Shown: positions 1 through 64,000 of the stretch, piece by piece
Numbering within the stretch: position 1 is the stretch's first letter
Layout: each line of letters starts with the position of its first letter
Assembly: GCF_035917275.1 (NCBI RefSeq)
Contig: NZ_CP108508.1
Location: forward strand, 5,642,001 to 5,706,000
DNA length: 64,000 nt
Direction: 5' to 3'
From: Streptomyces sp. NBC_01237
GTDB lineage: Bacteria > Actinomycetota > Actinomycetes > Streptomycetales > Streptomycetaceae
Made by a program: the position numbers and the translations under genes
Notes under the pieces: generated by a model
Seen by the model: the letters and a program-made list of their open reading frames with translations, nothing else
The model's database searches: none
Told to the model about the DNA's origin: nothing

Positions 1-274
1 TGTGCCCGTCGCGTATCCGCTTCTGGACCGGTATCCCGGCACGCCCCTTCGCGGGCTCGAAGCCCACGACCCGTCCCTTGGCGTCGACCGTGACCCGGTC
101 GCCGGTGATGAGCGTCAGATGGTGCGTCGCCCTGGCCGCGGCGCCGGCCCGGGAGCCGGCGGGACCGGCCCTGTCCGGCTGTGCCGCGGCGGGCGTGGTC
201 ATCCCCGCCGCGATGGCCACGGCTGCTGCCGCGGCGATCGTCGAAACACACGCGCTCTTCACGTGTCTGCGCAA
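1..274 (-). CDS. N-terminus of a secreted protein, probably an S8-type peptidase (partial)
   Basis: Only the first ~90 codons lie in the window; the gene runs off the left edge. The translation opens with a positively charged stretch and a hydrophobic alanine-rich segment (about residues 10-25), then an Ala-rich cleavage region: a signal peptide. It is followed by HHLTLITGDRVTVDAKGRVV, a stretch I associate with the propeptide of Streptomyces secreted subtilisin-like serine peptidases. The catalytic domain is outside the window, so the peptidase call is inference. A TTG at 274 sits right behind GGGGGAGAG; an in-frame GTG at 262 is the alternative start and leaves a shorter but still functional signal sequence. 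Confidence 0.6.
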   Translation of the reverse strand, partial: MRRHVKSACVSTIAAAAAVAIAAGMTTPAAAQPDRAGPAGSRAGAAARATHHLTLITGDRVTVDAKGRVVGFEPAKGRAGIPVQKRIRDGH

Positions 275-543
275 CTCTCCCCCTGGAGAATGAGGCGGTT
301 CCTGGGAACCGTTGGTCTGTGGGCACCGCTGTGCTGCCGATGCCCACAGGTTCATGGAACAAGAGGGGAAATCGTGCGCACGGGTTCACGAAAGTGGTGC
401 ATGAGTGAGGAGTTGACGAAAAATGTGCGGGTGAGTGAGCGGAACTGCGGGCGGACGGGCGGAATCACGGGCGGGCAACGTCGATTTCTCGACAGCGGCA
501 GATGAGTTTCGGCGGCTGTGCCGGTCTGCTTGGTGTGGATGCC

Positions 544-891
544 ATGAACCCGATCGTTCTTGTCGTCGAGGGCCGCGTCACCCGGTCCGCCGTGCCGGGT
601 CTCTGCGCGGAACTGGAGTCGCTGCTGCGGAGCCCGCAGGCCGCCGCCCTCGGCCCGGCCGAGGCGGTGGAGTGCGATGTGGGCGGGGTCGTCCAGCCGG
701 ATCTGGCCCTGGTCGAGGCGGTGGCCCGGCTGGGGCTCGTGGCGCGCAGGGCGGGCGGCAGGCGGCTACGGCTGCGCCGGGTGCCGCCGGAGGTCCGGAC
801 CCTGCTGCGTCTGGTGGGGCTGGCCGATGTGGTGGTCCTGGACGACCCGGAGCAACGGGTTCCAGGGCCGCACCGGCCGCCCGTGCCCTGA
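544..891 (+). CDS. STAS-domain protein
   Basis: A protein of about 115 residues whose first strand (MNPIVLVVEGRV) and later acidic segment (VECDVGGVVQPDLALVEAVARL) match the layout of STAS domains: beta strand, helix, and a loop with a conserved Asp ahead of a helix. In this family the loop usually carries a Ser that is phosphorylated in anti-anti-sigma factors. Here the loop reads GGVVQPD with no Ser, so a classical switch phosphorylation looks unlikely. No anti-sigma kinase is adjacent. An in-frame ATG at 502 would add 14 residues that do not look like part of the fold; neither start has a convincing ribosome binding site. Confidence 0.6.
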   Translation: MNPIVLVVEGRVTRSAVPGLCAELESLLRSPQAAALGPAEAVECDVGGVVQPDLALVEAVARLGLVARRAGGRRLRLRRVPPEVRTLLRLVGLADVVVLDDPEQRVPGPHRPPVP

Positions 892-1203
892 GGAGTCTCC
901 CGCTCGGTCCGGGCCGGTGCTCACACAGGTCACCGCGTAGGCGGTACCGCTGTCGCCGGGCTGCGTCGGCAGCGGTGACGGCGGCGGGTCGTCGCAGAGG
1001 TGGTCGTACCAGTGCTCCGGCTGCGGTCCCGGTTCCGTGCCCGCACCGGCGGAGGGCCGGGGGGCCGGCCCGCTCGTCGCGGCCGGCTCACCCACCCACT
1101 GGGTCAGCCCCCACCCGCCCGCCGCCGGCACGGCCCAGCCGCCCACCAGGCCGTACCGCCATCCCCGGCCGTACCGCCATCCCCGGCCGGAGCGTCGGCT
1201 CAC
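766..1203 (-). CDS. possible small protein translationally coupled to the ECF sigma factor
   Basis: A GTG at 1203 overlaps the TGA of the sigma factor gene (GTGA), the coupling seen in many Streptomyces operons. The 145-residue product starts with a duplicated RGWRYG made by an 18-bp tandem repeat, then a weakly hydrophobic Gly/Trp/Ala stretch (about 17-38), then a Pro-rich part with two cysteines (WYDHLCDD and AVTCVSTG). Against it: the last ~40 codons run antisense into the STAS gene and I recognise no family. If real, it could be a co-expressed partner of the sigma factor. Coding status is uncertain. Confidence 0.35.
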   Translation of the reverse strand: MSRRSGRGWRYGRGWRYGLVGGWAVPAAGGWGLTQWVGEPAATSGPAPRPSAGAGTEPGPQPEHWYDHLCDDPPPSPLPTQPGDSGTAYAVTCVSTGPDRAGDSSGHGRPVRPWNPLLRVVQDHHIGQPHQTQQGPDLRRHPAQP

Positions 1204-2195
1204 GCCGTTTCGGCGGGGAGGTGGTCGGGCAGCCCGAACAGCGGGAACCAGCGCGGGGTGTCCAGGAAGCAGTGCATCGCGGAGATCGCACCGTCCGTGA
1301 TGTCGATGACCTGCAACGCCCATGGCACGAAACCGGGCCCCTCGGGGTTCGGCTTGTAGTGCGCGAACGCCGGTGTCCCGTTGGCCTCGGTCGCCACCAG
1401 ACGGGAGCCCGCGCAGCTCGCGCCGAAGGAGAGCATGAAGCCGGTGATGTCCTCGTGCCCCTTCAGCCAGAGGTCGAACGGCGGCATCGTCATCACGGCG
1501 TCCTCGTGGAGCAGCGCGGTCAGTGCCGTCATGTCGTAGCCCTCGAACGCCGCCACGTACCGTTCGAGGAGCTTCTGCTGCTCCGCGTCGAGCGGATTCG
1601 CGGTGTCCGCGGCCCGGTCCTCGGACTCCGTCAGTGTGGCCCGCGCCCGCTGGAGGGCGCTGTTGACCGAGGCGACCGAGGTGTCGAGCAGTTCGGCGAC
1701 CTCACTCGCCTTCCAGGCGAGGACCTCGCGCAGGATCAGCACGGCCCGCTGCTTGGGGGGCAGATGCTGAAGTGCGGCGACGAACGCGAGGCGCACCGAC
1801 TCCCGGGCCACGGCGGCCTCCGCGGGATCTTCCACCGACGGCAGGATCCGGCCGTCCGGCATCGGCTCCAGCCAGGTGTTCTCGGGCAGCGGGTTGAGCG
1901 CCGCGCGGGCCAGCGGGGTGGGTCCGCTCAGATCCATCGGCCTGGCCCGCTTGTTGCCCGCGTTCAGCATGTCCAGACAGACGTTCGTCGCGATCCGGTA
2001 GAGCCAGGACCGCAGCGAGGAACGGCCCTCGAACTTGTCGAAATTGCGCCAGGCCCTCACCAGGGTGTCCTGGACCGCGTCCTCGGCCTCGAAGGCCGAG
2101 CCGAGCATCCGGTAGCAGTAGCCGGTCAGCTCGACCCGGTGCCCTTCCAGACGGCTGTCGACGCTCGCCGTGGCCGTCTTCGTCAGATCGCTCAT
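1200..2195 (-). CDS. ECF-type RNA polymerase sigma factor with C-terminal SnoaL-like domain
   Basis: 331 residues. Sigma region 2 lies at about 20-85 (helix with AEDAVQDTLVRAWRNF), region 4 at about 135-190 (LPPKQRAVLILREVLAWKASEVAELL, then the recognition helix). A further ~125 residues (207-331) have the look of a SnoaL/NTF2-like fold, with many aromatics and MPPFDLWLKG. This is the arrangement of the SigG/SigX5-like ECF group, which lacks a normal anti-sigma factor and uses the C-terminal domain for control. The ATG at 2195 follows GGGTGGAGCG; an upstream in-frame start at 2222 has no such site. No anti-sigma gene is next to it, but a small ORF overlaps its stop codon. Confidence 0.88.
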   Translation of the reverse strand: MSDLTKTATASVDSRLEGHRVELTGYCYRMLGSAFEAEDAVQDTLVRAWRNFDKFEGRSSLRSWLYRIATNVCLDMLNAGNKRARPMDLSGPTPLARAALNPLPENTWLEPMPDGRILPSVEDPAEAAVARESVRLAFVAALQHLPPKQRAVLILREVLAWKASEVAELLDTSVASVNSALQRARATLTESEDRAADTANPLDAEQQKLLERYVAAFEGYDMTALTALLHEDAVMTMPPFDLWLKGHEDITGFMLSFGASCAGSRLVATEANGTPAFAHYKPNPEGPGFVPWALQVIDITDGAISAMHCFLDTPRWFPLFGLPDHLPAETA

Positions 2196-2288
2196 CGCTC
2201 CACCCCTGTTGCGCTGTGACACCGCTCATCCAGCACTCTGGAAGCTACCGCAGGCCACTGACAATCGGGTGGGAAGCACCAAAGCCCC

Positions 2289-3005
2289 TCACGTTCCGGG
2301 CTTGCGTCCGTACACGAAGACGTCGTCGCCCTTCTTCAGCAGCTTCCAGTACGACTTCGCGTCCGCGGGCCGCATGTTGACGCAGCCGCCCGAGCCCGGA
2401 GGGTTGTACATGGACTTGGTGACCGAGTGGAACGCCTGGCCGCCGTCGAAGAACTGGGAGTACGGCATCCAGACCTTGTAGATCGTCGACCAGTGCTTGA
2501 TGTCGCGCCAGTACACCTTGCTCGCGCCGGTACGTGTCTCCGCGCCGTCGCGCCCGGTCCGCACCGGCACCGGCCCGAACTTCAGCTTCTTGCCGTCCTG
2601 GATCCAGCTCAGCTGCCGCGTCAGGTCCACGCACGCGATGCGCCCCTTGTCGGTGGGGCACTTCTTCGCCTTGTCGGGGTTCTTCCCGGCGGCCTTCTGG
2701 TCGAGCATCGTGTTCATGGTGCGCCAGGTGACCGGCCCCGCGTACCCGATGGTGGGCGTGATCCCGTGGGCCTTCTGGAACTTCTGGGTGGCCTTGCAGT
2801 CGGCCGTCGACTGCTTGCCGTCGACGGGCCGCTTCAGGAACTTCTCCACCTTCTTCTGGTACGGCCCGGTGGACTTCGTGCAGGACGCCGCCTGGGCGGC
2901 GGTGCCGGTGCCCAGGACCAGCGCGGGCGCCGCCACCAGCCCGGCGACGGACAGCGCGACCCCGCGCCGCAGTCGCACGGCAGGTATCTTCTGTGTGACT
3001 CTCAT
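2289..3005 (-). CDS. secreted L,D-transpeptidase with N-terminal peptidoglycan-binding-like region
   Basis: 238 residues. Residues 1-40 are a signal peptide (RRGVALSVAGLVAAPALVLG, Ala-x-Ala ending). Residues 43-110 look like a small wall-binding domain with paired cysteines. The rest is a YkuD/ErfK transpeptidase domain: His193-Ser194 (FHSVTKSM) and catalytic Cys208 in SGGCVNM. The usual signature is SHGC; here the His just before Gly-Cys is Gly, while the His, Ser and Cys used in catalysis are kept. The expected role is 3-3 cross-linking of peptidoglycan or protein attachment outside the membrane. The ATG at 3005 follows GGGGAG with about 9 nt spacing. Confidence 0.85.
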   Translation of the reverse strand: MRVTQKIPAVRLRRGVALSVAGLVAAPALVLGTGTAAQAASCTKSTGPYQKKVEKFLKRPVDGKQSTADCKATQKFQKAHGITPTIGYAGPVTWRTMNTMLDQKAAGKNPDKAKKCPTDKGRIACVDLTRQLSWIQDGKKLKFGPVPVRTGRDGAETRTGASKVYWRDIKHWSTIYKVWMPYSQFFDGGQAFHSVTKSMYNPPGSGGCVNMRPADAKSYWKLLKKGDDVFVYGRKPGT

Positions 3006-3159
3006 GTACGCCAACTCCCCTTCGCAGGCAGTACGTTGGTCTCGTCTGCTAGGACGCGCGAAGGGGAGTGGAGGTTGCGCGGGCTGACCTCTCGATCGGG
3101 TACCGGTCGGGGTCCGGCCGGTACGCGCCGTCAGCGGTTCAGCGGTTTCCGCAGGTGGT

Positions 3160-4455
3160 TCAGCGCGTGGCGGGGACGAGCGCGCGCCGTTCGGCCCGCG
3201 CGACCCGGGTCCCGTACAGCGTGATCGATACGACGCCGAGGACCGCGAGCAGCCCCAGCGCCACCGTCCCCGCCCAGCCCCCGGCGTGGAAGGCGACCGC
3301 ACCGAGCGTGCCGCCCGCGCTGGAGCCCAGGTAGTACGCGGACTGGTAGAGCGCGGATGCCTGGGCGCGGCCGGTGGTGGCCGTACGGCTCACCGAGGAC
3401 GAGGCGACCGCGTGCCCGGCGAAGAACCCGGCCGTGATCAGCACCAGGCCCAGCAGTACGGCGGGCAGCTGGTCGGCCAGGGAGAGCAGCAGACCGGCGG
3501 CCGTGGTGGAGACGGCCAGGTAGAGCGCTCCCCGGCGGCCGAGCCGGGCGACCAGCTGTCCGGCCGCGGCGGAGGAGACCGTACCGACCAGGTAGACCAG
3601 GAAGATCGAGCCGACGATGCCCTGCGGGAGGCTGAACGGGGCCTCGACCAGCCGGTAGCCGATCACGGTGTAGACCGCGCCGAACACCGTCATGAACAGG
3701 GCGCCGATCGCGTACAGGCGGCGCAGCAGCGGATCGGCGAGGTGCCCGCCGACGGTCTTCGCCAGGGCCTTCGGGTTCAGCGAGCCGGGCGTGAAGTGCC
3801 GGGCCTTGGGGATCATGAAGTGGAAGACGACCGCACAGGCCACGGCGAGCAGCCCCACGGAGAAGAGCGCGGCCCGCCAGCCCCACAGCTGGGCGACCCA
3901 GCCGGTGAGGATGCGGCCGCTCATGCCGCCGATGCTGTTGCCCGCCACGAACAGCCCGATCGCGGCGACCAGCGCCTTGGGCCGCACCTCCTCGGCCAGA
4001 TACGCCATCGCGGAGGCCGGCAGCCCGGCGAGCGCGGCTCCCTGTACGGCCCGCAGCGCGATCAGCCAGCCGAGCGACGGGGCGAACGGGATGAGCAGAC
4101 CCACCAGCACGGCGACCGTCAGCGAGGCGGTCATCATCTGCCGCCGCCCGAACCGCTCGGAGAGCGCGCTCAGCGGCAGGACGCACAGGGCCAGCGCCCC
4201 GGTGGCCGCGGAGACCGTCCAGCTCGCCTGTCCCGCCGTGGCGCCGAAGGAGGCGGAGACGGCGGGCAGCAGGGCCTGGGTGGAGTAGAGGAGGGCGAAC
4301 GTCGCGATCCCGGCGGCGAAGAGCGCGAAGCTCATCCGGCGGTAGCCGGGGCGGCCGGGCTCAAGACGCGCGGTGGCGTCGGTGGTGGAGAGGAGGGACG
4401 GCGCGGCTGAGGCATCCACGGCGAGGGTGGATGCCCCGGTACTGGCAGGAGGCAT
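3160..4455 (-). CDS. MFS transporter, YnfM-like efflux family
   Basis: 431 residues with about 12 hydrophobic segments beginning near residue 42. The loop 2-3 motif of the major facilitator superfamily is visible as SALSERFGRRQMM near residue 105. The overall pattern resembles inner-membrane YnfM/CynX-like permeases; the substrate cannot be told from the sequence. It is transcribed away from a LysR regulator with only 62 nt between the two starts, a typical regulator/target pair, so its expression is probably controlled by that protein through the TTCRTGC half-sites in the gap. Confidence 0.85.
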   Translation of the reverse strand: MPPASTGASTLAVDASAAPSLLSTTDATARLEPGRPGYRRMSFALFAAGIATFALLYSTQALLPAVSASFGATAGQASWTVSAATGALALCVLPLSALSERFGRRQMMTASLTVAVLVGLLIPFAPSLGWLIALRAVQGAALAGLPASAMAYLAEEVRPKALVAAIGLFVAGNSIGGMSGRILTGWVAQLWGWRAALFSVGLLAVACAVVFHFMIPKARHFTPGSLNPKALAKTVGGHLADPLLRRLYAIGALFMTVFGAVYTVIGYRLVEAPFSLPQGIVGSIFLVYLVGTVSSAAAGQLVARLGRRGALYLAVSTTAAGLLLSLADQLPAVLLGLVLITAGFFAGHAVASSSVSRTATTGRAQASALYQSAYYLGSSAGGTLGAVAFHAGGWAGTVALGLLAVLGVVSITLYGTRVARAERRALVPATR

Positions 4456-4478
4456 ACGTCGAAAGTAGGCTTCCGGGT

Positions 4479-4531
4479 TTCATGCGTCCAATGCACGAAC
4501 TCGCCATAATCGTTCCCATGGTGCATGAACG
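4479..4531. promoter_or_regulatory. three TTCRTGC half-sites between the MFS and LysR genes
   Basis: TTCATGC at 4479-4485 and GCACGAA at 4493-4499 form an inverted pair with a 7-nt gap and one mismatch. A third copy in reverse orientation (GTGCATGAA, 4520-4528) overlaps the assigned start of the LysR gene. LysR proteins usually bind such interrupted dyads between divergent genes. This is a candidate operator seen by eye. Confidence 0.4.
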
Positions 4532-5471
4532 CAGCTCACAGCCTCGGCTGTCACCGAGCAGTTACGAAGAAGACATCCGCGCGGTACTCGCGCCGAGGCT
4601 CGCGTACTTCGCGGCGGTGGCCCGTCACGAGCACGTCACCCGCGCCGCGCACGAGCTGGGAGTCCCGCAGTCGACGCTCTCGCGGGCCATGGTCAGACTC
4701 GAACAGGATCTGGGCGTCGCCCTGTTCGCCCGCCGGGGCCGCACCGTCTCGCTCACCCCGGCGGGCCGCACCTTCCTGGGCTCGGCGGAGCGGGCGCTGG
4801 CCGAGGTGGAGAAGGCCGCCGACTCCGTACGGGCGGACGCCGACCCGAGCGCGGGCAAGGTCGCCTTCGGCTTCCTGCACACCATGGGATCCGAGACCGT
4901 GCCCGCCCTGATCCGGGCCTTCCGCGTCGACCACCCCAAGGTCCGCTTCCAGCTCGTCCAGAACTACGGCGAGGCGATGATCGAACGTCTGCGGGCGGGC
5001 GGCCTCGACCTCTGCCTCACCTCACCCGTCCCCGACGCCCCGGACCTGGTAGCCCGCCGCCTCGACGAGCAGCGGCTGCGCCTGGTGGTCCCCGACGACC
5101 ACCGCCTCGCGGGCCGCCGCCGCGTCCGCCTCGCGGAGGCCGCCGACGAATTCTTCGTCACCCTGGAACCGGGCTACGGCCTGCGGCGGATCACCGACGA
5201 CCTCTGCGCGGAGGCGGGCTTCACCCCGCGGGTCGCCTTCGAGGGCGAGGAGGCCGAGACCCTGCGGGGTCTGGTCGCGGCGGGACTCGGGGTGGCCCTC
5301 CTGCCGCCCCCCGCGGTGGCCCGGCCCGGCGTCGTCGAGCTGACCGTCACGGCGCCGCGGGCGGCCCGGGAGATCGGCGTCGCCTGGCTGGACGGCCACC
5401 CGGACACCCCGCCCGTCGCCGCCTTCAAGCGCTTCCTGCTCTCCCGCCGGGGCCATCTGCTCCCGGACTGA
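4518..5471 (+). CDS. LysR-family transcriptional regulator
   Basis: 317 residues. The N-terminal winged helix-turn-helix (about 25-85: LAYFAAVARHEHVTRAAHEL, then PQSTLSRAM) and SLTPAGRTFL are diagnostic of LysR proteins. Residues ~110-310 form the two-lobed effector domain. It faces the MFS gene, its likely target. ATG at 4518 was preferred over an in-frame upstream start at 4431, because the latter would overlap the divergent gene and add about 29 residues before the expected N-terminus. One putative operator half-site overlaps this ATG, so a slightly different start or autorepression at the start codon is possible. Confidence 0.85.
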   Translation: MVHERSSQPRLSPSSYEEDIRAVLAPRLAYFAAVARHEHVTRAAHELGVPQSTLSRAMVRLEQDLGVALFARRGRTVSLTPAGRTFLGSAERALAEVEKAADSVRADADPSAGKVAFGFLHTMGSETVPALIRAFRVDHPKVRFQLVQNYGEAMIERLRAGGLDLCLTSPVPDAPDLVARRLDEQRLRLVVPDDHRLAGRRRVRLAEAADEFFVTLEPGYGLRRITDDLCAEAGFTPRVAFEGEEAETLRGLVAAGLGVALLPPPAVARPGVVELTVTAPRAAREIGVAWLDGHPDTPPVAAFKRFLLSRRGHLLPD

Positions 5472-5511
5472 CCGGCCGGGCGGGCGCGGCCGGCTCCCGG
5501 ACCGGGCGGCG

Positions 5512-6276
5512 CTACGGGCGCAGCGAGCGGCCGAACCCGGCGGCCAGCGGCATCCGCAGCCCCAGCGGCGGCGGTGCCGCCAGTGCGTCGGCCACCGGCC
5601 GGGCGTAGGACCGGGCGAACAGCGATCCCCGGACGAAGTCGGCGGCCAGCGCCTCCACTTCGGACCGGTGCTGGCGCAGCGCGTGCCCGTCGGAGTGGAC
5701 CTCGAAGCGGCAGGTGTCCCGGTTGGACTTCTTGGCCCGCTCGGCCAGCCGGTACGACAGCTCCGGGTCCGTGTGCGCGTCGTTCGTGCCGTGCACGATC
5801 AGCACCCGCCGCCCCACCAGTTGCTTCACCGGCTCCGGATCGGGCTCGTCCGGGGCGTGGTCCGGCAGCCAGGGGGCCATCGCCAGCACGGAGGTCACGG
5901 CGGTGTGCCCGCCGGCCCGCAGCGCGGCCCGGCCGCCCATGCCGTGGCCGACGAGGCAGACGGGGACGTCGCCGTAGCGCCGTACGGCCTCGTCGGCCGC
6001 CCACTCGGCGTCCGCCGCCGGGGCCGCGTCACCGTTCCAGCCGCGGGCGCGGTAGCGCAGCACATGCACCGCGAGACCGTCGTCCCGGCCCGCGCGGGCC
6101 AGGGTCCGGGCGAACGGCAGCTGGACCGCGTACGACCATGCGGAAGGACGGCGGGGCGAGTCCGCCCTGCCGTCCGGGAGCAGCAGGACGACGCCGCTGA
6201 CCTCGGGTGGTGCTCCGGCCGTGAGGACGGCCCGTCCCAGCCTCGCAGCAGGCAGGGGAAGTGCGCGCTGTGCCAT
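5512..6276 (-). CDS. alpha/beta-hydrolase-fold protein with no nucleophile serine
   Basis: 254 residues of dienelactone-hydrolase-like layout: core strands, an elbow sequence, an acid region (VHGTNDAHTDPE) and a histidine region (SDGHALRQH). The nucleophile elbow reads LVGHGMGGRAAL where GHSMG is expected, so the catalytic Ser is Gly. Asp and His positions are kept. Either the protein has lost hydrolase activity and binds a ligand, or catalysis uses another residue. It sits head to head with the adenosine deaminase gene, about 100 nt apart, and may share that promoter region. The substrate is unknown. Confidence 0.75.
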   Translation of the reverse strand: MAQRALPLPAARLGRAVLTAGAPPEVSGVVLLLPDGRADSPRRPSAWSYAVQLPFARTLARAGRDDGLAVHVLRYRARGWNGDAAPAADAEWAADEAVRRYGDVPVCLVGHGMGGRAALRAGGHTAVTSVLAMAPWLPDHAPDEPDPEPVKQLVGRRVLIVHGTNDAHTDPELSYRLAERAKKSNRDTCRFEVHSDGHALRQHRSEVEALAADFVRGSLFARSYARPVADALAAPPPLGLRMPLAAGFGRSLRP

Positions 6277-6344
6277 GACAGAACAGTCTCAGAAGGAGAG
6301 GTGTACTCCACCCGACTTCGCGGTCACTGTTACGCATCGGCGAA

Positions 6345-6365
6345 GCGCTCTACGCGCGTAGGCGC
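6345..6365. promoter_or_regulatory. palindromic operator upstream of adenosine deaminase
   Basis: Contains the perfect 12-bp palindrome CTACGCGCGTAG (6350-6361) inside a longer near-palindrome with GCGC arms, ending 12 nt before the arm of the start codon at 6378. The same 12-mer occurs upstream of deoC and of purine nucleoside phosphorylase in this window. Position over a start-proximal promoter suggests a repressor site. Confidence 0.65.
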
Positions 6366-6377
6366 TAGAGTGCCAAG

Positions 6378-7532
6378 ATGACGAGCCAGACCCTGAATGT
6401 CCCCGATTCCGACCAGATCCGGCGTGCCCCCAAGGTGCTCCTCCACGACCACCTCGACGGCGGCCTGCGCCCCGGCACGATCGTGGACCTGGCGCGCGAG
6501 CAGGGCTACGACGACCTTCCCGAGACCGAGCCCGACAAGCTCGGCGTCTGGTTCCGCGAGGCGGCCGACTCCGGTTCGCTGGAGCGCTACCTGGAGACGT
6601 TCGCCCACACCTGCGCCGTCATGCAGACCCGTGAGGCCCTGTTCCGGGTGGCCGCCGAGTGCGCCGAGGACCTCGCCGAGGACGGTGTCGTCTACGCCGA
6701 GGTGCGCTACGCCCCCGAGCAGCACCTGACCGGCGGACTGACCCTCGAAGAGGTCGTCGAAGCGGTCAACGAGGGCTTCCGCGAGGGCGAGCGCCGGGCC
6801 CGCGCGAACGGCCACCGCATCCGCGTCGGAGCGCTCCTCACCGCGATGCGGCACGCCGCCCGCGCCCTGGAGATCGCCGAACTCGCCAACCGCTACCGCG
6901 ACCTGGGCGTCGCCGGCTTCGACATCGCGGGCGCCGAGGCGGGCTACCCGCCCACCCGGCACCTCGACGCGTTCGAGTACCTCAAGCGCGAGAACAACCA
7001 CTTCACGATCCACGCGGGCGAGGCGTTCGGGCTCCCGTCGATCTGGCAGGCGCTCCAGTGGTGCGGCGCCGACCGCCTCGGCCACGGCGTCCGCATCATC
7101 GACGACATCGAGGTCGCCGACGACGGCACCGTGACGCTGGGCCGTCTCGCCTCCTACGTACGCGACAAGCGCATCCCGCTGGAGCTGTGCCCGACCTCCA
7201 ACCTCCAGACCGGCGCCGCCGACTCCTACGCCGAGCACCCCATCGGGCTGCTGCGGAAGCTGCATTTCCGCGCCACGGTGAACACGGACAACCGGCTGAT
7301 GAGCGGGACGAGCATGAGTCGGGAATTCGAGAAGCTGATCGAGACTTTCGGATACACGCTCGACGACATGCAGTGGTTCACAGTCAATGCGATGAAATCA
7401 GCGTTCATTCCTTTCGATGAACGTCTGGCGATGATCAACGACGTCGTCAAGCCCGGATACGCGGAACTGAAGTCCGAATGGCTGTTCCGGCAGACCGCCG
7501 CGACCAGCGGTTCTTCGTCCCTGGTGGGCTGA
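6378..7532 (+). CDS. add: adenosine deaminase
   Basis: 384 residues. It deaminates adenosine and deoxyadenosine to inosine and deoxyinosine in purine salvage. The metal site is complete: HDHLDGG near residue 23, THHAGE-type HAGEAFG near 213, a His in GHGVRI, and the Asp in TVNTDNR. The proton-shuttling Glu is in HAGE. Length fits the bacterial family. It stands alone on the + strand with a strong terminator behind it and a palindromic operator in front. Its product, (deoxy)inosine, is the substrate of the phosphorylase at 33.0-33.8 kb that shares the operator. Confidence 0.95.
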
Positions 7533-7546
7533 TAGCAGCTCAGGGG

Positions 7547-7578
7547 AAACGGCCGGGGCCTTCGTGTCCCGGCCGTTT
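7547..7578 (+). terminator. intrinsic terminator after adenosine deaminase
   Basis: An 11-bp perfect stem (AAACGGCCGGG with CCCGGCCGTTT), 10-nt loop, followed by a run of T; classic rho-independent layout. Confidence 0.9.
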
Positions 7579-7665
7579 TTCGTGTGTCGCCATGTTTGCG
7601 GAACAGGTAATGAGCTGGCTACGTTGCGAAGCCGCTCACATTCCCTTCCCCAAGGACGAATTCTC

Positions 7666-7959
7666 ATGAAGAAGTCTGCTGCCAGGACTCTCGGCGTCGC
7701 CGCCCTCGGTGCCGCTTTCGCCGCTGCCGCCGCCGGCAGTGCCTCCGCCGTCACCGCGCTGCCGGTCGACGCCGTCGCCGGTGCGCTCCCCGTCTCCACC
7801 AGCGCCCTGGACACCGTCGCCAAGTCCCTGCCGGTCCAGGAGACCGCGAACAAGGTCCTCGGCGGCGAGGCCACCGACGCCGTCGCCCCCGTCACCGGCC
7901 TGCTCGGCGGCCTGCCCACCAAGGGCCTGTCGGCGAACGGGATCCCGCTCGGCGGCTGA
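7666..7959 (+). CDS. small secreted protein of unknown function
   Basis: 97 residues. Basic start (MKKSAART), hydrophobic core and an Ala-Ser-Ala cleavage site near residue 28 make a Sec signal peptide. The mature part is rich in Ala, Val, Leu, Pro and Gly with repeated short LPV / LGGLP units and no cysteine. Homologues in Streptomyces are sometimes labelled ATP-binding protein, but there is no nucleotide-binding motif here. A second protein of the same style lies at 13960-14373. Function unknown; location outside the membrane is likely. Confidence 0.7.
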   Translation: MKKSAARTLGVAALGAAFAAAAAGSASAVTALPVDAVAGALPVSTSALDTVAKSLPVQETANKVLGGEATDAVAPVTGLLGGLPTKGLSANGIPLGG

Positions 7960-7991
7960 TCACCACCCCCGCGGCACACCACCGCACATGC

Positions 7992-8030
7992 CAGTGGGGC
8001 ACACACCCGGTCCGGGTGTGTGCCCCACTG
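7992..8030. terminator. bidirectional terminator hairpin
   Basis: A 19-bp perfect inverted repeat (CAGTGGGGCACACACCCGG and its complement, 1 nt between) lies between the small secreted gene and the convergent PspC gene, serving both strands. Confidence 0.85.
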
Positions 8031-8054
8031 CGCGTTCTCCCCGTGGTCCGCGCG

Positions 8055-8261
8055 TCACCAGGCCGTCGCGGACGTGGCGGACTTCTCCGACGGCAGCAGC
8101 GCCCACAGCGCCAGGTACAGCAGGAACTGCGGGCCGGGGAGCAGACACGAGGCGACGAAGATGATCCGCATCGTCCCTGCGGAGATGCCGAAGCGCCGTG
8201 CCAGCGCTGCGCACACTCCACCGATCATGCGTCCTTCGCGGGGGCGGGCAAGTGCGGCCAT
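8055..8261 (-). CDS. PspC-domain membrane protein
   Basis: 68 residues. GRMIGGVCAALARRFGIS followed by TMRIIFV and a hydrophobic segment ending in LYLALWALLPSE is the PspC (phage shock protein C) signature, here as a minimal single-domain protein. One membrane segment at about residues 32-56. PspC-type proteins are linked to envelope stress; the partner genes are not nearby. It is convergent with the secreted gene on the left and followed upstream by the VanZ-like gene. Confidence 0.85.
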   Translation of the reverse strand: MAALARPREGRMIGGVCAALARRFGISAGTMRIIFVASCLLPGPQFLLYLALWALLPSEKSATSATAW

Positions 8262-8351
8262 GGTGGGCTCCTTCGTGAACCGTTCCGGGGGAGCGGTGGG
8301 TGGCTCCCGATGTATCCATAGTGGCCCGGCGAAGCGGTACGAAACATCGCT

Positions 8352-8900
8352 CTACGGTGCGATGCCGACCCTGGGAATCGTCGGGGTCGGGCCCCCAGGG
8401 GCCTCGTCCCTGAGGCGGGGGGCGTCTCGTACCCCCGGATGTTCGCGGCGGCGCAGCCGGGCCCGGCACACCGGGACGACCAGCAGATGGGCCAGTCCCA
8501 CCCCGGCGGTGTTCAGCAGCAGCGAGTCGATGTCCACCACCTGTCCGGGCACGGCGGTCTGCGCCAGCTCGATGGCCAGCGAGATCAGGGCACCGGCGGC
8601 GACCGTGCGCACCAGCGAGACCCACGGGGAGACGAAGAGCCGCCCCCCGGCCAAGGGCAGCAGCACACCCAGCGGGGCCAGCAGGAGCAGCCCCTCACCG
8701 ATACGGCGGGCCGCCTCGACCGGGCCGAGAGCCAGATCCGCCCTGATACCGGCCAACGGCTCGAAATTCGCGGCCGTCATCCAGGGCACATCCAGCGGGC
8801 GCAGAGTCAGCCACGCGACGAACAGCAGATGCGCGAAGAGGAGAGAGACCCCCGCCGCGCGGAAGCGGATGACGGTCTGGCCGCCCGAACCTTGACGCAC
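8352..8900 (-). CDS. VanZ-like membrane protein
   Basis: About 182 residues with four to five membrane segments (LLFAHLLFVAWLTLRPLDV; EGLLLLAPLGVLLPLAGG; TVAAGALISLAIELAQT; SLLLNTAGVGLAHLLVVP). The pattern AIELAQTAVPGQVVDIDSLLLNTAG is the hallmark of VanZ family proteins; some members lower susceptibility to teicoplanin, but most are uncharacterised. The C-terminal tail is Arg/Pro-rich. GTG at 8900 was chosen because the longer reading frame upstream is low-complexity and starts inside unrelated sequence; the exact start is uncertain. Confidence 0.75.
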   Translation of the reverse strand: MRQGSGGQTVIRFRAAGVSLLFAHLLFVAWLTLRPLDVPWMTAANFEPLAGIRADLALGPVEAARRIGEGLLLLAPLGVLLPLAGGRLFVSPWVSLVRTVAAGALISLAIELAQTAVPGQVVDIDSLLLNTAGVGLAHLLVVPVCRARLRRREHPGVRDAPRLRDEAPGGPTPTIPRVGIAP

Positions 8901-9070
8901 GTCCACCAAGACGCCACGACCGGCAGGATCGGTTCCGCGCGACCGCGGGAAGGTGCGTCCGGTGCGACGGCGAGCGGTCCGCGCCCCGATCGCCCCCGAC
9001 CGCGCCCGTTCGGCCGTACCGGCCCGGGCAGCTCCGACGCGTCCGCTCGGAGCGCTCGGCCGGGGGTGGC

Positions 9071-9721
9071 TCAGCGCAGTTCGACCGCGCCGAGCGTCGG
9101 TACGTCCTGAGGCCGCGCCTTCGTCTCCGTCGTGCACAGATAGCCCCGCGGCGCGTAGTTACCGGGGCCGCCCAGGACGACGGTGCCCGCGGAGACGAGC
9201 ACGTCGCTCTCCGCGTATGTGCAGACGAGCTGGGCCAGCGCCTCCGCCGACAGGTCCTCGGGCTGCGTACTGAGCCTCAGCGTGCCCCGCGGGTCGCTCC
9301 TGTGCCCCCCGGTGACCCGCAGGCTTGTCGGCACCGCGGTGGAGAACCCGGCCCGGCGCTCGTCGGCGGGCGGCGGGGACTGCACCTCGTCCAGCAGGGC
9401 CCGCGCGACCAGCAGACGGTCGGACGTCGTCGCGGGGACCGGCACGGTGCGGTCGACCGTCACCAGCTGTGAGGCGCACACCAGATAGACGTCGACCTCG
9501 ATGCCGTCCAGCGCCTTCGTGGCGGAGTCCGGCGAGGAGAGGCGGCACGGCACCCGCGACGGTGCCGCCCCGGCGTCCACCGGCACCGACGTGGTCCGGA
9601 TCCCGCAGCCGGAGAGCAGGGCCACCCCGGCCAGGGCGGCGGCCAGCACGACGGCGGGCCGCCGCGGGCCGCCCGTGCGTCCCCCGCGGGGTGCCCGGGA
9701 CGTGCGCTCGCTGCGCCTCAC
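9071..9721 (-). CDS. lipoprotein of the AfsQ locus
   Basis: 216 residues. Signal peptide with lipobox LLSGC (Cys at about 39) predicts lipid anchoring on the outer face of the membrane. The mature part has the GerMN-like layout often found beside Streptomyces sensor kinases. Its GTG start overlaps the stop of the kinase gene (GTGA), so the two are translationally coupled. By analogy with CseA in the SigE system it may tune sensor signalling; this is inference from position. In S. coelicolor, as I recall, the same lipoprotein follows afsQ2. Confidence 0.78.
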   Translation of the reverse strand: MRRSERTSRAPRGGRTGGPRRPAVVLAAALAGVALLSGCGIRTTSVPVDAGAAPSRVPCRLSSPDSATKALDGIEVDVYLVCASQLVTVDRTVPVPATTSDRLLVARALLDEVQSPPPADERRAGFSTAVPTSLRVTGGHRSDPRGTLRLSTQPEDLSAEALAQLVCTYAESDVLVSAGTVVLGGPGNYAPRGYLCTTETKARPQDVPTLGAVELR

Positions 9722-11268
9722 GTCGCCTCACCCTCCTCGTTGCGGCCTTGCGCGCCGTGTGTGTCGGTTCCGGTCCCGTCGGGCCCGGCGAGCTCCTCGG
9801 CGTCGCGCGGCAGTCTGAGGACGAACACGGCGCCGTCACCGTCCGGGGAGTTCGCGGCCGTGATGTCGCCGCCGTGGATATGGGCATTCTCCATGGCGAT
9901 GGACAGCCCGAGGCCGCTGCCCTCGGAGCGCGGCCGGGAGGCGCTGGCCTTGTAGAACCGGTCGAAGACATGCGGCAGGACGTCCTGCGGGATGCCGGGG
10001 CCGTGGTCGCGCACCTCGATGACCAGTTCCTCGCCCTCGGTCCGCACCGCCACCCGCACCGGCGAACCACCGTGCTTGAGCGCGTTGCCGATCAGATTCG
10101 CCAGGATCACATCGAGGCGGCGCGGATCGAGCCGCACCATCATGCCGCGCTCCGCGTCCAGATCCACCGCGTCCAGCCAGGCACGGGCGTCGATGCACGC
10201 GGTGACCTGGTCGGCGACATCGACCGTGTCCAGGACGAGCCGGGCCGTACCCGCGTCGAAGCGGGTGACCTCCATCAGATTCTCCACCAGGTCGTTCAGC
10301 CGCCGGGTCTCGCTCACCACCAGATGCACGGCGGGCGCGATCATCGGGTCGAGGCTGTCGGCCTCGTCCTCCAGCACCTCCGCCACCGCGGTGATCGCGG
10401 TCAGCGGGGTCCGCAGCTCATGGGACATGTCGGCGACGAAGCGGCGGCTCGCCTCCTCCCGCGCGGTCATGTCCGCGACCTTCTTCTCCAGCGAGTGCGC
10501 GGTCCTGTTGAACGTGTGGGACAGATCGGCCAGCTCATCCGTACCGGAGACCACGAGCCGGGTGTCGAGCTTGCCCTCGCCGAGCTTGCGGGCCGCGTCA
10601 CCGAGCCGCTGCACGGGGCGCAGCACGGTCGTCGCCGCGGCCTGCGCGAGCAGCGCCGAACCGACCAGCGCCAGACCGGTGGCGATCCCCAGCGACCAGG
10701 CCAGCGAGTTCAGATCCTCACGCTCCTGGTCGAGCGACTTCAGCATGTACCCCGTCGGACCGCCGCCGATGATCTTCGTACCGGCCACCAGGTACGGCTT
10801 GCCCGCGATCTTCGTACGCTGCCAGAACAGGTGGTACTCAAACTTGTTGCCCGACGTCAGCTGCTGCTTCCGGCTCACCTGCTTCTGCAGCGAGTCCGGC
10901 ACATTGACCCGGGTGAACGTGTCCAGATCCGAGTAGCCCACGATCGGCTTGCCGCTGTCGCGCTCGTCCACCAGCAGCACGCTGTAGCCCGGACTGCTGC
11001 TCGCCATCCGTACGGCGGCGCTCTGCAGGTCGTCCTTGGTGGGCCGCACCGGCAGCGTGGCCGCCGTGCCCTGCATCTGCCGCCGGAAGTCGCCGAGCGC
11101 CGTGTCCTGGGTGCGGTTCAGCACCGCCTCGCGGTTCAGCCAGTAGGCGATCCCCGACGCGGAGACCGCGGCGGTCAGTGCGACCAGGGCGAACACGACC
11201 ACGAGCCGCAGCCGCAGACTGGTCCACCGAAGACCCGCGCGGAGTGAGCGTTTTGCGGATTCACTCAC
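9718..11268 (-). CDS. afsQ2: sensor histidine kinase AfsQ2
   Basis: 516 residues. Membrane segments at about 20-42 and 188-215 bracket an extracytoplasmic sensor domain; a HAMP linker follows (215-270). The phosphoacceptor is His283 in FVADMSHELRTPLTAI; N, G1 and G2 boxes of the ATPase domain are visible (NLIGNALKHG, DHGPGIP, GSGLGLSI). It pairs with the response regulator whose stop it overlaps by 4 nt. The regulator is nearly identical to what I remember of S. coelicolor AfsQ1, and sigQ is divergent, which identifies the locus. AfsQ1/Q2 senses nitrogen-rich (glutamate) conditions and affects antibiotic production. Confidence 0.9.
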   Translation of the reverse strand: MSESAKRSLRAGLRWTSLRLRLVVVFALVALTAAVSASGIAYWLNREAVLNRTQDTALGDFRRQMQGTAATLPVRPTKDDLQSAAVRMASSSPGYSVLLVDERDSGKPIVGYSDLDTFTRVNVPDSLQKQVSRKQQLTSGNKFEYHLFWQRTKIAGKPYLVAGTKIIGGGPTGYMLKSLDQEREDLNSLAWSLGIATGLALVGSALLAQAAATTVLRPVQRLGDAARKLGEGKLDTRLVVSGTDELADLSHTFNRTAHSLEKKVADMTAREEASRRFVADMSHELRTPLTAITAVAEVLEDEADSLDPMIAPAVHLVVSETRRLNDLVENLMEVTRFDAGTARLVLDTVDVADQVTACIDARAWLDAVDLDAERGMMVRLDPRRLDVILANLIGNALKHGGSPVRVAVRTEGEELVIEVRDHGPGIPQDVLPHVFDRFYKASASRPRSEGSGLGLSIAMENAHIHGGDITAANSPDGDGAVFVLRLPRDAEELAGPDGTGTDTHGAQGRNEEGEAT

Positions 11269-11951
11269 TGAGGCGAGTCCAGCCGGTAGCCCACGCCCCG
11301 CACCGTACGGATCAGGGTCGGCGAGGACGGCACGTCCTCCACCTTCGCGCGCAGCCGCTGCACACAGGCGTCCACCAGCCGGGAGTCACCGAGGTAGTCG
11401 TGTTCCCAGACCAGCCGCAGCAACTGCTGCCGGGACAGCGCCTGGCCGGGCCGGCGGCTCAGCTCCAGCAGGAGCCGCAGCTCGGTCGGCGTGAGCTGAA
11501 GATCCTCACCGTCCTTGGTGACCGTCATCGCGGAGCGGTCGATGACCACGGTCCCGAAGGTCGCCGAGTCGGTGGACTCGCGCTCGCCCCGGCGCAGCAC
11601 CGCACGGATACGGGCGTCCAGCACCCGGCCCTGCACGGGTTTCACCACATAGTCGTCCGCGCCGGACTCCAGTCCCACCACGACGTCGATGTCGTCGCTG
11701 CGCGCGGTCAGCAGAATGATCGGCAGTTGGTCGGTGCGGCGGATACGCCGGCACACCTCGAAACCGTCGATCCCGGGCAGCATCACATCCAGCACGACCA
11801 GGTCGGGCCGCTGCTCCCGCAGCAGGTTCAGGCCGTCCTCTCCTGTCGCCGCGGTGGCCACACGGTGGCCCTGGCGTGACAGCGAGAGTTCGAGGGCCGT
11901 GCGGATGGCGTCGTCGTCCTCGATCAGCAACAGGAAAGGCACGTGGGTCAT
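11265..11951 (-). CDS. afsQ1: response regulator AfsQ1
   Basis: 228 residues, OmpR/PhoB type. Receiver domain at 5-120 with acidic pocket EDDD (11-14), phospho-Asp55 in VVLDVMLPG, Thr in ILLTARS and Lys in DYVVKPV. The winged-helix DNA-binding domain (130-225) ends in the usual RTVRGVGYRLD. First gene of the afsQ1-afsQ2-lipoprotein operon. A perfect match to the AfsQ1 site GTnAC-N6-GTnAC lies 74 nt upstream, in the gap shared with sigQ. A GTG three codons downstream (11942) is an equally possible start. Confidence 0.93.
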   Translation of the reverse strand: MTHVPFLLLIEDDDAIRTALELSLSRQGHRVATAATGEDGLNLLREQRPDLVVLDVMLPGIDGFEVCRRIRRTDQLPIILLTARSDDIDVVVGLESGADDYVVKPVQGRVLDARIRAVLRRGERESTDSATFGTVVIDRSAMTVTKDGEDLQLTPTELRLLLELSRRPGQALSRQQLLRLVWEHDYLGDSRLVDACVQRLRAKVEDVPSSPTLIRTVRGVGYRLDSPQ

Positions 11952-12024
11952 TCTGACCCATGGTGGCGCCTCAGTTCGACAGTTGGAGTCCTCTCATCGT
12001 TCCGGCCCGGCCCAACAGGCCCTG

Positions 12025-12040
12025 TGACAGCCCTGTGACA
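12025..12040 (+). promoter_or_regulatory. AfsQ1-type binding box
   Basis: GTGAC, six bases, GTGAC: an exact fit to the published AfsQ1 consensus GTnAC-N6-GTnAC. It sits between afsQ1 and sigQ, as expected for AfsQ1 control of both transcripts. Confidence 0.75.
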
Positions 12041-12123
12041 GTCGCAGGACAACGTGATGAAACTGGCCGGGCAAGCTCGTTGGCACATGGAACGAACGGA
12101 CTCCACCGATGAGGGGGCGCGAG

Positions 12124-12885
12124 ATGAACGCACTGCACAGCACCAGCTCAAGCGCAGTTGTCACGCGTCTCCACGACGTCGGCCGGAGCCTGGAGAAGTC
12201 CGGTGCAACGAGCGGACGGGGGTGCGTTCGCGGCACCGGGCGTCAGCATCCGTCGTACATAACGGTTGTTGACGTGCCCATCGGGGCCAACGGGGGAAAG
12301 CACGGGGGAACCGCGTACGGGGAGGTCACGGGGGAGCGGAAGACCGCGGCGGAGACCGAGGACGCCGAAGCGGCGTTCACGGCCTACGTCCAGGAGCGCC
12401 GCGCCTCCCTGTACGCAACCGCCTATCACCTGACCGGCGACCGGTTCGAGGCCGAGGACCTGCTGCAGAGCGCCCTCTTCTCGACGTACCGGGCGTGGGA
12501 CAGGATCAGTGACAAGGCGGCGGTCGGCGGGTATCTCCGCCGCACCATGACCAATCTGCACATCAGCGCCTGGCGCAGGCGCAAGCTCAACGAGTATCCG
12601 ACCGAGGAGCTGCCGGAGACGGTGGGCGACACGGACGCGATGCGCGGAACGGAACTGCGTGCGGTGCTCTGGCAGGCGCTCGCACGGCTGCCGGAACTCC
12701 AGCGCACGATGCTGGTCCTGCGGTACTACGAGGGCCGCACCGATCCGGAGATCGCGTCGATCCTCGACATCAGTGTCGGCACGGTGAAGTCGAGCATCTG
12801 GCGGTCGCTCCGCCGGCTGCGCGAGGACGAGGTCCTCAGCTTCGGCCGTGACGAGGAAGAGTCCTTCGGCGAGCTGGTGGCCTGA
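12124..12885 (+). CDS. sigQ: ECF sigma factor SigQ
   Basis: 253 residues. After an unusual ~80-residue N-terminal extension with little structure, region 2 (about 85-150, TGDRFEAEDLLQSALFSTYRAW) and region 4 (about 185-240, ELQRTMLVLRYYEGRTDPEIA with the recognition helix GTVKSSIWRSL) form a SigE-like ECF sigma factor. The C-terminus is acidic (FGRDEEESFGELVA). It is transcribed divergently from afsQ1 with an AfsQ1 box between them, the known arrangement of sigQ. The ATG at 12124 has GAGGGGGC about 6 nt upstream. No separate anti-sigma gene is visible; the long N-terminal extension could take that regulatory place (speculative). Confidence 0.88.
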   Translation: MNALHSTSSSAVVTRLHDVGRSLEKSGATSGRGCVRGTGRQHPSYITVVDVPIGANGGKHGGTAYGEVTGERKTAAETEDAEAAFTAYVQERRASLYATAYHLTGDRFEAEDLLQSALFSTYRAWDRISDKAAVGGYLRRTMTNLHISAWRRRKLNEYPTEELPETVGDTDAMRGTELRAVLWQALARLPELQRTMLVLRYYEGRTDPEIASILDISVGTVKSSIWRSLRRLREDEVLSFGRDEEESFGELVA

Positions 12886-13193
12886 GGCAACGGGGGAAAC
12901 GGGGATACGGGGGAAACGGCCGGCGCTTCGGGGGAGGCGGCGGTACGGGGATACGGGGACACGGGGGAACAGGCCGGCGCTTCGGGGGAGGCGACGGTAC
13001 GGGGAACGCAGCGGGGTCGGACGGGCCGGGGGGTCCTGTCCGGCCCCGTTCGCGTGTCCTGCCGCCGGTGCGGTGCACCGGGCCCGTGCCGCGCGGAGCG
13101 GCCCCGGCCCCGGAGGCCGCCCCGAGTGAGGTGCGGAGGCGCCCCGAGGACGCCCCGCGGTGCTTCACCTTCCCGCGGACGCCCTGATGCGCT
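12886..13193. other. intergenic region with tandem repeat after sigQ
   Basis: About 308 nt between sigQ and the convergent kinase-like gene. It begins with G-rich runs (repeated ACGGGGGAA and GGGGATACGG units) and holds a 33-bp direct repeat described separately. Open frames across it are low-complexity Pro/Arg translations and I call no gene. Confidence 0.5.
12918..13004 (+). repeat. two 33-bp direct repeats, period 54 bp
   Basis: Copies at 12918-12950 and 12972-13004 differ at one base (G/A in GAGGCGRCGG). The spacer carries further GGGGATACGGGG units. Non-coding, directly downstream of sigQ. Confidence 0.7.
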
Positions 13194-13895
13194 TCACCTT
13201 CCCGCGGACGCTCCGCGGCGGCAGCGGCCCGCAGCAGCCGCGGCCAGTCGGCCCAGGGCCTCGTCCTTGCCGCACGGATACGCGCCCAGCGCCGCCTGCC
13301 GGGCCACGATGCGCCGCTCGGCCCGCATCAGACGCCACCCGCGCCGCACCAGGAACGGCACCGATTTGCGCCCCTCGCGCAGATCCCGCAGCAGCCGTCG
13401 CCGGAAGGTCGTCGACGGACGGCCGCGCAGACACAGCGCGTCGGCCAGCAGCCCCAGCTCCTGGCAGCGTCCGACGATGTCCGCCGCGAAGATGCCCTCG
13501 GCCACGAACAGCGGCGAGCGCTCTATGTGGAACGCCTCCTGGTCCGTGCGGGCGCTGGTGGCGATGTCGTACACCGGCACTTCCGTGCGGCCCGTGCGGC
13601 ACAGCTCCGCGATGGCCGCCACCGCCGCGTCCGCGTCCCAGGACTGCGCGGAGTCCCAGTCGATGTCCGGGCTGCCCGGGACCTGGGGCAGCGAGGGGTC
13701 GTCACCCTCCTTGTAGAAGTCGTCAAGACGCAGCACCGGCAGACCGGTGCGAGCGGCGAGGGACGACTTTCCGGAGCCGGAGGGGCCCGCGAGCAGCACG
13801 ACGCGGGTCGGGATCGGTTGGGAACTCACAGAACAGAAGTGTGAGGCATTGACCCGCGTAGGGGATCCCTCGGAGGTCTTGTTGGTATCGAGCAT
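13194..13895 (-). CDS. uridine kinase-like P-loop protein
   Basis: 233 residues. Walker A GPSGSGKSS at residues 37-45, followed by LRLDDFYKEGDD, the substrate loop typical of uridine/cytidine kinases, then a DIDWD segment and VAEGIFAAD (Walker-B-like). This is the P-loop kinase fold of uridine kinase; expected reaction is phosphorylation of uridine to UMP in the cytoplasm. ATG at 13895 has GAGG close upstream; the preceding GTG codon is an alternative. It is convergent with sigQ and divergent from the small secreted gene. Fits the nucleoside-salvage flavour of the region but has no shared operator. Confidence 0.8.
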   Translation of the reverse strand: MLDTNKTSEGSPTRVNASHFCSVSSQPIPTRVVLLAGPSGSGKSSLAARTGLPVLRLDDFYKEGDDPSLPQVPGSPDIDWDSAQSWDADAAVAAIAELCRTGRTEVPVYDIATSARTDQEAFHIERSPLFVAEGIFAADIVGRCQELGLLADALCLRGRPSTTFRRRLLRDLREGRKSVPFLVRRGWRLMRAERRIVARQAALGAYPCGKDEALGRLAAAAAGRCRRGASAGR

Positions 13896-13959
13896 CACAC
13901 CTCAACTACTCTGCGCGCACGGACGATCACACATCCGGACCCGATCAGGTGGGAAAATC

Positions 13960-14373
13960 ATGGGACTTCATGCACGCAAGCCCGCACGTCGCGTTCTGCT
14001 GCGCGCCGGTCTGACCATCACCGCGATGGGCGCCGCACTCGGCGCCGGAGCCACGGCCGCCCAGGCGGCACCGCCGCCCTCCGCCCCCGCCAGCGAGGCC
14101 GACAGCACCTTCGGGGCGATCACCGACGCCGCCGCGCCCGCACTGACCGGGGCGCTCGGGTACTCGCTCGCCGGGGCCGTCGCGCCCATCACGGATCTTC
14201 AGCTCGACCCGCTGGCCGGGACCGGGGTGGACCCGCTGGACAACGCCGTGGGCACCCAGATCGCCGACTTCGCGCCGGTGACCACGGCTGTCGTCACCGA
14301 CCCGCTGACCAGCGGCGGCGCGCTGAACGATCTGCCCGTGGTGGGCGAGGTCACCGGGTTCATCACCGGCTGA
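13960..14373 (+). CDS. small secreted protein of unknown function
   Basis: 137 residues. Signal peptide with RKPARR followed by a hydrophobic core and ATAAQA cleavage region near residue 36; the RR pair could also suit Tat export, though the flanking consensus is incomplete. The mature part is an Ala/Pro/Asp/Thr-rich chain with spaced VAPITD, FAPVTTAVVTDPL and LPVVGEVTGFITG units and no cysteine. It resembles the protein at 7666-7959 in style (signal peptide plus AVAPVTGLL-like segments). Function unknown. A terminator follows immediately. Confidence 0.68.
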   Translation: MGLHARKPARRVLLRAGLTITAMGAALGAGATAAQAAPPPSAPASEADSTFGAITDAAAPALTGALGYSLAGAVAPITDLQLDPLAGTGVDPLDNAVGTQIADFAPVTTAVVTDPLTSGGALNDLPVVGEVTGFITG

Positions 14374-14407
14374 TCACGGGCCGGCCGGTCGCGGCCGACG
14401 GCACGGC

Positions 14408-14441
14408 GCAGGGCCGCCCCCCGGGTGAGGGGCGGCCCTGC
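14408..14441. terminator. bidirectional terminator hairpin
   Basis: 13-bp perfect stem (GCAGGGCCGCCCC / GGGGCGGCCCTGC) with an 8-nt loop between the secreted gene and the convergent aldehyde dehydrogenase operon. Confidence 0.85.
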
Positions 14442-14472
14442 GGGAAGTGCGTACCTGCCGGGGTGCGACGGG

Positions 14473-15387
14473 TCAGTACGAGGAGCCGGAGGCGCCCAGG
14501 GAACCCGTGGGGTGCCACACCGTCTTGGTCTCCAGGAAGGCCGTCAGCCGGTGCGTACCGGGGTCGGCCGACCAGTCGGCGGAGGTGCCGTCGCCGTCCG
14601 CGTCCACAGGCCGGGGACGCAGTACCCGCTTCAGGTTGTCCGCCGCCGCGATCTCCAGCTCCTTCGCCAGCGCCGGGTCGGCGCCCGTCAGGTCGATCGC
14701 GTTGACGTCCTGGTGGGAGGCGAGCGGGGCCGCGAGCTCCGCGGTGCGCCCGGACAGGATGTTCACCACACCGCCGGGCAGGTCGGAGGTGGCCAGCACC
14801 TCGCCCAGGGAGAGCGCGGGCAGCGGTGCGTCGGCCGAGGCGATGACCACCGCGGTGTTGCCGGTCGCGATCACCGGGGCGATCACCGAGATCAGCCCCA
14901 GGAACGACGACTTCTGCGGTGCGAGGACCGTCACCACACCCGTCGGCTCGGGGGTGGAGAGGTTGAAGAACGGGCCGGCCACCGGGTTCGCCCCGCCGAC
15001 GATCTGGCCGATCTTGTCGGTCCAGCCGGCGTACCAGACCCAGCGGTCGACGGCCGCGTCCACGACGGCCGCCGCCTTGGACTTCGACAGGCCCTCCGCG
15101 TCCGCCACTTCCCGTACGAACTGGTCCCTGCGGCCCTCCAGCATCTCGGCGACGCGGTAGAGGACCTGGCCGCGGTTGTACGCGGTCGCGCCCGACCAGC
15201 CGCCGAACGCCTTGCGGGCGGCCACGACCGCGTCGCGGGCGTCCTTGCGGGAGGACTGGGGGGCGTTCGCCAGCCAGTTGCCCTTGGAGTCCGTCACCTC
15301 GTACACCCGGCCGCTCTCGGAGCGGGGGAACTTGCCCCCGACGTACAGCTTGTAGGTCTTGAAGACACTCAGACGGTTATCGGACAT
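14473..15387 (-). CDS. short aldehyde-dehydrogenase homologue lacking the catalytic cysteine
   Basis: 304 residues against ~480 for a full aldehyde dehydrogenase. The N-terminal cofactor-binding part is recognisable (YAGWTDKIGQIVGGANPV; EPTGVVTVLAPQKSSFLGLI; ATGNTAVVIAS), but the chain ends where the catalytic domain should follow and there is not a single Cys, so it cannot work as a dehydrogenase alone. Its start overlaps the end of the full-length ALDH gene by 11 nt, so both are made together in the deoC operon. The frame is clean over 300 codons, which argues for a maintained gene, perhaps a structural partner of the active enzyme. Confidence 0.8.
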   Translation of the reverse strand: MSDNRLSVFKTYKLYVGGKFPRSESGRVYEVTDSKGNWLANAPQSSRKDARDAVVAARKAFGGWSGATAYNRGQVLYRVAEMLEGRRDQFVREVADAEGLSKSKAAAVVDAAVDRWVWYAGWTDKIGQIVGGANPVAGPFFNLSTPEPTGVVTVLAPQKSSFLGLISVIAPVIATGNTAVVIASADAPLPALSLGEVLATSDLPGGVVNILSGRTAELAAPLASHQDVNAIDLTGADPALAKELEIAAADNLKRVLRPRPVDADGDGTSADWSADPGTHRLTAFLETKTVWHPTGSLGASGSSY

Positions 15388-16816
15388 CGAGGTATGCCTC
15401 CAGGCCGTGGCGGCCGCCCTCGCGGCCGAAGCCCGACTCCTTGTAGCCGCCGAACGGCGACGTCGGGTCGAACTTGTTGAACGTGTTGGCCCAGACGACG
15501 CCCGCCCGGAGCTTGCCCGCCACCGCGAGGATGCGGGAGCCCTTCTCCGTCCAGATGCCGGCCGAGAGGCCGTACTGACTGTTGTTGGCCTTGGCGACCG
15601 CCTCGTCCGGGGTGCGGAAGGAGAGGACGGACAGCACGGGGCCGAAGATCTCGTCGCGGGCGACGGTGTGCGCCTGGGTGACGCCGGTGAACAGCGTCGG
15701 CGCGAACCAGTAGCCGGCCGAGGGGAGCTCGCAGGGGGCGGACCAGCGCTCGGCGCCCTCCGCCTCGCCCGTCTCGACGAGCGAGGTGATCCGGGCGAGC
15801 TGCTCCTGGGAGTTGATCGCACCGATGTCGGTGTTCTTGTCCAGCGGGTCGCCCAGGCGCAGCGTGGACAGCCGGCGCTTCAGGGAGTCCAGCAGCTCGT
15901 CCTGGACCGACTCCTGCACGAGGAGCCGGGAGCCCGCGCAGCAGACCTGGCCCTGGTTGAAGAAGATCCCGGTGACGATGCCCTCGACGGCCTGGTCGAT
16001 CGGGGCGTCGTCGAAGACGATGTTGGCGCCCTTGCCGCCCAGTTCCAGGGTGGCCCGCTTGTCCGTACCGGCGATCTGACGGGCGATGGCCTTGCCGACC
16101 GCGGTCGAGCCGGTGAAGGCGACCTTGTTGACGTCCGGGTGCCCGACGAGGGCGGCGCCCGCGTCGCCGTAGCCCGTGAGGATGTTGACGACGCCCTTGG
16201 GGAGTCCCGCCTGGCGGCAGATGTCCGCGAAGAAGAGCGCGGAGAGCGGGGTCGTCTCGGCGGGCTTCAGGACCACCGTGTTGCCGGTGGCGAGCGCCGG
16301 GGCGATCTTCCACGCGAGCATCAGCAGCGGGAAGTTCCACGGGATGATCTGGCCGGCCACGCCGAGCGGGCGCGGGTTCGCGCCGTAGCCCGCGTGGTCC
16401 AGCTTGTCGGCCCAGCCCGCGTAGTAGAAGAAGTGCGCGGCGACCAGCGGGAGGTCCGCGTCGCGGGTCTCCTTGATCGGCTTGCCGTTGTCGAGGGTTT
16501 CCAGGACGGCGAGCTCGCGGCTGCGCTCCTGGATGATCCGGGCGATCCGGAACAGGTACTTGGCGCGCTCGGAGCCGGGCAGCGCGGACCACTTCTCGAA
16601 CGCCCTGCGGGCCGCCTTGACGGCCCGGTCGACGTCGGCCTCGCCCGCCTGCGCGACCTCGGAGAGCACCTCCTCGCTGCTCGGCGAGACGGTCTTGAAG
16701 ACCTTGCCGTCGGCGGCCTCGGTGAACTCACCGTCGATGAACAGGCCGTACGACGGAGCGATGTCGACGACGGAACGGGATTCCGGCGCCGGTGCGTACT
16801 CGAATGCAGATGCCAT
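15377..16816 (-). CDS. aldehyde dehydrogenase, second gene of the deoC operon
   Basis: 479 residues, full family length. Asn of the oxyanion hole in IIPWNFPLLM, Lys/Glu of the cofactor site in VVLKPAETTPLSA, general base in LELGGKGAN, catalytic Cys in FFNQGQVCCAG (two adjacent cysteines), and EIFGPVLSV near the end. Starts 5 nt after deoC stops. Deoxyribose-phosphate aldolase releases acetaldehyde, and oxidation of that to acetate is the obvious role here; the aldehyde preference itself is inference from context. Cytoplasmic, NAD(P)-dependent. Confidence 0.9.
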   Translation of the reverse strand: MASAFEYAPAPESRSVVDIAPSYGLFIDGEFTEAADGKVFKTVSPSSEEVLSEVAQAGEADVDRAVKAARRAFEKWSALPGSERAKYLFRIARIIQERSRELAVLETLDNGKPIKETRDADLPLVAAHFFYYAGWADKLDHAGYGANPRPLGVAGQIIPWNFPLLMLAWKIAPALATGNTVVLKPAETTPLSALFFADICRQAGLPKGVVNILTGYGDAGAALVGHPDVNKVAFTGSTAVGKAIARQIAGTDKRATLELGGKGANIVFDDAPIDQAVEGIVTGIFFNQGQVCCAGSRLLVQESVQDELLDSLKRRLSTLRLGDPLDKNTDIGAINSQEQLARITSLVETGEAEGAERWSAPCELPSAGYWFAPTLFTGVTQAHTVARDEIFGPVLSVLSFRTPDEAVAKANNSQYGLSAGIWTEKGSRILAVAGKLRAGVVWANTFNKFDPTSPFGGYKESGFGREGGRHGLEAYLDVR

Positions 16817-16821
16817 GGGGA

Positions 16822-17769
16822 TCAGTCCACCGTCACGTAATCGGGGCCGGAGTAACGGCCGGTGCTGAGCTTCTGGCGCTGCATCAGCAGGTCGTTGAGC
16901 AGGCTGGAGGCGCCGAACCGGAACCAGTGGTTGTCCAGCCAGTCCTCGCCCGCGGTCTCGTTCACCAGCACCAGGAACTTGATGGCGTCCTTGGAGGTGC
17001 GGATGCCGCCGGCGGGCTTCACGCCGATCTGTACGCCGGTCTGCGCCCGGAAGTCGCGCACGGCCTCCAGCATGAGGAGCGTGTTCGCGGGGGTGGCGTT
17101 GACCCCGACCTTGCCGGTCGACGTCTTGATGAAGTCCGCGCCCGCCAGCATCCCGAGCCAGGAGGCGCGGCGGATGTTGTCGTACGTGGACAGCTCGCCG
17201 GTCTCGAAGATCACCTTCAGGCGGGCGGAGCCGCACTCCGCCTTCACGGCGAGGATCTCCTCGTAGACCTTCAGGAAACGGCCGGAGAGGAAGGCGCCGC
17301 GGTCGATCACCATGTCGATCTCGTCGGCCCCGGCCGCCACAGCGTCGCGGACATCCGCGAGCTTGACGTCCAGCGCGGCGCGTCCGGCGGGGAAGGCCGT
17401 CGCGACGGACGCCACCTTCACTCCGGAACCCGCCAGCGCGGCGGCGGCGGTCGCCGCCATGTCGGGGTAGACGCAGACCGCGGCGGTGCGCGGAGCCGTG
17501 CGGTCGGTGGGGTCGGGGTTGACGGCCTTGGCGGCGAGTGCCCGGACCTTGCCCGGGGTGTCCGCGCCTTCCAGCGTCGTCAGGTCGATCATCGAGATGG
17601 CGAGATCGATGGCGTACGCCTTGGCCGTCGTCTTGATCGAACGGGTTCCGAGGGACGCGGCGCGCGCTTCGAGGCCGACGGCGTCGACGCCGGGCAGCCC
17701 GAACAGGAAGCGGCGCAGCGCACTGTCGGACGCGGTCGCGTCGGAGAATGCGGGAGCAGTGGTGGGCAT
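16822..17769 (-). CDS. deoC: deoxyribose-phosphate aldolase
   Basis: 315 residues. Cleaves 2-deoxyribose 5-phosphate to glyceraldehyde 3-phosphate and acetaldehyde. Class I aldolase residues are present: Schiff-base Lys in ADFIKTSTGKVG, the second Lys in IGVKPAGGIRT, and an Asp in DEIDMVIDRGAFL. First gene of the operon deoC-ALDH-short ALDH. An N-terminal extension of ~45 residues precedes the barrel. ATG at 17769 was chosen; a GTG two codons upstream is possible. The nucleoside-regulon palindrome ends 20 nt upstream, so repression by a common regulator is likely. Confidence 0.93.
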   Translation of the reverse strand: MPTTAPAFSDATASDSALRRFLFGLPGVDAVGLEARAASLGTRSIKTTAKAYAIDLAISMIDLTTLEGADTPGKVRALAAKAVNPDPTDRTAPRTAAVCVYPDMAATAAAALAGSGVKVASVATAFPAGRAALDVKLADVRDAVAAGADEIDMVIDRGAFLSGRFLKVYEEILAVKAECGSARLKVIFETGELSTYDNIRRASWLGMLAGADFIKTSTGKVGVNATPANTLLMLEAVRDFRAQTGVQIGVKPAGGIRTSKDAIKFLVLVNETAGEDWLDNHWFRFGASSLLNDLLMQRQKLSTGRYSGPDYVTVD

Positions 17770-17788
17770 GGTCACCAGATGAGCATAT

Positions 17789-17800
17789 CTACGCGCGTAG
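17789..17800. promoter_or_regulatory. palindromic operator upstream of deoC
   Basis: CTACGCGCGTAG, identical to the sites before add and the purine nucleoside phosphorylase gene; 20 nt upstream of the deoC start. Confidence 0.7.
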
Positions 17801-17906
17801 CGACCTGTACAGGGGACCCGGCCGACCGTGCGTATTCGCCGAGCGGCGTGCGCCGGGCGCACGGCCGCCCCGTCGTCGTGGGCTCCGGTCAGGCAGAATC
17901 GGCCCT

Positions 17907-18581
17907 ATGACGAGCCCCACACCCCCCGCAGAGCCGACCTATGCCGACCGGACCTACCGGTCGGGCGCCGGGCTGGTCTGCGGTGTCCTGCTGCTTCTGC
18001 TGGTCGCCTGGCTCGCCGGTGATGCCATGTTCCAGGGGGACGGCCGGGTGCCGTGGGTGGCGCTCGCCGGGCTGCTGACGGCGGTGCCGCTGATCGTGGC
18101 GTTCACGCTGCGGCCCGCGGTGTTCGCGAACGGCACGCGGATCCGGATCCGCAACCCGTTCCGGACGGTCGAGCTGCCGTGGAGCGCGGTCGCCGACGTG
18201 CGCGCCGGGTACTCCACCGAGCTGATCGCCCGGGACGGCGCCACCTTCCAGCTGTGGGCGGTGCCGGTCTCGCTGCGGGAGCGCAAGCGGGCGGCCCGCA
18301 AGGCCTCGCGGCAGTCCCTGGACGACCCGTACGGCCGGACCTCGGTCAACGCCGACGTGCGCGACAGGCAGGCGCGCGTCGCGGCGGCCGACCAGACCGT
18401 GCTGGACCTGCGGGATCTGGCCGAGCGGGCGGGCCACGGGGAGAGCGGGAAGAGCGCGGGGACCGCGGAGACCGGGGCGACCGGGGCGGGCGTGGCGTCC
18501 CCGGTGCGCTGGGCGTACGAGGTGATCGCCCCGGCCGCGGTGGGCGCCGTGGCGCTCATCGTGCTGCTCGCCGTGGCGTGA
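17907..18581 (+). CDS. PH-domain-containing membrane protein
   Basis: 224 residues. Two adjacent membrane segments (about 20-42 and 50-66: LVCGVLLLLLVAWLAGDAMF; WVALAGLLTAVPLIVAF) lead into a bacterial pleckstrin-homology-like domain (GTRIRIRNPFRTVELPWSAV and ATFQLWAVPVSLRER), then a charged linker and a C-terminal membrane segment (about 203-222). Such proteins are common in Streptomyces and uncharacterised. It is divergent from deoC; the 17.8-kb operator lies closer to deoC and may or may not affect this gene. Confidence 0.8.
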   Translation: MTSPTPPAEPTYADRTYRSGAGLVCGVLLLLLVAWLAGDAMFQGDGRVPWVALAGLLTAVPLIVAFTLRPAVFANGTRIRIRNPFRTVELPWSAVADVRAGYSTELIARDGATFQLWAVPVSLRERKRAARKASRQSLDDPYGRTSVNADVRDRQARVAAADQTVLDLRDLAERAGHGESGKSAGTAETGATGAGVASPVRWAYEVIAPAAVGAVALIVLLAVA

Positions 18582-18969
18582 TGTGAGGTGACGTGAGGAC
18601 GGTGTCCCGGCGGGTGGCCGTCGGGCGCCGGGAGGCCGGGGCGCCGGGTCCGCCGCTCCTCGGTTCGTGAGCGGTGCGCGCCTTCCCGTGGGCCCGCACC
18701 CCGGCGTCCGCGCGCCGGCCGGCGCGCCCGCGGGAAGGCGTGTCCGCGGGAAGGCGTGTCCGCCGGACCGGGTGAGCGCCGGACCGGGTGAGCGCCGGAC
18801 CGGGTGCTCGTCGGGCAGCGGGCCGTTCCGGTGTATGGCGGACGCCCTACGGACTACATCGCGATGAAAACCGACCGGATGACTGGTTTGCGCCCCCGGT
18901 CGCGCCCCCCGCTCAATAAATTGCGCCTGCCGCCCGACTTCCGAAGGGGGCGGCGGGGGGTGGGGCGAC
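18582..18969. other. 388-nt intergenic region with 16-bp tandem repeats
   Basis: No convincing coding frame on either strand. Contains two families of 16-bp tandem repeats (18729-18807) and, near 18895-18925, a short less GC-rich stretch (AATAAATTGCG) that could belong to the promoter of the next gene. Confidence 0.5.
18729..18807 (+). repeat. 16-bp tandem repeats of two kinds
   Basis: CGCGGGAAGGCGTGTC occurs twice in tandem (18729-18760) and is followed directly by three copies of GCGCCGGACCGGGTGA (18761-18807, first and last copy with one end mismatch). Both units are 16 bp long, so the period is kept across the change of unit. Confidence 0.7.
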
Positions 18970-19359
18970 ATGACGCGTACGGATGGTGCTGATGGTGCCG
19001 GCAGAGCGGAAGCGGTACGGGCACGATGTCGGATCGACATCGACACGGACGGGGGATACGGCTGGCGGATGATCGCGCAGAACGGGCGCGTGGTCGCGGT
19101 GTCCGCCCATGCGTTCGGCGCGTACGGCGACTGCCGTCGCGCCTTCGACGAACTGCGCGAGAGCCACCGGGGCCAGACCGGTGCTGTCCAGCACACGCCC
19201 TCGGGCAACGGCTGGATCTGGCTGCTGAGGGAAGCGGACGGCCGCGCCACGGCCGTCTCCGCACGGGCGTACGAACGGCATTCGACCTGCCGGGCCGCCT
19301 ACGAACGGTTCCGCGCGCTCCTCGCCGAGATGGGGGACGTCACCGGAAGTTGCCTTTAG
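18970..19359 (+). CDS. small DUF1508 (YegP-like) protein
   Basis: 129 residues with two related halves: WRMIAQNGRVVAVSAHAFGA ... CRRAFDELRE and WIWLLREADGRATAVSARAY ... CRAAYERFRALL. This internal duplication, a polar strand with NG followed by a Y/F-x-x-x-x-x-C segment, is the pattern of DUF1508 proteins of the YegP type. Function unknown; cytoplasmic, no signal peptide. It lies just ahead of the Pst-like cluster but is separated from it by about 60 nt with no clear link. Confidence 0.75.
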   Translation: MTRTDGADGAGRAEAVRARCRIDIDTDGGYGWRMIAQNGRVVAVSAHAFGAYGDCRRAFDELRESHRGQTGAVQHTPSGNGWIWLLREADGRATAVSARAYERHSTCRAAYERFRALLAEMGDVTGSCL

Positions 19360-19420
19360 GGCACACCTCATTCACATCTCGGGGCGCACGGGTTCATCGC
19401 GTCCCGCGAGCGTCGGCCGC

Positions 19421-20473
19421 GTGATGACACGAACAAAGGAGCGACCCCCGCCCGCCGGGACACGCACCGGCGCACCGGACGAGCCCGGCGCCGTATCCGA
19501 AGTGCCCCGGCGGCTGTACGCGGACCCCGGGCTGCCCGACCGGGTGTTCCGCGCGGTGGCCCGGAGCGGCGGGGGCTTCGTGCTGGCCGTGATGCTCCTG
19601 GTCGGCGGATTCCTCCTCTACCGGGCCTGGCAGGCGCTCGAACGGGCCGGCTGGGCGTTCCTCACGACCCAGGCGTGGGAACCGGACGCCGGACGGTTCG
19701 GCATCGCCGCGGTGCTCATCGGCACGGTGCTCATCGCGCTGACCGCGATCACCGTGGCGGTTCCGCTCGCCATCGGCGGCGCCCTCTACATCTCCGAGTA
19801 CGCGCCGCCGCGGCTGCGCCGGACCCTGATCAGCGTCGTCGACCTGATGGCCGCCGTGCCCTCCGTGGTCTACGGGCTGTGGGGGCTCTTCTTCTTCGAG
19901 GGCGCCGTCCTGCCCACCGCCCGCTGGATCGCCGCCTACTTCGGGTGGTTCCCGCTCTTCACGGTCGACGGGGCCGACCCCCGCGACCCGCTCGCCCCCG
20001 AGACCGTCTACACCTCCTCCACCCTGATCGCGGGCATCGTGGTCGCCCTGATGGTGGCGCCCATCATCTGCTCGGTGATGCGCGAGGTGTTCTCGCAGGC
20101 ACCCGCCGGGGAGCGCGAGGGCGCGTACGCCCTGGGCGCCACCCGCTGGGGCATGATCCGCAGCGTCGTCCTGCCCTTCGGCAAGGGCGGCATGATCGGC
20201 GGCACGATGCTCGGGCTCGGCCGGGCGCTCGGCGAGACCATCGCCGTCTACCTGATCATCTCGCCCGTCTTCGAGATCCAGTGGCATGTGCTGCAGAACG
20301 GCACCAGCTCGGTCGCCGCGCTGATCGCCCTGCGCTACGGCGAGGCCAGCCCGTTCGGCATGTCCGCGCTGATGGCCGCCGGTCTCGCGCTCTTCCTCAT
20401 GACCCTCGTCGTCAACTTCGCCGCCTCGTCGATCGTCGCCCGCAGCCGCTCCGGCGCCTCCAGCGACGCCTAG
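19421..20473 (+). CDS. PstC-like ABC transporter permease of an extended Pst-type cluster
   Basis: 350 residues. After a ~40-residue Pro/Arg-rich cytoplasmic tail there are six hydrophobic segments (about 47-70, 88-115, 125-150, 200-225, 255-280, 310-335). The EAA loop that contacts the ATPase is clear: EREGAYALGATRWGMIRSVV, then LPFGKGGMIGG. LMAAVPSVVYGLWGLFFFEG is typical of PstC. It is the first gene of a + strand cluster ending with a PstB-type ATPase ~10 kb downstream. GTG at 19421 and ATG at 19424 are both possible. Expected role: channel half for phosphate or a related oxyanion. Confidence 0.88.
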   Translation: MMTRTKERPPPAGTRTGAPDEPGAVSEVPRRLYADPGLPDRVFRAVARSGGGFVLAVMLLVGGFLLYRAWQALERAGWAFLTTQAWEPDAGRFGIAAVLIGTVLIALTAITVAVPLAIGGALYISEYAPPRLRRTLISVVDLMAAVPSVVYGLWGLFFFEGAVLPTARWIAAYFGWFPLFTVDGADPRDPLAPETVYTSSTLIAGIVVALMVAPIICSVMREVFSQAPAGEREGAYALGATRWGMIRSVVLPFGKGGMIGGTMLGLGRALGETIAVYLIISPVFEIQWHVLQNGTSSVAALIALRYGEASPFGMSALMAAGLALFLMTLVVNFAASSIVARSRSGASSDA

Positions 20474-20490
20474 AAGGGTGCCCGCCCGTC

Positions 20491-21957
20491 ATGACACTCG
20501 CACCCGAACCGCCGCGGACCGTAGGCGGGTTCGCGTCCGCGTCCTCGTCCGCGTCCTCGTCCTCGCCGAAGGACGTCCCGGAAGCCGCCCGGGATCACGT
20601 CGCCCAGGATCACGTCGCCCCGGACCACGTCGCCCCGGACCACGGAGCCCCGGCCGCGTCGCGCACCGTGCTGCCCGCCCGCACCGCTGAACGGCAGCGG
20701 ACGGGCGGCGAGGTCCGGCGCTCCCTGAAGCTGACCCGCCCCTCGGACACCTTCGCCCTGGCCGGTGCGGCTGCCGCGGCGCTGAGCGTGACCGCACTGC
20801 TCTTCGTCCGCCTGCTGCCGTTCAACGGCGCCGTGGGCTTCGTCTTCGTCGCGTACGTGCTCTTCCTCGGGCTGTACGCGCTGCTGGTCTCGTTCGACGA
20901 GGACGGGCCGGCGATCAGGGACCGGCTGGCGGGCATCGTCGTACGCAGCATGGGACTGGTCATGCTCGTCGCGCTGGCCTTCGTGATCGTCTTCACGCTC
21001 TGGGAAGGCCGCAAGGCGCTGCCCCACGGCAACTTCTTCACCCAGGACATGAAGCTCGCGGGCCCGCTGGACGGCCTCGGTGTCGGCGGCATCCTGCACG
21101 CCATCGTCGGCACGCTCCAGCAGATCACCCTCGCGCTCCTGGTCACCGTCCCGACCGGGCTGGTCTGCGCGGTGTTCCTCAACGAGGTCCCGGGCCGCTT
21201 CGCCCGCTTCGTCCGCACCATCGTCGAGGCGATGACCGCGCTGCCCTCGATCGTCGCCGGTCTGTTCATCTACGCGACCGTCATCCTCGCCGTCGGCTTC
21301 GACAAGTCCGGGCTCGCCGCCTCCCTCGCCCTGGCCGTGATGATGCTGCCGATCATCATCAGGGCCTCGGACGTCGTCATCCGCCTGGTGCCCGGCACGC
21401 TGCGCGAAGCCTCCTACGCGCTGGGGACCTCGCGCTGGCGCACCGTCTGGCACGTCGTGCTGCCCACCGCCCGGTCCGGGCTGACCACGTCGGTCATCCT
21501 CGGCACCGCCCGCGGGGTGGGCGAGACATCGCCGGTGCTGCTCACCGCGGGCTTCACGGCCGAGCTGAACGCCGATCCGCTGTCCGGGCCGCAGGTCTCG
21601 CTGCCGCTGGCCACCTTCGAGTTCGTCAAGTCGCCCGAGCCCGACATGATCGCCCGCGGCTTCGGCACCGCGGCGACGCTCATGGCGCTGGTGCTGCTCC
21701 TCTTCGTGATCGCCCGGCTCATCGGCGGCCGCGATCCGGGGCAGCTGACGAAGGCCCAGACCCATCGGCGGGTCCTCGCCTCGCGCCGCGACTCCGCCCG
21801 CTTCACGGCCCGTACCGGGGCCCGCGCCGCGGCTGGTTCCCCGGCCGGTGCCGAAGGCCGTGCCGAAGCCCGTTCCGCAGCCGGTGAGGCCACCCGTACG
21901 ACACCGTCGGGCACCCCGTCCGGCGGCGCCACCACCACACCCGGGAGTACCCCGTGA
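20491..21957 (+). CDS. PstA-like ABC transporter permease with long terminal extensions
   Basis: 488 residues; ordinary PstA is ~280-300. Residues 1-85 are a Ser/Ala-rich tail that includes four 5-residue repeats of the DHVAP type. Two extra hydrophobic segments follow (about 90-140), then the PstA core with MTALPSIVAGLFIYATV and the EAA loop EASYALGTSRWRTVWHVVLP. The last ~60 residues are again Ala/Gly/Thr-rich. The stop overlaps the next start by 4 nt (GTGA). Partner of the PstC-like protein. Confidence 0.87.
   Translation: MTLAPEPPRTVGGFASASSSASSSSPKDVPEAARDHVAQDHVAPDHVAPDHGAPAASRTVLPARTAERQRTGGEVRRSLKLTRPSDTFALAGAAAAALSVTALLFVRLLPFNGAVGFVFVAYVLFLGLYALLVSFDEDGPAIRDRLAGIVVRSMGLVMLVALAFVIVFTLWEGRKALPHGNFFTQDMKLAGPLDGLGVGGILHAIVGTLQQITLALLVTVPTGLVCAVFLNEVPGRFARFVRTIVEAMTALPSIVAGLFIYATVILAVGFDKSGLAASLALAVMMLPIIIRASDVVIRLVPGTLREASYALGTSRWRTVWHVVLPTARSGLTTSVILGTARGVGETSPVLLTAGFTAELNADPLSGPQVSLPLATFEFVKSPEPDMIARGFGTAATLMALVLLLFVIARLIGGRDPGQLTKAQTHRRVLASRRDSARFTARTGARAAAGSPAGAEGRAEARSAAGEATRTTPSGTPSGGATTTPGSTP
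20593..20652 (+). repeat. four 15-bp in-frame repeats in the PstA-like gene
   Basis: Unit GAYCACGTCGCCCCG, four tandem copies encoding DHVAQ-DHVAP-DHVAP-DHGAP in the N-terminal tail. Confidence 0.8.
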
Positions 21958-23687
21958 GACCCGCGACCGTGTCCCGTCTGGCCATGGGGCTGGCCGCGCT
22001 GCTCTGCGCGCTGCTGGCCACCGGTCAGCCGCCCGCCCTGGCGGCCTCGTACAGCAAGATCACCGGCGCCGGCTCCACCTGGAGCTCCAACGCGCTGGAC
22101 CAGTGGCGCCGCAATGTCGCCTCCAACCTCGGGATGACCGTCAACTTCGCGGCCACCGGCTCGTCCAACGGCCGTGAGCAGTTCAAGAACGGCACGGTCG
22201 ACTTCGGCGTCTCGGAGATTCCGTACGGGCTCAAGGAGGGCGGCGTCACGGACGTGCCGCCGAAGCGCGGCTACGCGTACATGCCGATCGTGGCCGGTGG
22301 CACCGCGTTCATGTACAACCTCAGGATCGGTGGCAAGCGGGTCACCAACCTGCGGCTGTCCGGCGACGTCCTGGCCAAGATCTTCACCTCGCGGATCACC
22401 CGGTGGAACGCGCCCGAGATCAGGGCGGACAACCCGGGCCTGAACCTGCCGAGCCGCCAGATCGTGCCCGTCGTACGCTCCGACGGTTCCGGCACCACGG
22501 CGCAGTTCACCACCTGGCTGGCCAAGGAGCAGGGCGCGACCTGGAACGACTTCTGCCGACGGGCCGGGAAGTCCACGCCCTGCGGCATGACGTCGTACTT
22601 CCCCAGCGCCTCGGGCTCCTCCCAGATCGCCAAGTCCGGTTCGCTGGGCGTCTCCGGCTATGTGCGGCAGAACCACGCCGAGGGCGCCATCACCTACGTC
22701 GAGTACTCGTACGCCATCAAGACCGGCTTCCCGGTCGCCAAGATGCTCAACCGGGCCGGGTACTACGTGGAACCGACCGCCTCCAGCGTCGCCGTGGGGC
22801 TGATGGCGGCACGGATCAACAACGACAAGGGGTCCTCCGACTACCTGACGCAGATCCTCGACGGGGTCTACCGCTCGGGCGACCGGCGTACCTACCCGCT
22901 GTCCAGCTACAGCTACATGATCGTGCCGACCTCGCTGGACGGCGAGAAGAACCCCATGACGGAGGCGAAGGGCAGGACCCTCGGCGCCTTCGCCAACTAC
23001 TTCCTCTGCGACGGCCAGCAGCAGGCGGAGGAGCTCGGCTACTCACCGCTGCCCAAGAACCTGGTGCTCGCGGGATTCGACCAGGTACGGCGGATCCCCG
23101 GCGCCCCCACCGGCAAGGTCGACATCAACGGCTGCCGCAACCCCACCTTCTCCAAGGACGGCGGCAACACCCTCGCCAAGAACGCGCCGTACCCGAAGGC
23201 GTGCGACCAGCGGGGCCCGCAGCAGTGCTCCAACGGCACCGCCGGAGCCAAGAACGAGCAGACCCCGGTGAAGCCCGCGGCGCAGGGCTCCAACGGCGGT
23301 TCCGGAAACGGCGGTTCGGGCGGCGGAGGCGCGGGTGGCACCGGCGGTTCCGGCGGGGCGACCGGCTCCGGCGGCACGGGAAGCGCCGGTACGACGGGCG
23401 GTGCCGACAGCGACGGTGACGGCACTCCGGACGCCCAGGAGGCCGCCGCGGGCGGGGGAGGCGCGATCGACCCCGACACCGGCGAACCGATCGACGACGG
23501 CGGCTCCGGCTCCGGTGACGCCTCGGTCGTCGCCAACCCCGTCAATCTCGCGTCCGACGACGCGGTGGGGCTGCGCGGTGCCCTGATGGCGCTGTCCGCC
23601 CTGCTGCTCGCCGGTGTGGTCGTCGGCCCGCCGCTCACCGCCCGCGCGCTCGCCGCGCGGTCCCGCCGCAAGGGAGACCTGTCGTGA
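21954..23687 (+). CDS. membrane-anchored PstS-like phosphate-binding protein with Ca-type loop
   Basis: 577 residues. Signal peptide (1-31), then a PstS-type domain to about 400: ITGAGSTWSSNAL at the mature N-terminus, FAATGSSNGREQF, and VVRSDGSGTTAQF, the residues that hold phosphate in PstS. A long Gly/Ser linker follows (440-490), then ADSDGDGTPDAQEAA, a DxDxDGxxD calcium-loop like thrombospondin type 3 repeats, and a C-terminal membrane segment (about 545-567) with a basic end. So it is tethered by the C-terminus, not by a lipobox as usual for Gram-positive PstS. Coupled to its neighbours by GTGA overlaps on both sides. Confidence 0.85.
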   Translation: MRPATVSRLAMGLAALLCALLATGQPPALAASYSKITGAGSTWSSNALDQWRRNVASNLGMTVNFAATGSSNGREQFKNGTVDFGVSEIPYGLKEGGVTDVPPKRGYAYMPIVAGGTAFMYNLRIGGKRVTNLRLSGDVLAKIFTSRITRWNAPEIRADNPGLNLPSRQIVPVVRSDGSGTTAQFTTWLAKEQGATWNDFCRRAGKSTPCGMTSYFPSASGSSQIAKSGSLGVSGYVRQNHAEGAITYVEYSYAIKTGFPVAKMLNRAGYYVEPTASSVAVGLMAARINNDKGSSDYLTQILDGVYRSGDRRTYPLSSYSYMIVPTSLDGEKNPMTEAKGRTLGAFANYFLCDGQQQAEELGYSPLPKNLVLAGFDQVRRIPGAPTGKVDINGCRNPTFSKDGGNTLAKNAPYPKACDQRGPQQCSNGTAGAKNEQTPVKPAAQGSNGGSGNGGSGGGGAGGTGGSGGATGSGGTGSAGTTGGADSDGDGTPDAQEAAAGGGGAIDPDTGEPIDDGGSGSGDASVVANPVNLASDDAVGLRGALMALSALLLAGVVVGPPLTARALAARSRRKGDLS

Positions 23688-26230
23688 GACCCCCGCGTGC
23701 CCGTGTCCGCCCCGGGAGACGTACGGCCGCCGGTGCCGGAGCGCTCCTCGCCGCCGTACTGCTCGCCCTGGTCCCGCTGCCGAGCGGCGCCGACCAGGCG
23801 CGGGCGGCCCAGGCGGCGACCACGGAACAGACGGCACAGACGGCCAGGACGGCATCCACGGCGTCCACGGCGTCCACGGCGCGGGCGGCTTCCGCGGGCC
23901 GTGCGGCGGACGCCGGATCGGCGGTCACCAGGAGCGGTACCAAGGGGCCCTACGACGACTTCTCCGGCCTCAGGGTGACCGTCCACCAGACCGAGCACCT
24001 GCGGGCCCAGGGTGTGAAGGTGACCTGGACCGGCGGGAGGCCGACCCCGCTGGGCGGAAAGTTCGTCAACTACCTCCAGATCATGCAGTGCTGGGGCGAC
24101 AGCTCCGGCGGCCCCGACCGGGAGAGCTGTGACTTCGGGGCGGTCAGGGCCGGGGGGAGCTACAACGGGAGCCGGGTGCTGCCCGAGGGATGGGACCCGC
24201 AGGAGTCCGAATACACGCAGGGCGAAGGCAACTTCAGCCCCTTCGTGCCGTTCCGGCCCGTCACGGGCAAGCCCACCGAGGACGCCTACGACTTCACGTA
24301 CTTCGGCCCGAACGACTCGAACGCGGAACCCCTGCGCAAGACCCAGCCGGACGGCACCGGCGAGGCGATCTTCGAGGTGCAGACCGCACTCCAGGCCCCC
24401 CACCTGGGCTGCGGCGAAGTGAACGGCAGCGGCGGGAAACCGCGCTCGTGCTGGCTGGTCGTGGTGCCGCGCGGCGAGCACGAGACCGAGGCGCCGGCCA
24501 ACGGCAACCTGGACACCTCCCCGCTGAGCCGGTCGAACTGGGACCGCCGGATGGTCTTCCCGCTGCGGTTCGATCCGGTCGGCGCGACCTGCGACCCGGA
24601 CCGGCCGGAGCGCCGCATCATCGGCTCCGAACTGCTCACCGACGCCGTCTCGTCGTGGCAGACCGTCCTGTGCGACGGCCTGGACGCCCGCTTCACCTTC
24701 AGCCAGTCGGGCGAGGACCACGCCCGCTCCCTGATCCGCAACCCCTCCGCCACCTCGCCCGGGATGGCCGTCACGGTCGACCCCGTCGAGACGGCCGAAG
24801 GCGCCCCGCCGGTCGTGCACGCCCCCCTCGCGGTGAGCGGGCTGAGCGTGGGATTCCTCTGGGAGCACGCGGGGGCGCCGAACGAGTGGGTGCGCGATCT
24901 GCGGCTCAGTCCACGGCTGCTGGCCAAGATGCTGACCCAGTCCTATGTCGCGGGCGTCAGTCTCTGGAGCGTCGACAGCCCGAAGCCGCCGCATCTGGCG
25001 GGGAATCCCGAAGCGCTGGTCAGCGATCCTGAATTCGTGGAGCTCAACCCCGCCATGGCGGGCCGAGCGGCTCGCAGCGGTCCGCTCGGAATGGTCGCAC
25101 CGAGCGAGAACTCCGATACGAGCCGACTGCTGTGGCGCTATCTTCAGTCCGACCGGGACGCCCGCGAATTCCTTTCCGGAAAACCCGATCCCTGGGGAAT
25201 GAAACTCAATCCCTTCTACCGGGACATGGCGCTCGACAAAGAGGCGCCGGACTACTTCCCGAAAGCGGACCCGACGGAGACCAGGGCCTCCGCGGGACCC
25301 ACGGAGTGGGCCGTCTACACCGGTGCCGAGATCGTGCCGTACGCCGAGAACCTGCACGACGGTGCGCTGCGCGTGCGCCGCGGGTACAGCGGTCAGACGA
25401 CGAACTTCGAGGTCTGCGCCGAGTGCGCCACGGGCGGCAAGCTGACCGGGGAGCGCAGCCCGCAGGGCATGCGCCAGGTGGCCGGACTGGTCGACGCCCC
25501 GTCGGCCGACCGCTATCAGCTGGACATCGCGGCCCTGCCGAACGCCGACGGTGAGTTCGTCGTGCCCACCGAGAAGTCCCTGCTCGCGGCCGTCGCGCAG
25601 ATGAAGGACTCGGCCGTGGCCGGGGTGAAGGCGCCCGATCCGGCACGGGCGAGGAACGGCGCGTATCCGCTGACGGCGGTCGCCTACGCCGCCGCCACCA
25701 CGGACCAGCCCGCCGCCGCCCGCCGGGACTACGCGCGGATGATCCGGTACGCGGCCGGGCCGGGCCAGACAGCGGGCCTCACCCCCGGACAGCTGCCGCA
25801 CGGGTACGCCCCCCTGCCCGCGGCGATGCGCGCACAGGCGAGGGACGCGGCGGGCCTGCTGGAACGCGGCGCCGGGACCCCGCCCGGCGCCGGCACGCCG
25901 GGTGGCGGCCGGAGCGCAGGACCGGGCGGCGACGGCACCGCGGGCGGACCGGCATCCGGTGCGGACTCCGGCGGTACGGGGGGCGGCACGGCGGCCGGTG
26001 GCGGCTCGGCGGGCGGCCCCGGCCCCGACGGGTCGCCGGGGACCGCGGCGGGCGCCGACGACACGTCGAAGGTGGCCGCGACCGCGTCCGGCGCACCGAC
26101 CCCCTCGCAGGTCCTCGGGCTGATCCGGTGGGTGCTGCTGGGGGTGCTGATCGCGGGCGGCGCGGCGGCGCTGGCGGGCCCGGTGATGATGCGGCTGTCG
26201 ACCCGGAGGGCGGCGGCCGGCTCCGGCTGA
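23684..26230 (+). CDS. large membrane-anchored extracellular protein with PstS-like features
   Basis: 848 residues. Signal peptide (about 15-42), a Thr/Ala-rich stretch with TAS repeats, and a ~650-residue extracellular part with several cysteines (MQCWGDSSGG; LGCGEVNG; RSCWLVVVP; VCAECATGG). Segments such as LAVSGLSVGFLWEHAGAP, LLAKMLTQSYVAGVSLWS and YPLTAVAYAAATTD recall the binding-protein fold seen in the preceding gene, but the match is distant. A Gly-rich linker (about 725-800) leads to a C-terminal membrane segment (about 815-838). Coupled by GTGA overlap to the upstream gene. Function unknown; probably part of the receptor complex. Confidence 0.75.
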   Translation: MRPPRARVRPGRRTAAGAGALLAAVLLALVPLPSGADQARAAQAATTEQTAQTARTASTASTASTARAASAGRAADAGSAVTRSGTKGPYDDFSGLRVTVHQTEHLRAQGVKVTWTGGRPTPLGGKFVNYLQIMQCWGDSSGGPDRESCDFGAVRAGGSYNGSRVLPEGWDPQESEYTQGEGNFSPFVPFRPVTGKPTEDAYDFTYFGPNDSNAEPLRKTQPDGTGEAIFEVQTALQAPHLGCGEVNGSGGKPRSCWLVVVPRGEHETEAPANGNLDTSPLSRSNWDRRMVFPLRFDPVGATCDPDRPERRIIGSELLTDAVSSWQTVLCDGLDARFTFSQSGEDHARSLIRNPSATSPGMAVTVDPVETAEGAPPVVHAPLAVSGLSVGFLWEHAGAPNEWVRDLRLSPRLLAKMLTQSYVAGVSLWSVDSPKPPHLAGNPEALVSDPEFVELNPAMAGRAARSGPLGMVAPSENSDTSRLLWRYLQSDRDAREFLSGKPDPWGMKLNPFYRDMALDKEAPDYFPKADPTETRASAGPTEWAVYTGAEIVPYAENLHDGALRVRRGYSGQTTNFEVCAECATGGKLTGERSPQGMRQVAGLVDAPSADRYQLDIAALPNADGEFVVPTEKSLLAAVAQMKDSAVAGVKAPDPARARNGAYPLTAVAYAAATTDQPAAARRDYARMIRYAAGPGQTAGLTPGQLPHGYAPLPAAMRAQARDAAGLLERGAGTPPGAGTPGGGRSAGPGGDGTAGGPASGADSGGTGGGTAAGGGSAGGPGPDGSPGTAAGADDTSKVAATASGAPTPSQVLGLIRWVLLGVLIAGGAAALAGPVMMRLSTRRAAAGSG

Positions 26231-26519
26231 GTCCTCGGCCGGCGTCCTTCGGCCCACGTCTTCCGGCCCGGTGCGATTCCCCGGATTTCCCCGGATTCCC
26301 CGCCCGGTGAATCCGGGGAATCGTGCTGGTCTCCGGGGAATTCTCTTGGTGTCGCCCAGTAAATCCATACGTAACCTGATCAGCAATTGGATTTGGTGGC
26401 CGGGGGGACCGCTCTGCGGAATTGTTTGCGGTGGCCGGCCGACGGGTCGGCGGTAACAGAATCCGGATTGTACTTGCGCGTCCATTCCTTGCATTCCGTA
26501 TCCACGGAGGAGAACAGAA
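26231..26519. other. 289-nt gap inside the Pst-like cluster, with hairpin and promoter-like region
   Basis: The left half holds repeated CCCCGGATT units and a strong hairpin (separate entry). The right half is clearly less GC-rich (AATCCATACGTAACCTGATCA; GAATCCGGATTGTACTTGCG) and ends in a perfect GGAGGAG ribosome site. A second transcription start for the three following genes is likely. Confidence 0.55.
26275..26322 (+). terminator. hairpin between the two halves of the Pst-like cluster
   Basis: GATTCCCCGGATT (26275-26287) and AATCCGGGGAATC (26310-26322) form a perfect 13-bp stem with a 22-nt loop. Extra copies of CCCCGGATT inside the loop and CCGGGGAAT just downstream allow alternative pairings, so it could act as an attenuator as well as a terminator. 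No T run follows. Confidence 0.6.
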
Positions 26520-27440
26520 GTGAACGTCAAGACTCGTGTTCGTCTGGGTGCCGCTGTCGGCGCCGCCGCCCTCGGCCTCGGCATCATGGCCCCCGTCGCC
26601 TCCGCCGACCCGGCCACCCCGACCGACTACCGCGTCCTCGCCGGTGCCGGCTCGGACACGACGCAGGACGTGGTCAACGGTCTCGGTGAGTCCATCGACG
26701 GCGGCACGCTGATCGCCTCGTACGACGCGACCGGTTCGAGCACGGTCAAGACCCGGGCGGCCAACTGCACCCTCACCCGTCCGAACGGTTCCTCGGCCGG
26801 CATCAACGCCCTCAACAGCAGCATCGACGGCGCCACCGGCTGTCTGGACTTCGCCCGCTCCTCGCGCGGACCGGCCGCCGCCGGCACCGACCTGACCTGG
26901 ATCCCGTTCGCGCAGGACCGGGTGACCGTCGCCGTCCGCGGGGACAGCCCGCTCAACGCGAACCTGAACCTCACCACCGCCCAGCTCAAGTCCATCTACG
27001 AGTGCACGCTGACCTCGCTCAACGGTGTCTCGCTGACCCCGCTGCTGCCGCAGGCCGGTTCCGGGACGCTCACCTTCTTCCTCGGCGAGATCGGCAACCC
27101 CGTCGTGGGTGCCTGTGTCGGCACGATGCAGGAGCACAACGGCGTGCAGCTCGACACCGCGGGCGACATCGCCCCGTACTCCGTATCCCAGTACAACGCC
27201 CAGGTCAGCGGCGCGGTCAACGACCGGCACGGTGCCACCGTGCTCGGCAAGGTCAACGGCGGCGCGTTCAGCCGCGACGTCTACAACGTCGTCCCGACCG
27301 CGAAGCTCAACGACGCGACCATCGACGCCACGTTCACCGGCTCCGACTCCAAGGTCTGCGCCGAGACCGACGTCATCGAGTTCTACGGCTTCACCACCAT
27401 CGCCAACTGCGGCGCGACCGTCCTCAAGGGTGAGCGCTGA
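26520..27440 (+). CDS. secreted soluble PstS-like substrate-binding protein
   Basis: 306 residues. Signal peptide (1-30, GIMAPVASA end), then a binding-protein domain: YRVLAGAGSDTTQDVVNGL, LIASYDATGSSTV, DFARSSRGPAAAG and TWIPFAQDRVTVAVRG follow the order of PstS segments, with AGAGS and the RSSRG loop near the ligand site, but the RSDGSGTT loop is not conserved. There are no lipobox, membrane anchor or sorting signal, so it should be released or held by partners. It has its own near-perfect ribosome site (GGAGGAGAACAGAA then GTG) and probably its own promoter. Ligand unknown; a phosphate-like anion is the simplest guess. Confidence 0.82.
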   Translation: MNVKTRVRLGAAVGAAALGLGIMAPVASADPATPTDYRVLAGAGSDTTQDVVNGLGESIDGGTLIASYDATGSSTVKTRAANCTLTRPNGSSAGINALNSSIDGATGCLDFARSSRGPAAAGTDLTWIPFAQDRVTVAVRGDSPLNANLNLTTAQLKSIYECTLTSLNGVSLTPLLPQAGSGTLTFFLGEIGNPVVGACVGTMQEHNGVQLDTAGDIAPYSVSQYNAQVSGAVNDRHGATVLGKVNGGAFSRDVYNVVPTAKLNDATIDATFTGSDSKVCAETDVIEFYGFTTIANCGATVLKGER

Positions 27441-27467
27441 TCATCGCCACCCCGTAACCGTGCGACA

Positions 27468-27493
27468 GCCGGGCACCCATCGGGGTGCCCGGC
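27468..27493 (+). terminator. hairpin after the soluble binding protein
   Basis: 11-bp perfect stem GCCGGGCACCC / GGGTGCCCGGC, 4-nt loop, 28 nt after the stop codon. No T run; may be a partial terminator or an mRNA-stabilising element. Confidence 0.65.
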
Positions 27494-27540
27494 CCCACGG
27501 CGTACCCGAAGTCCACCACCACCCCCTGGGGAGAAACGCG

Positions 27541-29022
27541 ATGAATCGCCTCGCACCACGCAGATCGCCCGCGGCGCTGCTGTTCGGATCACCCGTGGCG
27601 CTGCTCGGCGTCTGCGCGCTGCTGTGCGGTCTGGCGGCCGCCGTTCTGGGTCTGTCCACCGAGGCGCACGCCGCGTCGGCACGGATCGGGACGTTCACCC
27701 TGGAGCCCGCAGCCGGGAGCATCAAGGACGCCCAGCTCGCCACCTCGGCCACCACGGACGCCGCCTGCCCGGCCCCCGCCGATCCGCAGGCGCCCTACGT
27801 CAGGGCCGGGCTCCGCCTGCCCAAGCCGGCCGCCGCGACCGGGGGGCTGGCCTCGTACGCCCTCACCACCTCGGCCGCGGGTGCGCCGCTCGACTCCGGG
27901 CCCTTCACCGCCGCGCTCCCCGCCGGGGCCTCGCTGGAGAGCGTCCTGCGCAAGTACGTCAAGACCGGTCCGCTGGACGGCACCTACGAGATCCGGCTGC
28001 ACTGCGACACGGCGACGAGCGTGGGCGCCTTCGACCACTTCTCGGCGAGCGTCCGGGTCACCGGCGAGAACTGGGCCCTGGTCCGGGCGCAGGCGACCAC
28101 GATGGAGCTGACCGGGCCCGCCACGGCGGCCGGCGCGCCGCTGAAGCTGACGGCGGCCCTCACCCCGGCAGCGGCGGCGGGCCGGGTGAGCTTCGGCGCC
28201 GGAACGTCCGCCGCCGGCCCGTTCACCGAGGCAGGAGCGGCGGAGCTGACCGGGGGCAAGGCCGAACTGACCGTCACCGCACCGGCGAAGCCCGGCCTCG
28301 CCTACTACAGCGCCACCTTCACCCCCACGGACCCGGAGGCGTTCAGCGGTACGTCGGACCTCCTGGCCGTGACCGTCACGGACGCGGCGCCGAGTCCCGA
28401 CCCGAGCGCCACCGACCCCACCGGCAAGCCCACGGACGGCCCCACCGAGCCCGCGGACCTCGATGTCACCGACGCCGACGGGAAGCCGCTCGACGCCAAC
28501 CCCGCCCTCGAAGCCGGCCAGAAGGTCCTGGTCACCGCCCGCGGCTACACCAAGGGCGCCACGGTGAAGGTGGCCCTCGCCGACAGCGGGGCCACACTCG
28601 CGGACGCGACCGCCGACGCCGAAGGCACCGTCGACGCGTACGCGTTCACCGTCCCCGCCGGGATCGAGGACGGCGACCACACGCTCACCCTCGCCGAGGA
28701 CAAGGCCGACGGGCACAGCGTCGTCTTCGCCTTCGTCACCGGCGAGCAGCCGAGCCCCACCCCCGACCCGAGCGACACCGCGGGCACCGACGACGGCGGT
28801 ACGACCTCCGGCGGCACGGGCGGTGACGCGGGTGACGCGGCGGGCGCCGCGGGCGGCGGCTCGGGCGGTTCCGGCGGACAGTCCGCCGGCCCCCTCGCCT
28901 CGACCGGCGGCGAGGCGGGCGCGATCGGCCTCGCCGCCGCCGCGCTGATCAGCCTCGGGGCGGCGATCGTGATCCACGTCCGCCGCAGGGGCCTGCTCAC
29001 GTTCGGCCGCCCGGCGCACTGA
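27541..29022 (+). CDS. Ig-like repeat surface protein with LAxTG sorting signal
   Basis: 493 residues. Signal peptide (about 12-44), a ~150-residue N-terminal domain, an Ig-like beta domain (about 185-280: MELTGPATAAGAPLKLTAAL ... TFTPTDPEAFSGTSDLLAVTV), a Pro/Asp/Thr linker and a second beta domain (about 300-400). A Gly/Ser/Thr-rich stalk ends in PLASTGGEAG, a 20-residue hydrophobic segment and RRRGLL: a cell-wall sorting signal of the LAxTG kind used by class E sortases. It sits directly before a sortase-fold gene. Likely displayed on the wall next to the transporter; what it binds is not visible. Confidence 0.82.
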   Translation: MNRLAPRRSPAALLFGSPVALLGVCALLCGLAAAVLGLSTEAHAASARIGTFTLEPAAGSIKDAQLATSATTDAACPAPADPQAPYVRAGLRLPKPAAATGGLASYALTTSAAGAPLDSGPFTAALPAGASLESVLRKYVKTGPLDGTYEIRLHCDTATSVGAFDHFSASVRVTGENWALVRAQATTMELTGPATAAGAPLKLTAALTPAAAAGRVSFGAGTSAAGPFTEAGAAELTGGKAELTVTAPAKPGLAYYSATFTPTDPEAFSGTSDLLAVTVTDAAPSPDPSATDPTGKPTDGPTEPADLDVTDADGKPLDANPALEAGQKVLVTARGYTKGATVKVALADSGATLADATADAEGTVDAYAFTVPAGIEDGDHTLTLAEDKADGHSVVFAFVTGEQPSPTPDPSDTAGTDDGGTTSGGTGGDAGDAAGAAGGGSGGSGGQSAGPLASTGGEAGAIGLAAAALISLGAAIVIHVRRRGLLTFGRPAH

Positions 29023-29136
29023 CCCACCGGGCCATCCCGGCGCACCGACCCACCGGGCCTCCGGAGGCGGGCCGTCACCCCGCCTCCGGACCCCGGGCAC
29101 CGCCACCACCCCTCCGCAGCCAGGAGCGCAGCCACC

Positions 29137-30117
29137 GTGACCGTGCTGACCCCGCCACCGCCCCCGCCCCCGCCACCGTCCACGGTGACGGCACCTCACG
29201 CCCCGGCGCCGGCCGCGCCCCTCGCCCCCGCCCCCGCTCCCACCTCCCCGCCCCCCGCGCCGGCCGCCGCCCGTCCGGGCCTCGCGCTGGCCGGGGCGGC
29301 CCTGTGCGTCCTGGCCGCCGTACTCCTCGGCTTCACCGCGAACCTGACGCTCGTCGGCCACCTCCAGCACTCCCGGGACCAGCAGACCGCCTACGACGAA
29401 CTGCGCAGGCAACTCGCCCTGGGCACCGCCCCCGTGGGGCAGCGCACCTACGACGGAAAACCCCTCGCGGCGGGCGCCCCGATGGCGCTCCTGCGCATCC
29501 CCGCGCTCGGCCTGCGGGAGGTCGTCGGCGAGGGCACCACGTCCGGGGTGCTGATGTCCGGGCCCGGCCACCGCCGCGACACCCCGCTGCCCGGCCAGGC
29601 GGGCACCTCCGTGGTCATGGGCCGCCAGTGGGGGTACGGCAGCCCCTTCCACGGTCTGCACAGGCTTCCCGTCGGAGCGAGCATCGAGGTCACCACCGGC
29701 CAGACGAAGGCGGTGTACCGGGTCACCGGCGTCCGCCGACCCGGCGACGGTCTGCCCGCCCGGCTCGGCCGGGACCAGGGCCGGCTCACCCTCATCACCG
29801 CGACCGGCGGCCCCTACACACCCGCGGGCGTCCTGCGCGTCGACGCCGCGCTCACCACCCCCGTACAGCCGCATCCGCCCCGCGAGGCGCGCAGCGGCTG
29901 GATCAGCCCGGCCGAGGAGGCCCTTGCGGGCGAGAACGGTGCCTGGCTCACCGTCTTCCTCTGGTCGCAGGCGCTGCTGGCGGCCGCGCTGCTCGCCACC
30001 TGGGCGCTGCGGGTCTGGGGCGTCTGGCAGACGTGGATCACAGCGGTCCCGGTGCTCGGCGCCCTGGGGATCGCGCTCGCCTCGGCCGCCACCCGTCTGC
30101 TTCCCAACCTGCTCTGA
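29137..30117 (+). CDS. sortase-fold protein without catalytic His and Cys (pseudosortase)
   Basis: 326 residues. Pro-rich N-terminus, membrane segment (about 48-72), a sortase-like beta domain (about 110-245), and two C-terminal membrane segments (about 268-290, 297-320). The domain follows class E/F sortases: MALLRIPALGLREVV, GHRRDTPLPGQAGTSVVMG, YGSPFHGLHRLPVGA. Where active sortases have AGH before the substrate loop this has MGR, and TLVTC is TLITA (GRLTLITATGG), so both catalytic His and Cys are gone. It could hold or present the LAxTG protein before it instead of cleaving it. GTG start after CAGGAGCG. Confidence 0.82.
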   Translation: MTVLTPPPPPPPPPSTVTAPHAPAPAAPLAPAPAPTSPPPAPAAARPGLALAGAALCVLAAVLLGFTANLTLVGHLQHSRDQQTAYDELRRQLALGTAPVGQRTYDGKPLAAGAPMALLRIPALGLREVVGEGTTSGVLMSGPGHRRDTPLPGQAGTSVVMGRQWGYGSPFHGLHRLPVGASIEVTTGQTKAVYRVTGVRRPGDGLPARLGRDQGRLTLITATGGPYTPAGVLRVDAALTTPVQPHPPREARSGWISPAEEALAGENGAWLTVFLWSQALLAAALLATWALRVWGVWQTWITAVPVLGALGIALASAATRLLPNLL

Positions 30118-30199
30118 GCCGCTACGAGCCGCCTTCGCACTGCACAGAGCCGCTACGAGCCGCCCTCGCACCGCACAGAGCCGCTGCGAGCCGCCGTCG
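30116..30199 (+). repeat. 31-bp tandem repeat, 2.7 copies
   Basis: Copies at 30116-30146 and 30147-30177 differ at two positions; a third, partial copy runs to 30199. Each carries paired GAGCCGCTACGAGCCGCC motifs. It fills most of the gap between the pseudosortase and ATPase genes. Confidence 0.75.
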
Positions 30200-30258
30200 G
30201 GCGGCCGTCGAACCGGCGCACACCGATCCGCCCCGAGAGCCGAGGAGTCACCCGTCCC

Positions 30259-31098
30259 ATGACCGACCTCATCGACACCGCCGTCCAGCCCCGCACGGTC
30301 ACCGGACCGGGCACCGCGCCCCTCGCCGCGACGCTCGAAGCGGACGCGATCTCCGCCTGGTTCGGCGACCACAAGGTCCTCGACCGGGTCTCGCTGACCA
30401 TGCCCGCACGTCAGGTGACCGCCCTCATCGGCCCCTCGGGCTGCGGTAAGTCGACCTTCCTGCGCATCCTGAACCGGATGCACGAACTGATCGGCTCGGC
30501 CTCGCTGGCGGGCCGGGTGCTCCTGGACGGCGAGGACATCTACGACCGGGGCCGTCGGATCACCCACGCCCGCCGCGAGATCGGCATGGTCTTCCAGAAG
30601 CCGAATCCGTTCCCCGCGATGTCCCTGTACGACAACGTCCTCGCGGGCCTGAAGCTGAACGGCATCAAGGTGTCCAGGGGCGGGCGCGACGACCTCGTGG
30701 AGGAGTGCCTCACCAAGGCGGGCCTGTGGAAGGAGGTCCGGGACCGGCTGCGCCAGCCCGGCGGCGCGCTCTCCGGCGGGCAGCAGCAACGCCTCTGCAT
30801 CGCCAGGTCGCTGGCGGTACGCCCCCGGGTCCTGCTGATGGACGAACCGTGCTCGGCCCTCGACCCGACCTCGACCCGGCGGATCGAGGAGACCGTCCAC
30901 GACCTCAAGGACGAGGTCACGATCGTCATCGTCACGCACAACATGCAGCAGGCGGCGCGGGTCTCCGACGGCTGCGCGTTCTTCCTCGCGGAACAGGGCA
31001 CCCCCGGGCTGATCGTCGAACACGGCCCGACCGAGGACATGTTCGGCTCCCCGCAGGACCCCCGGACCGCCGACTACGTCAACGGCCGCTTCGGATGA
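30259..31098 (+). CDS. PstB-like ABC transporter ATPase
   Basis: 279 residues. Walker A GPSGCGKST, Q-loop MVFQKPNPFPAMSLYDNV (typical of PstB), signature LSGGQQQRLCIARSLA, Walker B VLLMDEP and a switch His in IVTHNMQQA. The length, the Q-loop and the C-terminal VNGRFG match phosphate ATPases closely. Last gene of the cluster, separated from the permeases by four surface-protein genes; no phoU follows. It energises the permease pair at 19.4-22.0 kb. Confidence 0.9.
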   Translation: MTDLIDTAVQPRTVTGPGTAPLAATLEADAISAWFGDHKVLDRVSLTMPARQVTALIGPSGCGKSTFLRILNRMHELIGSASLAGRVLLDGEDIYDRGRRITHARREIGMVFQKPNPFPAMSLYDNVLAGLKLNGIKVSRGGRDDLVEECLTKAGLWKEVRDRLRQPGGALSGGQQQRLCIARSLAVRPRVLLMDEPCSALDPTSTRRIEETVHDLKDEVTIVIVTHNMQQAARVSDGCAFFLAEQGTPGLIVEHGPTEDMFGSPQDPRTADYVNGRFG

Positions 31099-31101
31099 CG
31101 C

Positions 31102-31140
31102 ACCGGCCCCCGTCCCCCGGGAAGGGGAACGGGGGCCGGT
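31102..31140. terminator. bidirectional terminator at the end of the Pst-like cluster
   Basis: 12-bp perfect stem ACCGGCCCCCGT / ACGGGGGCCGGT with further C/G pairing inside, between the convergent ATPase and phosphosugar mutase genes. Confidence 0.85.
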
Positions 31141-31158
31141 GGACGCGCGGGTGCCGGA

Positions 31159-32799
31159 TCAGATCCCGGCGGCCGCCGCCAGGTCCCGCTTGATCCCGGC
31201 GAGCAGTTCGGCGCCCCTGGCCCGCGCGGCGGGCAGCTCCCGCGCCGAGCCGACCGGCACCACGACCTCCAGGTAGCACTTGAGCTTCGGCTCGGTGCCG
31301 CTCGGGCGGACGATCACCCGGGCGCCCGTCAGGTGGTAGCGCAGCCCGTCGGTGGGCGGCAGCTGCCCGGTGCCCCGGGAGAGGTCCTCGGCCGAGGTGA
31401 CGGCGAGTCCGGCCAGCGCGGCCGGCGGACGCTCGCGCAGGCGCCGCATGGCGTCCGCGATGACCGACAGGTCCTCCACCCGGACGGACAGCTGGTCGGT
31501 GGCGTGCAGCCCGTGGGCGAGGGCGAGGTCGTCGAGGAGATCCAGGAGCGTACGCCCCTGTTCCTTGAGTACGGAGGCCAGTTCGGCGACGAGCAGGGCG
31601 GCCGTGATGCCGTCCTTGTCGCGCACGCCCTCGGGGTCGACGCAGTAGCCGAGCGCCTCCTCGTACCCGTACCGCAGTCCGTCGACGCGGGCGATCCACT
31701 TGAAGCCGGTCAGCGTCTCCTCGTAGCCGAGCCCCGCCTTCTCGGCGATCCGGCCGAGCAGCGAGGACGACACGATCGACTCGGCGAAGACACCCGTCGC
31801 GCCGCGGTCCACCAGATGGGCGGCGAGCAGCGCGCCGACCTCGTCGCCGCGCAGCATCCGCCAGCCGCCCTCGGCCGTCGGGTCCGGCACGGCGACGGCG
31901 CAGCGGTCGGCGTCGGGGTCGTTCGCGATGATCAGATCGGGGCCGGCCCGGCGTGCGGTCGCGAAGGCGAGATCCATCGCGCCGGGCTCTTCCGGGTTGG
32001 GGAAGGCGACGGTGGGGAACGCGGGGTCCGGCTCCGCCTGCTCGGCCACGAGCACCGGCTCGGGGAATCCGGCGCGGGCGAACGCGGCCGTCAGTACCGA
32101 GGTGCCGACGCCGTGCATCGCCGTGTACACGACCCGGGCGGTACGGGGGCTCCCGGCGCCGAGCACGCTGTCCGTCCGCGCGAGATAGGCGTCCAGCACC
32201 TCCTCGCCGAGCACGTCCCAGCCGGACTCCGGGCGGGGCACGCCGTCCAGCGGGCCGACCGCGTCGATCGCGGCGGCGATCTCGCCGTCGGCCGGGGGCA
32301 CGATCTGCGAGCCGTCGCCGAGATAGACCTTGTAGCCGTTGTCGCGCGGCGGGTTGTGGCTGGCGGTGACCTCGACCCCGGCGACGGCGCCCAGATGCCT
32401 TATGGCGTACGCCAGGACCGGGGTCGGCAGGGGCCGGGGGAGCACGGCGGCCCGCAGCCCGGCGCCGGTCATCACGGCCGCGGTGTCCCGGGCGAAGTCG
32501 GCCGACCTGTAGCGGGCGTCGTACCCGATGACGACGAGCCCGCCCTCCTGCCCCTGCGCCTTGAGGTGGGCGGCGAGGCCCGCCGCGGCGCGGATCACGA
32601 CGGACCGGTTCATCCGCATCGGCCCGGCCCCGATCTCGCCGCGCAGTCCGGCGGTGCCGAACTGGAGCGTGCCGGCGAAGCGTACGGCGAGCTCGTCGAG
32701 ATCCCCGGCGTCGATGAGCCGTCCGAGCTCGTCACGGGTCTCGGGGTCCGGGTCCTCGGCCAGCCAGGTCCTGGCCTGCGCGATGAGGTCGTGCTGCAC
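31159..32799 (-). CDS. phosphohexomutase / phosphopentomutase-type enzyme
   Basis: 546 residues, alpha-D-phosphohexomutase superfamily. N-terminal LQFGTAGLRGEIGAGPMRMN, active-site phosphoserine loop TASHNPPRDNGYKVY, metal loop DPDADRCAVAVPD and the sugar and phosphate loops (EEALGYCVDPEGVRDKDG; VRPSGTEPKLKCY) are all present. This long subtype is often annotated phosphomannomutase, but several members interconvert ribose 1- and 5-phosphate. Next to purine nucleoside phosphorylase that reaction would link the phosphorylase product to the pentose pathway and, for deoxyribose, to deoC. The GTG start has AGAGAGGCGG upstream. Confidence 0.88.
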   Translation of the reverse strand: MQHDLIAQARTWLAEDPDPETRDELGRLIDAGDLDELAVRFAGTLQFGTAGLRGEIGAGPMRMNRSVVIRAAAGLAAHLKAQGQEGGLVVIGYDARYRSADFARDTAAVMTGAGLRAAVLPRPLPTPVLAYAIRHLGAVAGVEVTASHNPPRDNGYKVYLGDGSQIVPPADGEIAAAIDAVGPLDGVPRPESGWDVLGEEVLDAYLARTDSVLGAGSPRTARVVYTAMHGVGTSVLTAAFARAGFPEPVLVAEQAEPDPAFPTVAFPNPEEPGAMDLAFATARRAGPDLIIANDPDADRCAVAVPDPTAEGGWRMLRGDEVGALLAAHLVDRGATGVFAESIVSSSLLGRIAEKAGLGYEETLTGFKWIARVDGLRYGYEEALGYCVDPEGVRDKDGITAALLVAELASVLKEQGRTLLDLLDDLALAHGLHATDQLSVRVEDLSVIADAMRRLRERPPAALAGLAVTSAEDLSRGTGQLPPTDGLRYHLTGARVIVRPSGTEPKLKCYLEVVVPVGSARELPAARARGAELLAGIKRDLAAAAGI

Positions 32800-33006
32800 G
32801 GGGTCCGCCTCTCTGGGGGAAGGGGGTACGGGGACGTACGGGGGTGCGGGGGAGCGGGCCGACGACGGCCTCGCGGGCGCGGGCGGCCGGGTCCGCGACC
32901 CACGGTCCCGGAAAGGGGCGGACGGGGGAACAGGCCCTCCGCGGGCGCCCGCGCCCCACCCGCCGGGTCCGGACCGTTGCCCGCTCGGGTCCGGTCCGGC
33001 GCCCGC

Positions 33007-33831
33007 TCAGATCCGGTCCAGCACCCGTGCCAGCAGCGCTCCCATGCGGGTCGCGGAGTCGCGCCCCGCCTGGAGGACCTCTTCGTGGTTGAGCGGCTCG
33101 CCCGACAGCCCGGCGGCGAGGTTCGTGACGAGCGAGATGCCCAGCACCTCCGCACCCGCCTCGCGCGCCGCGATGGCTTCGAGGACGGTGGACATGCCGA
33201 CCAGGTCGCCGCCCATGACCCGGACCATGTTGATCTCGGCCGGGGTCTCGTAGTGCGGGCCGGGGAACTGCACGTACACGCCCTCTTCGAGGGTGTCGTC
33301 GATCTCCTTGCACAGCGCGCGCAGCCGCGGCGAGTACAGGTCGGTCAGGTCGACGAAGTTGGCGCCGATGATCGGGGACGCCGCCGTGAGGTTGATGTGG
33401 TCGCTGATCAGCACCGGCTGGCCGGGGCGCATGCCTTCGCGCAGCCCGCCGCAGCCGTTGGTCAGGATCACGGTCTTGCAGCCCGCGGCGACCGCCGTGC
33501 GGACCCCGTGCGCGACGGCGGCGACACCGCGGCCCTCGTAGTAGTGCGTACGTCCGAGGAAGACGAGTGCGCGCTTGTCACCGATCCGGTACGAGCGGAT
33601 CGTGCCGCCGTGGCCCTGGACGGCGGGAGCGGGGAACCCGGGCAGCTCGGTCACCGGGAACTCGGCCTCCGGAGCGCCGAGCGCGTCGCCCGCGGGAGCC
33701 CACCCGGAGCCCATGACCAGGGCGACGTCGTGGGTGTCGCCGCCGGTCAGCTCGCGCAGGCGGGCGGCGGCCCCGGCAGCGGCGGCGTGCGGGTCGCCCT
33801 GGATGTTGTCCGGAATAACTGATGCGTTCAC
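33007..33831 (-). CDS. purine nucleoside phosphorylase
   Basis: 274 residues, trimeric PNP type. Phosphate and base-site segments are visible: [13 protein letters not shown], [19 protein letters not shown] [52 protein letters not shown] and [11 protein letters not shown] with the purine-binding Asn. It splits (deoxy)inosine or guanosine to base plus sugar 1-phosphate. GTG at 33831 was chosen; a longer frame to 33897 would put the operator palindrome inside the coding sequence. The mutase gene follows 207 nt downstream on the same strand. Confidence 0.92.
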
Positions 33832-33856
33832 GCGGATGAGCGTAACCGCTGATTCC

Positions 33857-33868
33857 CTACGCGCGTAG
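33857..33868. promoter_or_regulatory. palindromic operator upstream of purine nucleoside phosphorylase
   Basis: Third copy of CTACGCGCGTAG in the window, 25 nt upstream of the GTG start. Confidence 0.7.
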
Positions 33869-33978
33869 ATGCCCATGCGCAGAGTCTGCCCGGTCATGTT
33901 CGTACTTTCGTACGAAAATGGGCTGCCGGAAGGGTTCGGCGGGGTCCGACGGGGTGCGGAAGGCGGGCCGGCCGGGGC

Positions 33979-34416
33979 TCAGCAGGGCCGCTTGCGCAGC
34001 TCCATCACATAGTCGTGCGGGGCGCCCGCCGACTCCGCGGCATCGGCCAGTTCGCCCAGATAGCGCGCCGAGGGCAGCCCGCCCTCGTACCCGTTCAGCA
34101 CATACATCCAGGCCGGCTCCTCGCCGTCCAGGGTGTGCACCCGCACGCGCATCCGCCGGTAGATGTCGAGCCCGACACCCTCCCAGCGGTCCATGGAGTC
34201 CTCATCCATCGGCGCGAGGTCGTACAGCGCCACGAAGACCTGGGAACGCGGCGCCTCCACCACGGTGGCCAGCGCGCCCTCCCAGCCCATCTGCTCCCCG
34301 CCGAACGTCAGCCGCCAGCCGTTGAGCCAGCCGGTACCGCGCAGCGGCGAATGCGGGGCGCGGCGCGTCATCAGCCGCGCGTCGAGGTTGCCGGCGTACG
34401 CGGCGTAGAGCGACAT
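33979..34416 (-). CDS. gamma-glutamylcyclotransferase-like protein
   Basis: 145 residues. The AIG2/GGCT fold is suggested by LYAAYAGNLD at the N-terminus (the usual YGxN/S loop that holds the gamma-glutamyl group), FVALYDLAPMDEDSMDRWEGV with the Asp-Glu stretch of the family, and YVLNGYEGGLPSARYLGEL. Family members release 5-oxoproline from gamma-glutamyl compounds, but many actinobacterial relatives are untested. It is divergent from the flavoprotein gene at 34655, with 238 nt between. Confidence 0.75.
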   Translation of the reverse strand: MSLYAAYAGNLDARLMTRRAPHSPLRGTGWLNGWRLTFGGEQMGWEGALATVVEAPRSQVFVALYDLAPMDEDSMDRWEGVGLDIYRRMRVRVHTLDGEEPAWMYVLNGYEGGLPSARYLGELADAAESAGAPHDYVMELRKRPC

Positions 34417-34654
34417 GTGGTCGAGGGTACGGGAGGTGGCCGCGGGAGTGCCGATTCCGGTGAGGAAGCCCCCGGTCGGGGAGTTCCCGCCGTGCGGCGG
34501 AAGCCCTCTCTCCCGTATGGAGGGCCCCGGGGCGAAGCACTTTGGCGCGTGCGGGACAATGGAGTACGTACTGCATTCCCCCGGGGCGATCCCCCGGACC
34601 CCCGGCCGGGGCGGCAGACGGCCGTGGGATGACACCACGCGAGGCGGACTTTTC

Positions 34655-36094
34655 GTGACCCGGATCGTGATCATCGGCGGCGGCCCCGGCGGCTACGAGG
34701 CGGCACTGGTGGGCGCCCAGCTCGGCGCGGAGGTGACCGTCGTGGACTGCGACGGCCTCGGCGGAGCCTCGGTACTCACCGACTGTGTGCCCTCGAAGAC
34801 CCTGATCGCGACGGCAGAGGTGATGACCACCTTCGACTCCTCGTACGAGGAGCTGGGCATCATCGTCGCCGACGACACGCCGCACCTCGAACAGGCGGCG
34901 CGCGTGGTCGGGGTCGACCTCGGCAAGGTCAACCGACGGGTCAAGCGCCTCGCGCTCGCCCAGTCCCACGACATCACCGCCTCCGTCACCCGCGCGGGTG
35001 CCCGGGTCATGCGCGGACGGGGCCGGCTCGAAGGGCTCCAGGCCGCCGACGGCTCCCGCCAGGTCGTGGTGACCGCCGCCGACGGTACGGAGGAGCGGCT
35101 CACCGCCGACGCCGTACTCGTCGCGACCGGCGGCCACCCCCGGGAGATCCCGGACGCGCTCCCCGACGGCGAGCGCATCCTGAACTGGACCCAGGTCTAC
35201 GACCTCGACGAGCTGCCCGAGGAGCTCATCGTGGTCGGCTCCGGTGTCACGGGCGCCGAGTTCGCGGGTGCCTACCAGGCGCTCGGCTCGCGCGTCACCC
35301 TCGTCTCCTCCCGCGACCGGGTGCTGCCCGGTGAGGACCCGGACGCCGCCGCCGTCCTGGAGGACGTCTTCCGGCGCCGGGGCATGAACGTCATGGCCCG
35401 CTCCCGCGCCCAGTCCGCCAAGCGGGTGGGCGACCGGGTCGAGGTCACGCTCGCCGACGGCCGTGTCATCTCCGGTTCGCACTGTCTGATGGCGGTCGGC
35501 GCGATCCCGAACACGGCGGGCATGGGCCTGGAGGAGTCCGGGGTCCGGCTCAAGGAGTCCGGCCACATCATGACCGACCGGGTCTCCCGCACCAGCGCCC
35601 CCGGCGTCTACGCGGCCGGTGACGTCACCGGGATCTTCGCGCTGGCCTCGGTGGCCGCGATGCAGGGCCGGATCGCGATGTACCACTTCCTCGGCGACGC
35701 GGTGGCCCCGCTGAACCTGAAGACGGTCTCCTCGAACGTCTTCACCGACCCCGAGATCGCCACCGTCGGCTACAGCCAGGCCGACGTCGACGCGGGCAAG
35801 ATCGACGCCCGTGTGGTGAAGCTGCCGCTGCTGCGCAATCCGCGCGCCAAGATGCAGGGCATCCGGGACGGCTTCGTCAAGATCTTCTGCCGCCCCGGCA
35901 CCGGCATCGTGGTCGGCGGCTGCGTCGTCGCGCCGCGCGCCAGCGAGCTGATCCATCCGATCTCGCTCGCGGTCGACAACAACTTGACGGTGGAACAGAT
36001 CGCAAACGCCTTCACCGTGTACCCGTCCCTGTCCGGATCGATCGCGGAAGTGGCCCGGCAGTTGCACACCCGTAAGCTCACGGGCGAGGCGTAG
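34655..36094 (+). CDS. lpdA: LpdA-type NAD(P)H:quinone reductase flavoprotein
   Basis: 479 residues, flavoprotein disulfide reductase fold. FAD motif IVIIGGGPGGYEAAL at the start, NAD motif IVVGSGVTGAEFAGAYQALG, second FAD motif APGVYAAGDVTGIF, and a dimerisation domain with FTDPEIATVGYSQ. The redox pair is incomplete: where lipoamide dehydrogenase has GTCLNVGCIPSK this has GASVLTDCVPSK, so only one Cys remains. That matches mycobacterial LpdA (Rv3303c), a quinone reductase, and excludes lipoamide chemistry. GTG at 34655 follows GAGGCGG. A strong terminator follows. Confidence 0.88.
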   Translation: MTRIVIIGGGPGGYEAALVGAQLGAEVTVVDCDGLGGASVLTDCVPSKTLIATAEVMTTFDSSYEELGIIVADDTPHLEQAARVVGVDLGKVNRRVKRLALAQSHDITASVTRAGARVMRGRGRLEGLQAADGSRQVVVTAADGTEERLTADAVLVATGGHPREIPDALPDGERILNWTQVYDLDELPEELIVVGSGVTGAEFAGAYQALGSRVTLVSSRDRVLPGEDPDAAAVLEDVFRRRGMNVMARSRAQSAKRVGDRVEVTLADGRVISGSHCLMAVGAIPNTAGMGLEESGVRLKESGHIMTDRVSRTSAPGVYAAGDVTGIFALASVAAMQGRIAMYHFLGDAVAPLNLKTVSSNVFTDPEIATVGYSQADVDAGKIDARVVKLPLLRNPRAKMQGIRDGFVKIFCRPGTGIVVGGCVVAPRASELIHPISLAVDNNLTVEQIANAFTVYPSLSGSIAEVARQLHTRKLTGEA

Positions 36095-36167
36095 AACCCG
36101 GCGATCCCCGGCATCCCCTGTCAACTCAGGCATACCGGGGGTACCCCGCGATCACTTCGCGACAACA

Positions 36168-36199
36168 ACGAGGCCGCCTATATCACTTGGCGGCCTCGT
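36168..36199 (+). terminator. terminator after lpdA
   Basis: 11-bp perfect stem ACGAGGCCGCC / GGCGGCCTCGT with a 10-nt AT-rich loop, 73 nt after the stop codon. Confidence 0.85.
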
Positions 36200-36269
36200 C
36201 TGTGTACAACTTCTGCTATTCGGCGCAAACTGCTGAAAACTCACGGGCAGCCACGTTACTGTCAGTTTC

Positions 36270-37226
36270 GTGTTCGCTGCAGAACGTCGTCAGTTGATCC
36301 TCGAAATGGTGCGCGCCAACGGGGCGGTATCGCTCCGTGAGCTCGCCCGCGTCGTCCAGACCTCCGAAGTGACCGTACGGCGGGACGTGCGGGCGCTGGA
36401 GGCAGAAGGACTCCTCGACCGCCGGCACGGCGGTGCGGTCTTGCCGGGCGGTTTCACGCGCGAGTCCGGCTTCCCGCAGAAATCCCATCTCTCCACCGCG
36501 GAGAAGACGGCCATCGCCGATGTGGCGGCCGGTCTTGTCGGCGAGGGCGAGGCCATCGTGGTCGGCGCCGGTACGACCACGCAGGAGCTGGCCCGCCGGC
36601 TCGCGCGGGTTCCCGGTCTGACCGTGGTCACCAACTCGCTGCTGGTCGCCCAGGCGTTGGCCCATGCCAACCGGGTGGAAGTCGTGATGACCGGAGGCAC
36701 CCTGCGCGGGAGCAACTACGCCCTCGTGGGCAGTGGGGCCGAGCAGTCCCTCCAGGGGCTGCGGGTCTCCCGGGCGTTCCTGTCCGGGAGCGGACTCACG
36801 GCCGAACGGGGCCTGTCCACCTCCAACATGCTCTCGGCCAGCGTCGACCGCGCACTGGTGCAGGCCGCCGCGGAGGTGGTCGTCCTGGCGGACCACACCA
36901 AGCTGGGCTCGGACACCATGTTCCAGACGGTGCCGACGGACCTCATCACCCGGCTGGTCACGGACGAACCACCGCTCCACGACGAGCGCGCCGCCACCGA
37001 ACTGCAGGCCCTGGCGGATCAGGGCGTGGAGATCACGGTGGCGGGTCCGGAAGCGGGCACCCCCGGCGGCGACGGTGCGCCGTCGGGACGCCAGCCCCGG
37101 CGCGACATGCCGCTGCCGGGGCAACGCCGCACACAGAACGGCGGGATGGGCTCGCCCCTGCGCAGTGCGGCGGCCATGGCGGACCAGGGCGAACGGGCCC
37201 GGGTGGCGGACCTGCGCCGCCGCTGA
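36270..37226 (+). CDS. DeoR-family transcriptional regulator
   Basis: 318 residues. N-terminal helix-turn-helix (RRQLILEMVRANGAVSLREL then TSEVTVRRDVRALE, residues 5-45) and RRHGGAVL are standard for the DeoR/GlpR family. The sugar-phosphate-sensing domain (75-235) keeps GAGTTTQELARRL and VVLADHTKLGSD. A ~65-residue Gly/Arg-rich tail beyond the family end is unusual. DeoR proteins respond to phosphosugars; given the nucleoside genes nearby it is one candidate for the regulator that reads CTACGCGCGTAG, but no such site lies in its own upstream region. GTG start. Confidence 0.83.
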   Translation: MFAAERRQLILEMVRANGAVSLRELARVVQTSEVTVRRDVRALEAEGLLDRRHGGAVLPGGFTRESGFPQKSHLSTAEKTAIADVAAGLVGEGEAIVVGAGTTTQELARRLARVPGLTVVTNSLLVAQALAHANRVEVVMTGGTLRGSNYALVGSGAEQSLQGLRVSRAFLSGSGLTAERGLSTSNMLSASVDRALVQAAAEVVVLADHTKLGSDTMFQTVPTDLITRLVTDEPPLHDERAATELQALADQGVEITVAGPEAGTPGGDGAPSGRQPRRDMPLPGQRRTQNGGMGSPLRSAAAMADQGERARVADLRRR

Positions 37227-37306
37227 CTCCCCGCAACTCCGGCCGCTGTCCCGGGCCCTCGGGGTGGCAGCCCCGGTCCCGCTGATTCCCTCCGGCCCCG
37301 TCCTCC

Positions 37307-37927
37307 TCAGCCGCCCGAGGGGTCGGCCCGGCCCTTCAGGCCCTGAAGCGTCAGGAGCAGCAGCCGGTCCGCCAGCGCCGGGTCGTCCGGCGTCTGCTCC
37401 GCCGCCAGCGCGATCGCGTTCGTCAGCTGCAACAGATCGTCGATCGAGACGTCCGCCCGCACCGCCCCGCTCTCCTGCGCCCGCGACAGCAGCCTGGCCC
37501 CCGCCTCCCGAAGCGGCGTATGGCACTGGGCCAGCGCCGAAGTCTCGTCCCGCGAGGCCGACATGAGGGCCTGGGCGAGCCCGCGGTACTCACCCGCATG
37601 AGTGACAATCGCGCCCAGCCACTCCACCAGCGCCCGGCACGGCTGCTCCGCCCCTGCCAGCTCCCGGGAGCGCTCCAGGAGCGCGCTCAGGGCCTCCTGG
37701 AACACCGCGTTCATCAGGGCGTGCCGGTTGGGGAAGTGCCGGTACAACGTGCCGATGCCCACTCCCGCCCGCCGCGCGATGTCCTCCAGCGAGGCATCGG
37801 TGCCGTGCTCCGCGAACGACGTACGGGCTTCGCCCACCAGCCGGTCATGGTTCCGCCGCGCGTCCGCGCGCATCGGCCGGTCCGGCACCCGCGCCGTGCT
37901 TATCGACATCGAGATCGCCCCTGCCAT
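37307..37927 (-). CDS. TetR-family transcriptional regulator
   Basis: 206 residues. N-terminal helix-turn-helix at about 25-65 (EHGTDASLEDIARRAGVGIG then TLYRHFPNRHALM). The C-terminal domain is of the kind common in Streptomyces TetR proteins (DLLQLTNAIALAAEQ ... LLLLTLQGLKG). Ligand unknown. ATG at 37927 has GGGAGGA with good spacing. The next genes on either side are a convergent DeoR regulator and the carboxylase alpha subunit, the latter separated by a terminator, so no target is obvious. Confidence 0.83.
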   Translation of the reverse strand: MAGAISMSISTARVPDRPMRADARRNHDRLVGEARTSFAEHGTDASLEDIARRAGVGIGTLYRHFPNRHALMNAVFQEALSALLERSRELAGAEQPCRALVEWLGAIVTHAGEYRGLAQALMSASRDETSALAQCHTPLREAGARLLSRAQESGAVRADVSIDDLLQLTNAIALAAEQTPDDPALADRLLLLTLQGLKGRADPSGG

Positions 37928-37976
37928 CACGCCGTCCTCCCGGAATCCCTGGGTCCAGGATGCCACCGCACGGCGA

Positions 37977-38014
37977 AGGGCCCGGTCCGAGTCGTTCGAC
38001 CCGGACCGGACCCT
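37977..38014 (-). terminator. terminator after the carboxylase alpha-subunit gene
   Basis: 13-nt arms AGGGCCCGGTCCG and CGGACCGGACCCT pair with a single mismatch; 20 nt beyond the stop at 38034. Confidence 0.75.
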
Positions 38015-38033
38015 CAGAAGAGCGGCGGTGCCG

Positions 38034-39788
38034 TCAGTCCTTGATCTCGCAGATCAGGGCGCCGGAGGAGACCGAGCCGCCGACCTCGGCGGTGAGGCCC
38101 TTGACGGTCCCGGAGCGGTGGGCGTTGAGAGGCTGCTCCATCTTCATGGCCTCCAGGACGACGACGAGGTCGCCCTCCTTGACCTCCTGGCCCTCCTCGA
38201 CCGCGACCTTGACGATCGTGCCCTGCATCGGGGAGGCGAGGTTGTCGCCCGACGCCGCGGAACCGGCCTTCTTGGCCGCCCGGCGCTTCGGCTTCGCACC
38301 CGCGGCCAGCCCGGTCCGGGCCAGGCTCATGCCCAGCGACGACGGCAGCGAGACCTCCAGCCGCTTCCCGCCGACCTCGACGACGACCGTCTCACGGCCG
38401 GACTCGTCGTCCGCGTCCGCGTCCGCGGGAGCGGCGAACGGCTTGATCTCGTTGACGAACTCCGTCTCGATCCAGCGGGTGTGCACGCGGAACGGGTCCG
38501 CGGTGAACGCCGGATCGACCACGACCGCGCGGTGGAACGGGATCGCGGTCGCCATTCCCTCGATCGTGAACTCGCCCAGCGCGCGGGCGGCCCGCTGGAG
38601 CGCCTGCTCACGGGTCGCCCCGGTCACGATGAGCTTGGCCAGCAGCGAGTCCCACGCCGGTCCGATCACACTGCCCGACTCGACCCCGGCGTCCAGACGG
38701 ACTCCCGGACCCGACGGGGGCGCGAAGGTGGTGACGGTTCCGGGGGCGGGGAGGAACCCGCGGCCCGGGTCCTCGCCATTGATCCGGAACTCGAAGGAGT
38801 GCCCGCGCACCGCGGGGTCCCCGTAGCCGAGCTCCTCGCCGTCGGCGATCCGGAACATCTCGCGGACCAGGTCGAGGCCCGTGACCTCCTCGGTCACCGG
38901 GTGCTCGACCTGAAGACGGGTGTTGACCTCCAGGAACGAGATCGTGCCGTCCAGCCCCACGAGGAACTCGACCGTTCCGGCACCGACGTAGCCGGCTTCC
39001 TTGAGGATCGCCTTCGACGCCGCGTACAGCTCGGCGTTCTGCGCGTCGGACAGGAACGGGGCCGGGGCCTCCTCGACCAGCTTCTGGTGCCGGCGCTGCA
39101 ACGAGCAGTCACGCGTCGAGACGACCACGACATTGCCGTGGGTGTCGGCCAGGCACTGTGTCTCCACGTGCCGCGGCTTGTCGAGGTAGCGCTCGACGAA
39201 GCACTCGCCCCGGCCGAACGCGGCGACGGCCTCGCGGACGGCGGAGTCGTACAGCTCCGGGATCTCCTCCAGGGTGCGGGCCACCTTCAGCCCGCGGCCG
39301 CCGCCGCCGAACGCCGCCTTGATCGCGACCGGCAGCCCGTTCTCCCGGGCGAACTCCACGATCTCGTCCGACCCGGACACCGGGTCGGGGGTCCCCGCGA
39401 CCAGCGGAGCACCCGCACGCTGCGCGATGTGCCGGGCCGCGACCTTGTCCCCCAGGTCGCGGATCGCCTGCGGCGGCGGACCGATCCAGGTCAGCCCCGC
39501 GTCCAGCACCGCCTGGGCGAACTCCGCGTTCTCCGACAGGAACCCGTACCCCGGATGAATCGCGTCCGCGCCCGAGTCCGCGGCAGCCCGGAGCACCTTG
39601 GCCACATCCAGATAGCTCGCACCCGGGGTGTCACCGCCCAGAGCGAACGCCTCATCGGCCGCCCGGACGTGCAAAGCATCCCGGTCCGGATCCGCGTAGA
39701 CCGCGACGCTCGCGATCCCCGCATCCCGGCACGCCCGAGCAACGCGGACAGCGATTTCGCCACGGTTGGCGATGAGCACCTTGCGCAC
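38034..39788 (-). CDS. accA2: acyl-CoA carboxylase alpha subunit (biotin carboxylase plus biotin carrier)
   Basis: 584 residues. Biotin carboxylase and ATP-grasp domain at 1-450 ([65 protein letters not shown]), and a biotinyl domain at the C-terminus with biotin acceptor Lys549 in LEAMKMEQP. It carboxylates biotin for acetyl-/propionyl-CoA carboxylase. The beta and epsilon subunits and the biotin ligase lie 2-5 kb away, as in other Streptomyces. Its promoter region is in the 350 nt before 39788. Confidence 0.93.
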
Positions 39789-40140
39789 GATGACTCCCTC
39801 CTTGGAACAAGCTGAGTTTAGGGACTACCGACACGGCCGTACGACCCGTCCCCAATAGTGAGCTTGCCCACACGGAGTGTGATTCGAGGCTTGCTTGAGT
39901 CGTGAAATCCCTTGTCGCACCACGGTACGCCGCGTTCCCCAAGCGCACAGTAGCCACGAGGTGTGGTGCAGGTCTCTGTAATCAGGGTCAACGCCGCAGG
40001 GCATTTCTTTGTGGACTCCCTACGAACGGCCGGTGGATTCTTTGCCCGTCGGGCGAGGGTGTGCGACCCCTTGTCCGAAGGATTACCCGTTAGTAGGGTC
40101 CGCGATATCACACGTACTACAGGTAACAGGGGGTGGCGCC
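39789..40140. other. divergent promoter region
   Basis: 352 nt between the carboxylase alpha gene and a small membrane-protein gene. It is noticeably less GC-rich than its surroundings in places (AGGCATTTCTTTGTGGACTC). I see no coding frame with codon usage typical of the strain. The right end carries GGTAACAGGGGG as ribosome site of the next gene. Confidence 0.45.
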
Positions 40141-40596
40141 GTGGTGCGCAGGCCGGTGGCGGTCGTGACCGCGCTCGTGCTGTTCGGGGAAGCCGTGGGC
40201 ATCGTGCTCATCAACGCCGTACTCGCGACGCTCACGGAGAACCAGAACATGTCGCTGGCCGGTCTGGACCCGGATGCCATGTCCACCGGCACCTGGGTGA
40301 TGGGCGGTGTCTCCGGGTTCCTGCTGGCGCTGTGCGGTCTGGTCGCGCTGGTGGCCGGGATACGGGACCGCTCGCCGGGCCGGGTGGGCCGTATCGCCCT
40401 CATCGGGTGCGCGGTCGTGCACGGGGTGCTGGGCGCCGTGACGGTGGGCCTGGTCGGCTGGACCGCGTTCGCGGTCATGATGGCCGTGCTGGCCCTGCTC
40501 GTGCTGACGCTGCTGGCGTACGGCCCCGAGGGCCGGGGCGCGGGCGGCGGCGGGAACGGGAGCGGCGGCGACGCGTCCGCCCCCGCGCCCGTCTGA
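40141..40596 (+). CDS. membrane protein of unknown function
   Basis: 151 residues, four hydrophobic segments (about 6-26, 50-75, 80-103, 105-125), and a Gly/Ala/Pro tail. Between segments one and two is a short polar loop (TLTENQNMSLAGLDPDAM). No family recognised. GTG at 40141 fits the spacing to AGGGGGTGG; a longer frame reaching to 40009 lacks the hydrophobic pattern. Convergent with maf. Confidence 0.65.
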   Translation: MVRRPVAVVTALVLFGEAVGIVLINAVLATLTENQNMSLAGLDPDAMSTGTWVMGGVSGFLLALCGLVALVAGIRDRSPGRVGRIALIGCAVVHGVLGAVTVGLVGWTAFAVMMAVLALLVLTLLAYGPEGRGAGGGGNGSGGDASAPAPV

Positions 40597-40609
40597 GCGC
40601 CGTCCCGGA

Positions 40610-41212
40610 TCAGACCCACAACTCCGTCACGGAGATGCCGAGTTCTCCGAGGAGCCGGCGCAGCAGCGGCAGGGAGAGCCCGATGACGTTGCCGTGGTCG
40701 CCCTCGATGGAGTCCACGAACGGGGCCGAGCGGCCGTCCAGGGTGAACGCCCCCGCGACATGGAGCGGCTCGCCCGAGGCGACGTAGGCGGCGACCTCGG
40801 CGTCGGTCGGCTCGCCGAACCGGACGACGGTGGACGCGGTCGCGGAAGCCGTACGGCCGGACGCGGTGTCGATCACGCTGTGCCCGGTCCGCAGGACGCC
40901 CGCCCGGCCGCGCATGGACTTCCAGCGCGCGGTGGCCTCCTCGGCGTCGGCGGGCTTGCCGAGCGCCAGGCCGTCCAGTTCGAGCACCGAGTCGCAGCCG
41001 ATGACCAGGGCGCCTGCGGCCTCGGGGCGGGCGGCGACGGCCGCGGCCTTGGCCTCGGCCAGCACGAGCGCCAGTTCGGCCGGGGTCGGGGCGGTCAGGG
41101 CGTCCTCGTCCACGCCGCTGACGATCACCTCGGGCGCGAATCCGGCCTGGCGCAGGAGGCCGAGGCGGGCGGGCGAGGCGGAGGCGAGCACGAGGCGGCG
41201 CTGATCAGTCAT
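40610..41212 (-). CDS. maf: Maf-type nucleotide pyrophosphatase
   Basis: 200 residues. [18 protein letters not shown] at the N-terminus is the Maf hallmark (S-x-S-P-R-R type loop). The central [12 protein letters not shown] holds the metal-binding Asp, and [20 protein letters not shown] and [10 protein letters not shown] ... [14 protein letters not shown] are also diagnostic. Hydrolyses non-canonical or excess nucleoside triphosphates to monophosphates. A second ATG at 41221 is equally possible. It lies just downstream of the carboxylase genes, the usual Streptomyces order. Confidence 0.9.
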
Positions 41213-41288
41213 ACCGGCCATCGTAGAAGGACCGGCGGCGGCCCCGTGCCCCGCCGGGGAGGGCCGGGGAGAGGCCCGCCGGGGAAGC

Positions 41289-41417
41289 TCAGCGGATGCC
41301 CAGGGCGAACATCGCGACCACCATGGCGAGCGCGAGCACCAGGCCCGCGCGACGCATCATGTCCTGGGCGTCACGCAGTTCCTTCGGCGGCTTGTTCTCG
41401 GGGTCGGACCACAGCAT
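41289..41417 (-). CDS. 42-residue single-pass membrane protein (MmpB-like)
   Basis: Reads [20 protein letters not shown], then MRRAG and a hydrophobic segment to the end ([17 protein letters not shown]). A polar N-terminus followed by one membrane helix at residues 26-41. I recall proteins of this size and sequence in Streptomyces under the name morphogenic membrane protein MmpB, next to the carboxylase epsilon gene; this identification is from memory. Start ATG follows CGGAGC. It lies between the epsilon-subunit gene and maf on the same strand. Confidence 0.72.
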
Positions 41418-41539
41418 GCTCCGATCCTGCTGCGGAGCCCGCCCCTACGCCTGAGTACGGATACTCAGCCACCCCCGTACGGACGGACTAATTAATTCCG
41501 CCCGTACCTGGGGTGGCGTCCGTGCGTACGCGGTGCGGC

Positions 41540-41746
41540 TCAGGCGGGCCAGTACGTCCGCGCCCAGGACCGCGGACCCGGCTGCGGGCGCCCGCGGCGG
41601 GCGATGCGGCCCGGGTCGGACCACTGCTCGGGCGGTACCGGCGCGCCCGAGGAGACGGCCGCCGTCGCCGCCGCGCGTGCCTGGACCACCGCGAGGGCGG
41701 CGGCCAGCTCCTCCGGGGTCGGGTTGCCCCGTACGACCTTGATCAT
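41540..41746 (-). CDS. accE: acyl-CoA carboxylase epsilon subunit
   Basis: 68 residues: MIKVVRGNPTPEELAAALAV at the start and a C-terminal WSDPGRIARR ... WARTYWPA, the conserved ends of the small epsilon subunits that glue alpha and beta subunits in actinobacterial acyl-CoA carboxylases. Starts 14 nt after the beta-subunit gene stops, so it is made with it. Ends the carboxylase operon ahead of the small MmpB-like gene. Confidence 0.88.
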   Translation of the reverse strand: MIKVVRGNPTPEELAAALAVVQARAAATAAVSSGAPVPPEQWSDPGRIARRGRPQPGPRSWARTYWPA

Positions 41747-41760
41747 GACCAGGGCCCTTT

Positions 41761-43350
41761 CTAGAGGGGGATGTTGCCGTGCTTCTTCGGGGGCAGCGAC
41801 TCCCGCTTCGTCCGCAGCTGCCGCAGTCCCTTGACGATGTGGGCCCGGGTGTCGGACGGCATGATCACCGCGTCGACGTATCCGCGCTCGGCCGCCACGT
41901 ACGGGTTCAGCAGGGCGTCCTCGTAGTCGGCGATGAGTCCGGCGCGGGTGGCCTCCGCCTCGTCGGGGTCCGTGACCGCGGCGATGGTGCGGCGGTGCAG
42001 GATGTTCACCGCGCCCTGGGCGCCCATCACCGCGATCTGCGCGGTCGGCCAGGCGACATTGATGTCGGCGCCCAGGTGCTTGGAGCCCATGACGTCGTAG
42101 GCCCCGCCGAACGCCTTGCGGGTGATCACCGTGATCAGCGGGACGGTGGCCTCCGCGTACGCGTAGATCAGCTTGGCACCGCGGCGGATGATGCCGCCGT
42201 ACTCCTGGTCCACGCCCGGCAGGAAGCCCGGCACGTCGACGAAGGTCAGCACCGGCACGTTGAACGCGTCGCAGGTACGGACGAAGCGGGCCGCCTTCTC
42301 GCTCGCGTTGATGTCCAGGCAACCGGCGAACTGCATCGGCTGGTTGGCGACGATGCCGACCGGGTAGCCCTCGACGCGGCCGAAGCCGGTGATGATGTTC
42401 GGCGCGAACAGGGCCTGGGTCTCCAGGAACTCGCCGTCGTCCAGCACATGCTCGATGGCGGTGTGCATGTCGTACGGCTGGTTCGCCGAATCCGGGATGA
42501 GGGTGTCCAGCTCGCGGTCCTCGTCCGTGGTGGCCAGGTCGGCCTCCTCCGGGAAAGCGGGCGCCTCGGAGAGGTTGTTCGAAGGGAGGTACGAGAGCAG
42601 GGACTTGACGTACTCGATCGCGTCCTTCTCGTCCCCCGCCATGTGGTGCGCCACACCGGACGTGGTGTTGTGCGTACGGGCGCCGCCCAGCTCCTCGAAG
42701 CCGACGTCCTCACCGGTGACCGTCTTGATGACGTCGGGTCCGGTGATGAACATGTGGGAGGTCTGGTCGACCATCACCGTGAAGTCGGTGATCGCGGGGG
42801 AGTAGACGGCCCCGCCCGCGCACGGACCGACGATCAGCGAGATCTGCGGGATCACACCCGAGGCGTGCACATTGCGGCGGAAGATCTCGGCGAACAGACC
42901 GAGGGCGGCCACCCCCTCCTGGATGCGGGCGCCACCGCCGTCGTTGATGCCGATGACCGGACAGCCGGTCTTCAGGGCGAAGTCCATGACCTTGACGATC
43001 TTCTCGCCGTAGACCTCGCCGAGCGAGCCGCCGAAGATCGTGAAATCCTGCGAGTACACGCAGACGGGGCGGCCGTCGACCGTGCCGTAGCCGGTGACGA
43101 CACCGTCTCCGTACGGCCGGTTCTTCTCGATGCCGAAATTGGTGGAGCGGTGCCGGGCGAACTCGTCGAGCTCCACGAAGGAACCCTCGTCGAGCAGGAG
43201 ATCGACCCGCTCGCGGGCGGTCAACTTGCCCTTGGCGTGCTGCTTCTCGACCGCGCGGGCGGAGCCGGCGTGCGTCGCTTCGTCAATGCGGCGCTGCAGG
43301 TCCGCGATCTTGCCCGCGGTGGTGTGGATGTCGCTCTGCGGCTCGGACAT
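41761..43350 (-). CDS. pccB: acyl-CoA carboxylase beta subunit (carboxyltransferase)
   Basis: 529 residues, crotonase-fold carboxyltransferase with two lobes. N-lobe: [40 protein letters not shown], and [14 protein letters not shown]; oxyanion Gly-Gly in [13 protein letters not shown]-lobe: [40 protein letters not shown]. It moves CO2 from biotin to propionyl- or acetyl-CoA. The DxxxxAxD region ([12 protein letters not shown]) includes the Asp that in S. coelicolor PccB favours propionyl-CoA. Faces the biotin ligase gene with repeated palindromes in the gap. Confidence 0.92.
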
Positions 43351-43411
43351 CGGGTGGCGGCTCCCTGCCTGGTCACGGGGACGACTGGTACCGGTCACGG
43401 GGAACGGGCCG

Positions 43412-43482
43412 GTACTCCGTACAGCTGACGGGTCAGTACTACTCCGTACAGCTACTGACGCGTCATGGCTACTGACTCGTAG
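43412..43482. promoter_or_regulatory. repeated TGACGSGTCA palindromes between pccB and birA
   Basis: TGACGGGTCA at 43426-43435 and TGACGCGTCA at 43456-43465, exactly 30 bp apart (three helix turns), each preceded by TACTCCGTACAGCT. A weaker half (TGACTCGTAG) follows at 43473. Candidate operators for a dimeric regulator controlling one or both divergent genes. Confidence 0.5.
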
Positions 43483-43540
43483 CGTATCGGCGCCGATACG
43501 GTTCGGCAGTGCGTCGTTTGCCACACCTAGGCTGGCTTGC

Positions 43541-44443
43541 ATGACATCACCGGATGCGCCACACAACCGCTGGTCGGACCTGGACCGGCCGCCCCTGAAC
43601 GTCGCCGCGCTGCGCCGCGGACTGCTGCGGCCCGGCGGGCTGTGGAGCTCACTGGACGTGGTGGAGTCGACCGGCTCGACCAACTCCGACCTCGCCGGGC
43701 GCGCCGATGACCTGGCCGAGGGCACGGTCCTGGTCGCCGAGGAGCAGACCGCGGGGCGCGGGCGTCTGGACCGGGCCTGGACGGCGCCGTCGCGCTCGGG
43801 GCTGTTCTTCTCCGTCTTTCTGACGCCGCGTGAGGTGCCCGTGGAGCGCTGGGGCTGGCTGCCGCTGCTGGCCGGGGTCGCCGCCGCGACCGGGCTCGCC
43901 AGGTCCGCGGGTGTCGACCTGGCACTGAAATGGCCCAACGACCTCCTGGTCACCGTCCCCGGGGACCTCGGCCACCCCCGGCCCGGGGAGACACCGGCGG
44001 GCGCGGAACGCAAGGCGGGCGGCATCCTCGCCGAGCGCGCCGGGGCCGGTGTCGTCATCGGCATGGGCATCAACGTCTCGCTCCGCGCGGCGGAACTGCC
44101 CGCCCCGACCGCGGGCTCGCTGGCGCTGGCCGGCGCGGTCTCCACGGACCGGGAGACGCTGCTGCGGGCCGTCCTGCGGTCGCTGGAGGAGTGGTACGGG
44201 ACATGGCGCGCGGCGGGCGGGGACGCCGCGGCGAGCGGACTCCAGGAGGCGTACGCGGCGGGCTGCGCGACCCTGGACCGGACCGTACGGGCCCAGCTGC
44301 CCGGCGACCGGTCGATCGTCGGCGAGGCCGTCGCGATCGACGGCGACGGCCGCCTCGTGCTGTCCACCGGCGGGGGACTCATGGAACCGGTGTCCGCGGG
44401 CGACATCGTGCACCTGCGGGGCGCGGAGGGCGGTCTGACCTGA
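43541..44443 (+). CDS. birA: biotin-[acetyl-CoA-carboxylase] ligase
   Basis: 300 residues, catalytic and C-terminal domains only, without the N-terminal DNA-binding domain of E. coli BirA. Biotin/ATP site: [41 protein letters not shown] and [20 protein letters not shown]. The C-terminal SH3-like domain ends with AGDIVHLRG. It attaches biotin to the carrier Lys of the alpha subunit at 38.0 kb. Because it cannot repress transcription itself, any biotin control here must come from another protein. Confidence 0.92.
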
Positions 44444-44625
44444 GAACGGGTGAAATCGGTGCGGTGCGGGCCGCGGCGGAATACTGCAAATACGGGAGAT
44501 GTCACGTGCGACGCACCCGTACCGGGCAACCGGGGACGTGAGCTAGGGCACATCTGCCGTATCGTTGAGGCGATCCAGCGACAGATCGGCAGGGCAGTGC
44601 GCAGGGAACGGGCAGGAGGCGGCTG

Positions 44626-45825
44626 GTGACCGTCGACGACACGACCTCCGGCGAGGGCGCGGAGCCCCCTTCGGAACCCTCGGTCCACGCCACACCGCAT
44701 CACGAGGTCGATCACACGGTGGAACCGACCGACGACCCCCTCGCGATCCGGCTCGAACAGCTGATCCTCGGGGCCGACCGCCGCTACACCCCCTTCCAGG
44801 CGGCCCGCACCGCCGGGGTCTCCATGGACCTGGCGTCCCGGTTCTGGCGGGCCATGGGCTTCGCCGACATCGGGCAGGCCAGGGCGCTCACCGAGGCCGA
44901 TGTGCTGGCGCTGCGCCGGCTCGCCGGTCTGGTGGAGGCGGGGCTGCTGAGCGAGCCGATGGCGATCCAGGTGGCCCGGTCGACCGGGCAGACCACCGCC
45001 CGGCTGGCGGAGTGGCAGATCGATTCGTTCCTGGAGGGGCTGACCGAGCCGCCCGAGCCGGGGATGACCCGTACCGAGGTCACGTATCCGCTGATCGAGC
45101 TGCTGCTGCCGGAGCTGGAGGAGTTCCTGGTCTATGTGTGGCGGCGTCAGCTCGCCGCGGCCACCGGCCGGGTCGTGCAGGCGGCCGACGACGACGAGAT
45201 GGTCGACCGGCGGCTCGCCGTCGGCTTCGCCGACCTGGTGGGCTTCACCCGGCTGACCCGGCGGCTGGAGGAGGAGGAGCTCGGCGAACTCGTCGAGGCG
45301 TTCGAGACCACCTCCGCCGACCTGGTCGCGGCCCACGGCGGGCGGCTCATCAAGACCCTGGGCGACGAGGTGCTGTTCGCCGCCGACGACGCGGGCACGG
45401 CGGCCGAGATAGCGCTGCGGCTGATCGAGGCCATGGCGCAGGACGAGACGATGCCGGCGCTGCGGGTCGGCATCGCGTTCGGCACGGTCACCACCCGGAT
45501 GGGCGATGTCTTCGGTACGACGGTGAACCTGGCCAGCCGGCTCACCTCGATAGCCCCGAAGGACGCCGTGCTGGTCGACGGGGCCTTCGCCAAGGAGCTG
45601 ACCCGCACCGGTGACGCGCCCGCGTCCGAGGCGCAGGCCGCCGAGGAGGTCGCGGCCCACGCCGAGCGGGCCCGGCTCGCCGAGAAGGAGGGCCGGGTGG
45701 TCGAGGACGCCCCGCCCCTGCCCACGTACCGCTTCGGACTCCAGCCGATGTGGCAGCGCCCGGTGCGCGGACTCGGGGTCGTGGAGCCCTGGCTGCTGGC
45801 CCGGCGGGGCAAGACCGGGAGCTGA
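44626..45825 (+). CDS. cya: class III adenylate cyclase
   Basis: 399 residues. The N-terminal ~190 residues include a helical regulatory region with [16 protein letters not shown], as in actinobacterial pH- or stress-responsive cyclases. The catalytic domain (about 195-340) has metal Asp in [12 protein letters not shown], second Asp in [11 protein letters not shown], and the transition-state Asn/Arg in [11 protein letters not shown] charged C-terminal tail follows. No membrane segment, so it is cytoplasmic. Position next to birA and the carboxylase genes matches the single cyclase gene of S. coelicolor, which affects germination and secondary metabolism. GTG start with GGAGG upstream. Confidence 0.9.
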
Positions 45826-45954
45826 CGCGTTCCCGCGCCGGGCGGTGTTCCGGCGCGGCCCTGTGCGCTGCCGGGCGCCGCGAGCGTCCTTACGGTGTCG
45901 GCCGGTCCTGTCTAGGATCCCTCGGTAACGCTCGTTAACCGGAGGGGTGCAGTC

Positions 45955-46767
45955 ATGACCGTCACGTCGGAGCAGCGGTTCGGGGAGTTCGTCGTCGTAC
46001 GGCGGCACGAGGGCCAGGAGCACGTCGCCGAGCTGGTGCTCGACCGGCCCAGGGCCATGAACGCGGTGTCCACGGAGATGGCCCGCTCCCTCGGGGCCGC
46101 CTGCGAGGCGCTGGGCGCCGACCGGGATGTACGCGTCACCGTCCTCACCTCCAGTCATGACCGGGCCTTCTGTGTGGGCGCGGACCTCAAGGAGCGGAAC
46201 TCCTTCACCGATGCCGAGCTGATGCGGCAGCGGCCCACCGCGCGGGCCGCGTACACCGGGGTGCTCGAACTGCCGATGCCGACGATCGCCGCCGTGCACG
46301 GCTTCGCGCTCGGCGGTGGCTTCGAACTCGCCCTGGCCTGCGATCTGATCGTGGCCGACGGCACCGCCGTGGTGGGCCTGCCCGAGGTGTCGGTCGGAGT
46401 GATCCCGGGCGGCGGCGGTACGCAGCTGCTGCCCCGCCGGGTCGGTGCGGCGCGCGCCGCGGAGCTGGTCTTCACCGCGCGCCGGGTGGAGGCGGCCGAG
46501 GCCCGCGAGCTGGGGCTGGTCGACGAACTGGTCGACGCGGGCCGGGACCGGGAGGAGGCGCTGGCGCTCGGCGGCCGGATCGCGGCCAACTCCCCGGTCG
46601 GGCTGCGCGCGGCCAAGCGGGCGCTGCGGCTGGGACACGGGCTGGATCTGCGGACGGGTCTGGAGGTCGAGGACTCGGCCTGGCGGTCGGTGGCCTTCTC
46701 CGGGGACCGGGTGGAGGGGGTGGCCGCCTTCAACGAGAAGCGCCGCCCGAACTGGCCCGGGGAGTGA
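45955..46767 (+). CDS. enoyl-CoA hydratase/isomerase family protein
   Basis: 270 residues, crotonase fold. [24 protein letters not shown] in the CoA-binding loop, oxyanion-hole Gly in [20 protein letters not shown], and the second Glu region [19 protein letters not shown] with the Glu at GLPE. Both catalytic acids expected for a hydratase seem present (PEVSVG; less certain for the FELALACD one). The exact substrate cannot be read from sequence; short enoyl-CoAs of fatty or amino acid breakdown are likely. Confidence 0.88.
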
Positions 46768-46871
46768 CGAGGTGACGTTCCGTGATCGATGGTGACGTCA
46801 GGTGAGGCGCGCTGAAGATTGTTAAGCCCTCAAGATGATCAAAATGGAACAAATCTACATAAGCTGTGCAA

Positions 46872-48026
46872 ATGGGTGGTGACGATGCGCGCCTGAGGGC
46901 CGTGGTTTCGCTGGCGCAGACGATGGCGGCTGCCTACACCCCGCGCGAATCGTGGCGGGCTGCGGCGTTGGGGGCCTGCGAGGCGCTGGGCGGCGGCTTC
47001 GCCGCGCTCTCCGTGTGGGAGCGCGACCGGGGCAGGCTGAGGGTGCTGGTGAACGCGGGGCGGCGCGACGAGGCGGAGGAGGAGTTCCCCGAGCGCGAGG
47101 TGTACCCGGTGCACCAGTTCCCGGAGATCACCGAGTTCCTGCACGAGCGGTGGGCGGGCGGCGGTGAGCCCGACGCGTGGGTGGAGACCGCCGACGGCCT
47201 GCCGGGCGCGGGCGGCCCGGCCCGCGGCGCCCGCCCGTACTGCCATCAGCGGGTCGCGGCCCTGCGGCGGCGCGGGCGCGGCTGCTGTGTGGTCGCGCCG
47301 ATCGTGCTGCACGGGCGGGCCTGGGGCGAGCTGTATGTGGCGCGCCAGGCGGGGGAGCCGGTGTTCGACCGGGACGACGCGAACTTCGCGACCGTGCTGG
47401 CCGCCGTCGTCGCGGCCGGGATCGCCCAGACGGAGCGCCTGGAGGAGGTCCGCAAGCTCGCCTTCAGCGACCCGCTGACCGGGCTCGCCAACCGTCGCGC
47501 CGTCGACATCCGGCTCGACGAGGCGCTGGAGCGCCACCGCACGGAGGGTGCCGTCGTCAGCCTGGTGGTCTGCGATCTGAACGGCCTCAAGGCGGTCAAC
47601 GACACGCATGGCCATGCCGTCGGCGATCGTCTGCTGGAACGTTTCGGCTCGGTGCTGTCCCTGTGCGGGGCGATGCTGCCGGACGCCCTCGCGGCCCGGC
47701 TCGGCGGCGATGAGTTCTGCCTGCTCGTCGTGGGGCCCGGCGCGGACGACGTGGTCCGGGTCGCCACGGAGCTGTGCGAGCGCGCGGATGTGCTCGAACT
47801 CGGCGACGGGGTGGCCTGCGGGGTCGCGTCGACCGGTGACCCGATCGGTCCGGTGCGCTCGGCCCGCCGCCTGTTCCGGCTGGCGGACGCGGCGCAGTAC
47901 CGGGCCAAGGCGGCACGCTCGGTGGGGCCGGTGGTGGCCGGGCGTGACGGCGAGGTGATCCGGCTGGCCGACTCGCCGCCGAAGGCCGCCCACGACCGGC
48001 GCAGGCTGCGCGGTCAGCGCCCCTGA
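46872..48026 (+). CDS. diguanylate cyclase with N-terminal GAF domain
   Basis: About 384 residues. Residues 10-185 have the size and pattern of a GAF sensor domain (VVAPIVLHGRAWGELYVAR). The GGDEF domain (200-370) starts with DPLTGLANRRAVD, has VVCDLNGLKAVNDTHGHAVGD and an intact GGDEF at about 277-281, so it should make cyclic di-GMP. No EAL domain. No membrane segments. In S. coelicolor the protein at this place beside hutH is, as I recall, CdgE. GTG at 46866 is an alternative start. The 60 nt before it are unusually AT-rich, fitting a promoter. Confidence 0.88.
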   Translation: MGGDDARLRAVVSLAQTMAAAYTPRESWRAAALGACEALGGGFAALSVWERDRGRLRVLVNAGRRDEAEEEFPEREVYPVHQFPEITEFLHERWAGGGEPDAWVETADGLPGAGGPARGARPYCHQRVAALRRRGRGCCVVAPIVLHGRAWGELYVARQAGEPVFDRDDANFATVLAAVVAAGIAQTERLEEVRKLAFSDPLTGLANRRAVDIRLDEALERHRTEGAVVSLVVCDLNGLKAVNDTHGHAVGDRLLERFGSVLSLCGAMLPDALAARLGGDEFCLLVVGPGADDVVRVATELCERADVLELGDGVACGVASTGDPIGPVRSARRLFRLADAAQYRAKAARSVGPVVAGRDGEVIRLADSPPKAAHDRRRLRGQRP

Positions 48027-48117
48027 CCGGCTCCGGGCCGCGACGGGCGGTAAGGGGTCAACCGGGCAACCACTAGTGACATGTGGGCTTTCAGTCCGTA
48101 CGCTTCTGAATATGGAT

Positions 48118-49662
48118 ATGCATACAGTCGTGGTGGGGACGTCCGGTACCACCGCCGAGGACGTCATCGCCGTGGCCCGCGGGGGCGCCCGGGTCGAGCT
48201 CTCCGCAGCCGCCGTGGAAGCCCTGGCCGCCGCCCGCCGGATCGTGGACGCGCTCGCCGCGAAGCCCGAGCCGGTCTACGGCGTCTCCACCGGCTTCGGC
48301 GCCCTCGCCAGCCGCCACATCAGCCCCGAACTGCGCGCCCAGCTCCAGCGCAACATCGTCCGCTCGCACGCCGCGGGCATGGGCCCCCGCGTCGAGCGCG
48401 AGGTCGTCCGCGCCCTGATGTTCCTCCGGCTGAAGACGGTCGCCTCCGGCCACACCGGCGTACGCCCAGAGGTCGCGCAGACCATGGCCGACGTGCTCAA
48501 CGCGGGCATCACACCCGTCGTGCACGAGTACGGCTCGCTCGGCTGCTCCGGCGACCTGGCCCCGCTCTCGCACTGCGCCCTGACACTGATGGGCGAGGGC
48601 GACGCGGAAGGCCCCGACGGCATCGTGCGCCCCGCGGGTGAACTGCTGGCCGCCCACGGCATCGCACCGGTCGAACTGCGCGAGAAGGAGGGCCTCGCCC
48701 TCCTCAACGGAACCGACGGCATGCTCGGCATGCTCGTCATGGCCCTCGCCGACCTGAAGAACCTCTACACCTCGGCCGACATCACCGCCGCCCTCTCGCT
48801 GGAGGCGCTGCTCGGCACCGACAAGGTCCTCGCCCCGGAACTGCACGCCATCCGCCCGCACCCGGGCCAGGGCGCCAGCGCCGACAACATGCTGCGGGTG
48901 CTGGCGGGTTCGGGCCTCACCGGTCACCATCAGGACGACGCGCCCCGCGTCCAGGACGCCTACTCCGTGCGCTGCGCCCCGCAGGTCAACGGCGCGGGCC
49001 GGGACACCCTCGCGTACGCGGCCGTGGTCGCCGGCCGTGAACTGGCCTCCGCCGTCGACAACCCGGTAGTGCTCCCCGACGGCCGGGTGGAGTCCAACGG
49101 CAACTTCCACGGCGCCCCCGTCGCGTACGTCCTCGACTTCCTCGCCATCGTCGCCGCCGACCTCGGCTCGATCGCCGAGCGCCGCACCGACCGGCTCCTG
49201 GACAAGAACCGTTCGCACGGGCTGCCGCCGTTCCTCGCCGACGACCCCGGGGTGGACTCGGGGCTGATGATCGCCCAGTACACCCAGGCGGCCCTGGTCA
49301 GTGAGATGAAGCGGCTCGCGGTCCCCGCGTCCGCCGACTCGATCCCGTCCTCCGCGATGCAGGAGGACCACGTCTCCATGGGCTGGTCGGCGGCGCGCAA
49401 GCTCCGTACGGCCGTCGACAACCTCGCCCGGATCGTCGCCGTCGAGCTGTACGCGGCGACCCGCGCCGTCGAGCTGCGCGCCGCCGGAGGTCTCACCCCG
49501 GCCCCCGCCTCGCAGGCCGCCATCGCCGCGCTGCGCGCCGCCGGGGTCCAGGGGCCCGGCCCGGACCGCTACCTCTCCCCGGACCTGGCCGCCGCCGACG
49601 CCTTCGTACGCGAGGGGAAGCTGGTGCAGGCCGTGGAACCGGTCACCGGGCCGCTGGCCTGA
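48118..49662 (+). CDS. hutH: histidine ammonia-lyase
   Basis: 514 residues. Converts histidine to urocanate, the first step of histidine use. The MIO cofactor forms from residues 143-145 in EYGSLGCSGDLAPLSH; here the tripeptide is Cys-Ser-Gly instead of the common Ala-Ser-Gly, as also in other Streptomyces HutH sequences I remember. Active-site YGVSTGFGAL, NGTDGMLG, QDAYSVRC and NGNFHG are in place. The ATG at 48118 agrees with the S. coelicolor N-terminus; ATG 48112 is two codons upstream. A strong terminator follows. Confidence 0.94.
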   Translation: MHTVVVGTSGTTAEDVIAVARGGARVELSAAAVEALAAARRIVDALAAKPEPVYGVSTGFGALASRHISPELRAQLQRNIVRSHAAGMGPRVEREVVRALMFLRLKTVASGHTGVRPEVAQTMADVLNAGITPVVHEYGSLGCSGDLAPLSHCALTLMGEGDAEGPDGIVRPAGELLAAHGIAPVELREKEGLALLNGTDGMLGMLVMALADLKNLYTSADITAALSLEALLGTDKVLAPELHAIRPHPGQGASADNMLRVLAGSGLTGHHQDDAPRVQDAYSVRCAPQVNGAGRDTLAYAAVVAGRELASAVDNPVVLPDGRVESNGNFHGAPVAYVLDFLAIVAADLGSIAERRTDRLLDKNRSHGLPPFLADDPGVDSGLMIAQYTQAALVSEMKRLAVPASADSIPSSAMQEDHVSMGWSAARKLRTAVDNLARIVAVELYAATRAVELRAAGGLTPAPASQAAIAALRAAGVQGPGPDRYLSPDLAAADAFVREGKLVQAVEPVTGPLA

Positions 49663-49714
49663 GCCGGCGCGCGTACGGCCACCGTCGTACGCCGTCGTAC
49701 ACGTCGCCGTACCC

Positions 49715-49764
49715 ACGGAGGAGAGGGCTGCCGCACCGGACAGTGCGGCAGCCCTCTCCTCCGT
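49715..49764. terminator. bidirectional terminator after hutH
   Basis: 22-bp perfect stem (arms 49715-49736 and 49743-49764, starting ACGGAGGAGAGGGCTGCC) with a 6-nt loop, serving hutH and the convergent LAxTG gene. Confidence 0.9.
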
Positions 49765-49774
49765 GCGGGTGCCC

Positions 49775-50083
49775 TCAGAGCGCCGGGCGTACCGTGCCGC
49801 GGCGCACCGAGTAGGTGACGAAGCCCGCGCCGATGCCCAGCAGTGCCGTACCGCCGATCAGGTACGGCGTGGTGTCGACCCCCGTGCCGGTGTCGGCGAG
49901 GGTCTCGCCGGAGCTGTCGTCCCCGGCGGTCGCGGGCTGTGCCGCCAGGTGTGCGGATCCGTTCGCCCCGGTCTGCCGCGCCGTCCCGTCGACGGTCGCG
50001 TTGGCCGAGGGGACGAACCAGAGAGCGCCGAGCAGGGTCCCTGCGGCGGTGGTGGTCAGCAGTGTGCGACGAGCGACGGACAC
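49775..50083 (-). CDS. small LAxTG cell-wall-anchored protein
   Basis: 102 residues. Signal peptide (1-30, ending SANA), a short polar Thr/Gly/Ala-rich mature part of ~35 residues, then TLADTGTGVDTTP, a hydrophobic segment (about 76-93) and SVRRG: a complete LAxTG sorting signal for class E sortases. The mature domain is too short to have an enzymatic fold; a linker or surface-modifying role is likely. No sortase gene is adjacent. Confidence 0.8.
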   Translation of the reverse strand: MSVARRTLLTTTAAGTLLGALWFVPSANATVDGTARQTGANGSAHLAAQPATAGDDSSGETLADTGTGVDTTPYLIGGTALLGIGAGFVTYSVRRGTVRPAL

Positions 50084-50191
50084 AGAATCGATCCCCTTGC
50101 GACAACCATGAGTTAGCCCCGTGGGCCGATGCTAAGCAAAGCAGCGGGTCGTAGGAAAGTCGCGGACGGAAGGAGCCTTACGCTCCGGCTT

Positions 50192-50653
50192 ATGAGCACT
50201 TCAGAGACATCCAGATTTGTTCGTCTTCGTGTGGAGATGGTGCTGGAGATCACCGACCCCGACGCCCTGACCGGTACCGCCCTCGAAAGCATCGCCGCCG
50301 AGTACGGGGAGCCCGTCGCCGGGATCACCGAGGGGGACACCGCCGAGGAACGCCTCCGTGCCGAGGCCACCGTCCGGACCGACCCGGCGGAGGCCCTCGC
50401 CTCGCTGGTGGACCCGTTCGACCTGGTCAGCGAGGTGCCGGGGATCGAACTCGCCCAGGCGTCCTGGAGCAGCGAGACCGTCGACTACGACCCCGACGCG
50501 GAGGGCTGGGACGACGACGAGGACGAGGACTACCTCGGCGAGGACATCCTCTACGAGCACGAGCCGGAGGAGGACGGCGACGACGCTGGCGGCGAGGTCG
50601 CGCACAATGGGAAGGAAGAAGACGAGAGAAGCGGCGCGGTACGGCAGGGCTGA
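50192..50653 (+). CDS. acidic protein of unknown function
   Basis: 153 residues. A folded-looking N-terminal part (VRLRVEMVLEITDPDALTGT, IAAEYGEPV ... AEALASLVDPFDLVSEVPGI) and a strongly acidic C-terminal third (DDDEDEDYLGEDI, EPEEDGDD). No signal peptide or membrane segment. Family not recognised. The ATG at 50192 was chosen as start of the conserved-looking segment; the only clear AAGGAG is 16 nt upstream, which is far, so another start is possible. It is divergent from the LAxTG gene. Confidence 0.65.
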   Translation: MSTSETSRFVRLRVEMVLEITDPDALTGTALESIAAEYGEPVAGITEGDTAEERLRAEATVRTDPAEALASLVDPFDLVSEVPGIELAQASWSSETVDYDPDAEGWDDDEDEDYLGEDILYEHEPEEDGDDAGGEVAHNGKEEDERSGAVRQG

Positions 50654-50666
50654 CGTGTGAGGACAC

Positions 50667-50700
50667 CGGCCCCGGCCCGCTCACCCGCGGACCGGGGCCG
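50667..50700 (+). terminator. hairpin after the acidic protein gene
   Basis: 9-bp stem CGGCCCCGG / CCGGGGCCG, flanked by GGACAC and GTGTCC that can extend it. Confidence 0.65.
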
Positions 50701-50888
50701 CGCTGTGTCCACGGCCGGACAAGCACAGACGGGCCGGGAACCACCGCTGCCACCGCCGCGTCGATGAGTGGTGTTCCCCACATCTGTGATGGATGAGGAA
50801 CCGAGCACCCGTTCCGGGTGTTCTTGGAACATTGACGGGTAATCGCCGTCCGGCGGACCCGTTCGGGGATTTTGGGGAATCGGCAACG

Positions 50889-52151
50889 ATGGAGAAGCGT
50901 GTGATGACGGACAGCAAGCGGCGCAGGGGCCTCGCGGCCGCGTCCGTACTGCTCGGTGGCGTGCTGGTGCTTTCGGCCTGTAGCGACGGCGACAAGGACG
51001 CGAGCGCCGACAGCTCGAAGACGTCGCAGGCGCAGGAGGTGGACAAGGCGGCCGCCGAGGACGCCTCCGAGGCGCAGATAGCGATCAAGCCGAAGAACGG
51101 CGCCACCAACGCCAGCATCAACAACGACGCCAAGGTCACCGTCACCAAGGGCAAGCTGACCGAGGTCACCATGACCACCGCGGCCGGCGACACCGTCAAG
51201 GGCGCCCTGTCGGCCGACGGCACGAGCTGGGAGCCGGCCGGTCAGCTGGAGCGCTCCACCACGTACAAGATCAACGCGACGGCGAAGGACTCGAAGGGCC
51301 GCGAGGCGCACGAGAACAGCTCCTTCACCACCGTGTCGCCCGCCAACAGCTTCATCGGGAACTTCACCCCCGAGGACGGCTCCACCGTCGGCGTCGGCAT
51401 GCCGGTCTCGATCAACTTCAACAAGGCGATCACGGACAAGAAGGCCGTCCAGGACGGCATCACCGTGACGTCGAGCAGCGGCCAGCAGGTCGCCGGCCAC
51501 TGGTTCAACTCGCAGCGCCTGGACCTGCGCCCCGAGGACTACTGGCAGGGCGGCTCCACCGTCACGCTGAAGCTGGCGCTGGACGGTGTCGAGGGCGCGG
51601 ACGGCGTCTTCGGCGTCCAGCAGAAGACCGTCACCTTCAAGATCGGCCGCAACCAGGTCTCGACCGTCGACGCCCAGACCAAGACCATGACGGTCACCCA
51701 GGACGGCAAGACGATCAAGACCATCCCGATCTCCGCCGGTTCGCCCGACAACCCGACGTACAACGGTCGGATGGTGATCTCCGAGAAGTACAAGGAGACC
51801 CGGATGAACGGTGCGACCGTCGGCTTCACCGACGACGACGGCAAGGGCGAGTACGACATCAAGGACGTCCCGCACGCCATGCGGCTGTCGACCTCGGGCA
51901 CCTTCATCCACGGCAACTACTGGGGCAAGGGCATCTTCGGCACGGCCAACACCAGCCACGGCTGCGTGGGCCTCGCCGATGTGAAGGGCGCGGGCGACCC
52001 CGGCCAGCCCGCCGCCTGGTTCTACAACAACTCGCTCATCGGTGACGTGGTCGTCGTCAAGAACTCCCCGGACAAGACGATCACCCCGGACAACGGCCTC
52101 AACGGCTGGAACATGAGCTGGGCCGAGTGGACGGCGGGCTCCGCCGGCTGA
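50889..52151 (+). CDS. lipoprotein L,D-transpeptidase with Ig-like domains
   Basis: 420 residues. Lipobox VLSAC near residue 32 anchors it outside the membrane. Two Ig-like beta domains follow (about 60-160 and 160-260; TPEDGSTVGVGMPVSINFNK), then the YkuD catalytic domain (about 265-400) with HGNYWGKG and the classical SHGCVGL; Cys is the nucleophile. This is the LdtMt2-like layout that makes 3-3 peptidoglycan cross-links. It differs from the other transpeptidase in the window (2289-3005), which has SGGC and no lipobox. ATG at 50889 follows GGGGAA; ATG 50904 is an alternative. Confidence 0.9.
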   Translation: MEKRVMTDSKRRRGLAAASVLLGGVLVLSACSDGDKDASADSSKTSQAQEVDKAAAEDASEAQIAIKPKNGATNASINNDAKVTVTKGKLTEVTMTTAAGDTVKGALSADGTSWEPAGQLERSTTYKINATAKDSKGREAHENSSFTTVSPANSFIGNFTPEDGSTVGVGMPVSINFNKAITDKKAVQDGITVTSSSGQQVAGHWFNSQRLDLRPEDYWQGGSTVTLKLALDGVEGADGVFGVQQKTVTFKIGRNQVSTVDAQTKTMTVTQDGKTIKTIPISAGSPDNPTYNGRMVISEKYKETRMNGATVGFTDDDGKGEYDIKDVPHAMRLSTSGTFIHGNYWGKGIFGTANTSHGCVGLADVKGAGDPGQPAAWFYNNSLIGDVVVVKNSPDKTITPDNGLNGWNMSWAEWTAGSAG

Positions 52152-52453
52152 CGCGCTCCCGCTCCTTCCCGATCCCCGTACGAAGGCGGCGGCACCCGGA
52201 TCCCCACGGATCCGGGTGCCGCCGCCTTCGGCGTTTCCGGTCGTACGCCGCCTTCGGCGGACCCGGGCGTGCCCCGGCCTCCTGCGGGCGGATCCGCGCA
52301 ACCCCGGTGTGTCCATGCGTACCCCGGCGTACGGAGGGCGTATCTGCGCGTGCTCCGGCGTACCGCGGGCGGATGCCTGCGCACCCCGGCGTTCTCATCC
52401 CGCTCTCATCGCGGCCTTATCTCCCCATCACGCCCGCTCCATAGCTTCACGCC
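52152..52453. other. 302-nt intergenic region: terminator plus imperfect repeats
   Basis: Starts with the strong hairpin at 52184-52229. Beyond it are imperfect repeats built on CCCCGGCGTAC, GCGGGCGGATSC and TGCGCR units (about 52260-52400) and no credible gene. The right end (CTTATCTCCCCATCACGCC) may belong to the promoter of the ABC permease. Confidence 0.5.
52184..52229 (+). terminator. strong terminator after the lipoprotein transpeptidase
   Basis: 21-bp perfect stem (AAGGCGGCGGCACCCGGATC-C and its complement), 4-nt loop CCAC. Confidence 0.9.
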
Positions 52454-53929
52454 ATGTTCTTCACCTACCTCCGGCGTGAGCTGCGCCGCCGCAGAAAGGC
52501 GGCGCTCGTCGTCGCCTCCGGGCTCGCCCTGGGCATTGCGCTGGTCATCGTCGTCAGCTCGGTCTCCTCCGGCATGACCAAGGCGCAGGACAAGGTCCTG
52601 CGGTCGCTGTACGGGCTCGGCACGGACATGACCGTGACCAAGGCCGCCGCCGCTCCGGGCTCGGCCTCCGAGCGCCCCCGGTTCGAGTTCGATGCCAAGG
52701 ACAGCGACGACGACACGACCCAGAGCACCGACCGGGTGATGGTGCAGGGCTTCCGGACGCTCGCCGCCGGCACGGTCGGCGAGGTCGGCGAGCAGGAAGG
52801 GGTGGCGGACTCCGTCGGCGGGCTGAGCCTGGTCGTGATGAAGGTCGACGGACAGTTCAGGCGCGGTGAGTTCAAGCAGTCCGACGGAGCGGGAGCGGAC
52901 CGGGAGGGCCGGACGGGTCCCGGCGGCGGCCAGGGCGGCGGCGGGATGCCGCAGGGCGAGGTCCGGGGCGGCGGCGCCTCCTTCGACGTCAACTCCTTCA
53001 CCGTGTACGGCACCGATGTCACCCGGCGGGACCTCGGCCCGCTGACCTCCTCCACCATCACCGCGGGCCGCACCTTCAAGGCCACCGAGACCGACGCCGA
53101 CGTCGCGGTCGTCGACGCCTCGTACGCCAAGGAGAAGAAGCTCGCGGTCGACAGGACCGTGAAGATATCCGGCACCACGTACAGGATCGTCGGGATCTCC
53201 ACGGCCGACAGCGGTGACGCGGCGGCCAACGTCTACCTCCCGCTGAAGCAGGCGCAGACCCTCGCCGACTCCAAGAACAAGATCACCACGGTCTATGTCA
53301 AGGCCACCGGCTCGCAGGCGATCGACAGCGTCAAGTCCACCATCCAGAAGAACATCCCGGGCACCACCGTCACCACCTCCGCAGACCTCGCCGACACCGT
53401 CTCCGGCTCCCTGTCCACCGCCTCCGACCTGGCCTCCAGCGTCGGCAAGTGGCTCTCCGTCGCCGTACTCGTCGCCGCCTTCCTGGTGGCCGGACTGCTC
53501 ACCTCCGCCGCCGTCAGCCGTCGCGTACGGGAGTTCGGCACGCTCAAGGCGCTCGGCTGGAAGAGCGGCCGGGTCACCCGCCAGGTCGTCGGCGAGGCCC
53601 TCGTCAACGGGCTCATCGGCGGCGTCCTCGGCATAGCCGTCGGGCTCGGCGGCGCCTACCTGGTGACCGCCGTCAGTCCCACCCTCACCGCGCAGCTCGG
53701 CGCCACCGGGGGCGGGGGCGGCGGCCGGATGGGCGGCGCGCTCGTCGGAGGACCCGGCGGCCAGGGCGCGGCCAAGACCCTCGACATCGCCCTGACCGCA
53801 CCCGTCTCCCTCACCACCATCGTCACCGCCGTCGGGCTGGCCGTCGCGGGCGGACTGATCGCGGGCGCCTTCGGTGGCTGGCGCGCCTCGCGGCTGCGCC
53901 CGGCCGACGCCCTGCGCCGCGTCGAGTAG
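52454..53929 (+). CDS. MacB/FtsX-type ABC transporter permease
   Basis: 491 residues. One membrane segment near the N-terminus (about 20-42), a ~270-residue extracellular domain with a Gly-rich insert (about 150-180), then three membrane segments at the C-terminus (about 330-352, 385-412, 455-480). The FtsX core is clear: VSRRVREFGTLKALGWKSGRVTRQVVGEALVNGLIGG and the final ASRLRPADALRRVE. Works with the ATPase at 54146 to export or extract a lipid or peptide; the substrate is not predictable. Confidence 0.88.
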   Translation: MFFTYLRRELRRRRKAALVVASGLALGIALVIVVSSVSSGMTKAQDKVLRSLYGLGTDMTVTKAAAAPGSASERPRFEFDAKDSDDDTTQSTDRVMVQGFRTLAAGTVGEVGEQEGVADSVGGLSLVVMKVDGQFRRGEFKQSDGAGADREGRTGPGGGQGGGGMPQGEVRGGGASFDVNSFTVYGTDVTRRDLGPLTSSTITAGRTFKATETDADVAVVDASYAKEKKLAVDRTVKISGTTYRIVGISTADSGDAAANVYLPLKQAQTLADSKNKITTVYVKATGSQAIDSVKSTIQKNIPGTTVTTSADLADTVSGSLSTASDLASSVGKWLSVAVLVAAFLVAGLLTSAAVSRRVREFGTLKALGWKSGRVTRQVVGEALVNGLIGGVLGIAVGLGGAYLVTAVSPTLTAQLGATGGGGGGRMGGALVGGPGGQGAAKTLDIALTAPVSLTTIVTAVGLAVAGGLIAGAFGGWRASRLRPADALRRVE

Positions 53930-54005
53930 CGGCACCGCGTCGAGCGGTCCGCCGATTCGAACAGAGCCCCGCGCCGGACGTGCCCCTTCCGCCCCCGGTC
54001 GGCCG

Positions 54006-54103
54006 GTACGAACAGCGCCGACCGTCCAGCGGTGTGCCAGTACGAACAGCGCCGACCGTTCAACGGTGTGCCAGTACGAACAGCTCCGCCGTCCAGCAGT
54101 GCC
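54006..54103 (+). repeat. 34-bp tandem repeat between the ABC permease and ATPase genes
   Basis: Copies at 54006-54039 and 54040-54073 differ at two positions (GTACGAACAGCGCCGACCGT...), with a third, shortened copy to about 54103. The length is not a multiple of three and no frame makes sense across it. Confidence 0.78.
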
Positions 54104-54145
54104 GCTCCCGACCTCACCCTCCGTACGTACAGCAGGAGTCCACAC

Positions 54146-54829
54146 GTGTACCAGCTCAGCGGCGTCACCAAGCGCTACCGGCGCGGCAAGACCACCGTCG
54201 ACGCGCTCGCCGGTGTCGACCTGACCATCGAGGACGGTGGCAGGCTCGTCATCCAGGGGCCCACCGGCGGCGGGAAGTCCACCCTCCTCCAGATGCTCGG
54301 CGGTCTGGACCGGCCGACCGAGGGCTCCGTCGAACTCGACGGGGTCGACCTGGCGAAGCTCCCCGAGGCCAGGCTCACCAAGGTCCGGGCGGAGTCCATC
54401 GGCTTCGTCTTCCAGAGCTTCAACCTGATTCCCACCCTCACCGCCCAGGAGAACGTCGAGACCGCTCTCGTCCCGCTGGGCCTGGGGGCGAAGGCCCGCC
54501 GCGAACGGGCCTTCGAGGCCCTGGAGTCCGTGGGTCTCGGTGACCGGCCCGCCCATCTGCCGGGGGAGATGTCCGGCGGTCAGCAGCAGCGCGTCGCGAT
54601 CGCGCGGGCGCTGGTGAAGCGGCCCAAGGTACTGCTCGCCGATGAACCCACCGGCAACCTCGACGAGTCCATGCGCGACGAGATCATGGAACTGCTCGAC
54701 GGACTGTGGAAGGAGCACGGGCTGACCTTCGTGATGGTCACCCATGACAGCTCGATCGCCCGCAGAGCGCCCCGGCTCGCCACCATCCGCCAGGGCCGCG
54801 TCACCGTGACGGAGAACGCCTCGGCGTAA
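54146..54829 (+). CDS. MacB/LolD-type ABC transporter ATPase
   Basis: 227 residues. Walker A GPTGGGKST, Q-loop FVFQSFNLIPTLTAQENVE, signature MSGGQQQRVAIARAL, Walker B VLLADEPTGNLD and switch His in MVTHDSS. The FQSFNL and DEPTGNLD sequences are typical of the LolD/MacB subfamily that partners FtsX-type permeases. GTG at 54146 with AGCAGGAG eight nt upstream. Separated from its permease by 216 nt that hold tandem repeats. Confidence 0.9.
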   Translation: MYQLSGVTKRYRRGKTTVDALAGVDLTIEDGGRLVIQGPTGGGKSTLLQMLGGLDRPTEGSVELDGVDLAKLPEARLTKVRAESIGFVFQSFNLIPTLTAQENVETALVPLGLGAKARRERAFEALESVGLGDRPAHLPGEMSGGQQQRVAIARALVKRPKVLLADEPTGNLDESMRDEIMELLDGLWKEHGLTFVMVTHDSSIARRAPRLATIRQGRVTVTENASA

Positions 54830-54931
54830 GACGGGTGCCGCCGGGGCTGGCCGGCCCGGCGATGTGGAGTGGCCCGTCGGTGTGGTGCGGTGCGGCAGGG
54901 CGGTGCGCTCCGGCCGGGGGGTGGTGCGGCT

Positions 54932-55675
54932 TCATCCCGTCCGGGCGGCCACGGCGGCCCGGTAGCACAGCAGGTCCCTGCGCCGGATCTGGCGAATCCC
55001 CGCCAGATCCTCGTGGGGGCTGCCGTCCGTCAGGGTGCACAGTGCACCGGCTCCGGCGCCCGCGCCCGCACGCGCGCCCGGGTTCGCTCCCGCGCCGGTA
55101 CCCGCTCGCGCGCCCTCGGGCCGGTCGGGGGCACGGCCGGTGACATGGGCGCGCAGCCCGCGCCAGGGCTGGAACGGCAGCCAGAGGAGTCCGTACAGCC
55201 AGCGCCGCACCAGCAGCCGGAAGGCCGGCCGGCCCGCGTCGGGAAGGGCGATCACCCGGACGCCCATGATCAGTTTTCCCGCGCTCGCCCGCACGGCCGC
55301 GGTCAGCAGCACCTGGTTGGCGAACGACAGGGCCAGCGCCAGACCGACGAGCAGCGCGGCCGTCCGGCCCGCGCCGGGCGCGTTCAGATAGGGACGGACC
55401 AGCAACCCGACCGCCAGCAGACAGAGGTAGGAGTCGAGCCCGATCGCCAGATACCGCCGCATGTCCCCGGTCGCCGAGGGCAGGCGGGGCGGCCGGCCCG
55501 GCGTTCCGGGCGGGTACGGATGCGGATGACTCAGCGCTTCGGGCGCATAGGGGTACGGATGCGGATACGGGGGGAGCCGGTGCGGGCGCGCCTGGTGCGA
55601 CGCGACCGCGTGTGCGTACAACGGCGGTGTTCCCAACGGGCGTTGACCGCTCCGTGGCCCCCATGGCGTTGTCAT
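54932..55675 (-). CDS. RDD-family membrane protein
   Basis: 247 residues. A Pro/His/Tyr-rich cytoplasmic tail (1-68, HPYPYAPE, HPHPYPPGTP) precedes the RDD domain: RRYLAIGLDSYLCLLAVGLL (here with DSY after the Arg), a second segment AALLVGLALALSFANQVLL, the conserved SAGKLIMGVRV, and a third segment (RRWLYGLLWLPFQ). The C-terminal region contains an Ala/Gly-rich stretch (AGAGAGAGAL). Function of RDD proteins is mostly unknown. Confidence 0.82.
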   Translation of the reverse strand: MTTPWGPRSGQRPLGTPPLYAHAVASHQARPHRLPPYPHPYPYAPEALSHPHPYPPGTPGRPPRLPSATGDMRRYLAIGLDSYLCLLAVGLLVRPYLNAPGAGRTAALLVGLALALSFANQVLLTAAVRASAGKLIMGVRVIALPDAGRPAFRLLVRRWLYGLLWLPFQPWRGLRAHVTGRAPDRPEGARAGTGAGANPGARAGAGAGAGALCTLTDGSPHEDLAGIRQIRRRDLLCYRAAVAARTG

Positions 55676-55979
55676 GACGGCATCATGGCTGACCGTCAGG
55701 TGCCGTGTCGCGCTTCCCGCAGGGTAAGAACTCGCTCATCGGATCACCCTCGCACAACCCGGCCCGGCGTACCGGCCTCCGTGCCTCCCGGGCAAGGAGG
55801 GCAAGGAGGGGCAAGGCGGTGCAACGGGGTCACGAGGGCGACGGGCCCCCGCCGTCGCCACGGTGCGCTCCACCGGCCGGGCTCCGTATCGGGCCCGGCT
55901 TCCCGTCGGGCCGTGCGCAGCGTCCGGCCGGGCTCCGCGTCGGGCCGGGCTCCGGCTCCGTATCGGGCCCGGCTCCGGA
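55676..55979. other. 304-nt intergenic region with degenerate repeats
   Basis: No gene seen. From about 55870 to 55978 it consists of degenerate copies of GGGCTCCGTATCGGGCCCGG / GTCGGGCCGGGCTCCG. A GGCAAGGAGGGCAAGGAGGG repeat lies at about 55790-55818. Confidence 0.5.
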
Positions 55980-57659
55980 TCACCCGCAGCCGTCACCGGT
56001 CCACGGCAGCCGGTAGCGCGCGTCCAGCCGGTACTCACCGCCCCGGTCCACCGTGAGCCGTGTCCACTCGCCGTCCCGGCGCACGCACCCGCCGCCGTCC
56101 GCCCGCAGCCACGGCGAGTACGCGATCCGGATCCGTACCGAACCGGCCGCGGGCATCCGCAGCACCAGCGAAGCCGCGTCCCCGCGCACCACGGCACCCG
56201 GCGCGGACACCAGCGGCACGGCGTCGCGGACCCGGTAGATCCGCCACCCCTCGTCCTGCCACACCGGCTCCAGCCAGTCGGTACCGCGCCGTACGATCCC
56301 GGCCTCCGCCGCGGCCGGGCTGTCCGGCTTCCCGCTGTGCAGGACCACCAGTCCGACGCCCCAGCGATCCAGCCAGCCGCGGTAGGCCGCAGGGGTCAGG
56401 GTGCCCTCGTAGAACAGCCGCCCGCGCTCCACGTCCAGTTGGCGGTTCCAGCCGCGCGCCATGGAGGCGTACCGGGCGATCACGGCGGCCTCCCGGTGGT
56501 CGCGGGCCGGGACGACCTCGATCCGGGTGCGGTCGGCGCCGAAGCGGTGCAGGGCGGCGACGACCCCGTCGGTGTGCGCGGCCCAGGCGGGCACGTCGTT
56601 GGAGACCTTCAGATCGTCGTTGGTCTTGTCCACCACCCAGCCGGTGTTGACGGCCAGCACCGCCGCCAGCACCACCGTCGGTACCACCGCTGGCACCGCG
56701 CCGCGCGCCCGCTGGACGCCGCGCACCGGCCCCGCGCCCGGCCCTGGCCGGACGACGCGTGCCGTCAGGGCGGCCAGCAGCACGGGCGGACCGGCGACCC
56801 CCACCAGCCGCTCCACGTTCGTCCCGATGGGCGAGGAGACCAGAAAGGTCAGGACGACGCCGGCCGCGTACACGGCGCCCGCGAACCGCACCACCCGCCA
56901 GCCGCCCTCGCGCGGCGCCGCCAGCCACACGGCCGCGCAGGTTGCGAGCGGCATCCACAGCTTCCCGGAGGGCATCGGCTGCTCCCCCGAGAACGGGAAG
57001 AGCACCGTGGTCACCGCCACCACCGCGAAGGGCGGCAGCACCAGCGCCAGGGCCCGGTGCCACCGGCGGTCGAGCCCGTGGGCCGCACCCGCCACCACCA
57101 GGAACAGTCCCGCCACCGGGCTCGCGGCCGTCGTCAGTACACCGCACACCGCCGCGAGCGCCGGACGGCTCCGTACGTACAGCAGCGCGACCAGGCCGAA
57201 CGCCACGCCCAGCGCGAACGTCGTCCGCCCCGACGCGACATTGCACCAGAGCGCCAACGACCCCAGCACCGCGGGTGCCAGTGGCCACCGCGCCCCGCCG
57301 CGCACGCACAGCCGGGCCAGCGCCCACGACCCCAGGAGCCCGGCGCCCACGGACACCGCCCGCACACCCACCAGCCCCATCAACGGCGGTGCCAGCACGC
57401 TGTAGTTGGCGGTGTGCGTCCCGCCGTACCAGGAGAGGTTATACGCGGACGAGGGGTGCCGCGAGACGAAGTCGGCCCAGGCGACCTGTGCCGCCAGATC
57501 CCCGCCGCCGGTGGCCAGGACCGTCGCCCACACCACGTACAACGGCACCACCGCCAGCGTCGCGACGAGCGGCACCTGCCACAGGGCGCGGTTTCCGCCG
57601 CCGCTCACCGTGGCGACCGGGCCGGGCGTGTGCGCACGGACGCTCTCGGTGATCCCCAT
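55980..57659 (-). CDS. polytopic membrane protein, glycosyltransferase-C-like
   Basis: 559 residues with about 10 membrane segments in residues 30-350 and a soluble extracytoplasmic C-terminal domain. The first long loop has WADFVSRHPSSAYNLSWYGG, resembling the start of GT-C-type membrane glycosyltransferases, but I cannot point to a confirmed catalytic acid. The C-terminal part ends with beta-rich segments (VLRMPAAGSVRIRIAYSPWL; GGEYRLDARYRL). I recognise no named family with confidence; a cell-envelope role is an inference. ATG at 57659 begins MGITESVRAHT. Confidence 0.68.
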   Translation of the reverse strand: MGITESVRAHTPGPVATVSGGGNRALWQVPLVATLAVVPLYVVWATVLATGGGDLAAQVAWADFVSRHPSSAYNLSWYGGTHTANYSVLAPPLMGLVGVRAVSVGAGLLGSWALARLCVRGGARWPLAPAVLGSLALWCNVASGRTTFALGVAFGLVALLYVRSRPALAAVCGVLTTAASPVAGLFLVVAGAAHGLDRRWHRALALVLPPFAVVAVTTVLFPFSGEQPMPSGKLWMPLATCAAVWLAAPREGGWRVVRFAGAVYAAGVVLTFLVSSPIGTNVERLVGVAGPPVLLAALTARVVRPGPGAGPVRGVQRARGAVPAVVPTVVLAAVLAVNTGWVVDKTNDDLKVSNDVPAWAAHTDGVVAALHRFGADRTRIEVVPARDHREAAVIARYASMARGWNRQLDVERGRLFYEGTLTPAAYRGWLDRWGVGLVVLHSGKPDSPAAAEAGIVRRGTDWLEPVWQDEGWRIYRVRDAVPLVSAPGAVVRGDAASLVLRMPAAGSVRIRIAYSPWLRADGGGCVRRDGEWTRLTVDRGGEYRLDARYRLPWTGDGCG

Positions 57660-57746
57660 GCGCAGAGACCCTAACCGGGCGGGGCCACCCTTTACGGTGA
57701 GGGGAACGTATGCGCGAACGGGCACGAAGGGCGGCCGGGTACGGCT

Positions 57747-58115
57747 ATGGAGAACGACGACGCCATCTGGCGGCTGAGGCTGCGACTGCCCTCACGGCGG
57801 GGCGAGGACCTGGTCGGCGCCATCGCCGTCGACGAGCACGACTTCCCCTGGCTGCACGGCCGGTTCCTGGCCGGCCCCGCCCATGAGGAGGTGCGCGACC
57901 TCTTCGCCCGCGAACTGGTCCTCCTCGACCGGATGGACGAGGACGGGAGCGACGAGAGCGCCGAAGCCTGGGAGGCGGTCCACGACCAGGTGAACCGGAC
58001 GATGACCCTGACCCGGCCGACGGGCGGGACGGTCGCCGAGTTCCTGCTGCACATCCAGGACGGCCGAGCCTGGTTCCGGTGGGTCGACACCCCCGTCCCG
58101 GTGGACGAGGTGTAG
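57747..58115 (+). CDS. small protein of unknown function
   Basis: 122 residues, acidic, soluble. IWRLRLRLPSRRGEDLVGAI and TVAEFLLHIQDGRAWFRWVD suggest a compact alpha/beta fold, with a helical acidic middle (LDRMDEDGSDESAEAWEAVH). No family recognised. It starts 87 nt from the divergent membrane-protein gene. Confidence 0.65.
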   Translation: MENDDAIWRLRLRLPSRRGEDLVGAIAVDEHDFPWLHGRFLAGPAHEEVRDLFARELVLLDRMDEDGSDESAEAWEAVHDQVNRTMTLTRPTGGTVAEFLLHIQDGRAWFRWVDTPVPVDEV

Positions 58116-58206
58116 GTGGGTACACCCCGGACCAGGGTGAGAGCTCCCTCGTGACGGCCGGCTCCGGCCGGGAGACTCGGTGCATCACCCCAAAACGGAG
58201 GACACC

Positions 58207-60031
<1,825 letters not shown>

Positions 60032-60044
60032 CCGTGGACGCCGC

Positions 60045-60083
60045 GGGCACCGGTCCGGCCGGCCTCCGACCGGACCGGTGCCC
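60045..60083 (+). terminator. terminator after gdhA
   Basis: 14-bp perfect stem GGGCACCGGTCCGG / CCGGACCGGTGCCC, 11-nt loop. Confidence 0.88.
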
Positions 60084-60122
60084 GTTCGCCACGACGGCGC
60101 CCGCGCCCAGGACCGCCCGCGT

Positions 60123-60188
60123 CTTCCCGTAGGACGGCCTGTCCCTTCCCGTAGGAGGGACTGCCCCTTCCCGCAGGACGGCCGCGCG
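60123..60188 (+). repeat. three 22-bp tandem repeats upstream of popR
   Basis: CTTCCCGTAGGACGGCCTGTCC-type units start at 60123, 60145 and 60167. The constant period of 22 bp is about two helix turns. They lie between the gdhA terminator and the PopR-type box. Confidence 0.75.
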
Positions 60189-60197
60189 TCACGGGAC

Positions 60198-60212
60198 TTC
60201 GCCGACAGCAGA
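60198..60212 (-). promoter_or_regulatory. PopR-type box upstream of popR
   Basis: On the minus strand TCTGCTGTCGGCGAA; 14 of 15 bases equal one of the two boxes upstream of clpP3 (62083-62097) and it resembles the published PopR site TCTGCC-N3-GGCAGA. 62 nt before the popR start. Confidence 0.6.
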
Positions 60213-60273
60213 TCCGCCCCGGGCACAACGCCCGCACCTCGCCCGCCGGGCGCGACGCTCCTACTCTGGAGCG

Positions 60274-60690
60274 GTGAGCACCCATGCGACGAACCAAGCC
60301 CGCGTCATCCCCCTGCGCCCGTTCCCCGCGACGCGGCCGGACGCCGCCGCGCCCGCCGCGCCCGCGCCCAGAGAGCCGCTCTGGCGGGACATCGTCGGTG
60401 ACGTCCTGCGCCGGGAGCGACTGGACCAGGAGCGCACGCTCAAGGACGTGGCCGACGCGGCGCGGATCTCGATGGCCTATCTCTCCGAGGTGGAGCGCGG
60501 ACGCAAGGAGGCGTCGTCGGAAGTCCTCGCGGCCGCCGCGCACGCGCTCGGTCTCAGCCTCGCGGATGTCCTCGGTCTGGCCCGAGCCGATCTGGTCCGT
60601 CTGACCGGTGCACGCCCCCTGACCACCCGCCTCGGCCGCGCCGCCGCCCCGTCCGGGGCCATGAGGGGAGAGGTGAGCCTGGCGGCCTGA
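60274..60690 (+). CDS. popR: PopR-like regulator of clpP3-clpP4
   Basis: 138 residues. XRE-type helix-turn-helix at about 42-100 (ERLDQERTLKDVADAARISM, AYLSEVERGRKEASSEVLAA). The chain ends in ...EVSLAA; in S. lividans PopR the two final alanines are needed for its degradation by the ClpP1P2 protease. PopR activates the clpP3-clpP4 operon when ClpP1P2 is missing. The gene is convergent with the clpP pair here, and boxes of the PopR type lie upstream of both transcription units. GTG start after CTGGAGC. Confidence 0.85.
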   Translation: MSTHATNQARVIPLRPFPATRPDAAAPAAPAPREPLWRDIVGDVLRRERLDQERTLKDVADAARISMAYLSEVERGRKEASSEVLAAAAHALGLSLADVLGLARADLVRLTGARPLTTRLGRAAAPSGAMRGEVSLAA

Positions 60691-60738
60691 AGCCGGGGAG
60701 CCCCCCGCTCCCCCCGCCTCCGGCCGCCCGCCCCGCCG

Positions 60739-61344
60739 TCAGACGCGCGCTGGGACTCTGCGGCTGAGCACCTCGTCGGCGAGCCCGTACGCCACCGCCT
60801 CGTGCGGGGTGAAGATCTTGTCCCGGTCCATGTCCGCGCGGAGCGTCGCGAGGTCGTGGCCGGTGTGCCGGGACAGGACCTCCTCGACCTCGGAACGGAT
60901 CCGGAGCATCTCCGCGGCGTGCACGCGCAGATCCGACACCGTCCCCTGCTGCCCACCGCTCGCCGGCTGCCCCAGCAGCACACGGGAGTGTTCGAGCACG
61001 AACCGCCGTCCCGGATTCCCCCCGGCCAGCAGCACCGCCGCCGTCGAGGCGGCCTGCCCCACGCAGAACGTCGAGATCGGCGAGGCGACGAAGCTCATCG
61101 TGTCGTAGATGGCCATCAGTGAAGTGAACGAGCCACCGGGGGAGTTGATGTAGATCGCGATCTCCGTGTCCGGGCTCGACGACTCCAGGTGGAGCAGCTG
61201 GGCGATGACGACGTTGGCGACCCCGTCGTCGATCTCGGTACCGAGGAAGATGATCCGCTCCGACAGCAGCCGGCTGAAGACGTCGTAGGACCGCTCGCCC
61301 TGCGGGGTGCGCTCGACGACGTTCGGAATCGTGTACTGGCCCAT
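60739..61344 (-). CDS. clpP4: ClpP-family subunit ClpP4, catalytic His replaced
   Basis: 201 residues, ClpP fold. [19 protein letters not shown] is intact, Ser100 lies in [15 protein letters not shown] and Asp171 in ADMDRDKIF. The His of the triad, found in the MHQP loop, is Gly125 here ([11 protein letters not shown]), so the subunit is probably inactive alone and may serve in a mixed ring with ClpP3. Starts 2 nt after clpP3 ends, ensuring equal synthesis. Order and neighbour popR agree with the clpP3-clpP4 operon of S. lividans. Confidence 0.87.
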
Positions 61345-61346
61345 GA

Positions 61347-61985
61347 TCAGAGTCCGATCCGTCGTCGTGAACCCGCCGGCCGTACGTCGTCGAGCGCGTC
61401 GACGACGCGGTCGACCATGCCGTACGCCTTTGCCTGCTCGGCCGTGAACCAGCGGTCGCGGTCACCGTCGCGGGAGACCGTCTCCGCGCTCTGCCCCGTG
61501 TGCTCGGCGGTGATCCGCTCGACGGCTCGCTTGGTGAACTCCAGGTTCTCCGCCTGGATCGCGATGTCGGCAGCCGTCCCGCCGATCCCGGCCGACGGCT
61601 GATGCATCATGATCCGCGCGTTGGGCAGCGCGAAGCGCTTCCCGGCCGTCCCGACGGTGAGCAGGAACTGCCCCATGCTCGCCGCGAACCCCATCGCGAG
61701 GGTGGAGACGTCGTTGGGGATCAGCCGCATCGTGTCGTAGATCGCGAGCCCGGCGGTCACGGAGCCGCCGGGGCTGTTGATGTAAAGGCTGATGTCGGTG
61801 CGCGGGTCCTCCGCCGACAGCAGGAGCAGTTGTGCGCAGACCCGGTTCGCGGAGACCTCGTCCACCTGTGTGCCGAGGAAGACGATCCGCTGGGTGAGGA
61901 GCTGCGCGGCCAGATGGTCGTCGAACCTGGTCGAGGGCGTGTCCTCGTCGGTGGCGCGCGGGTACGGGGCGAGGTGTGGTGACAT
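61347..61985 (-). CDS. clpP3: ATP-dependent Clp protease proteolytic subunit ClpP3
   Basis: 212 residues with a complete triad: Ser103 ([11 protein letters not shown]), His128 ([10 protein letters not shown]), Asp173 (SRDGDRDRW). [19 protein letters not shown] is the standard ClpP helix-loop. First gene of the operon; ATG at 61985 follows GGGAGGA. It forms the second ClpP pair of streptomycetes, normally silent and induced by PopR when ClpP1P2 fails. Two adjacent PopR-type boxes lie 83-112 nt upstream. Confidence 0.9.
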
Positions 61986-62067
61986 GCGGTCCTCCCAGTG
62001 GCCGGCGCGGCTGCTGCCGCCGCGTTGCCTCCACCTTTGCCCCGCCCGCACCGGCCGCGGGGTTTTC

Positions 62068-62097
62068 TCGGCCCACGGCAGATTCGCCGACGGCAGA
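62068..62097 (-). promoter_or_regulatory. two adjacent PopR-type boxes upstream of clpP3
   Basis: Read on the minus strand: TCTGCCGTCGGCGAA followed at once by TCTGCCGTGGGCCGA. Both start with TCTGCC-N3-GGC, the left part of the known PopR site TCTGCC-N3-GGCAGA, which is also described as two neighbouring copies. Confidence 0.7.
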
Positions 62098-62116
62098 GCG
62101 GCCCCTGAACACGAAA

Positions 62117-62146
62117 GCGGCGGCGGGCCCGAAGGCCCGCCGCCGC
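62117..62146 (-). terminator. terminator after msrA
   Basis: 13-bp perfect stem GCGGCGGCGGGCC / GGCCCGCCGCCGC, 4-nt CGAA loop. Confidence 0.88.
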
Positions 62147-62212
62147 AGTCCCGTTCGCGAGCGGTCACCCCGGCCGACGGTCACCCCGGCCGGTGGTCAC
62201 CCCGGCTTCCGG

Positions 62213-62884
62213 TCATTCGCCCGTCGACGCCGGAGCCACCCCGATCGGGCAGGAGACGCCCGTTCCGCCGATCCCGCAGTAACCCGCCGGATTTTTGTCC
62301 AAGTACTGCTGGTGATAGGCCTCGGCAGGCCAGAACGGCCGGCCCTCCGCCGGGAGGATCTCGGTGGTGATCGTCCCGAAGCCGGAGCCGGTCAGGACCT
62401 GCTGGTACGCCTCGCGGGACGCGGTCACCGCCGCCGCCTGCTCGGGGGAATGGGTGTAGATCGCCGAGCGGTACTGGGTGCCCACGTCGTTGCCCTGGCG
62501 GAAGCCCTGGGTCGGGTTGTGGGACTCCCAGAAGAGCTTCAGCAGCTCCGCGTACGTGACCACCTTCGGGTCGAAGACCACACGGACGGCCTCGGTGTGG
62601 CCGGTCAGACCCGAGCAGGCCTCCTCGTACGTGGGGTTCTCGGTGTATCCGCCCTGGTAACCGACGAGGGTCGTCCAGACACCCTCCGTCTGCCAGAACT
62701 TACGCTCGGCGCCCCAGAAACAGCCCAGCGCGAAGTCCGCGGTCTCCAGGCCCTCCGGGTACGGACCCAGCAGCGGATTGCCCAGGACCGTGTGGCGGGA
62801 GGGGACAGTGAATTCGGGGGTGGACCGGCCGCGCAGGGCCTGCTCGGGGGTGGGGAGCTCGGGGGTACGGCTGTTCAGGAACAT
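62213..62884 (-). CDS. msrA: peptide methionine-S-sulfoxide reductase
   Basis: 223 residues. Catalytic Cys in [41 protein letters not shown] and the C-terminal [13 protein letters not shown] with resolving cysteines. Reduces the S-form of oxidised methionine in proteins, with thioredoxin. The N-terminal ~45 residues are an extension common in the longer MsrA type. ATG at 62884 has GGAGGAG upstream. Confidence 0.93.
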
Positions 62885-62942
62885 GCGGGGGCTCCTCCGG
62901 GGGCCGGGTGCGGGGTCGCTACTTACAACAAAGGTGCGGCGG

Positions 62943-63149
62943 TCAGGATTCCGGGCCGCCCGCCGACGGGCCGCCCGCCGAGGGGCCATCCGCCGACGGG
63001 CCGCCCGCCGACGGGTCCCTGCCCTCGCGCCGTGCGCCGGCGCCGGCTGCGGACTCGTGCGCCGCCATGTACGCGGCCGTCTTCCGCCTCGCCCGGAGCC
63101 ACAGCCAGACGGCGAGCGCGATCATGACGAGCGGGATCAGTCGTGCCAT
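62943..63149 (-). CDS. small membrane protein with PSAGG repeats
   Basis: 68 residues: one membrane segment at the N-terminus ([15 protein letters not shown]), a basic helix ([14 protein letters not shown]), and a tail of four near-identical 5-residue units ([10 protein letters not shown]) produced by 15-bp tandem repeats at the 3' end. Function unknown. Confidence 0.6.
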
Positions 63150-63220
63150 GCGGGATACCGGTCCAATCCGAAGGAGGAGTCCGAGAGGCAGGTGCGGGGG
63201 AGCCCCGGGGAAGCCGCGGG

Positions 63221-64000
63221 TCAGTGCGGCAGGGTGGCCGGGCTGCCGCCGTTCGCCTCGTACCCGGCGACCGCGAGCGCCCGGTAGACCGTGTACTCGG
63301 CGGCCGGGTCGGGGTCCTGCGTCCACGGCAGCGCGCCCACGTGCCCGTCGATGTGGACCAGCTGGTGCATCGCCTCCGACCAGCGCTCCATCCGGACCAG
63401 GAACAGCACCAGGAGGTGGCGCACATGGGCCAGCATCGGGTCGTCCGCACGGGCCGCGTGCACCGCGAACATCGCGCCCTCGACCGCCTTCCCCACCACG
63501 ACGCCCCGGTAGAAGCCCTGGACCAGATTGACCTCGGGCAGGTGCTCGTACACCGCGAACAGCGGCAGCGCGGCGAGCAGTGAACCCTGCGGGGCGCGGG
63601 CGGCGGCCGCGGTGGCGAACCGCTCGGCCTCCTCACGCGAACCGTGCCACTTCTCGCACCAGAAGTGCAGCGCGGCGATATGCGCCCCCATATGCGCCGG
63701 GGCGCGGTCGATGATCTTCGCCCAGAGCTGGTCGAACTGCTCGTGGGAGTAGCCCAGTCCACGGGCCACGGCCAGTTCGACGAGGTACGGCACCGGGTCG
63801 CCGGGCGCCAGCAGGGCCGCCTCGCCACAGACCGTACGGGCCTCCTCCAGGATGATCCGGAAGTCGTCCGACCCGGCGGTGGACGACCGCCACGCCTGCT
63901 GCACCAGGAACTCCGCGTGCACCGCCGCGCCGCCCGCGTCCTTCGGGGACTCCGCACGCCAGGAGCGCAGCCACGCCCCGCCCACGCCCGGCTGCCGCGC
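63221..64000 (-). CDS. helical-repeat protein of unknown function (partial, 5' end off the window)
   Basis: At least 260 residues; the frame is open to the right edge, so the start is probably outside (an internal GTG at 63985 would be unusually placed). All-helical with repeated pairs such as PGDPVPYLVELAVARGLGYS, FDQLWAKIIDRAPAHMGAHI and LFAVYEHLPEVNLVQGFYRG, reminiscent of TPR-like proteins of the DUF4034-type. No signal peptide visible in the part seen. Function unknown. Confidence 0.65.
   Translation of the reverse strand, partial: ARQPGVGGAWLRSWRAESPKDAGGAAVHAEFLVQQAWRSSTAGSDDFRIILEEARTVCGEAALLAPGDPVPYLVELAVARGLGYSHEQFDQLWAKIIDRAPAHMGAHIAALHFWCEKWHGSREEAERFATAAAARAPQGSLLAALPLFAVYEHLPEVNLVQGFYRGVVVGKAVEGAMFAVHAARADDPMLAHVRHLLVLFLVRMERWSEAMHQLVHIDGHVGALPWTQDPDPAAEYTVYRALAVAGYEANGGSPATLPH

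What the first reader, a model, noticed from the sequence alone, without database searches (positions are those of the whole stretch)
19421..31098. Extended Pst-type transporter cluster with three binding proteins, an Ig-like LAxTG protein and a dead sortase
A standard pst operon is pstS-C-A-B with phoU. Here the permease pair is followed by two C-terminally membrane-anchored binding-type proteins (one with phosphate-site residues and a calcium-type loop, one of 848 residues), a soluble secreted binding protein, a wall-sorted Ig-like protein, a sortase homologue lacking His and Cys, and finally the PstB-type ATPase. The one-strand order, GTGA coupling and short gaps argue that they form one system: a surface-displayed capture or sensing complex feeding (or signalling through) an ABC channel. 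I know of no described system of this composition; that is memory, not a search.
Basis: partly seen in the sequence, partly recalled or inferred. Interest (0 to 1): 0.88.

Follow-up and report, generated by a model that had tools for sequence, protein, structure and literature searches.

The report
Phosphate-type transporter with conserved dead sortase
Many actinobacteria carry a phosphate-uptake-type gene set to which a wall protein, a phosphate-binding protein that has lost its binding site and a sortase that has lost its catalytic residues have been added, which suggests that an enzyme fold was turned into a part of a nutrient transporter.

Summary
Eight same-strand genes (19421-31098) encode PstC, PstA, a membrane-tethered PstS (S1), a second tethered PstS-fold protein (S2), a secreted binding protein (S3), an LASTG wall protein, a sortase-fold protein and PstB. 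They form one conserved system: of 79 named loci found through S2, 72 keep the order as far as contigs reach and 7 differ by extra hits; of 37 regions found through the sortase-like gene, 29 hold S2. S2 rings in 26 of 30 genomes with that gene and 0 of 80 without. No catalytic His, Cys or Arg was seen in 66 aligned sortase-like proteins or in lettered cells of 103. S2 keeps the PstS fold but acidic residues replace phosphate ligands; S1 keeps its site. In a 1.5-Mb genome this is the only PstC-bearing system found, near phoU. Best reading: a phosphate importer with wall-linked accessory receptors; the pseudosortase is a non-catalytic membrane subunit, perhaps gripping a sorting-signal-like S1 tail (inferred). 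No description seen in the library searched. New variant of a known kind.

The parts
19359..19402 (+). operator-like element: four units at 11-nt spacing (GGGCACACCTC / ATTCACATCTC / GGGGCGCACGG / GTTCATCGCGT) just upstream of pstC
   Evidence: 50 aligned loci that have a hit: GTTCAC core with a conserved second unit exactly 22 nt downstream; [AG]TTCA[CT] near pstC in 45 of 77 loci versus 3.2 expected from shuffles; S. coelicolor PHO-box core GTTCACC (PMC4415409, passage). In this window alone the site is not significant.
19421..20473 (+). pstC, permease, 350 aa
   Evidence: TIGR02138 263 bits over cut-off
20491..21957 (+). pstA, permease, 488 aa
   Evidence: TIGR00974 over cut-off (scanned from 20518)
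21954..23687 (+). S1: PstS with long Gly-rich linker and C-terminal membrane anchor, 577 aa
   Evidence: TIGR00975 over cut-off; phosphate-site residues kept, Glu at the Asp56 position; C-terminal TM in 103 of 104
23532..23549 (+). S1 pre-membrane motif ANPVNL (family pattern [A/G]xPV[S/T/A][L/V])
   Evidence: P[VT]x[LVTAI] before the TM core in 83 of 103 tails, 12.4 expected from shuffles; 73 of 83 at 13-15 residues
23684..26230 (+). S2: N-terminal domain with conserved cysteines, degenerate PstS domain (residues about 307-733), C-terminal membrane anchor, 848 aa
26268..26329 (+). strong RNA hairpin between S2 and S3; possible processing or attenuation site
   Evidence: MFE -54.8 kcal/mol, z -4.3, 0 of 200 shuffles as stable; no Rfam match
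26520..27440 (+). S3: secreted soluble binding protein of PstS type, 306 aa, no C-terminal anchor
   Evidence: weak TIGR02136; profile match to S1 89% probability, E 2e-6; C-terminal TM in 0 of 104
27541..29022 (+). Ig-like wall protein with C-terminal LASTG signal, 493 aa
   Evidence: LAVTG/LPXTG anchor models and Ig-like models only below cut-off; LASTG + TM + Arg-rich tail
28894..28908 (+). LASTG sorting motif
   Evidence: direct reading of translation
29137..30117 (+). pseudosortase, 326 aa: N-terminal TM, sortase domain, two C-terminal TM helices
29623..29625 (+). codon of R163 at the catalytic His position
   Evidence: R in 66 of 66; R 95, K 4, gap 4 of 103; H in a class E sortase of the same genome
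29800..29802 (+). codon of A222 at the catalytic Cys position
   Evidence: no Cys in 66 of 66 or in any of 101 lettered cells
29830..29832 (+). codon of V232 at the catalytic Arg position
   Evidence: no Arg in 66 of 66 or in any of 100 lettered cells
30259..31098 (+). pstB, ATPase, 279 aa
   Evidence: TIGR00972 336.9 bits, cut-off 343.2

Best explanation
This is an accessory high-affinity phosphate importer of the Pst type whose receptor side has been rebuilt for a thick cell wall. Read from sequence and predicted structure: PstC, PstA and PstB form the ABC core; S1 is a PstS with a phosphate-type site, held by a C-terminal membrane helix on a long flexible linker; S2 is a second tethered PstS-fold protein whose anion site has been replaced by conserved acidic residues, so it should not bind phosphate; S3 is a free secreted PstS-like protein with conserved Arg/Ser/Thr site residues; the Ig protein carries an LASTG wall signal; the sortase-like protein has lost all three catalytic residues in every relative examined. 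Inferred: the Ig protein is fixed to the wall by a class E sortase encoded elsewhere in the genome and keeps S3 in the wall zone; S3 passes phosphate to S1, which docks on PstCA; S2 is a structural or regulatory dummy receptor; the pseudosortase is a permanent membrane subunit that binds the sorting-signal-like tail of S1 without cutting it and so holds the receptors at the permease.
For: One system: order kept in 72 of 79 named loci as far as contigs reach, 58 of 79 holding all seven members other than Ig; loci found by the pseudosortase alone carry S2 in 29 of 37, the other 8 having at most about 3.2 kb of contig upstream; S2 in 26 of 30 pseudosortase genomes and 0 of 80 others; pairwise-distance matrices agree (Spearman 0.79-0.95; pseudosortase-PstC 0.91). 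Phosphate: S1 over the PstS cut-off with site residues kept; S1 by sequence and S2 by fold match phosphate-binding proteins; 11-nt phased GTTCAC element upstream of pstC; in G137 (1.5 Mb, 97% complete) the only PstC found is in this system, near PhoU and a PhoR-like kinase. Dead sortase; fold intact. Class E sortase model over cut-off in 28 of the 30 genomes. S3-Ig link: 9 of 10 loci with long S3 have no separate Ig hit, and 6 of 9 long S3 scanned carry Big_3_5 domains. S1 tail motif.
Against: No transport, binding, expression or interaction data. S1 has Glu (93 of 102) where PstS has Asp56, so specificity could differ. The sortase-tail interaction is an inference from layout; 20 of 103 S1 tails lack the pattern. 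The operator-like element is not significant in this window alone, is absent from 32 of 77 loci by the pattern (among them Rhodoluna L073, Cellulomonas L074, Saccharothrix L076), and most loci showing it are related Streptomyces. Most of the 30 genomes also have another PstC, so this system may have a different job. LxxTG wall proteins were found in only 46 of 87 loci that hold S2, S3 and the pseudosortase, and 9 loci with a short S3 show no Ig hit at all (some are cut by contig ends). Only 2 of 16 same-genus genomes listed have the pseudosortase, so the system is dispensable.
Confidence: 0.55

Rival explanations
1. The transporter imports a different phosphorus compound (organophosphate, nucleotide, polyphosphate or wall-polymer fragment), or a different oxyanion, rather than free phosphate.
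For: S1 has Glu where PstS has Asp56 (93 of 102) and Trp where PstS has Phe11 (101 of 102); S3 has near-invariant Arg residues (R87, R113). Most of the genomes already have another PstC. In many Streptomyces loci deoC-like and phosphomannomutase/PNP-like genes flank the cluster (matches in 35, 32 and 29 of 79 named loci).
Against: In G137 the Glu-type S1 belongs to the only PstC-containing system found, near PhoU. S1 exceeds the curated PstS cut-off. The operator-like element resembles PHO boxes.
Confidence: 0.25
2. It is mainly a sensor: the core signals wall or phosphate state to PhoR/PhoU, and the dead PstS (S2) and dead sortase act as regulatory dummies rather than as parts of a capture relay.
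For: Two components have lost their canonical active sites but are conserved; the Pst system is placed in phosphate-signalling models with PhoU and PhoR (passage of PMC7866108); PhoU and a PhoR-like kinase lie near the system in L124.
Against: PstB and the permeases are the best-conserved members in the Streptomyces loci (88.6%, 82.8% and 79.0% mean identity), as expected of a working pump; S1 keeps its site. The own genome's only PhoU lies about 0.7 Mb away.
Confidence: 0.15
3. The pseudosortase is a chaperone or adaptor that hands the LAxTG wall protein to a class E sortase, and has no direct link to S1 or the permeases.
For: An Ig hit directly precedes the pseudosortase gene in 60 of 64 named loci that have it; sortase fold intact; class E sortase model over cut-off in 28 of 30 genomes.
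Against: The pseudosortase is present in 41 of 87 loci with no LxxTG protein detected, including loci with S3 fused to Ig domains; its distance matrix follows PstC and PstA most closely.
Confidence: 0.2

Closest known systems
PstSCAB phosphate ABC importer
   Same: PstC, PstA and a PstS (S1) over curated cut-offs, PstB just under
   Different: PstB is at the far end; S1 is held by a C-terminal helix (the ordinary PstS of this genome has a lipoprotein-type signal, my reading); adds a degenerate PstS, a free PstS-like protein, a wall protein and a pseudosortase; most of the 30 genomes also have another PstC
Class E sortase (SrtE; e.g. 5CUW, 5GO5)
   Same: fold and the GxGH region
   Different: His, Cys and Arg replaced in every relative examined; two extra C-terminal membrane helices; NF033747 score 68 against cut-off 160
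Isd haem uptake with sortase B (recalled; no call)
   Same: wall-anchored proteins plus an ABC importer and a sortase in one gene set; wall-to-membrane relay idea
   Different: there the sortase is active and the cargo is haem; here it is a pseudoenzyme and the receptors are PstS-like
Anchored-repeat ABC transporters of actinobacteria (TIGR03769-03773; recalled)
   Same: ABC transporter with surface-anchored proteins in actinobacteria
   Different: no such model among the listed hits of the seven non-ATPase proteins at E<=1; different transporter type as I recall it
WxL/WxLIP surface systems
   Same: weak WxL and WxLIP peptidoglycan-binding matches in the Amycolatopsis locus L058, below cut-off
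   Different: no such match in the window proteins; only a possible substitute for the wall protein

Membership tests
PstSCAB importer | PstC and PstA permeases over curated cut-offs | tested here: met
   TIGR02138 263 vs 196.45; TIGR00974 213.6 vs 193.45
PstSCAB importer | PstS over curated cut-off | tested here: met
   S1: TIGR00975 216.1 vs 205
PstSCAB importer | PstB over curated cut-off | tested here: inconclusive
   TIGR00972 336.9 vs 343.2, just below; the L124 relative passes, 344.5
PstSCAB importer | phosphate transport | not testable with these tools
   needs uptake or binding assays
PstS phosphate receptor (S2) | PstS fold | tested here: met
PstS phosphate receptor (S2) | phosphate-ligand residues (T10, S38, R135, G140 positions) | tested here: not met
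   E316 in 99 of 107, E/D344 in 102 of 107, D478 in 98 of 106, no Arg in 106 at the R135 position (positions placed through)
Sortase enzyme, class E | sortase fold | tested here: met
   Foldseek and VIA-align best matches of the predicted model are sortases
Sortase enzyme, class E | catalytic His, Cys, Arg | tested here: not met
   0 of 66 for each; none in lettered cells of 103 rows
Sortase enzyme, class E | NF033747 cut-off | tested here: not met
   68.3 vs 160 bits
Sortase-anchored wall protein (Ig) | C-terminal LAxTG, hydrophobic stretch, basic tail | tested here: met
   LASTG...VRRRG in the window; anchor models below their cut-offs
Pho regulon member | 11-nt direct repeats with GTTCACC-like core bound by PhoP | tested here: inconclusive
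   conserved phased element across loci; not significant in the window alone; binding untested

The most novel reading that the evidence does not exclude
A sortase fold has been recruited as a permanent, non-catalytic subunit of an ABC importer: it reads a sorting-signal-like tail on the receptor S1 (and perhaps on S2) and holds it uncut, while a dead PstS with an acidic pocket mimics a ligand-loaded receptor or binds a metal ion to gate the transporter. Together with wall-bound Ig and free S3 this would be a wall-spanning phosphate relay spread across the class Actinomycetes.
Probability: 0.33. Interest if true: 0.88.

Novelty: new variant of a known kind. Interest (0 to 1): 0.74.

Why it matters
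Sortases are known as enzymes; a sortase-fold family that has lost its catalytic residues in every relative examined and stays linked to a transporter would be a conserved pseudoenzyme with a testable new role. It would also give a concrete answer to how phosphate capture is organised across a thick Gram-positive wall, in antibiotic producers (where phosphate controls antibiotic synthesis) and in small-genome actinobacteria.

Tried and rejected
Chance neighbourhood or decaying genes: rejected. Order, co-occurrence and conservation of the altered positions do not fit.

Active sortase with misread residues: rejected by alignment with a class E sortase of the same genome (my pattern picked only one such sequence out of the two fetched stretches) and by the Arg/Lys at the His position.

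SCO1906 as a member of this cluster was my recollection. Papers list SCO1906 among phosphate-responsive exported proteins (passages), but I never showed that it is a homologue, so I dropped it. Planobispora multi-omics (passage): the part of the table that I saw lists the ordinary pst genes.

PHO box in the window alone: the two-unit score is reached by 19% of shuffles, and the pair pattern is at chance level in the window (6 matches, 7.5 expected). One type of minus-strand hit ('GGGCAACTTCCGTTCACC') is the reverse of a stretch that in the window lies at the 3' end of the upstream gene, so I gave it no weight. In one search, 45 of 77 loci hit and 32 did not; some hits (L003) lie inside the pstC reading frame. 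One search aligns only loci that have a hit (50 rows), so it shows the shape of the element and is not an independent test.

Ordinary sortases: 90 of 197 genomes matched at E<=1e-8, but many are partial hits. I kept the 30 genomes with a place at E<=6.2e-27. Of the other 167, 80 were tested for S2; the 87 not listed by the tool were not tested.

Rows without letters: four rows have a gap at the His column, two at the Cys column, three at the Arg column. Two of them (L097, L103) were misplaced by the alignment; both show Ala at the Cys position and Val at the Arg position on direct reading; their His position was not read.

Gene counts used a loose threshold that lets related families cross-match; I replaced them (bits over 60 or 100, best family per ORF).

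Folds of S3 and Ig were not predicted (two jobs only). The N-terminal S2 domain was not folded alone. I found no model coordinates in the Python box, so the geometry of the S2 acidic residues was not measured.

Naming the small-genome organism G137 failed: of 20 relatives of its S2, two carry a name, one of them 'Actinomycetales bacterium' (a MAG), the other 'hypothetical protein'.
Full report
WHAT IS THERE. The window lies in a 10.19-Mb genome (G000, contig C1 5642001-5706000). The listed relatives of S2 and of the sortase-like protein are mostly named Streptomyces (the best 120 of 485 and of 1159). Eight + strand genes run from 19421 to 31098. Two junctions overlap by GTGA; the remaining gaps are 17, 289, 100, 114 and 141 nt. 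Curated models identify PstC, PstA and PstS (S1) over their cut-offs and PstB just under it. S2 (848 aa) has only a partial PstS match, S3 a weak one, and the sortase-like protein matches PF04203.

ONE SYSTEM. An S2 alignment (A1) found 79 distinct named loci in the species genomes, the best 80 of 241 confirmed: Streptomyces, Wenjunlia, Actinacidiphila, Streptacidiphilus, Microtetraspora, Amycolatopsis, Saccharothrix, Actinocrispum, Longispora, Paractinoplanes, Actinoplanes, Hamadaea, Jiangella, Cellulomonas, Glaciihabitans, Rhodoluna and others. Profiles of the eight genes (built) find, in the 79 loci, pstC 77, pstA 74, S1 77, S2 79 (the seed), S3 77, Ig 73, sortase-like 64, pstB 64; 58 loci hold all seven members other than Ig. 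The order is kept in 72 of 79 as far as the stretch reaches; the other 7 differ by additional hits (an extra PstB-type ATPase upstream in L049, L051, L059 and L076, extra Ig hits in L048 and L060, part of a second copy in L004). The 15 loci without the sortase-like gene are all under 17 kb against about 22 kb for complete ones: in 13 the stretch ends within 300 nt of the last family hit; L065 and L069 have 1.3 and 2.3 kb left, still less than the distance to the sortase-like gene in related loci such as L070.

As S2 chose these loci, I also searched with the sortase-like alignment (A2) alone: in 197 genomes drawn from the class, 30 have a place at E<=6.2e-27, from 13 families; in the window's own genus 2 of the 16 genomes listed. 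Of the 37 regions fetched around these, 29 contain S2 and 24 contain PstC; the 8 without S2 have at most about 3.2 kb of contig upstream. Order varies in the distant ones: the sortase-like gene stands between S2 and S3 in L108, L110-L117, L119 and L121; S3 precedes S2 in L109; S2 precedes pstC in L105; L124 is divergent. The S2 profile (A3) rings in 26 of the 30 genomes and in 0 of 80 others tested. The four misses are three genomes of 78-86% completeness (G015, G060, G050) and G137, whose diverged S2 was found directly beside the sortase-like gene. Pairwise distances of the members agree (Spearman 0.79-0.95; sortase-like with PstC 0.91), which is also what common descent alone would give.

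WALL PART. The Ig protein ends in LASTG + membrane stretch + Arg tail. An LxxTG wall protein was found in 46 of 87 loci that have S2, S3 and the sortase-like gene; some Streptomyces (L008, L011, L021) have MAxTG instead, and Amycolatopsis L058 has Big_3_5 domains with weak WxL and WxLIP matches. S3 is longer than 480 aa in 10 of 104; 9 of these 10 loci have no separate Ig hit, but so do 9 loci with a short S3. Of 9 long S3 proteins scanned, 6 carry Big_3_5 Ig domains over cut-off. Such fusions suggest that S3 and the Ig part work together. A class E sortase model is over its cut-off in 28 of 30 genomes, so anchoring need not use the dead one; G017 and G137 are the exceptions.

A TAIL THAT LOOKS LIKE A SORTING SIGNAL. 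Before its membrane helix S1 has the pattern P[VT]x[LVTAI], usually [A/G]xPV[S/T/A][L/V], in 83 of 103 tails against 12.4 expected from shuffled tails, 73 of the 83 at 13-15 residues from the helix core, followed by the helix and an Arg-rich end. That is the layout of a sorting signal with another motif. I propose that the pseudosortase grips this tail without cutting it. This is inference.

PHOSPHATE. Near the start of pstC a GTTCAC core recurs with units phased at 11 nt (50 aligned loci that have a hit: G at -11 in 74%, at 0 in 94%, at +22 in 96%); [AG]TTCA[CT] occurs in 45 of 77 loci against 3.2 expected. It is seen outside Streptomyces too (Amycolatopsis L053, L058, L063; Paractinoplanes L061; Actinocrispum L062) but not in, for example, Rhodoluna L073, Cellulomonas L074 or Saccharothrix L076. 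The S. coelicolor PHO-box core is GTTCACC, with 11-nt repeat units (passages, PMC4415409; PMC7866108). The positive control, the ordinary pstS of this genome, has GTTCACCTTCCGTTCAC, reached by 0 of 300 shuffles. In the window alone the element is not significant (19% of shuffles). In G137 (1.5 Mb, 97% complete) the only PstC found lies in this system, with pstC-pstA-pstB-S1 divergent from S2-pseudosortase-S3 and with PhoU (over cut-off) and a PhoR-like kinase (below the PhoR cut-off) 1.4 and 2.2 kb beyond the S3 gene. Its S1 has Glu at the Asp56 position, so the Glu form serves the only Pst-type system found there. Three other genomes with a single PstC (G060, G140, G050) are incomplete. The window's genome has an ordinary Pst operon as well and one PhoU, at C1 4963179.

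LITERATURE. Eight searches touched the subject, in a library that lacks most subscription papers: searches (0 papers; 4; 4; 3; 8) listed all they found; others (8 of 817; 10 of 18; 8 of 295) only the top. I saw no title or abstract start describing this cluster or a natural sortase pseudoenzyme. The 2021 review of phosphate transport in Streptomyces has no occurrence of 'sortase'. [quoted passage not shown] I read passages only.

VERDICT. The cluster is real, conserved and, as far as I could search, undescribed. It is a variant of the Pst importer; the pseudosortase and the degenerate PstS are what make it unusual.

Noticed in passing
window 18970-19359 (+): Small protein with a near-threshold DUF1508 match (20.8 vs 22 bits), directly upstream of pstC; similar sequence in 51 of 79 named loci. 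It may belong to the neighbourhood in Streptomycetaceae.
   Followed up: partly
window 16822-17862 (-), 31159-32799 (-), 33007-33897 (-): Nucleoside-breakdown-type genes (deoC-like, phosphomannomutase-like, purine nucleoside phosphorylase-like, by my reading of the translations) flank the cluster; matches in 35, 32 and 29 of 79 named loci, so the place in Streptomyces looks old rather than a fresh insertion.
   Followed up: partly
window 26268-26329: Very stable hairpin between S2 and S3 without a clear T-run; may separate two transcription units.
   Followed up: partly
L124 (G137:C9), 10104-12233 (-): S2 of a small-genome actinobacterium carries a neocarzinostatin-family domain: a possible evolutionary relative of enediyne carrier proteins.
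   Followed up: partly
L058, 12967-17777 (+): Amycolatopsis version has a Big_3_5 protein with a weak WxL match and a weak WxLIP peptidoglycan-binding protein in place of the LAxTG protein.
   Followed up: partly
G059, G134, G045, G156, G013, G054: Each of these genomes has two S2 places and two regions with the system.
   Followed up: no
G079:C236 and G064:C14: The two PstC genes of each genome lie only about 17-19 kb apart.
   Followed up: no
S2 tails in the fetched loci: 7 of 107 S2 proteins match LxxTG near the C-terminus, so S2 itself may be wall-sorted in a few lineages.
   Followed up: no
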